Assembly: GCA_027575765.1 (NCBI GenBank)
Contig: JANBPT010000487.1
Location: forward strand, 1-33,816
Reading direction: 5' to 3'
Source of the DNA: Tieghemiomyces parasiticus
Taxonomy: Eukaryota; Kickxellomycota; Dimargaritomycetes; Dimargaritales; Dimargaritaceae
DNA: 33,816 bases
Part shown: positions 1 to 33,816 of the stretch, piece after piece
Layout of the letters: each line of letters starts with the position of its first letter
Position numbering within the stretch: the first letter of the stretch is position 1
Notes under the pieces: model-generated
Database searches by the model: none
The model's input: only the letters and a program-made list of their open reading frames with translations
Told to the model about the DNA's origin: nothing
Program-made: the position numbers and the translations under genes

Positions 1-608
1 CCCCATCGATCGGCCAGAATGGCGTGGTTCTCTTTCATCACCGCCGTACCCGTTCCCACCGTAATCAAACTAGTAGCTACTGCCCCCAATCAAATCATGT
101 AATGCAAGGCGTGGTAAAGGGCCGCATTGGGGGGGGGAATCGGTTGATGTAGGGAAAGGGAGGGCAGAAGGTGGTGATGCTCGGCGGGCGATAACTGACG
201 CACAGCCATCGAACATCGTTGCTTTCTCCAACACATTCCGTAACATTCCTGCCCCCAGACGCGGCCTGGCAATCCGATGCGGGAAGAGGATGACGGGAGG
301 GGGGTAGAGTATGGGGACGGTCGACTGAGACCGAACGATTTAACCAACCCTATGCCTCCCCCACAATGAGGTGACGAGGGCAGCGAGGGGATAGTTACTG
401 GCCCCGGCATGCCACTACTGCCGATGGGTCACCAGTCCCTATCGGTCCTCACCGCATCCCATTGGTGCAATCAATCGGTAAGAAAAGGATACCCTGGCAC
501 AATAGCCAGAGCCAGATACGTTGACCAGAAGACGATGTAACCGGAAACGGGCCCTCAAGCGGCACGGTGCATGCTCAATGGCATCAGGAGCCGGGTCTTA
601 CCTGACAT
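1..608 (-). CDS. Possible 5' end of a gene running off the left edge
   Basis: This is a tentative two-exon start. On the minus strand an ATG at 608 with A at -3 is followed by TCA G and then a GTAAGA donor (596-601), giving a 7-nt first exon that ends in phase 1. A CAG acceptor at 80-82 (or TAG at 77-79) would join it to an open frame that runs to the window edge. The peptide would start MSVATSLITVGTGTAV, continue for about a dozen residues, and has no stop. Upstream of the ATG the minus strand is strongly pyrimidine-rich, like the leaders of other genes here. I do not recognise the protein. Weak points are that the visible coding part is only about 29 residues, the inferred intron is over 500 bp, and a second frame is also open at the edge. 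Confidence 0.3.
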
Positions 609-2150
609 GATGCGTGAAACAATGGGGCCGAAGTCGTGATGCGGAGTAAGGTATTGTTCGGTACGGGACTCTAGCTCGTATCCTGCAGCATACGGGGATG
701 GACGAGAATGGGAACAGTGATATATTCCTGGGGGAGTTTGTGGTAGTGAACGGGTGTGCAGGCAGTAATGGTTGAGTGCAGCCGAGTCGATGCGTGTACG
801 ATGGTAAATGAAAAGGGTGCCAGTCGAGGGGGGGGGGAGCAACTGTATTTGAAGAAAATCTATCAGATGGAGAGAGAGAATTATCCAGTGAGCGACGAGG
901 CTAGGGTTGAACGGTGGCGACGTTATAGGTAAGAGGGAGTGGCAAAAGTGGCCCGTTAATCGAGGCATGAAATGTTCATTTATATGCGTGGACCGGGAGG
1001 GAGCTAGATACAACGACAATCCTGGCGGTCTAAAGCGGGGAGGGGAGGGGGGCCGGCAGGAAAGATTGAGTACCTTGGTGTGGCCGTGCTGAAATCGAGA
1101 ATGGGGAGAAGAAGAGGTGGCGTGTGGTAGAAAAAAACAAGGGCAGTGCCGCGAAACAGTTCAACCCCTTACAGGGGCGAGGCGGAACGTCTCAGGAAGA
1201 CAGTGGGTGATGGGAGGGGGTATGAAGGTTGTTTTCACCTCAAGGTTATATTTTGTAGGACAACAAGCAGGTTTAGGCGAGAAGAGGGGCAGGGATATTT
1301 AGACCCAGGGGGGTGAGGTGGAATGGGATGAATAGGTTAGGACTCGACGCAGTAGGCTGGTGGTAGGCTAGACGGGTAGAGGGAGGGACACAGAAGATAA
1401 TAGCTACGCAAGATAAGTAGAAGCAAACGCGACTGAGTTATCAAAATTACGTTGGGCTGGACTCTAGAAGGGGGGCCACGGATCGTTTTATACCTGGTGA
1501 TGTTTGAAGCGAAATGGGTAGCGCCGATGGAAGCCTGCGAAAGAGATAGCAGGGAGGGGGAGGGGAGGGCGGAGTGAAGGATCTACATACGGGGTAAGTC
1601 TGCAGGACAAGGGTTGGAATGCATATAGCATAGCGGAAGGCGACCCGATGAAGAAAGAGCGCAACCTCAAGCAGCATACAGCCCTATGGAACCCTAACTT
1701 TGGGCCCACACGCACGATGGAGATGAAGAGACGGAAGGCCTAGTGGGCAGTCAATGATGGGCCCGAGTACATGCACACGCATGCGCATCGACAAGAAGTG
1801 CCTATCAGTAATCCAATACAAAATGAATTTACGGGGACGGCGAGGGAGAGGCCGTTGAGGATGGCGGGTGGGGGGGCTAGTTGGATGGACAGCCCAGTAG
1901 CTTTAAAAGGCAGGTATGGCGGACGTGCCGGCATACAGGCGCGGCGGTAGGCCGGGAGGGCCGAGTAACAAGGATCGTTTGCCGCCACTTCCCCCATTCC
2001 GGAAACACTAGCCGAGCAACCAGGAGGACCCGCTGACGGTGGTGGGGGGCTGATGGTGTGGGGGAGGAGGCGGGCGGCCTTCGCGCCTTCCATCTCTCGC
2101 CTCGCCTTCTCCCCTCGCCCCCCCCCACCTTCGTTTTGCCACAGTTTACG
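609..2150 (-). promoter_or_regulatory. Polypurine/polypyrimidine intergenic tract, possible leader of the left-edge gene
   Basis: The plus strand is purine-rich with many G-runs and GGGAGG-like stretches, so the minus strand is pyrimidine-rich. In fungi such CT-rich strands often precede the start codon. This would fit a promoter or leader for the minus-strand ATG at 608. Short open frames are present, the longest being 154 codons at 555-1019 (-). Their composition is a by-product of the tract and they look non-coding. I see no RNA gene. Confidence 0.3.
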
Positions 2151-2271
2151 TAGCAGTCACGAAACATAGCCAGCCAATCAAACCAAGCTTAACACCGCGG
2201 AGCCTCACTCACCCACTCGCGCCCCTCCTCATATTCCCACAACCGACTTAACCGCCGCTGCCTGGGCTCCT

Positions 2272-2466
2272 ATGTGTGTCTCCATCACGCAGGCCATCAT
2301 GAACACGCCAGCCGATATCCATGTATTGCACCTCGTTGACCATGATCAATATGGCTTAGACTGCTTCCCCAATCCGAACCTCGCTCCTGTCCACCTACCA
2401 GATTACACATCAGGTTATTCGGCCACTCCTGCCAGCCCAGACAACGCACGGGTGACGAAGGGTTAG
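2272..2466 (+). CDS. Small ORF of unknown nature, possible first exon
   Basis: A 64-codon open frame starts at an ATG at 2272, with another in-frame ATG at 2299. The plus strand upstream (about 2090-2270) turns pyrimidine-rich, as it does before known starts in this window. The peptide has a balanced, protein-like composition (Asp, His, Tyr, Pro), unlike the low-complexity frames to its left. I recognise no domain and find no convincing downstream exon, so it may be spurious. Confidence 0.15.
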   Translation: MCVSITQAIMNTPADIHVLHLVDHDQYGLDCFPNPNLAPVHLPDYTSGYSATPASPDNARVTKG

Positions 2467-3443
2467 GATAGGAGGGAGGGTGGGAAATCCCTCAGCCCGT
2501 TGCGGTAGGAAATGATAGGGGAGGTTGAACACCTTTCGTTCCCGCCACTTTACCCAACCCGGGATATATATATATAAATATACGATAATCGGGTGATACC
2601 TTCGAAGCGTTCCATTTGGTTCCTTTGCCCCACGTCGAACCCCGCCGCATTTTATACCTTTCCGCGCGCCTCGCCACGTGGGGAGTTCCCACAGACGGTT
2701 CTGCAGAGGTGGTTCGACCGTCGCTCAAAAAAGAATCCCCTCCCCCCCCCAGGAATGAAACCCCCTGTTGACTTTTCGCGTGATAATCGCTCTATAGCAC
2801 GGCCCCTTATTATTACTCCGCTCTGCCCGTCAAAGTGTCCTGGGGGGCCTTGATCGTTAACCAGCATGAGAAGTATCTCCTATCCGGCCGCCGGAATGTT
2901 ATTCTCAGCCAGTGATTCCAGCTGGCCTTGTTAATGGTAGCACTGTAGAGTACTCTCAACCCCGGGCCTGCATGGTAACTACTAAATTTACCAGTCTCTG
3001 AACTCCTCTTCCGTGGATGGGCGGCGGGGGGGGGAGTGAGGGAAGGGTGCTGAAAACCTGGCTTGGTGGTATAGCTGGTTGCCTCCCCCCCTATAACCAA
3101 CTTCAGGTTAATCGAGCCTCTGTTCACTCAGCGTTATATCTGGCTAGCACTTCGTACAAAGCGGTAATGCAAATAGACCACCCAATGTACACCGCATACC
3201 TCACATTACAACCCCTCTATTCCTCTCTCCCGTATTGGTCATGCAGATAATAAAGGTCTCTCTGGGTCAACAGTCCAACTATGCCACTAAAGCTTTTGGT
3301 CAGGTGCTGTCATCTCTTCCCAACCTTTAAGAGTAACACCGTGGGGTTAATTTACCCGCATCGGGGACACAAGCAAATGTTGCAGCTATACAGGGCACAG
3401 TTACATGTATTGAGGAACCAAGGCGTACCAAATGTGATAGCGT

Positions 3444-3480
<37 letters not shown>

Positions 3481-4092
3481 TGAGTGGTGAAGTACAGTAG
3501 GTGCAGAGAGTAAAAGGGAAAGCGTTGGTACGGTATGGTTAGCAAGTACAGAAGGCATCGGATAAGATAATAGGGCCCAGAAAGGAGGGGGGGTTATGTC
3601 TATAGAAACGCGTCAGTAAAGAGGTAGAGCACAGATAAAAGCAGCCTGGTTGGCGGACTTTAGCGAGCCGATACGGCACGGTGGCCTGGATCCAAAACTA
3701 GAGGTTTTCGGGCCGCTCCCTAGCCGCGATAATCATTGGTTGGGGAGAGGGGGGGAATTTAAGCCAAGGCTGCAGGGTTCAAAAGGTAAATCCAGGTAGT
3801 ACTTATTCGGATCGTTCGGTTACCCGAATGGCCGAACGCTGGCTTCTCCCGCATCGTACGAGGGCTAAATTAAACCCCTCCTCCTCCTCTTACCCTACCC
3901 TTAACCCGAGTCAATAACGCACACACGCATGACCAAAGCAAGGGTATGCCACGAGGGAGGGGGGAGAGGGCTGCAAAAAAAAAAAAACTCTCCCAATTCA
4001 TTTTTAGCAAGAAACCATGGTCGCCATGGGGCGAACCAAACGCACTTCCCCGCCGCCCCTCCAAAATGACCAGGATAACCCACGACCAGGTC
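2467..4092. other. Intergenic, no gene seen
   Basis: All six frames hold only short open stretches without recognisable motifs. Simple sequence is present: a TA-rich run near 2566-2582, a (GA)n microsatellite at 3445-3477 and a 13-base A-run at 3975-3987. The last part probably holds the 3' untranslated region of the minus-strand gene ending at 4093. Confidence 0.5.
3445..3477. repeat. (GA)16 microsatellite
   Basis: Thirty-three bases of uninterrupted GA dinucleotide lie in non-coding sequence. Two overlapping minus-strand open frames cross it as Ser-Leu repeats and are artefacts of the repeat. Confidence 0.95.
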
Positions 4093-6012
4093 TCATGACC
4101 GACCCTCATCCCCGTCACCAGACGTCTCGGAATCGCTCGCCACCATCACGGCCACGGCGTCAAACAGCTCTGATGGTTGTCGTTGTGGTTGTTGCCGAGC
4201 GGCTGGCGGAGGATAAGCTGGTGGGGTAGGTTCGAACCGGGGGTTCGGCGTGAGGGCGTCAGCGATATGCAGCTGGGCCTGGGCGTAACAGTCGTCAGCG
4301 GTCAGTTGTGAACCGGCCACGTCGGGGTGCGGGTCCCGTTCGGTGTACGCCGGTGGGGAGGCGAGGGGCATGGCAAAGTCGACTTGTGCCGCGGGGCTGG
4401 CGAGGGCCGCCAGCGTCACGGGGATCGTGTTGGCAGTGGCGTGAGTAGAGCGGTGCGGGGAAGGTACGGTTGCTGGTGAAGCCGGCGAGGAGGGTACGGG
4501 ATCTCCTCCGCCACTCATGTCCGAGGTCGGACGGAACCGGGGGACACTGACTACAAAACTGGCCATGTTGTTTCCCTTGATGGTGATGGACGTATTGGGT
4601 GGCAGAGTCTGCGATTTGGGCAAGGTGCGGGAGGTGAGGGCGGCGGTAGGTGACGAAGGTGACGTCCCGACGTGGTCTTCATCGTTGTCGCCGGCTTGCA
4701 AGTACCCAATCGACTGGCCGTACTCGGTAGCCAGCGGGCTGAGCGACGGCCGTGGGTAGTTGTTGCCAAAGCTGGGGTTCTCCGGTAGCTCGTGCTGCGA
4801 ATGGTTACGGTGGATAGTCGGGGTGCGCTGCACCTGGTGGTGTTGGGCGAAGGCGTGGGCCTCGCGTTCAATCAAGCTCTGGTAGTGGTGATTGTAGTAG
4901 GGAGTAGTGGCTGACGCGGATGACGAAGGGCCGGCCGCCGCCGCCGCCGCGGACGAGCCCCCAGCACCATTCGCCTCGGACCCGTGACGGTTCGACTCCA
5001 CCAGGAACGTGCCCTGATCTTGGCCGTACATTGGGGGCGGCACGATGGTCCCTTCGAGCGGAGCCAGGCCCCACCGCTTAACGTTGGCCTCGATAAACAC
5101 GAACCCTCGCTGGCCGAAATTGGTGCTCAACACGCAGTATCCGTCAGCGGATACCACGGGGAACAGGTCGTAGAGCAGCCCGGAGGTGACGGACCGGTAC
5201 CGCCGGCCGTTACGCGTAAAGAAGACCGTGCCCGACCGGGGCTGGTAGCCGATACCGATTATGTCGCCTTCGAAGCAAGGTTCGCCGAGGTTGATGCCGC
5301 GGAACGGGTTGTTGTGAAACACCCGGCCGCTCTCCGAATGGTACCCGACCGAGTACTTGTTCCAGCCGGCCAGGCGCCAGGACGGGTAGGGTTTGGTGGC
5401 GAGGCCCACAGCCACGTTGGTTTCCTGGGGCTTCTCCTGGAGCTTGACTTCAAAGTAGTAGACGGGGTTTTGCTTGGGCAGCGGCAGGTTCGTCGGGACG
5501 CAATTCTCGCCGCCGTAAAAGATGAGCTCGGTCCGGTCGTCCATCTGGGGCATGCAGTTGGCATCCGGAGACACGTCAAACTGCCAGGCCGACACGCCCT
5601 TCTCCATGATCATTTGCTTCTGCTCGGCGGTCAGGGCGGTCGCCACGCTACCGTACGGGTGGGCGGCTTCGAAGGCCCGGCCCAGTTCGTAACTCTGGCG
5701 GAAGGCGTCGTTCTGAAACAACGACTGGCGCAGCTCGTCTGGGATGTAAAACTCGTCGTCGTCTCCATCGTCGCCAAAATAGCCCCCATAGGCGTACGAG
5801 TCGTCAAGGAAATTGCGGCAAGCGCGCCGGACCGTCGTCGGGCAGCAGATACAGTGGCAACAGCAGCCCAGGTACGTCACCCACCGTGGGAGGCGCGGTA
5901 GGAACACGGCAAAGAGGATGGCGGCCAGAAAGAAGAGACCCGAGGCCACAGCCACGACGATAACCACCGCCTCGCTTACGTCCGGATTGTCGTCGCCCGG
6001 GGGGAACGGCAT
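4093..6012 (-). CDS. SSH4: Ssh4/Ear1-like SPRY-domain adaptor for the Rsp5 ubiquitin ligase
   Basis: The protein is 639 aa in a single exon. The first in-frame ATG is at 6012; upstream in-frame codons contain no ATG. A hydrophobic segment at about residues 14-38 is followed by a Cys cluster (GCCCHCICC), a likely palmitoylation site. A B30.2/SPRY domain spans about 145-320, with the VYYFEVKL, VGLATKPYPSWRLAGW, SVGYHS and DIIGIGYQPRSGTVFFTRNG motifs. The C-terminal half is Ser/Pro/Gln-rich and probably disordered. It carries two PPAY motifs, at residues 553-556 and 597-600, which are WW-domain ligands. In yeast, Ssh4 and Ear1 are endosomal/vacuolar membrane proteins that recruit Rsp5 through PPxY motifs to sort membrane cargo; the TM, SPRY, PPxY order here matches that plan. 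Upstream of the ATG the minus strand is pyrimidine-rich. The family call is firm; Ssh4 versus Ear1 is not resolved. Confidence 0.87.
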   Translation of the reverse strand: MPFPPGDDNPDVSEAVVIVVAVASGLFFLAAILFAVFLPRLPRWVTYLGCCCHCICCPTTVRRACRNFLDDSYAYGGYFGDDGDDDEFYIPDELRQSLFQNDAFRQSYELGRAFEAAHPYGSVATALTAEQKQMIMEKGVSAWQFDVSPDANCMPQMDDRTELIFYGGENCVPTNLPLPKQNPVYYFEVKLQEKPQETNVAVGLATKPYPSWRLAGWNKYSVGYHSESGRVFHNNPFRGINLGEPCFEGDIIGIGYQPRSGTVFFTRNGRRYRSVTSGLLYDLFPVVSADGYCVLSTNFGQRGFVFIEANVKRWGLAPLEGTIVPPPMYGQDQGTFLVESNRHGSEANGAGGSSAAAAAAGPSSSASATTPYYNHHYQSLIEREAHAFAQHHQVQRTPTIHRNHSQHELPENPSFGNNYPRPSLSPLATEYGQSIGYLQAGDNDEDHVGTSPSSPTAALTSRTLPKSQTLPPNTSITIKGNNMASFVVSVPRFRPTSDMSGGGDPVPSSPASPATVPSPHRSTHATANTIPVTLAALASPAAQVDFAMPLASPPAYTERDPHPDVAGSQLTADDCYAQAQLHIADALTPNPRFEPTPPAYPPPAARQQPQRQPSELFDAVAVMVASDSETSGDGDEGRS

Positions 6013-6600
6013 AACTGAGAGGACGGGGAGGGGGGCAGAAGAGAAGGTGGAGAGCAAAGCCGCGGTGGTGGAGTGGTTTTGGGGTGCAGGCGAAGTGAAA
6101 CGGTAGGCGGGCAAAGGGGCGGGGGCGGAATGCAGGGAGGAAAGGGGGAGCGAAAGGGCGTTGAATGGGGCAAGAGAAGGAGAGAGAGGGAGAGGAGTCA
6201 CAAGGGCAGCTATTCGGGAGCCGGAGTGCGGAGGATTGAGAGAATGCAGAACAAATGGGGGAGAGCGGGAGAAACTAGGCCGTGGTAAATGCGACGGTAT
6301 GGGCCGGGAATCCTGTTATGTGGAGGTGGGTGGGCGGGGACAGCGGCGCGGGTACCAAGAAGAGGCAACAGCGCCAAGGGTAATGGCGGGGGGGGGGGGA
6401 ACTGCGGTAGGCGACGGAAAGGCGGGGGTGTAGGGGTGCCCGGAAGGCAGCTGCGAGTGGAAGGGAAAGAAGTGGGTATTATCTACCGATAAATACGAGG
6501 GAGGCGCGGACGCAGTAGAAAAATATTTGTGTGTTACAAAGCAGGCAAACGGGAGGGAGCGGGGAGATATATAGGGGAGAGAATAAAGGACCGAGCAGCT
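6013..6600 (-). promoter_or_regulatory. Pyrimidine-rich leader/promoter of the SSH4-like gene
   Basis: Immediately upstream of the ATG the minus strand is CT-rich for several hundred bases (the plus strand reads GA/GG-rich). The same asymmetry precedes the phosphatase gene at 29987. This is typical of fungal leaders. No clear TATA box sits at a fixed distance. Confidence 0.4.
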
Positions 6601-8090
6601 GGAACTAGGTCACAAGTCTGGTCGACGTCGAAAATCGGAAACGGGGCAAGGTGGTGACGGCGACCGGGCTGCCGGGGGCCAGAAGGACAGCGTCTGTGGG
6701 CCAGCCACGGTGGCGCGCAAGAAAAACCGTCACTCGGCGGAGAGCAAAATGGCTTGAGCACGGTTGGCGAGCAAAGGGGGAGAGCAGGTAAGCAAGGCGA
6801 AAACCCCCAATCCAGCCGGCCAGGTGTGAAAATGGCAGGCGGGCGTGTGGGTGTGGGACGGCTAGATGCACTCGGCCGTGTGGCCAGCTGTGTCGGCGTG
6901 GGCACGGAAAGGCTGTGCAGTGAGACGCCTAGAGGGGGCGGAGACAGCGAAGGTCCAAGTTTTTCCGACCCGTTGGAGGGGGGCGTATGCTGTGGTGGGT
7001 TAAGCGAGCTGTATGTCCACCCGGGGCCGGAAGTGGAAGACGGAGGGCAAGTGACGGGCCAAACGGTCAAGAAGCGTGCGGAAGTCAACGCAGTGCGGTC
7101 GGTTCGATCGGCGTCCTCGGGAATGAGCCGCCCAAGGCGATTGTGCGCGTCGGCTATTCAAGGGCGTGGTTGGAACGCAGACGTGGAACGCCAGCGCGGA
7201 GTAGGGGGGGCGGGGGCAATGCGATACCAGGGCTCCGTAACCAGCTCGGGGGCAGGCACGCGGTACGGTTGGAAAAACTAAATGGCAAGGGCGAGGCGGT
7301 AGGGAGAGAAAGAGCCGAGCAGCCGAGTGGCTCGAGGGCTAGCGGTAATGACCTGGTGCGAGCATATACCAAGGTGCTCCAGGCGAAAGGACAGGGCTGC
7401 CAACGGGCCCACCCCTAATGCAGTAAAAGTAAGGCGGCAGCCAAAGGCAGCGGGTATGCGGGAAGGAGGGAGACGCCGCCTCCCTTCCCCTTGCGCAGGA
7501 CATCCGCGGCAGCCCCGCCGCATGGCAGTCAGTCGCCGCGGCCTCCGCTTGCTCCAACGGTCACGGGAACACAGGCACAGTGGGCACTATTGATTGGCCG
7601 CAGAAGGCCGACGCGCGATGGTCACTGTATCTCCCGCACCCGTCAAAGCTAGCGGGCTGGGGCTGGCTGGCTTGGTGGATATCGTCCGGCGGTCGTCGCA
7701 GCGATCGAGCGGACCGAGCGTCCCATCCGGTACCGTCCCGAGGGCTGGTGCGGTGAAAGGGAGTCCTTATCACACTGCCCTTGGGACCCCCAGACGATAC
7801 GCGCCAATCCGTCGCTCAGGGCCCACTCCAGATCATCCGCTGCGGGAGCTGCCTACAGCCGATCGGTCGCCGGCGAGTGCGGTACGGGAATGGGGGGAAG
7901 GTGGCCCGTTCGAGGGGGTAGGTCGGCTTGTCATAGCCGCTTTCCAAGCCCGGCTACCTACGCCCCGTAGCCCTCGGTGCACACCCGTCCACCCACTCAT
8001 CACACAGCCACAGCTGCACTCTAGAGCTCGCTTCGCTTTTCTACTTGCAGCCCAAGTCTAACCATAGTGGACATGTAATCAAAGGGATCC
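6601..8090. other. GC-rich intergenic sequence, no gene supported
   Basis: Several overlapping frames stay open for 100-180 codons on both strands, as expected from high GC content. None shows a recognisable domain. A 23-codon ORF from an ATG at 7522 encodes an Arg-rich peptide (MAVSRRGLRLLQRSREHRHS...), superficially like the leader exons of the SANT genes downstream, but no SANT-coding sequence follows it. Confidence 0.4.
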
Positions 8091-8094
8091 GATT

Positions 8095-8919
8095 TTCCTC
8101 GTCGTCGTGCCTTATTCATGACCCACTGCTGCGCAACTGGCCCATGCCTGCCACACTTCCCTTAGTACCATGCGCAGGGACCTGGGGCTGTGTAGCTACC
8201 TCAGCCGCTGGGTCCCCCTACACCCTTACTAATGACAAGTACCACCAGTGGGTACATTTTGCCATCGAGTTCCTGGAGGAGTTCGATGGGGTCAGTGTCT
8301 ATACCTGCTGGACTCCATCGTCACAGGTGATGAGACTTAGGTGTACCTTTACGATCCCCCCTGCTGGCTCAGGTCGCGGGAGGTGGTGTCCTAAAGGTGG
8401 CCCTGTCCCAACTGAGACTTGCCAAGGCCATACCACACCCAAGGTGATGCTGACTATTTACTTCACCAGGCGTGGCCTATTGCACCTGAGCGGCAAGCCC
8501 CCCTGGCCTCAAGGTCTCCGCCGAGCTATATTTAGGGTACAGATTGAAGCTCATAGTCCAGGCCTAGGTGGAGGCACATGGAAGCCCGGTCTGTCATTTT
8601 CCTGTGGCTTCACCACGATAATGTACCACCACATTGTGTTGGAGCTACCCAGACCTACATTTCCACCTCTAAACTCTAACTTCTTTTGGCCCTTTCCAAC
8701 CATCCTGCTGACTTGGCCCCCTTGTGACTTCTGGCTGTTCAGGCATATCAAACAGCGGCCGAGGGGTAAAAAGTTCAGTGCGCTGGAGGCGAATTGTGGA
8801 CGCCTGGCAATCGGAGCTAGCCAGGCTCCAGCTACATGACCTCAGAATCCGTTATGATAACTGAATAGAAAGGGCTCATCAAGTGGTACAGAGTGGTGGT
8901 AATTATTACTAATAAACGC
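8095..8919 (+). pseudogene. Degenerate mariner-type (DD34D-like) transposase
   Basis: Fragments of a mariner/Tc1 transposase appear in order but in shifting frames. They are an HTH-like piece (STMRRDLGL, near 8170), IVTGDET with the first catalytic Asp at 8329-8331, KGGPVPTETCQGHTTPKVML near 8390-8455, HHDNVPPH with the second Asp at 8617-8619, and PPCDFWLF with the third Asp at 8726-8728. These are followed by IKQRPRGKKFS and a C-terminal tail, LRIRYDN*IERAHQVV..GGNYY, ending at TAA 8914-8916. D2 and D3 are 109 nt apart, close to the 105 expected for DD34D plus a frameshift. Two Trp positions appear as stops, TAG at 8338 and TGA at 8862. A 264-codon open frame across the region is a chance mix of the original frames. 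The element cannot encode a working enzyme. No terminal inverted repeats or TA duplications were found by eye, so the limits are approximate. Confidence 0.8.
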
Positions 8920-9534
8920 CACTAAGGTTTGAATGTCCCAAAATATACTACACCATCTATACATCATGGTAAGTTTGGGAAGTGGATATCGTGGCTTCAG
9001 AAGTTGGTACAATGGAGGGATAGAAATGAATGTTGTGAAGTGAGGGATGGTTGGTTCTAGAATGGGTTTTACCGTTCGATTCCTTTACTACGGTATCCCT
9101 AACTTTCATCTACAACGTCAATGTCTGAAACCTCACGCTCCGCCAAACCTGAAGTTTTTACTATTTCTCTATGATCATGTAACTAACGAGGTTAGCCGCT
9201 TTACATGGTAAACCCGTCCCCTTTCTGACGAGTTTGCTGCAAGCTAGCATGGCTGGATATCCTTTCACAAGTACAATTTAAGCCCCCCTCAGTTCATAGG
9301 CTGGCGCGTGCCGCACCTTTCAGTACTCCCAAGGCCATCTCCTACCGTGTGTCATATTGAGGAGGCCAGGGTGAAAAGAATGAGGTAGAGGCGGTTATTT
9401 GGCGCAGACCTGACATTGCTCATGATCACTAAACTATAGTTGTTCAGTTTCTCTCACCCATTCTCAAACTTGACTCTCCCACTGGTCATTTTACACGACT
9501 AGCTTTATCGTGCATACCAACGAGTAACTACGAC
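8920..9534. other. AT-richer intergenic sequence, no gene seen
   Basis: The base composition drops relative to the flanking genes and no open frame of note is present. It probably contains the 3' remnant of the mariner element and the promoter of the SANT/Myb gene that starts at 9535. Confidence 0.5.
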
Positions 9535-10984
9535 ATGCTAGCCAGGTGCCTCGTAAAGCTAGGCCGACCGGCTGCCTGGGCGACGCTGCTCTCTGATCAC
9601 TACTTTGCTAGGGCACCGACCTCCATTTCCTGGATTTTAACCCGCATTGGCGCTGCCCGTCTACAGAGCACGGATGTGCCGTCCAAAGCGGAGCCCGCAG
9701 ATTGTACCGACCAGGCCACCGAAGGCCAAGCCTGTAAGTTAATTTGGACAGGAAGGCTTATACTCAAGGCTGGTTCAAACCCATCTCTCATTCGGACGAT
9801 TTGCCAAACCTCTCAAGGGTTTTGAACACCTGCGTTTAACTGATCTCCCCTTCACTTACGCTTGCCTTTCACTGCCACTAGCTTCGGCATCGAAGGTCAG
9901 ACCACACGGCACCTGGACCGACTATATCTACAGGCCCGCGACCCGGATTTGGAAACCCGAGGAGGATGAGCTTCTGCTCCAGGCGGTGAAGATTTACGGT
10001 CTCTACAACTGGAAGGCGGTATCCAAGGTCATCAATAAGGGCGGGGGTCCTCGCCAGTGCCACAAACGGTACATTTTCCTCACCCGCCACCAGCGACCCA
10101 AGCACGTATTTACGACCCACCACGATGAGGTACTGATGCGACTCGTCAAGGACATTGACCGGGACTGGTCCAAATTTTACTACCGACACCCGCACTTCAC
10201 GGAGCGAGAGATCCGCGGCCGGTGGTCAATTCTTCGGGTACCCCGTCAGGAGACGTGGAATCCTGACGAGTTGGGCCGGCTCCGGGCAGCCCTGAATACA
10301 CACGGAACCGAGAGCTGGCGGCAGGTGGCGATGGTGGTACAAACGCGGACAACGAAGGAGTGCTACACACGGTGGTTCGTCAGTCCCGTGCTCCAGGCGA
10401 AGCAACCGTGGAGCCGCGCCGAGGACGTCAATCTGATCATGGCCGTATTCGAGTTTTCGCGGCCGATCGTACAGGTGATACCGCTATGGAGTTTACTCTG
10501 TGAGCGTTTGTTCCAGGCCCGGGGAAGAGTGAGTCGATCGGGATCCGAAAGTGAATCGAAAGAGGAGCATAAGGAGGAGGAGGAGGAGGAGGATGAAGAT
10601 GTGGACCCCGAACCTGAGGATCCTAACGCCGAACCTCCGCGTGAGGTCTGGCACAACGTGGCCCTTCAGCTTCCGGAGCCCATGCGCCATCACCCACAGC
10701 ACTGCCTCCAGCGCTGGCGTACGCTATGCAACTGTGCCACCACCGCCGCAACTCTGGATCCGGCCACGCTGGACCGGCTCGAAGCTCTCCGGCAGGACCG
10801 CGAGGTCATTGACACGGTAGCGGCCGAGGCCGCTGGGGCGCAGCTGGACGACCTGAACCTGACCCAGGTTTTGCGGTACTTGAGCGACCGTGAAGAGTTT
10901 GAAAATGCCATCATCCAGGCCACGGAGGCGTCCGCCGGGAAATCCTCACCAGTACCCCAGTTGCCCAAGACGGAAGAGGATTAG
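9535..10984 (+). CDS. Multi-SANT/Myb protein with predicted mitochondrial presequence (paralogue A)
   Basis: Predicted two-exon gene, 433 aa: exon 1 9535-9733, intron 9734-9881 (GTAAGT...TAG, phase 1), exon 2 9882-10984. Exon 1 encodes a leader with Arg/Lys at 4, 8, 11, 26, 37 and 42 and only one acid (Asp21) in the first 46 residues. It ends in ARLQST, which resembles an R-3 presequence cleavage site. Exon 2 holds SANT/Myb repeat 1 (about 90-133, W90 and W110), repeat 2 (about 141-184), repeat 3 (W192 to about 232), then a fourth SANT-like unit starting near W243. This unit is interrupted by a Glu/Asp-rich insertion (about 289-318) and resumes at VWHNVALQL (W323) to QRWRTL (W345). An AATAAA lies 51 bp past the stop. 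Myb repeats imply DNA binding; mitochondrial location is inferred from the leader. The nearest relatives are the genes at 11486 and 18904. No named family is recognised. Confidence 0.82.
10576..10602 (+). repeat. GAG-rich trinucleotide run coding poly-Glu/Asp
   Basis: A short imperfect GAG/GAT trinucleotide run lies inside the insertion of the fourth SANT-like domain of the gene at 9535-10984. It encodes a Glu/Asp tract absent from the paralogues. Confidence 0.75.
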
Positions 10985-11485
10985 ATCACTTTTTATTCGC
11001 AACAGTCGGATCCGTCCGACATTGTTAGCAGTAAAATAAATACAACACGCCCTATACGCCGCTGTGGACGGCGGGGCCCTTTGGCGACGGCTCTGACCTC
11101 TCCAGCCTTCCACAATGTAAATGGATTATCGTTCCAATATTCTACTGCTTACAGAAGGGGTAGATTCTTTTTCTGAGCCACTGAGACACGAAGCGGCCCG
11201 ACCAACCACATTTCCAAGTACACAATTCCCTTGGGCCTTCTGACCACCCGTAGCGTCACACTGGGTTCCTTGAGGATACCGAGGAATGCTGATTGGGAGC
11301 AGCTCGTCCTCACAATCATACTCAGCTGGCACCCCACTCCTCGTTCATACCTTTACGCTGGCGCTACTCAGCGGCCGGTAGACTTTTGTACCATAAATGA
11401 CCTCTGGGCTCGCCTGCCTCTTTGCATTTGCCTGCCTGCGTGATTCCGATCAAGTAGCACTAGAGTTTGGATCCCCCCACCCAAC
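10985..11485. other. Intergenic region between SANT/Myb paralogues A and B
   Basis: It starts with the 3' untranslated region of the upstream gene, including its AATAAA, and must contain the promoter of the gene at 11486. The short open frames show no motif, and no RNA gene is recognised. Confidence 0.5.
11035..11040 (+). terminator. Poly(A) signal AATAAA
   Basis: A canonical AATAAA lies 51 bp downstream of the stop codon at 10982-10984, a normal distance for mRNA 3'-end formation. Confidence 0.5.
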
Positions 11486-12740
11486 ATGGTCCTGTACCTC
11501 ATTGGGGCATCGGGCCGTCCCTTCGTCCGTGTCGTTCCAGCCTTCCGCGGTGTGCTATCGGCTTACTACTCCACTACCGCCGTGCGGCTCTCGAATCATG
11601 ACGTCCGACCCGACGGCGCGACTAGCGAAGGTGAGTGTCAAGGAATGTGGGCCGTGGCAGAAGACCGACGTGTCAAGGTAACGAGGATAACCAGCTCACA
11701 GCACAGACTGACTATCCCCCTTTCTTCCCCAACGTTTCACATTTCCGTCTCCTCCAACACACTCGCCCCGTTTCTCTGGTTGCATAGTCCCCCAGCCTAC
11801 GGTGAACCGACCCACCGCCCTGCCGTCCAAACCGCTGTCAGCATGGAACCCAGAAGACGACGGCCGACTGCTTAAACTGTGCAAAGAGCACCGGTTTAAC
11901 TGGCTTCGTTTAGAGGACGAATTTCCTGGATTCGACGCACGCACCATATCCGCGCGACACGTCATGCTGGTCAAGCTACAGGGTTCGCAAAGATGGAGCA
12001 CCCGGGAAGACCTCAGTCTCCGATCTGCCCTGGCTCGATTCGGCACGGACCGGTGGCTGGCAGTGTCCGAGGAAGTCGGCACCCAAGACCCGCTGGAGTG
12101 CTATAACCGCTGGTACACGACCCCTGCTAGTCGGCAGCAGGCTGGTCTGTGGCCCCTACCGCAGGACATGACCTTACTCCTGTGTATTCACGACGGCGTC
12201 CCCCGCCTGCTCGAGCCGGCGCCGGCCTACGTACAGCTATGCCAGCAGTTTCGCCGTTTTCAACCCAAGCCCTTTTTCGTTCCGGGCCAGTTCATTGATA
12301 GCAGCGCCATACCAGACCACCCACCGGGGGAACGGCCCAAGGACGGTGCACTACCCCTGACGTTTCGGTCGACACCCAATGCCGACCACGAGCCCAAGCG
12401 GCGGTTTTGGCACCACGTCGCCATCCAACTGAGCGACAAACAGTCCTACCACCCGCAGTTGTGTCGGGAACGCTGGCGAGTCCTCATTAACGGTGCCCGC
12501 GTGGCGGCTAAACATCCCCCGTCTACCCTTGCTCGGTTCCGCGAAGAGCGGAAAAGACTGGGCCGCATCGACCCGCTACAAGCTCGCGACATGGGACTAG
12601 CCGCAAGCAAAGATGAATTAATGGATTTAGAACGTGCTGTCAGCCTCGCCGATTTCTTTCACCGGATGGTGATGACCGCAGCGGAGGGCGGGTACAAGTT
12701 GCCCCGGCGACGGCCGGATCCAGCTGGCGTGGCTCTCTAA
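11486..12740 (+). CDS. SANT/Myb protein with predicted mitochondrial presequence (paralogue B, lacks repeat 1)
   Basis: Predicted two-exon gene, 365 aa: exon 1 11486-11630, intron 11631-11787 (GTGAGT...TAG, phase 1), exon 2 11788-12740. The leader has Arg at 11, 15, 21 and 34 and no acidic residue before Asp39. Its Gly-Arg-Pro at 10-12 matches paralogue A, and YYSTT near 27-31 resembles a cleavage region. The first Myb unit (W68, W87) aligns with repeat 2 of paralogue C (shared FPGF and RH motifs). The next (W118 to W157, ECYNRWY) aligns with repeat 3. Repeat 1 is therefore missing, and nothing in the 157-bp intron encodes it. A fourth SANT-like unit starts at W170 (LLLCIHDGVPRLL), has a long insertion, and resumes at RRFWHHVAIQL...CRERWRVL, followed by a helical C-terminal tail. 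DNA binding is likely; mitochondrial location is inferred. Confidence 0.82.
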
Positions 12741-13431
12741 AGGACCAGTGAAGCCACAGAATAGTCTGATGATCCGCCAAGATGCGGTGGCGAGACGATG
12801 CGGGTGATCAGTATGTAGGTTTGGGACGTCCTTTTTTTTTTTAATCATACCGCACTCACTCCATGTCAGCTCGATTTAATGGGGCCGCGGTCGGACAGGC
12901 CTCCCAGCCACATATCCACCGGCATGAGTAGATGTGTACCGATAGCTATGTTTGTGTTGACCACCGCCGTCAACTGATTCCCTGATTTGAAACCCTCCCC
13001 GCCCACGCCAACTTTGCCTAGCTCATTGCTCGACTGCATTCTATACGCCAATGATTTATACCACAATACAGTGGTAAAAAAATAACCCCCACCTAATGTT
13101 TTCACATTTAGTATTGTATTTTTCAATCACGCCGAGCGTTGCACACTTGTACCCACTCATTATTTCAAGTGGTAGGCCTAATTTATACCTTGCTAACCAT
13201 GCAAATTGCAAGGTATCTGTTGAGTATTGGCAACAGTAGAGCGGGGAAAAGAAGGGATCGCCCGTTTAGTAAATTTTAGGGAAGGTAATTTTAATAGTTG
13301 AGCAGTCTAGCAGTGCTCTACCTTAATAATTCCAATAGCTTAACAGGTTCGTACAATACCATCATCTTTTGACCACGTCGACTAGTGACTGTGGCATGAA
13401 TATTGGCAATGTCGTAAGCGCCATACTGTTC

Positions 13432-13451
13432 GGGAAGCTGAGCGGCTTCCC
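13432..13451. repeat. Perfect 7-bp hairpin
   Basis: GGGAAGC and GCTTCCC are separated by six bases in non-coding sequence. Its function is unknown and it may be chance. Confidence 0.5.
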
Positions 13452-14102
13452 CTAATAACGGTACCTGCCAATCTCAGTCAATTTCTAGCCTATGCTAGAG
13501 TGGCACACCCTGGGTAAGTAACCTCAGCGTGTTCAGGCTAGGTGGGGTTCAGACAAGATGATGTGCGCATAATACCAAACGACCTACTCTGTAATGTCAT
13601 TGCAATTGGCCCATATTGTCCCTTTCTCCCAGGTGAATTGAAGTCGAGCTAGTCATTCTTGCATCAGGAGCTAGATATAGTTCAGTACTACCACCTCTAA
13701 AAAAATAATGACCTATAAATGGATATCACTATTACTTAGAGAGATAGATGGGACACTGGAAAGTGAAATCGTGATAATTTTTAGCCGTCACTGCATTTCC
13801 ATCCGGATGACACGCTGGTCATTTCGATGAAGCGAGTATCTTTCATCATTTGATTATGAACCAAGACACCAATGTCTGAACCGGACAATAAAGCATATCG
13901 AGGCTCTTGGCAGTAGTAAACGAGCCCCAGTGAGTAATGGGTTGGAGTCTGTGTGGCCAGTGCCATGTAGCTGCCGTGGAAACATGTTCGACATCGAGGT
14001 GGTTTCTTTGCGTGGTCTAAGTAACGGGGGATAACAGAGGACCTTGGTATATGGCCATGTGGAAGAGGGGCTCAGTTGTAACCTGTAACCATTCGCTCAA
14101 CA

Positions 14103-14420
14103 TTAGGCCACTTGTGAAAAATTAGTTGCCCCTTCGGGAAAATTGAGGGTAAATTTAGAAACGCGGATATTTATACTGTTTTCTTTGGACTTGTATCGTC
14201 TGCCAAGCAATGCGGCTGAGGTGGATGGTACGAGCGGGTTCATGGTATACCCGGAAGTGCAAATCGCAAAGTACACTGGATCTGTCATTATGGAGAGAAT
14301 GTGGAACAGAGGAACGGAACGATAATCCGTGGCTGCCAATGCGCCGGTGGTAGGTGAGAAACTAGTTTTGTGGAAAGGTTCTGGGAAGTGAAGTTGGACA
14401 CCAATCGGCAGGTAGTACAA
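14103..14420 (-). other. Uncharacterised 105-codon open frame, possibly a relic
   Basis: The deduced peptide has mixed composition without low complexity, unlike most chance frames in the window, and ends at a stop before 14103. The open frame lies in an AT-richer block where long frames are less expected. I recognise no motif. It may be a decayed coding fragment or chance. Confidence 0.15.
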
Positions 14421-14597
14421 AATAGATCAGCTCCGCGTGTAGACTTGCTGGAGAAGGTATTCCAACCCAACTATTCAAGGCATTGGCGTGGCCCTACCCT
14501 GTGACCTTGAGCTTCTCAATTCACAGCTACTTGTATCTTAAACCGGCATGAAAAATATGAGGTTGCTTAAGCAGCTCACCAGAGGGAAGGCCAGGGT

Positions 14598-14954
14598 GTG
14601 GTGCTACCACTGTTGCAATTAAAAAGTAAGCTACTGGACCACGATTGGGTCGCCATGTTTGAAAGCCCAGACTTGATAATCCCCAGCGGAAGACCGACAG
14701 GCAATACCTTATGTTCCGAACGTGGCCTTCTCGTCCTCCGAGCTCTTAGTGATTGGGCCGGCTGGGCCCTTCTGATCGGTAGACCGTCGATACAGCTTGT
14801 AGTACTTTCCCCGTTCCGTCCAAGATCATCAATGTTGGTGCTTATAGATAATCAACTGAACGAAGTGGTCTCTTTGATACTACCTAATACCAGGGCTCCT
14901 ACTAAATACAGAAACGGCGCTGGGAAATTATGGCGTCATTCGGCAAAAACCTAA
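14598..14954 (+). other. Uncharacterised 118-codon open frame, possibly a relic
   Basis: The open frame encodes a hydrophobic, Leu-rich peptide of ordinary complexity with no recognisable domain and no clear promoter or splice context. It may be a fragment of a decayed gene or mobile element. Confidence 0.15.
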
Positions 14955-15416
14955 TCTGGCCAAAGGCATCACTAATCATCCTTATTTTAGGTCGACTGAT
15001 GTAGCTAAATCCGCTAAAGCAGGATGCGCAATGGTTGGTGACTGGCTTCTGACTGCTCATGTGAACCTCCTGGTGTCGACTATGTAGAGGTGGTTTATCG
15101 GTAAGGAAATGGAGTGACCAGCGGCGCCATGAAACTTCCCTCTATGGTGATGGAGTAGATCGCTCTACCAAGAATGTCCCCGTTGCCATTTTAGGAAGAA
15201 GGAGTGACATTGTCAGATCCTTGCCTTGCCACCTAGCACCCCTATGTAAACACTATTGACTTCACTCCTTATCGCCTTCTCATTCCAACTAGGGCCTTTC
15301 ACTCTGCGGCGTTTTGCCTCGCTAATCCCCTTGCCCTCCCTGCCCTCTATATTCTGTATCAGTATTATCATTTGCCTTCCGTTGCGTGGCCAGCGGCTCT
15401 GCGTCGGCTCGCAACC

Positions 15417-15425
15417 TATATATAA
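15417..15425 (+). promoter_or_regulatory. TATA-like element upstream of the protease gene
   Basis: A TATATATAA stretch lies about 280 bp upstream of the ATG at 15704. A second TTATAAA at 15669-15675 is only about 30 bp from the ATG, too close for a usual core promoter unless the leader is extremely short. Confidence 0.25.
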
Positions 15426-15703
15426 TCCACCGCCAGGAAGCTCGGTTCAGGACTTACCAAGCTGGCACCGCTTGACACCTCGTTAGACTATCACCTACAA
15501 GGTTCACTACCAAGCCTATCTTCCAATTTTGTTTTACCATACCAGAGAACCCATACCCTCGAATCATTATAACGAACGTGGCCCATATGCTTTCCTCTAT
15601 AATCTACTGATATCTAATTTGCCCCCCTAATCTGCGAGACCCTTCAACACGACAATACATCGGCCGACTTATAAACTTATTGTCAAAGCCTTGACCCAGT
15701 ACC

Positions 15704-18418
15704 ATGGCGCGCCTGACCGCTCTTTCCCTCTACGGCCTGGCCCTGTTCGCCCTCGCCGGTGCTGATACGTCCTCCGATGCCACCCCCTCTACCCCCGTAA
15801 GCGACTCGGACACTGACATCACCGCAACCCTGGGTTCGACCAACATCATTCCGGGCCGCTACATCGTCCAATTTGAACCCTCGGCTGCAACTACCGCAAC
15901 TTCCCTGACCGACAATGATATCGCCTCGATTCTCAGCGAGTCCGGCGTCGACCTGGAGGTGCAGTACACTTACGTTAACCCCAACTTCAACGCTGCGTCC
16001 ATCGTCATCAGCGGCAATGATACACAGCCCATCCAGGGCCTGGACGCCGTGGCCAAGGTCTGGCCAGTTTCTGTCATGAAAATCCCCGGCTGGAAGGGCG
16101 AGAGTATGAAAGGCCAAGGTTCCTTGCGAACGCCTCTCTCTGCTCGGGACAGTCCAAACCCACCGCAGAACCCTCCCCGGGAGAACTTGGCGCATAGTAT
16201 GACTGGCGTCGACCGCGCCCACCGAGAGCTCAACCTGCGCGGTCAGGGCATGAAGATTGGCATCGTGGATAGCGGTATCGACTACAATCACACCGCATTT
16301 GGCGCCTGTTTCAAAACCCCCGGCTGCCGTATCCAGTACGGCTCCGACCTGGTTGGTAACGACTACGACGGTGATACCAACCCCGTCGCCATCCCCAACC
16401 CTTACCCCTACGATGCCTGTATCGGACACGGCACCCACGTGGCCGGTATCGTCGCCGGCAGTGACGGTGTCTACCAGGGGGTCGCACCCAATGCCACCCT
16501 CGGCATCTACAAGGTCTTCGGCTGCGCCGGCGAAGGCAGCGTGGGCGAGGATGCCATCATGCTAGGAATGCAGGCGGCGGCCAACGACGGCATGGATGTG
16601 ATCAACGTTTCCGCCGGTGAACCCGGCCAGTGGGCCGCCAGCCCGGCCTCCTTGCTGGCCAATGCATTGTCGCTAAAGGGTATCACGGTCATGGCGTCGA
16701 ACGGCAACTTTGGGCTCGAGAATCTCTACGCCGACTCGGACCCGTCGGTTGGTACCGCCGCCTTTTCGGTGTCCAGCCACAATCCGATATACATCTGGGC
16801 CAACACCTTGAATGTGACCGCCGCCGGCCGGACCACCCAGATACTCCGTGCCAACGACTACAGCTTCCCCTGGCCGGCTTTCGTCTACTCCGGTACTCCG
16901 CTGCGTCGCGTAGCCGATTCCGCCGGCAAGTACACGGGGTGCGGTGGATACGCTACGGAGGCCCTGAAGGGCCTTATCGTCCAGGTTGACCAGACGAGTG
17001 ACTGTTCTGCGGACGATCAGGTAGATTTTGCTGCGGCCGCAGGTGCTACCGGTATTTTGTTCGCCATGCCCACGCAGAATCTTCCTCGTTACCTAGTTTT
17101 TGGAGCCCCCCATGAGATTGCCATCGGAATGGTGACGCTCAACGACGGCAACGCGATCCTTGCCATGCTCAAGGCTAATCCGCAGGGTGTGACCGTTACG
17201 AGTGACGACGAACTGCGCAAGTGGCGCCACACTGACGCGGGCCAGGTTTCGCTATACTCCAGCTACGGCCCCGATCCGGAACTCAAGCTCAAACCCGAGC
17301 TCAGCGCCCCCGGGGACCGCATCTACTCGACCTACCCGTTGTACGCCGGTGGCTACGACAATCTCTCCGGTACTTCAATGAGCACCCCCGTGTTGACCGG
17401 CGTGGCTGCCCTGATGAAGCAATACGGTATTCCCGCCGCCAGTCTAAAGCAGCGGCTCATGCAGACCGCCACGCCCTACTGCTTCAACAGCACCTTGTGC
17501 GACACCGTCACCACCCAGGGTTCGGGAATCATCAATATCATGAGCGCCCTCTACAGCCCCGTGTTCGCTAGCCTCAACGCCTTCGCCCTCAACGACACGA
17601 TCAACGGCAAGTTCAGCGGTGGTGTTACTAACCGCCAGACCGTGTTCACCAACCGTAGCAAACAGACCGTCCGCATCAACCTCTCTGCCGTCCAAGCCTA
17701 CTCGGTGTCGGCTCACTACGCCAACCAGTCTCTGTCCGATCTACCTCGCCGGAACACACAGTCCGCCTCTGTCACCTTCAGCCATAGCGTGCTCAACCTC
17801 GCACCCGGCCAGTCAACGTCTTGGGACGTCGCCTTCACCCAGCCTCGGGATCTGCCCGACAAGGAGCACTGGGTGTACAGCGGCTTTATCAACGCCACCA
17901 TCATCATCAACAACGCCGTCAACAGCACCCTGACTATCCCGTACCTTGGTTTCAAAGGCGACTACCGTACCGTCCCGATCCTGCGTCCCAACACCGCGGA
18001 GTTTCCCTACCTGGGTAGCTCCCAAACCAACGCTGCAGTCACCCAGGCGATGAGCGCCAACGCGGCGGGTTGCCCCGTCTTCGACATGGTCAACAGTCTT
18101 CCCACCCTGACAGTCGCCAAGGACCACCCCACGGCCCAGATCCGCGTTTATGTCACCAACCAGGCCACCGGCAAGACGTACTATGCCTTCGTCAACGATG
18201 TGCTTGATTACGCCCAGCAGAACTTCATCAGCTACCGCCCCAGTACCACCTTCACCTGGAATGGCTACGGATACACCAAGCCCAGCAAGAGCGACCTGGC
18301 CCGTCTAGCCAATGGTATCTACCGCATGAAAATCACCGCCTTGCGTCCCTTCGGTAACCCGAACAACGCTACCGACCTCGACAGCTGGACCTCAGCCTAC
18401 TTCCGTGTGTCCCGCTAG
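15704..18418 (+). CDS. Secreted subtilisin-like serine protease (S8 family, PA and Fn3-like regions)
   Basis: The protein is 904 aa with no intron. An N-terminal hydrophobic stretch (LTALSLYGLALFALAGA) is a signal peptide. An inhibitor I9-like prodomain follows (GRYIVQFEPSA, about 50-125). The catalytic triad is complete: Asp189 in IVDSGID, His242 in GHGTHVAG and Ser558 in SGTSMSTP, with the oxyanion Asn333 in MASNGNFG. A protease-associated (PA)-like insertion lies between Asn333 and Ser558, around 405-480. The C-terminal 300 residues resemble the Fn3-like region of minor extracellular proteases, with several N-glycosylation sequons. The expected role is extracellular protein degradation for nutrition, or host or prey attack. 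It lies between two SANT/Myb paralogues without obvious functional link. The coding sequence is strongly biased to C-ending codons, which suggests high expression. ATG 15704 is supported by the signal peptide starting there. Confidence 0.93.
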   Translation: MARLTALSLYGLALFALAGADTSSDATPSTPVSDSDTDITATLGSTNIIPGRYIVQFEPSAATTATSLTDNDIASILSESGVDLEVQYTYVNPNFNAASIVISGNDTQPIQGLDAVAKVWPVSVMKIPGWKGESMKGQGSLRTPLSARDSPNPPQNPPRENLAHSMTGVDRAHRELNLRGQGMKIGIVDSGIDYNHTAFGACFKTPGCRIQYGSDLVGNDYDGDTNPVAIPNPYPYDACIGHGTHVAGIVAGSDGVYQGVAPNATLGIYKVFGCAGEGSVGEDAIMLGMQAAANDGMDVINVSAGEPGQWAASPASLLANALSLKGITVMASNGNFGLENLYADSDPSVGTAAFSVSSHNPIYIWANTLNVTAAGRTTQILRANDYSFPWPAFVYSGTPLRRVADSAGKYTGCGGYATEALKGLIVQVDQTSDCSADDQVDFAAAAGATGILFAMPTQNLPRYLVFGAPHEIAIGMVTLNDGNAILAMLKANPQGVTVTSDDELRKWRHTDAGQVSLYSSYGPDPELKLKPELSAPGDRIYSTYPLYAGGYDNLSGTSMSTPVLTGVAALMKQYGIPAASLKQRLMQTATPYCFNSTLCDTVTTQGSGIINIMSALYSPVFASLNAFALNDTINGKFSGGVTNRQTVFTNRSKQTVRINLSAVQAYSVSAHYANQSLSDLPRRNTQSASVTFSHSVLNLAPGQSTSWDVAFTQPRDLPDKEHWVYSGFINATIIINNAVNSTLTIPYLGFKGDYRTVPILRPNTAEFPYLGSSQTNAAVTQAMSANAAGCPVFDMVNSLPTLTVAKDHPTAQIRVYVTNQATGKTYYAFVNDVLDYAQQNFISYRPSTTFTWNGYGYTKPSKSDLARLANGIYRMKITALRPFGNPNNATDLDSWTSAYFRVSR

Positions 18419-18903
18419 AGGAAACCGGCGAACTGTCTCGTTTGTTTTGGCCCCTGCACTCGGGATTTTGTTTAAAGGGAGGGATCTGGCTGGTGGAATG
18501 GCCAATGTTTATCCCCTCGGAAATTAGAATAAGGAATAACAGGTGGCTATTTTTAAAACTTCGCAACTTGACAGCTGGCACGTTACGGACCATGGGCAAC
18601 TATGGGGGTGACGAATCTCCGGTGGTACCCAGATGATAGAGAACCAGTGTTGGGGGAGATAATATCTGACTGCGGCAGCATCCAATTGGACATATACTGC
18701 GGCGCATTTAGGACGGTCATTCGATGCACCATTTTTTTTACACTACGCTAATAGTCTTGCCAACCTTATCCAGTCTATAAATTGCCCCTAACTTGGTTAG
18801 TCCCTTACTCGGCATTCCGTTCCTTCTACTGCATTTCCTTCCTGCGCCTATTTTCCAATACGGCCACCGACCACTCCGTCGTCCCCCTCGGTCCTCAATT
18901 GCC
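18419..18903. other. Intergenic region between protease and SANT/Myb paralogue C
   Basis: It holds the 3' end of the protease transcript and the promoter of the next gene. No gene-like frame is seen. Confidence 0.5.
18776..18781 (+). promoter_or_regulatory. TATA-like box of SANT/Myb paralogue C
   Basis: TATAAA lies 128 bp upstream of the ATG at 18904, followed by a pyrimidine-rich stretch. This is a plausible core promoter. Confidence 0.35.
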
Positions 18904-20386
18904 ATGTTCTTCCAACAGCTCGGGCGACTGGGTCAGCCCGCGGTGCGGGCCGCATTGGCCCCTGGCGCTCAGCCGACCTCAATGCGAGTCTTCAGCCAAG
19001 GTCTGCCTTCTGGAAAGGAGGCCCAGCAAGGTGAGTTATACACCCCTTCCCGCATTGACGTAATTGAATTAGGCTACGAGCCAGTGGCACCGAATGTCTA
19101 GAATCCCGGCCATCGGATCACCACTCAGGCGGGTTGGGCTTTTACCTAGCACCTAGACCTCGAAGGCTAACGACCCCTCGATCGCACGGTATTCCCTTCC
19201 TCCCCAATACTCAGAGGTCACCGCTAACTTGACGCCCGGTCCGATACCCGATATCGCTGCTGCGGACGGGCGAATTCACTGGACCCCTGAGCAGGACCAA
19301 CGGCTACTCGAAGCCGTCAAAGTCCACGGGGTTTTTAATTGGGGCCCCATTTCCAAGGCCGTTGGGGGCTTCGACTGGCGCGAATGCAACCAGCGCCTGC
19401 GCCGGCTAACCCATGATCCGGCCAAAGCTGACCTAAAATGGACCCCCAAGCGGGACGCCCGGCTGATCCAGTTGGTCGAAGAACAAGGTCCCAATTGGGT
19501 GAAACTCGAAAAGCTGTTCCCGGGGTTCTCGCGCTACGCCCTGCAGACCCGTCACACCCTGCTGACCTGTAAAGTAAAACCCCGCACCTGGGAACCGGAG
19601 GAGGTGGCGCGGCTCAAGCAGGCCCTGGCCGCGGCAGCCAAGGCGACCTCCAAAAAAACTGGCGATGAATCCGTGGTCCGGTGGGTCACAGTGGCCCGCA
19701 CGGTCCGGACGCGTACCGCCGCTCAATGCTATTACCGGTGGTACTCGTGTCCGTTCGACGGCGAACCGGCCGGGGCCTGGAAGATGCGAGACGATATGGC
19801 CCTACTCCTCATGGTCCACGACGGGGCCCCCCAGCTCCTAAATGAGCTGGCCATGTACCGGCCCTTCTGCCAGCGGTTCCGCCGGGTGCAAACGGCCCGG
19901 TTTTTCCGAGCAGGTGAACTCGGGGACCGGCCCCTGGGTCTGGAAAACACACCCCTGCCTGAAGCCTCGCTGACCTTCGCCGAAGCCGCGCCCCTCAGCG
20001 CCACCTCCACCGACGCTGACGCCGTCCCGACTGACGACCACGTTGACAGGGAACCGCCCTTAATGTTCTGGCATCGTATCGCCAATTTACTCAGCCAGCC
20101 GGGTCGGCCCGTGTACCACCCTTACTATTGCCGCCGCCGCTGGCGCCGCCTGGTCAAGGGGGCCGAATTAGTAGACCAAATGCCGCCGGCTGCCACGATC
20201 AAAATTAGCGAGGCACTGAAAAAGAAGAAGCTGACCGTCCAGGACGTCCAGGATCTGGGCGGCAGTAAGCTCAGTGAGAATGACTTGCCCTATCTTTTCC
20301 GCGCCCTGGCTCTTCCGGCCTTTATGAATCGTGTCATTACGACGGCTCGTAAGGGCGAGAAGGTTGAGGTGTTGACGCCGGTGTGA
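18904..20386 (+). CDS. Multi-SANT/Myb protein with predicted mitochondrial presequence (paralogue C)
   Basis: Predicted two-exon gene, 432 aa: exon 1 18904-19030, intron 19031-19214 (GTGAGT...CAG, phase 1), exon 2 19215-20386. The leader has Arg at 8, 15 and 28 and no acid before Glu39. It carries Gly-Gln-Pro at 10-12, matching the Gly-Arg-Pro of paralogues A and B. RVFSQG at 28-33 resembles an R-3 cleavage site. Repeat 1 runs from W64 (HWTPEQDQRLLEAV), repeat 2 from W117 (KWTPKRDARLIQLV) and repeat 3 from W167 to W217 (QCYYRWY). The split fourth unit starts at W230 (MALLLMVHDGAPQLL), has an Ala/Asp/Thr-rich insertion of about 70 residues, and resumes at MFWHRIANLL...CRRRWRRL. The C-terminus is helical and basic. 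This copy is the most regular and is the best family reference. DNA binding is likely and mitochondrial targeting inferred. Confidence 0.85.
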
Positions 20387-20406
20387 TAGGATTTTATTGA
20401 AGATCG

Positions 20407-20412
20407 AATAAA
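20407..20412 (+). terminator. Poly(A) signal AATAAA
   Basis: AATAAA lies 21 bp past the stop codon of the SANT/Myb gene ending at 20386. Confidence 0.5.
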
Positions 20413-20436
20413 GAGACCTTCACAGAGCTAGATGGA

Positions 20437-20451
20437 ATATATATATATATA
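20437..20451. repeat. (AT)n microsatellite
   Basis: A 15-base alternating AT run sits in the 3' flank of the SANT/Myb gene. Confidence 0.85.
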
Positions 20452-20866
20452 CCAGACTAGTGGTAATGCAACGAATCCTTGCAAGGCAATACTGTAATTT
20501 CAACTCGGCTCCCGGGCCATCCTCAGGCTTACGGAATAATAAGACTACATCCCGAGCAGGTAGCTGAAATGTGGCGGTGTAACGCAAGGCGACGAAGCCC
20601 TACGTGTGCAGACCCATGGCCCGTGCCGAGGAAGGGGCTCAGCTACCCTTGGCCTTCGTGCTCGCTGATTCCGTTTGCACGGGAGGCAGCTTATTCTCCA
20701 CTGACTTGGCCGCCAAGGAGGCAGTGCTCAATGATTTGCCGTCATCCTGAAGGGCGAACAGGGGATTGTTGCCGTGGTGGGGGGAGAGGGGAGAAAATAG
20801 TGCCGTAGGGGTAGGTTAGTATTGCGTAGGAATTGGGTAGGAGTTGGGCGGATTTTTCGGAGAAAA

Positions 20867-23800
20867 TCAGTTACCCTCAACGGTAGTGATTGTTACCTTG
20901 GGCTGTAGCAGGAGGTACAGTGCATTCAGACGGGAGAATAGGTCCGACCGGGTGAGCAGCTTGAGGTGGGTCTTGGGCGCCGATTTCCGTAGTACTGAGG
21001 GCAGGGCCTTATCCGCTGTGGACGTTTCCGTACTGGACAGTGCGGGGCATTGGCAGGGATAGATCTCTAAAGGTGTCGGTGGCGTCACACGGCTATTCGA
21101 TTCGAGGGCCGGTTCGATTGGGGCCGACGGTTCAGGGTTCAACATGGTTCCTGCCGAAGTGGTCGAGTCGGAGACCACCGGCTTGGCCTCTGCATCGGCG
21201 ACAACCTGGTCGTGAGTAGTCGCTGGTGGCGACGGCTGTGGCGTTGATGGTGATGGCTTAGCCTCCTTGGTCGTTTCGTTGGCTTGCACGGCCGGGGTGG
21301 GGTCCTCGTCCATTGAAGTAGCCTCGGTAGGAGCCACCACATCCGATGGGGCGGGCTCTACCTGAACCGGCGAAGACTTCACCCCCGTCGCTTCATCCGA
21401 ACCCCTTTCCTGCACCGGCTGCTGCGGCGGATGGTCCCGGCGCCACGTCGTAAACGTTACCAGGATATCGACGTAGATACGTTGGACTAATGTCTCAACG
21501 GCTTGCTTCTGCTCCCCATCAGTCGTAGTTAGGCGTTTTAGTTTCACGGCGTGAACCAGGAGAGCGAAGAGCTGGTACAGGCGGCGGATGACCAAATCGC
21601 CGCTAGCAGGCAGTAACCGGTAGGACCGTTCAGATGGTAGATAGGGTCCGCTAGGTCTGTCTGAGGCGGTGCCGGCAACGCTGGTACCACCCCCGCCACT
21701 CAGGTTATACTCCCCGCTTGAACTGTTCACCGGTGAACCCCCGCTGCTTTCGGGCATAGATGGAACCGCTGGTGTGCCGTTACCTGAGGCCGGGAATTGG
21801 TCCGCCGTACTGGTGAGCACAGTTATCAACCATTGCTCCAGGTCGGCGACCAATCGTTCAAACCGTTCCAGGCACAGGACGTGGACCAGAGAGGCCATCG
21901 TCGGAGTCGATTCACCATCCCCATCCGGTACCCCTAGCGCGGCGTTAGCGGGTAATTGGGCGACGGCGGCCTCGAGGGCACGACGGTAGTGCACATAGAG
22001 CTCTGCTGCGATCACGCGCGGGGCGATGAGGACGGTATCGAGTTTACGCAGGCGGTGGGCCACCATGAAGAGTCCATCCAGGTCGCCAGTCCTTTCGTAC
22101 AAGTCCAACAGGAGACGCAGGTACTTGTGAACGTAGTAGTAATGCTGGCCAGGTGGTTCCATCTCGGTCTTATAAAAGCTAATAAACGACTTAGTAACGG
22201 ACCGGGCGTTAAAGAGCGGGGCCAGCGCGTCGAGGGCCAACGAGTATTGGCACAGCACGCGGGCGCGGATCCAGGCCGTCCGGTAGACCGGTTTGTGGTG
22301 CCAGCGGCGACCGTCGATAGCGACTCGGATGAGTTCCAGATAGTCGAGAATCCGGTCGAAGGCGGCGCGCCCGGCTGGGTCCTGTGGCAGCGCACCAGTG
22401 TCGGCCCCTTCGCTGTCGGTAGGGGCTCGATTGGGGCGGGACCGGTCCTTACTGACCCGTACCGTCTGGATCTGCGCCAGTCGGGAGGCGTACCGGCGTA
22501 GGGCCCGGGGCTCGCCTCCGTCGACCTCTACCAGCCGGTCCAATTGGTCGAGGACGCTGTCGACCACGTCGACCGGAACGCGGCCCCGGTGGAGATCCTT
22601 GGCCAGGGACGACAACAAGGTGTACATCGGCTCAATCAGAGCATCCACGCCCGAGGACGAATCACCGGGTCCCGCGGAGGCGATGGCCCGTTGCAGGGAG
22701 CGCCACAGACACGCATAAGCCCGCAGCGGGGTAGATTCTAGTTTGCGGAGGCAGCGACCCAGGTACAGGTCGGCGGTCCAGGGCGGATACTGGTGCAGCT
22801 GGTTGAGGATGGTGGCCCGCGGGGTTGGCACGGAAGTGGCGTCCTCGGTTTCGCTACGCTCGTAGCCTTCGAGGGCCCGGGTGAAGAACTTGGCGGCCAG
22901 GCGATACACCTGAGCCTTGGATGGCATGGTCGGGGGCTGCGTGTGTAACGCCCGGGCACGGACCAGCCATTGTCGCTGTTTCTGTTGCCGCTGCACCTCG
23001 GCCTCTTCTCCGGACTGCTCCACAGTGCCATTAATCGCGGATGGCGTCGACACCAATGATCCGTTCGTGGCTAAAGTTTTATCGCCGACCTTGGGCAAGC
23101 ATACCCTAAGTTCCACCGGGGGGCGCGTCAGAAAGTAGAGAAACTGGCCCATCTCGTTCAGGAGGGCCGGTCGGTGCAATGGCGGGATGTAGCTGCCGGG
23201 TCCCGCCATGGGTCCCGCTGCTGATGCGTTACGCGACCGGCGATAGCACTGTAGGTAGGCCAAAAAGATGAGTCGGCAGTTCTCGACAATGTCGTCGGTG
23301 GCCTTGAGTAGGGCATTGGCCCGGCGCATCAATTTTTCTGCCACCTCGTCCCGGCACACGTTGGCTAAGCAGTACCATGCGACGGGTGCCGTCGGAGTTA
23401 CCGAGAGCTGGTTGCGGTACAAATCAATCACGGTGTCCAGATCATCCGGATCGCGGGTGGCGTTGCTTCGGATCCGCTGGCGCAGTTGGGTGTGTAGGGC
23501 GTACCCTTGGAGTAGATATGCGTGGAAGTAGACTGGCGCCAGGGTGGGGCCGCAGTCTAGGGCGGGTAGGAGGTAGGCGTAGCCGCCTGCACGCAGGACG
23601 GCCGGATCGTCGCTCAGCGCTGTCAACAGGTCCACCGGTCGATCTAGGTACTCCTCAATGTCACGTTCGTTTAGCGTCACACGGCCTGGGCATCGGGGGT
23701 GTATCAAAAAAAATAATTGGATCGGGTATGTTGGGAGTAAGGAAATCGGGTCAGTGAGTCAGCGAGGGACGGGAGGAGAGGGGTGCGGACAGCCGAGAAT

Positions 23801-26800
23801 GGACGACACCATTCACTCGCCCCGGTAGACACTCAAAGGGAACAAGTATTGTTTGAGTACTTACCGAGTTCTCTATGCGGATCACCAATGGCCTTCACAA
23901 TGGCTTCGAGGTTGCTACGCCACTCGGCGCCGACGTGGGCCTGGGGGCGGAAGAGACGCTCCGCGATCCGCGGTAGGAGCTGGTCAAAGAGATACGACGC
24001 GGCCGGGATATCCAATTCTAAAGGCTCGCAGTCGTGCTCCTCCAGGTCGCCATCCAGCCTCACATTGTAGAGGCAGTACAGGCATTGCAAGGCGTCGTGA
24101 TGGGTCTCCAGCGGCGGTGGCGGGGTTGCGTCGTCCCAGTGGATAACCTCAAAGGCCAGGGCCAGGAACGAACCCTTATCAACGGTGCACAGGCCCATCT
24201 GGCCCACGGTGTGGTGGAGGGTGCGGAGGTAGGCGCGCAGGGCCCCGACCGCCGTCATGACAGGCGGGGCGGTGCGCCACGCGGCGTCGAGGGCGCAAGC
24301 GTCCAGCGGAAGCGTGCCAATGTGGATTCGCTGCCGCCGGTGGGCAACGTGATCCGATAGCGGGTCGACGGCTTCGTCGGCGCCGCCGTCGATCGGCAAC
24401 GGCTGCGCGACAATATGGGGTGGGTTTGGTGGGAGGGTGTAGGAGGGGCGCGCCGGTGGGGCCTCCTGCATAAGGCGAACGACAGCCAACAGCTCCCAAC
24501 TGCGCACCATAAGCGTGTAGAGGGGTACCTGTATCTCCTCCTCGGGGAGGGACTGCAGGTGACCGTCGTAGGCAATGATATGCTGGGACAGGCGGGCGAC
24601 TAGTAGCAGAGCGTCCGGCGGTGGAGGAAACGATGATGAGGACGACTTAGGCGGATTAGAATGAGTCGATCGAGAGACTGTCCGGAGGTGACGCAACCAT
24701 GCTGGCACCGGCCGAGAAGAGTCCAGGCCGGCTCCGCACCCCTCCGTCTCTACCGCATCCTCATCCAGACGAGGCGCGCGCTGGGCTAGAATTGCCTGGG
24801 CCCCGGTCGTCAAATCACGAATCGTCGTATTGATTGCGGTCAGCCCGGCAAACAAGGCAGCCACGGCCAATGCCCCCGGTTTGGGCCGTACCGACGCGTC
24901 GGCGCCGGCTTTACCGCTCCGGGCGGATGGGAAAGTCAGGTCAGGCAATCCTTGGTCAATCTCGGTGGCAAGTGCAGTGACCGCCGTGCTCAGCCCGTCC
25001 ATCTGCGCCACTAGACCGGCCAGTTGACAGGCCCAGGCCTCGGCCGCATTGGGTGGGGATTTGCGCTGGTAGGCCCGTTGTAGGGTCTGCCAGACCACGA
25101 GGCGCCGGTAAGGGTCGAGCGAGGCGCCAGTGCTCGTCGCCTGAGCGGTTACCGCACTGGTAGAGTCCGCCGCGGCGCCTTCGGCGCGGAAGCGCGGGGT
25201 GCAGCCCGGCGTCATCGTCAGTGGAAACCCTTGCGCGTCAGCTGCCACGGCGGGTCGCAGCTGGCGGATGGCCTGTTCATAATGGCCGGCGGTGAAATCA
25301 GCCAGACCGTCGCGAAGACGCTGTTCGGTGGCGAGGTGATCGGCGAGACGGCGAGCCACGGTCTGCCCGAGCGTCGGCAGGAATCGGCAGTTGGGCAGGG
25401 TTACCCCCACGACCTCTGACGCTGCGAGGGAGCGGGCGGCGGCCAAGGTGGCGCCAAGTTGTCCGTCGAGAACCCCGACCTTGAGGCCCAACCAGTGCCG
25501 GCGGTAGACCAGGCACTGTTGCTGAGAGCCAGCACCGTCGCTGTCCATGGCATCTAGGTTCACTGCCAAAGCGGGCGAGCACTTGGCACCCAAGGCCATG
25601 TCCAGCTGGACAATAAGCCGGCCGAGGGTGGCCGCCATGGTTTCCGTGGCGGCCTCTTCCTCGGCCGAATCGACCGTGGCGGAGGTAGATCGGCTTCCAG
25701 CTTTGTTTTCCGGGCCACTCGTGGTAGCGGTGTCGGCTGCCATACTCAAGAGACCGTCAAGTAGAAACTCGCAGGTGCCGAGCAAGGCCCCCACCAGGGC
25801 CAGGTCGCCGGGGTGGGCCAGGTGGGACGGGGCCTCGACAATCTCATTAGCCACATAGGCGCGGATCAGCCAAAATAGATCCATGTGGCATATTTCGAAC
25901 GCTTCCCCCAAGACTTGACCGAAATCCGGGGCCCAACGGGTCGTGAGCCAGGAGGCAACGGGGGTTTCCGCCAGCCGCTCTCCACTACCACCGTCAAGAT
26001 CCTCCCCAGCGACCCAGCGGCGCCAGAACGGATCGGGCAAAAAGAAGCGCATGACGAAATGGCGCAGGTAGGTCGATGGGTCCGCCTGAGTGGCGTTGCA
26101 GACGGCCAGGAAGGCCGGCAGCTCACCGTCGTCGATGGGCGCGTCACTAGTGAGTCCCTCAGCGGGCATTAATTCGGCCAATTCCTGGGTCAGGGTGGTT
26201 ACCAGATCGACCTGTGCCGGTGATTGTAGTGGCTTGGACGAGTCGGCATCGAGGCACAGGCGAAGCCACGCTAGGAGGCGACGACCAAGCGGGGTGGCGG
26301 GTCGGCCGTATTGGATATACTGGCGCTGCGCAGTCTGGATGCTCACGGGGGCTTTGCTCCACACGCGCAGGATTCGTTCGGCCGTCCGGTCCAGGTCGGC
26401 CAGCTGGTCGGACGCTACGTGTGAGGCTGCCGGATGGTCCCGGTCCGATCCGTGCGAGGCCCCAGCCTCGGCCAGGTCCCACCAACCGAACCAGCGGAAG
26501 AGGGTGGCGAGGGCCCCGTCGAGTGCCCCATCCCAATTTTTAGCAGCGATGGTGGTCGCGGCGGCGGTACGGCCCGAGGTTGCCTCAATCGGCATGGTCG
26601 ATCCGGAGCGGCGGCTCATCTTGGGATACGCGGCAGTTCGTGGACTCTCCGGTGTCTCGCCGGCCACGGGGGACTGGCGTGACGTGGCACGGGTGAGTGA
26701 TGTGCTAGCAGGCCCCATGGACGAGGCGCGTTGCAATGGAACCCTGACGGGCACCCCGGTTCCGTCGTCTGATACGCGCCGGTTCTTGAGAGATGGGACG

Positions 26801-28540
26801 AGGTTTTTCGGTAACGGAGCGGTGCCGAGAGTAGGTGAGGTGGGTTGGGAACGCGTCATGGAATTCCTGGTCCGGAGGCGAGGCTGGGCCTCTTGACTTT
26901 GGGGTTCAATGCTGGCCGTGCTGAGTGCGAGATCTGACAAGGCCGAATCGGACATTTTACGTTTCAAGCCCGGCCGGGGACGGGTCAGTATGGGCATAAG
27001 GCTGGTGCGAGGGCCTCGCGGAAGGGTTGGGAGCGGAGGCAGGCCCGGTAGGTGGTGGGTTGAGTCACTTGGGCTTTGTGGGTCGTCAGGCGTGGGCTTC
27101 GCCGTGTCAATTTCCATCCTAGGGTCCCCATTTGACTGGGCGGTGCACAGGGTAATTGTGATTGGGGCACAAACCTCGTCCGGGTCACCCGCTGCTCGGT
27201 CACGATAGACGGTCAGTAGGAGTTGGCCCAGGGCCGTCCAAGTAGGAGTGACCAATTCATAGGCAGTCACGGGGGGAGTTGTCGATGGCGTAACAGGCGG
27301 AACCGCAGCGGCGGCCCGCGCGATAGAAAATACGGTAGGTGGCACTGGTGGTAGTCGGAATGCATGGGCCGGCGGTAGTTCGGGAGTAATGTACAGCGGC
27401 GGATCCAGGTAGGTTCGACAGGCGGCTTCGCTGGCCTCCAGGGTGGCGAAGTCGCCCGTGATGTACAGCAGACCCAGAAGCGCCTGGTAGGCCCACCACT
27501 GAGTGGGTTCAAATCGTGCAAAGTTTGGTGGAGTAAAAGTGGCTGTGTAATCGTCACCGTCATCCACGGAGCCCGACTTGGCACTATTGATTACCCGCTC
27601 CAGGGCAGCCCGAGCCAGGCCCAGCTGGTGGGTTTCGAGAGCCAGTCGGCCGATACGTAGCCAGAGTGTGGTATCCGACGCATCAAGTTCCGCCGCGCGC
27701 AGCAGGTAGTCAAGAGCCCGGTTACGCTGCACGGTGGATTCCGACTCCTGCTCCCTGGTAGGCAACAGCGACCTGGCATGGTCGTCGAGGGGCAGCGGGG
27801 TGTCGTGTTCCGCCACGCGAGCCTCATCGCAAAGAAAAGATGCGTAGTTTCGAAATACGTTGTAGAGGAGCTGCTCGATGCGGGCCTCATCCTCGTCACG
27901 AAATATGAGACCAGACTGGGAAGGCTTGGAGGGGACCGGCTTACCGTTGGGTACGGCGCCGGATCCGTGGACCGAGGCCCGGAGCCAATCGGCCTCCAGA
28001 ATCTGCTCCAGCAGCTCACGGGCGTCCTTCCGGCGGCCTTTGTTGTATAGGCGCAGCGCCTGGTTGTACCGATTGACGCTTTCGTCGATCTAAGGGAGGG
28101 TGTCATAAATAAGGCGGGCGGGTATATCAGGTAGAATAAAACGGTTAGGCCATCACCGGTGATAACTGTGAGGCTACTAGGTTCGCACCGTGAAATTGTC
28201 AAACCTAGGGCGTGCTAGGTTGCGTATTGGCACCGATGCGGAAATACTACGCACTTTTAATGCGGTATTGTGGTCGGTTCTACTAGATATTCTGAGGTCC
28301 TAGGGCCCGGCGTTCCGTTAGTATTCAGCCCCTACGTATAGTTGAGGCGTCCAGAACAAACGGGCCACGTCGGGCCATACCATATACGGTCGAAACCACA
28401 CGGCCTGGCTTCGGTATGCTTTAATCAAGCCGCGCCTGGAGGGCCTGCACACGGTAAACACTTACCAATTCGGGCACCTCGTTGTGAGTCTGGGGCAGAT
28501 CGTCGACATTCTCAACGTTAATGGGGGTAAAGCGGATCAT
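20867..28540 (-). CDS. HIR3: Hir3/Cabin1-type subunit of the HIR histone chaperone complex
   Basis: Predicted three-exon gene, 2372 aa: exon 1 28466-28540, intron 28090-28465 (376 bp, GTAAGT...TAG), exon 2 23865-28089, intron 23686-23864 (179 bp, GTAAGT...CAG, phase 1), exon 3 20867-23685. All junctions keep one frame and the total is a multiple of three. The N-terminus, MIRFTPINVENVDD, resembles the start of animal CABIN1 (MIR-type). TPR-like helices follow, such as the segment around residues 143-190 (RALDYLLRAAELD, LWLRIGRLALE). A Ser/Pro/Arg-rich segment near 370-540 and a Pro/Thr/Glu-rich tail near 2200-2330 look disordered; the rest is helical repeat. In yeast and animals this protein scaffolds the HIR/HIRA complex, which deposits H3-H4 independently of replication and controls histone genes. 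Length is close to CABIN1 and longer than yeast Hir3. The identification rests on the N-terminus, TPR layout and size, so it is good but not certain. Confidence 0.8.
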
Positions 28541-29343
28541 GGCTGCATCGTTGAGGGCCGGCGGCGGGCCTTAGCGGGACTAGGTTCAACGTGGATGATG
28601 CGATTGGAGAAAAGGTAAACGTAAGGGCCCAAGGCTTGCGGGTGGTCGAAATGAGAACAGCTGTTATAGAACGCCTAAAGGCCCCGGCCAGATGGGGTGT
28701 AGTGCATCGGCCGCGAGGCCCTGGTAAGCGCCTGGCTTGTTGGCAAAACGGTCACGGCTAGCGACCTGTCAGGCTGCGGGGCTTTCTCAGAGGAAGGAGT
28801 AGGGTTTAGAGTGACGCGCCTTATATTCCAACTGGCAGGAGGGCCCCATGGGACTGGAAGGTAGTGGATATGGATCCCCCCTCCCTGAAGGCACTGCATG
28901 GCGCACAGCTTTGGTGTGCCGGGGTGCGCCAACAGCCGTATAGAGATTTGGCAACCAAGCGCCGTACAAGTTGACGAGGAGCAACCCAGTGTGGCTGGGT
29001 TGCAGGTCGGCTCCACAACAACCTGGCATTCCATGTCTGGCTGGGCCTGCTGTCGGACTAAATGGGGAGCGCGTGATGAAAAAATAGGGAGACCCTGAAT
29101 GCACATCGGGAAGCCGTCCGCAGCCGTAATCTAGCCCATACTGTGTCGCCCTGGGCCGCGCCTCCATCGTCGGGTTGAGGAGGCCCATCCAATCTCGACG
29201 CATAGACGGTCTCGGCCTCCCTTCTTCCCTCTTTAGAGTTGATCTGCATGTAGCCGCCGCCCCCAATCTCGGTATAAAAATTTCGACGGTCAATGCCACG
29301 CTCGAGTGCATGCCGGTTTAACAAGACGGGCTAAGATGGCTGG
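28541..29343. other. Intergenic region between divergent HIR3 and PTC1
   Basis: It contains the promoter of the minus-strand HIR3 gene. Overlapping open frames up to 174 codons occur on the minus strand without recognisable domains. A strong small hairpin lies at 28981-29003. No RNA gene is identified. Confidence 0.45.
28981..29003. repeat. Perfect 9-bp inverted repeat (hairpin)
   Basis: GCAACCCAG and CTGGGTTGC flank a five-base loop, TGTGG. It lies in the divergent intergenic region. It could be a protein-binding palindrome, part of a structured RNA, or chance. Confidence 0.6.
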
Positions 29344-29986
29344 GTGGCTCCAATCTCTCTAGTTCCCCCCCCCCCGTATCGCCCACCAACACCCTCTACC
29401 GCCCTCCCCCTTCAGCTACAAGCGAGTGGGTTCGTCGCGGCGGGGTCCAATGCCAGCCTATCCCAACCGTCGGTCCAGGGCGAGCGACCTGGCCGTTCAT
29501 TCCCACCAGCTTCCCGCCCTCGCCTTCCCACTCCATTACCCACCAATTCTACTGCCCAGCCACATCGGCGTGCCCGCTCCTCCTCACGCAAACTCCACCC
29601 GCAGATGTGCATAACCACACCGCCCATTCCTTTTCTTGTCCCATCCGAAACCCTCTGAATGCCACAACACATCTGTGTTTAGCGCAGCCTATTTATATCC
29701 AGTGTACCTCAGATACGTCTCAGCTAGCGTTCCTGGCCCTGTCCATTCCCTCCCCCGCCCCCGCCGTTTGTTCCCTCTTAGTCTGGACCCTGCCTCCCAC
29801 TGCTATTGTCCAGTTCCTGGCTTTCCACTCTGTCTCCACCACCACTCGTGCCTCTTTATTTACACGCTGCGCTTTATCTCTACGGTCGGCATCGCGTCTG
29901 AGATTCCCTTCCTTTCCCCCTCCCTTCCTACCAATATAACTACTCGACCGTAGCCTGCTCTGTCCCCCATTTATCTTCTAGTGACT
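29344..29986 (+). promoter_or_regulatory. Pyrimidine-rich leader/promoter of the PTC1-like gene
   Basis: From about 29364 to the ATG at 29987 the plus strand is dominated by C and T, with CCCTCCCC-like tracts and short TTTATTTAC/TTTATATCC stretches. Such leaders are common in fungal promoters. The bases just before the ATG (CCCCCATTTATCTTCTAG) also resemble a 3' splice site, so a 5'-UTR intron is possible. Confidence 0.45.
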
Positions 29987-31516
29987 ATGGCCGAGGAGCC
30001 CCCCGCCACCCCCCGGACGGCTGTCCCTGCGGAATATTCCCAGTCGGATGAGCCTGCCCACTCGACCGGCCCAACCGGCAACCAGGGGTCGTCCGCCATC
30101 CCGGCCCCTTCAACCGCCTCCCCTGTGAACGGCTCCACCCCGCAATCTCCCGCGGCCACCGTGACCTCACCCGTGCGCTCACCGACCAATGCCCAAGACT
30201 GCGGTTCACCCTCGGCCACCCTAGCCGTCCCATCCGACAGTATCAAGACGCTGCTTCGTAAGCCGTCGGCTTCGTTGGTACGGGCGAGCATCCCCCCGCC
30301 CATCAACACCACCACAGCCGCCACTCCATCCCCTCTGGTGCACGCCATCGTGCCCTCGCCAGCCCCGCCGGTTGGCCTCTGTGACGAAGCCCCAGACAAC
30401 ACGGGCCAGCCGGGTACCTTCCGGGTTGGCGTGGCCTCTGACCGAAACCGTCGGTGCCGACGCACCATGGAGGACTCGCATTCCTTTTTTTACAAGTTTG
30501 ACGATGCCGGCGGCCAAGGGTTCTTCACCATCTTTGACGGGCATGCCGGCAAACAGGCTGCGGAGTGGTGCGGGCTGCATTTCCACGAGATTTTCCTGGC
30601 CAATCTGGCCCGGAGGCGTGCCCTGCAGCACGCTTCTACCCCTAAAACCGATACTACGTCAACGCCCTCTACCGCCGACGTTGTCACCGCTGTTTCGGCC
30701 ATACCCTCATCCCCCTCCCGCTCGGCTATTGCCACGGCCACGTTGTCCGAACCAGCCGACGCCGATGTGCCACAGACCCCCCTGCCCCTGGTGAGCCATA
30801 GCCGGTCTCTGTCGTTGGATTCCGACGACCTACCCTCCGTAGCCGAAACGAGGGGCCCGGCTCGTCCCTCCCCGTCCAAGGCCGCGGAGGTGGCTGCCTC
30901 GGCCCTCCCGCCTATCACCGCCGAATCCACCGTTACCGAACTCATGCACCACGCCTTTGTCGAAGCCGATCGACGAATATCGACTGAACTCATGTCGCAT
31001 TCCGGATGTACGGCGGTAGTCATATTCTTGGAGACTCATCCGGTTTCCGCCTCCCTTCACCCGGCGACGACTTCTCCGCACACGTGGAGCCTGTACTCAG
31101 GAAATGCCGGAGATGCCCGCGGCGTGCTGGCGCGCGGCGGGCGGGCTGTGCGATTGACCTACGACCACAAGGGGGACGACCCACACGAGGTGCGGCGCAT
31201 TTCGGAGGCCGGTGGGTTCGTGCTTAACAACCGGGTCAACGGTGTCTTGGCCGTGACCCGCGCTCTAGGCGATTCAAGCATGAAGGACGTGGTCGTGGGT
31301 CACCCTTACACCACTGAGACCGACCTTAATCGCGAGGACACGTTCCTGATCTTGGCCTGTGACGGTCTCTGGGACGTCTGCACTGACCAGGAGGCCGTCG
31401 ACCTGGTGAAGGACGAACCCGACCCGCAGAAGGCGAGCGAGCAGCTCACTAAGCACGCCCTCGATAACTTTAGCCGGGACAATATCACGGTGATGGTGGT
31501 CCGTCTTTATCACTAG
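29987..31516 (+). CDS. PTC1: Ptc1-like PP2C (PPM) protein phosphatase
   Basis: The protein is 509 aa, single exon, from the ATG at 29987. Residues 1-140 are Pro/Ser/Thr/Ala-rich and probably disordered. The PP2C domain begins near 145 (FRVGVASDRN). It has the metal-binding Asp163 (RRTMEDSH), Asp184-Gly185 (FTIFDGHAG), LTYDHKGDDPHE, VNGVLAVTRALGD, Asp459 (LACDGLWD) and Asp498-Asn499 (SRDNITVMVV), so the catalytic core appears complete. An insertion of about 108 residues, rich in Ser/Thr/Pro/Ala, splits the domain at about 205-312, between the FDGHAG helix region and TVTELMHHAF. GGQGFFTIFDGHAG and VVGHPYTT resemble yeast Ptc1, a Mn/Mg-dependent phosphatase that turns down stress MAPK signalling. 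Yeast Ptc1 is only about 280 aa, so both the N-terminal extension and the insertion are extra. Confidence 0.9.
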   Translation: MAEEPPATPRTAVPAEYSQSDEPAHSTGPTGNQGSSAIPAPSTASPVNGSTPQSPAATVTSPVRSPTNAQDCGSPSATLAVPSDSIKTLLRKPSASLVRASIPPPINTTTAATPSPLVHAIVPSPAPPVGLCDEAPDNTGQPGTFRVGVASDRNRRCRRTMEDSHSFFYKFDDAGGQGFFTIFDGHAGKQAAEWCGLHFHEIFLANLARRRALQHASTPKTDTTSTPSTADVVTAVSAIPSSPSRSAIATATLSEPADADVPQTPLPLVSHSRSLSLDSDDLPSVAETRGPARPSPSKAAEVAASALPPITAESTVTELMHHAFVEADRRISTELMSHSGCTAVVIFLETHPVSASLHPATTSPHTWSLYSGNAGDARGVLARGGRAVRLTYDHKGDDPHEVRRISEAGGFVLNNRVNGVLAVTRALGDSSMKDVVVGHPYTTETDLNREDTFLILACDGLWDVCTDQEAVDLVKDEPDPQKASEQLTKHALDNFSRDNITVMVVRLYH

Positions 31517-32749
31517 TTGACTGGCCTAACCACCACCACCCCCCCAATGCTGATGATGTGTTTGTTTTTCGCTTCCCCCCCCGGCCATCGTGCAGCCTCT
31601 GTGGTCTCTATTCAGTTTAAACATTCCTTTCGTCTTCTCTGTGACGGTATGTCCTTTTTTCCCAGCCTCTAGCGGCCCCACTCTGGCTTTCCGCATCTGT
31701 AATTGTTTCTGATCTCTTTTCCACCTGTTTTCTTTTATCCGCAGCTGCTGCCAATTCGACCACCCCTTTCGTTTTCTTTCAATTTTCATTCGAAGGGAGG
31801 GGGGGGGTTCCTTCTCTTACCAGGTTTATCTCGACCCCACCAGACACCACCACTCCTATCCTACGGCTTGTATAACTGATGTCCTATTCCAACGCAGCGT
31901 CTTTCACCCCCTCCCGGACACGGAATGCCGGCCGTCTGGCTACTTACAGCCATCAAAATATACGTCCCTTTGCCCACCTTATTGATTAGATAATAGCGTG
32001 CAGAGGTGTGGAGCAATGGTCGTAGCAACAGTCAGCATGAGTCACCCGCCTCTCTTTGACAAAATGTGCTAACTGATTTAGAAATATTATGGGTCATGGT
32101 AAGCATACTAATGGGGCGGGAATGGGGGGGCCTGACCATTGATACCCACCACTTTTATTTTATTTTGCACAGTGCTGCAGGTCGCGTGATACCAGCCTAG
32201 GTTGTTGTAACGTCAACCCATATGCAAAATTGTAAGTCCTCTGATACACCTTACAGATGCTTTGCCTAATCCAACCGTACAGCTCAACGCTAACCTTGCA
32301 GCATGAAATTGTACCCCGCGTTGGCTTACAATCAGCAAATTAACGTAACCGGGTGACCTTTACCTTGGCACGGCCACAATGCTGTCGGTATCAAGAGTGA
32401 CATTTGACCATAACAGCTAGGGACATCACCGACGCTCTCTAAGGACTCCCTCCCCCCCTCTCCTCCGAGGGTAGTGTCGTCTCTGCAGGCACTGTCGTGC
32501 TAGAAGTTACCCATCGGCATGCAACTATCATTGTTTTACCATGGCCAACGAATAACCCGCGGAATATATATTAAGGTGCTGGCAGCCCTTCCCTGTCTTC
32601 GCATTGCCCAAAGGGTTACATTTAATACTTAGATGATACACGAGCTATTAGAGAGACGACGACTTGATTCCATTCCTCGATATATTCGTTCGATCAGTTT
32701 GGTTTAATCCTTAAGTTTTTTTTTGTCTTATCCATACCCATCTTGAAAG
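31517..32749. other. Intergenic region, no gene seen
   Basis: The first part is CT-rich and probably the 3' untranslated region of the phosphatase. The remainder is more AT-rich and has no open frame of note. A TATATA at 32565-32570, about 180 bp upstream of the next ATG, may be part of that gene's promoter. Confidence 0.5.
32565..32570 (+). promoter_or_regulatory. TATA-like box upstream of the short SANT-like gene
   Basis: TATATA followed by TTAA sits about 180 bp upstream of the ATG at 32750. This is plausible but unproven. Confidence 0.25.
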
Positions 32750-33307
32750 ATGCCGTCCTCGATCATGCGATCAGACTCCATCAGCTCCGTCGCCCGACGG
32801 GCGTCCGCGTCTACCCACTGGGCCGCTACTGAGGATGCCCTCCTCCTACTGTCTATCCAGCATACCGACGACTATCTACTCAACTGTATGCCTATCTACG
32901 CCGACCTCTGCCGTCGTCGCCATCCAAGCCCTAATGCCGGGCTGGTCGATTATCAGCCCTCCGTTGCCCAAACCTCCGAGTTTTACAGCGGGCATCATGC
33001 GGAGGACGCTTTGGCATCTGGGACCCCGGGACTCTGGCAGATTATCGCCAGTCGGGTACCGGATCGCACCGAGAGTAGCTGCCGTGATCGGTACCGTAAG
33101 TTGCGTCTTGGGTACCGACGGATCCCGACCGATATCGGCGACGGTGACGTCGAACGCTTGCTTCGACTGGTCAACGACAGCCCTACTCCACCTACCCAGA
33201 TAGCGGGCGAGATGGGGTTAGATTTGGATTATTCGGACTTGCGGTGGTTGGTGCGGTTCTGTGAAATCCGCCGTGCGTTGGTCCTCGAGGAGGCTCAGCC
33301 ACAATGA
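32750..33307 (+). CDS. Short split-SANT-like protein (paralogue D, stand-alone fourth domain)
   Basis: The protein is 185 aa in one exon, starting at the ATG at 32750 (A at -3). After a Ser/Arg-rich N-terminus (SSVARRASAS) comes HWAATEDALLLLSIQ, the first SANT-like helix. Then come CMPIYADLCRRR, an insertion of about 40 residues, and LWQIIASRVPDRTESSCRDRYRKLRLG, which reads as the last two helices of a SANT/Myb unit. The order (short first helix, 'LC..R', insertion, 'LW..IA', 'C..R.R.L') matches the fourth, interrupted domain of the three larger SANT/Myb genes at 9535, 11486 and 18904. It lacks their upstream repeats and intron. The N-terminus is basic but contains Asp9, so mitochondrial targeting is uncertain. 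The C-terminal 60 residues are probably helical. The closest function is DNA or protein binding; no name is recognised. Confidence 0.75.
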   Translation: MPSSIMRSDSISSVARRASASTHWAATEDALLLLSIQHTDDYLLNCMPIYADLCRRRHPSPNAGLVDYQPSVAQTSEFYSGHHAEDALASGTPGLWQIIASRVPDRTESSCRDRYRKLRLGYRRIPTDIGDGDVERLLRLVNDSPTPPTQIAGEMGLDLDYSDLRWLVRFCEIRRALVLEEAQPQ

Positions 33308-33645
33308 TCTCGACATTCGTGGTTAAGAGTGGAGGGCGTGCGAGATAGTACAGCCCTAGTAACCCTCACCCTATTGACATGTGCTCCAAATTAGGAGCTT
33401 CAGTTGGGTTGAAATAGGAGGACGCATATATCTACACGGTCAATGATTATGTTTATGGACATTGAGCAAGGACATAAATACCGACATGGGGCTCATCGCA
33501 TGACAAGGTAGGGAAGAGACGCAAACGTTAGAGACAGGCAAGTATGGAAGAGGGTAGAGAGGTATGGAAAAGGTATAGCCAATGCAGATTACGGAAGGAA
33601 AGGGCGGTCAGCATCTCCGCAAGTTCTAGGGGTGGTAGATAAGCG
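33308..33645. other. Convergent intergenic region, no gene seen
   Basis: The 338 bp separate the stop codons of two convergent genes and contain their 3' untranslated ends. Nothing else is recognised. Confidence 0.5.
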
Positions 33646-33816
33646 TCAAACGTGGTACCGGAGTTGGTAGTCGAGGAAGCCCTTAGCCAGCTTTTGGCGG
33701 GAGCCATGGACCCAGAGTTTGCTCTGCATTTCGACTAAACGGCTGACGGCGCGCTGGAAGGCGAAGGTTTCCTCTTCGCCAGTGAAGATGGGACTTGAGA
33801 GCTGTGTAGGTTGGAT
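33646..33816 (-). CDS. AFG1: C-terminus of an Afg1/AFG1L-type mitochondrial AAA ATPase (truncated by window edge)
   Basis: Fifty-six codons and a TGA stop (33646-33648) are visible; the rest lies beyond the right edge. The peptide contains FTGEEETFAFQRAVSRL followed by VEMQS. This is the hallmark C-terminal signature of the Afg1/AFG1L (LACE1) family, where FTGEEE.FAFQR..SRL.EMQ stands near the end. Members are mitochondrial inner-membrane AAA-type ATPases that assist degradation of surplus or damaged respiratory subunits. After the signature the protein continues for about 26 residues (WVHGSRQKLAKGFLDYQLRYHV at its end), a somewhat different tail from animal proteins. The Walker motifs are outside the window. 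Confidence 0.85.
   Translation of the reverse strand: MQPTQLSSPIFTGEEETFAFQRAVSRLVEMQSKLWVHGSRQKLAKGFLDYQLRYHV

What the first reader, a model, noticed from the sequence alone, without database searches (positions are those of the whole stretch)
9535..20386. Local family of multi-SANT/Myb proteins with apparent mitochondrial presequences
Three paralogues (9535, 11486, 18904) each begin with an Arg-rich leader nearly free of acidic residues, followed by tandem SANT/Myb repeats. The leaders carry Gly-Arg/Gln-Pro at exactly residues 10-12 and end in cleavage-like motifs (ARLQST, YYSTT, RVFSQG). This suggests common descent of the leader, not chance. Myb-type proteins are normally nuclear, so a duplicated mitochondrion-targeted set would point to an unusual mtDNA-binding system (nucleoid, transcription, termination or telomere-like function). 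The repeats and leaders are seen; the location and function are inference.
Basis: partly seen in the sequence, partly recalled or inferred. Interest (0 to 1): 0.8.

Follow-up and report, generated by a model that had tools for sequence, protein, structure and literature searches.

The report
Mitochondrion-targeted family of Myb-repeat proteins
A little-studied fungus carries a large, scattered family of DNA-binding-type (Myb) proteins, most of which start with the same kind of mitochondrial address tag, suggesting a set of regulators of mitochondrial DNA.

Summary
The window is from Tieghemiomyces parasiticus (Kickxellomycotina; one search found the NCBI model of gene C's second copy, spliced as proposed). 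The three genes belong to a family of about 20 loci. Thirteen have an Arg-rich leader, 12 of them on a separate first exon. The intron after the leader is phase 1 in 12 of 12 genes. The first 40 residues hold 5 of 520 acidic residues, the bodies 553 of 4,585. With the chosen acceptors, the first Met of exon 2 lies inside the Myb array in 12 of 12 genes, so exon 1 must supply the start. The bodies are tandem Myb repeats, nearest in the PDB to SNAPC4 and c-Myb. A Linderina relative starts much like a presequence. A mitochondrial Myb family is the best reading; location is predicted, mtDNA binding is inference. Against: leader pN/pS between copies is 0.71, and amphipathicity rarely beats shuffles. 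A fourth, leaderless member lies at 32750-33307.

The parts
9535..9733 (+). Gene A exon 1: leader MLARCLVKLGRPAAW... (66 whole codons, phase-1 donor GTAAGT)
   Evidence: copy on C776 keeps frame
9734..9881 (+). Gene A intron, 148 nt
9882..10984 (+). Gene A exon 2: tandem Myb repeats, split last repeat with acidic insert, C-terminal part
11486..11630 (+). Gene B exon 1: leader MVLYLIGASGRPFVRVV... (phase-1 donor GTGAGT)
   Evidence: copy on C776
11631..11787 (+). Gene B intron, 157 nt
11788..12740 (+). Gene B exon 2: Myb repeats (no counterpart of the first repeat of A and C) and C-terminal part
18904..19030 (+). Gene C exon 1: leader MFFQQLGRLGQPAVRAAL...MRVFSQG (phase-1 donor GTGAGT)
   Evidence: same splice in the NCBI model of the second copy, P0001
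19031..19214 (+). Gene C intron, 184 nt
19215..20386 (+). Gene C exon 2: four Myb repeats, the fourth split by a low-confidence insert, and C-terminal helices
32750..33307 (+). Gene D: short family member (185 aa) with the split last repeat and the C-terminal part only; no presequence-like leader
   Evidence: E 2.1e-18, 36% to C1112; 4 acidic residues in the first 40

Best explanation
The three genes belong to a lineage-expanded family of mitochondrial proteins. Each is made as a precursor whose first exon encodes a homologous N-terminal presequence. It is imported into the matrix and the leader is removed, in many members at an R-x-[F/Y/L]-S type site. The mature part is an array of about three or four Myb repeats, the last split by a flexible insert, followed by a helical C-terminal part. 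By homology with other Myb arrays it most likely grips DNA, so the simplest role is site-specific binding of mtDNA to regulate transcription, processing or maintenance, with different paralogues serving different sites. Shown: the family, the shared leader, the conserved intron phase, the Myb arrays. Inferred from sequence: import and cleavage. Inferred from homology only: mtDNA binding and its purpose.
For: About 20 family loci in the genome; clear leader in 13, on a separate exon in 12. Intron phase 1 in 12 of 12; in 11 of 12 the donor is the only GT[AG]AG of the leader frame past base 40. Acidic residues 5/520 in the first 40 positions vs 553/4,585 in the bodies; R:K 58:4 vs 442:235. R-x-[FYL]-S in 6 of 15 leaders vs 1.2 in shuffles. 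With the chosen acceptors, the first Met of exon 2 is inside the Myb array in 12 of 12 genes. NCBI model of gene C joins the exons in the same way. Leaders resemble the starts of an mtHSP70-like and an Abf2-like protein of this genome. A Linderina relative with a presequence-like start has a member of this family (L) as best match in T. parasiticus, and the long multi-Myb genes C599/C568 are not among its 8 matches at E 0.001. Myb arrays, nearest SNAPC4 and c-Myb.
Against: No localisation data and no trained predictor. Comparison of copies for 9 leaders gives pN/pS 0.71, one-sided p 0.09, against 0.23 in exon 2 of 8 pairs, so constraint on the leader is not shown. For the candidate leader of C1112/C1046 the proposed frame has ratio 1.49, while another, stop-containing frame has 0.32. 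The hydrophobic moment clearly beats the leader's own shuffles only in C. One copy of gene H has a stop in the leader. D, C591/C330 and C1026/C131 have no leader. 16 of 78 non-coding ATG-ORFs pass the charge filter. If gene I starts at its internal MM it has 2 acidic residues in 40, as has the second copy of K. Linderina P0014 has 2 acidic residues in its first 40 and so fails the filter used here (they lie at 33 and 37); Calcarisporiella P0007 has 3 and best matches the long multi-Myb genes. An earlier in-frame Met lies upstream of the chosen acceptor in one copy each of G, C and J.
Confidence: 0.55

Rival explanations
1. The proteins are ordinary nuclear Myb factors; the Arg-rich N-terminus is a by-product of a GC-rich genome or a basic nuclear signal.
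For: Myb proteins are normally nuclear (established knowledge); 16 of 78 non-coding ATG-ORFs pass the charge filter; leaders change fast between copies.
Against: Leader residues and intron phase are shared across paralogues whose full-length models are 24-34% identical to C. Arg far exceeds Lys (58:4), unlike typical Lys-rich nuclear signals (established knowledge). R-x-[FYL]-S motifs are in excess.
Confidence: 0.13
2. The proteins are shared between nucleus and mitochondria, with leaderless forms made from another start.
For: Dual location is known for single plant proteins, among them the MYB factor AtAPL (PMC3457046, passages read). Some family members have no leader.
Against: With the chosen acceptors, the first Met of exon 2 lies inside the Myb array in 12 of 12 genes, so a leaderless form from exon 2 would be truncated. 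Other upstream first exons were not excluded, and one copy each of G, C and J has an in-frame Met upstream of the chosen acceptor.
Confidence: 0.1
3. The proteins are mitochondrial, but the repeats act as protein- or RNA-binding (SANT-like) modules, for example in ribosome or RNA processing, not as mtDNA binders.
For: Myb/SANT folds serve protein and RNA contacts in several complexes (established knowledge); spliceosomal Cdc5/Cef1 is among the matches. Lineage-expanded organellar families recall RNA binders such as PPR proteins (recalled).
Against: The best sequence and fold matches are DNA-bound Myb arrays (SNAPC4 7xur, c-Myb 1h88), though the fold scores are weak (best Foldseek E 9e-4). No binding test was possible.
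Confidence: 0.22

Closest known systems
SNAPC4 (SNAP190), the multi-Myb subunit of the snRNA-activating complex
   Same: Several consecutive Myb repeats; profile match over three repeats, E 4.5e-32 for the whole chain; first Foldseek match 7xur (E 9.3e-4)
   Different: Much longer (chain of 1,469 residues) and a nuclear basal factor (recalled); the leader, the split last repeat and the C-terminal part of this family were not seen in the match
c-Myb R1R2R3 and other R2R3 Myb domains
   Same: Repeat fold and C-x-x-R-W type third helix
   Different: Nuclear (recalled); base-contact residues were not compared by a tool
Reb1/TTF1-type Myb terminator proteins
   Same: Myb array; 5eyb among the fold matches; termination is a conceivable role
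   Different: Nuclear rDNA (recalled); the rest of the protein was not compared
Abf2/TFAM, mitochondrial HMG-box packaging proteins
   Same: Nuclear-encoded mtDNA binders with a presequence (recalled); one Abf2-like gene with an acid-free start is in this genome (C577)
   Different: HMG boxes, not Myb repeats
mTERF and PPR families of plant organelles (recalled)
   Same: Large, divergent, organelle-targeted families of nucleic-acid-binding repeat proteins
   Different: Different folds (recalled); no sequence relation tested
AtAPL, a plant MYB protein seen in nucleus and mitochondria (PMC3457046, passages)
   Same: Myb-type protein reported in mitochondria
   Different: Single protein with a nuclear function; the passages read report no family and no shared leader

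Membership tests
Myb/SANT DNA-binding repeat proteins (PF00249/PF13921) | Repeats matching the Pfam models above the gathering score | tested here: met
   A, B, C above both cut-offs, D above that of PF00249 only (26.2 vs 24.4 bits); 12 of 12 members of A2 match both families at E 0.01 or better
Myb/SANT DNA-binding repeat proteins (PF00249/PF13921) | Sequence-specific DNA binding | not testable with these tools
   Needs protein
Mitochondrial matrix precursors with cleavable presequence | N-terminal basic, nearly acid-free leader rich in Arg | tested here: met
   0-1 acidic residues in the first 40 in 13 of 13 leaders counted from the first ATG; 5/520 vs 553/4,585; leaderless members D, C591, C1026 do not pass
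Mitochondrial matrix precursors with cleavable presequence | Amphipathic helix | tested here: inconclusive
   Hydrophobic moment clearly beats own shuffles only in C, others p 0.06-0.86; mtHSP70-like control p 0.07
Mitochondrial matrix precursors with cleavable presequence | MPP/Icp55 cleavage site | tested here: inconclusive
   R-x-[FYLI]-[SATC] at residues 15-70 in 10 of 15 leaders vs 4.1 +/- 1.7 shuffled; absent there in A, B, K, C1112, C547
Mitochondrial matrix precursors with cleavable presequence | Import into mitochondria | not testable with these tools
   Needs an experiment; TargetP/MitoFates were not available
SNAPC4 | Consecutive Myb repeats of the SNAP190 type | tested here: met
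   Profile positions 76-246 align over three repeats
SNAPC4 | Orthology to SNAPC4 | tested here: inconclusive
   Other genes (C599/C710, C568/C621) match the multi-Myb query P0007 better than this family; SNAPC4 itself was not used as a query and no tree with it was made
Mitochondrial telomere-binding proteins of linear mtDNA | Linear mtDNA with terminal structures | tested here: inconclusive
   C970 (27,272 bases, 23,635 held) has an imperfect palindrome at 27056-27272 and a plasmid-type RNA polymerase frame near its left end; linearity not shown

The most novel reading that the evidence does not exclude
Kickxellomycotina fungi use a fast-diverging, partly clustered family of imported Myb-array proteins as site-specific controllers of mtDNA, an independent counterpart of plant mTERF/PPR families, perhaps kept expanding by conflict with selfish mitochondrial elements such as introns and plasmid-type genes.
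Probability: 0.2. Interest if true: 0.88.

Novelty: new variant of a known kind. Interest (0 to 1): 0.66.

Why it matters
Known mtDNA-binding proteins of fungi are few (HMG-box Abf2, the RNA polymerase and its TFB partner; recalled), and Myb arrays are regarded as nuclear. A whole family of Myb-array proteins with a shared presequence would mean that one fungal lineage moved a nuclear DNA-reading module into the organelle and multiplied it. It makes a concrete test possible: which mtDNA sites do the paralogues bind, and does loss of one change a single mitochondrial transcript? Ten searches of an open-access library listed no paper that by title or abstract describes such a family. Several lists were cut (15 of 1,143 papers, 12 of 20, 10 of 13), and subscription papers and preprints are not covered.

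Tried and rejected
Test of the leader between copies: pN/pS 0.71, p 0.09 for 9 pairs, so it does not show purifying selection. H was dropped (stop in one copy's leader) and K was dropped (no separate exon). Two earlier versions had errors: one search gave H an implausible value, apparently because the aligner drops the stop sign; one search read J one base out of frame.

Hydrophobic moment: not discriminating. The charge filter alone: not discriminating for a single gene (16 of 78 non-coding ORFs pass). In one search less specific statistics were weaker than the adjacent-column one: the best single column was reached in 163 of 5,000 shuffles and the summed column agreement in 22 of 5,000.

C1112, C1046 and C547: more than one leader frame is possible and the frame test spoke against the proposed one. 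They are not among the 13 leaders, although C1112 and C547 were among the 15 with one frame.

Replacement of HMG packaging: not needed, because an Abf2-like protein is present (its second HMG box is my reading, Pfam listed one). Linear mtDNA: not shown.

Homologue searches: gene C alone found only its own second copy; alignment A2 found in addition only five proteins with the Pfam set of Cef1/Cdc5; a family consensus found 10 proteins, among them Linderina P0014 and Calcarisporiella P0007. In each only about 8,000 candidates were scored, and the word-based search is insensitive at 30-40% identity, so absence from other fungi means nothing. All three protein searches are used.

The VIA-align second look mostly covers model residues 61-164 and does not test the C-terminal part. 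The AlphaFold model is of moderate quality (pLDDT 64, pTM 0.52, 4 sequences).

The full statement, mtDNA binding included, now has 0.55; targeting of some kind (with the dual and the RNA/protein-binding rivals) adds up to 0.87.
Full report
What the window is. The window is contig C795 of a 46.5-Mb, 1,363-contig assembly. A search with gene C hit a 432-aa protein of Tieghemiomyces parasiticus at 98% identity, on a 93,602-base contig. C776 has that length and carries a second copy of A, B, C and D, so C795 and C776 look like two haplotypes; that is not proven. T. parasiticus is in the Dimargaritales, Kickxellomycotina.

The observation. Genes A, B and C exist as two-exon genes with good splice sites. 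The NCBI model of the second copy of C uses the proposed splice and begins MFFQQLGRLGQPAVRA. The bodies match Myb families and are paralogous. A fourth member, D at 32750-33307, has only the last, split repeat and the C-terminal part; it matches the C1112 subfamily at E 2.1e-18 and has no presequence-like start.

The family. Searches of the genome with C, A and C1112 give about 20 loci, most on two contigs that look like allele pairs: A, B, C, D, E (C343/C776), F (C408/C909), C191, G (C819/C425), H (C735/C540), I (C68/C1141), J and K (a divergent pair on C506/C898), L (C1012/C704), N (C1064), C1112/C1046 (two copies on C1046), C547, C591/C330, C1026/C131 (weak, E 2e-5 and 4e-5), C2/C600 and C1180. 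A clear leader was found in 13: A, B, C, E, F, C191, G, H, I, J, K, L, N. In 12 of these it is a separate exon; in K it is in the Myb exon. C1112/C1046 and C547 have candidate leaders in more than one frame. D, C591/C330 and C1026/C131 have none that was found. C2/C600 resemble F, but no exon 1 was found upstream. C1180 is interrupted by stops. On C776, E lies about 12 kb beyond D, so five members sit within about 36 kb, among unrelated genes.

Is the leader real and homologous? Four lines. First, residues: from the first ATG, G10 and R11 are each present in 7 of 13 leaders, and the best pair of adjacent columns is matched in 1 of 5,000 shuffles (the best single column in 163, the summed agreement in 22). 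Second, gene structure: the intron after the leader is in phase 1 in 12 of 12 genes; in 11 of them the donor used is the only GT[AG]AG of the leader's frame past base 40, while L uses GTAAAT. Third, start codons: in these 12 genes, with the chosen acceptors, the first Met of exon 2 is at residue 82 to 243 of the spliced protein, inside the Myb array, so exon 1 must supply the start unless another upstream exon does; one copy each of G, C and J has an earlier in-frame Met upstream of the chosen acceptor. Fourth, the annotated model. Full-length models are 24-34% identical to C and terminal branches of the tree are 0.8 to 1.9 substitutions per site, so the shared leader is old.

Is it a mitochondrial presequence? 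For: 5 of 520 acidic residues in the first 40 positions against 553 of 4,585 from residue 81 on (Fisher p 7e-21), and Arg:Lys 58:4 against 442:235. R-x-[FYLI]-[SATC] occurs in 10 of 15 leaders against 4.1 +/- 1.7 in shuffles, and R-x-[FYL]-S in 6 against 1.2; that this is the R-3/Icp55 motif is recalled. The starts of an HSP70 that I take as mitochondrial by its sequence type (C1106) and of an Abf2-like HMG-box protein (C577) in the same genome look alike, while those of cytosolic HSP70, BiP, PP2C, the SPRY protein, the subtilase and Myb C603 do not pass the charge filter. Against: 16 of 78 non-coding ATG-ORFs of the window pass that filter, and the hydrophobic moment clearly beats shuffles only in C. 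Comparison of copies gives pN/pS 0.71 (53 to 28 changes, p 0.09, 9 pairs), against 0.23 for exon 2 in 8 pairs, so the leaders change fast, as presequences are said to do, and constraint is not shown. One copy of H has a stop in the leader, and the second copy of K has 2 acidic residues. No trained predictor was available.

Relatives elsewhere. A family consensus found, besides P0001, a 548-aa Linderina pennispora protein (P0014) and a 571-aa Calcarisporiella thermophila protein (P0007) with many Myb repeats. P0014 begins MISRASNALALSKQCLLIARRTLAAPASS, presequence-like, without acidic residues up to position 32, but it has 2 in the first 40 and so fails the filter used here. Its best match in T. 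parasiticus is L (E 7e-11), followed by F and E; two non-family Myb loci, C687 and C113, are among the 8 matches at E 0.001, the long multi-Myb genes C599 and C568 are not. A profile comparison aligns it to the family over 172 columns, with an FP in the second repeat as in the family. P0007 is weaker: 3 acidic residues in its first 40, and its best matches are the long multi-Myb genes. The other proteins found (P0002-P0006, P0008-P0013, P0015) have 2 to 9 acidic residues in the first 40.

Fold and function. The model of the second copy of C shows Myb repeats at about 67-108, 120-160 and 170-220 and a fourth (233-246, 325-335, 345-363) split by a stretch that is under pLDDT 50 at 279-320, then C-terminal helices (moderate confidence). 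Sequence search puts SNAPC4 and c-Myb first; Foldseek agrees with DNA-bound 7xur and 1h88 on top, at weak scores (E 9e-4 and 1e-3). DNA binding is therefore the default reading; a protein- or RNA-binding role is not excluded. The nucleus encodes an RNA polymerase of the single-subunit type used by mitochondria, RrnaAD-family genes at C605 and C1105/C1009, one of which may be mtTFB, and the Abf2-like protein, so the usual machinery seems present and the Myb set comes on top of it.

Mechanism proposed. Import by the presequence, cleavage in the matrix, binding of mtDNA through the Myb array, action on transcription, processing or maintenance. The number and divergence of the paralogues suggest that they read different sites. 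The first two steps are inferred from sequence, the others from homology.

Known or new. A single Myb-type protein in mitochondria has been reported: AtAPL by GFP (PMC3457046, passages read). The text of a review of mitochondrial HMG proteins (PMC7463775) does not contain the word Myb (found by term search, not read through). Ten library searches listed nothing on a Myb family with presequences, judged from listed titles and abstracts; some lists were cut. I rate it a new variant of a known kind: the module is known, the address and the family, as far as these searches reach, are not.

Noticed in passing
G000:C970 (27,272 bases), L068, L072, L079: Mitochondrial contig, about 80% AT in the 23,635 bases held, cox1 in at least five pieces with TGA in frame; near its left end a plasmid-type RNA polymerase frame (match 1528-2709), at its right end an imperfect palindrome of about 217 bases.
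   Followed up: partly
G000:C540 (L016) against C735 (L013): One copy of family gene H has a stop codon in the leader while the other is open; its first Myb repeat also looks degenerate.
   Followed up: partly
G000:C1180 (L024) and C2/C600 (L010, L011): Decaying family copies: C1180 is interrupted by stops, C2/C600 resemble gene F but no leader exon was found upstream.
   Followed up: partly
G000:C577:36300-37450 (L088): An Abf2/TFAM-like HMG-box protein with an acid-free start MLHRFVTLAAPARRLAVQPRILAQAARAF....
   Followed up: partly
window 15695-18418 (+): Subtilase (Peptidase_S8 plus fn3_5) between the Myb genes B and C; its start looks like a secretion signal by eye.
   Followed up: no
window 20867-28089 (-): Two long frames (963 and 1,418 aa) without a Pfam match at 1e-4, possibly one HIR3/CABIN1-like protein (resemblance recalled, not tested).
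   Followed up: no
window 4093-6315 (-) and 29954-31516 (+): A SPRY-domain protein (SSH4/EAR1-like by recall) and a PP2C phosphatase lie near the Myb genes.
   Followed up: no
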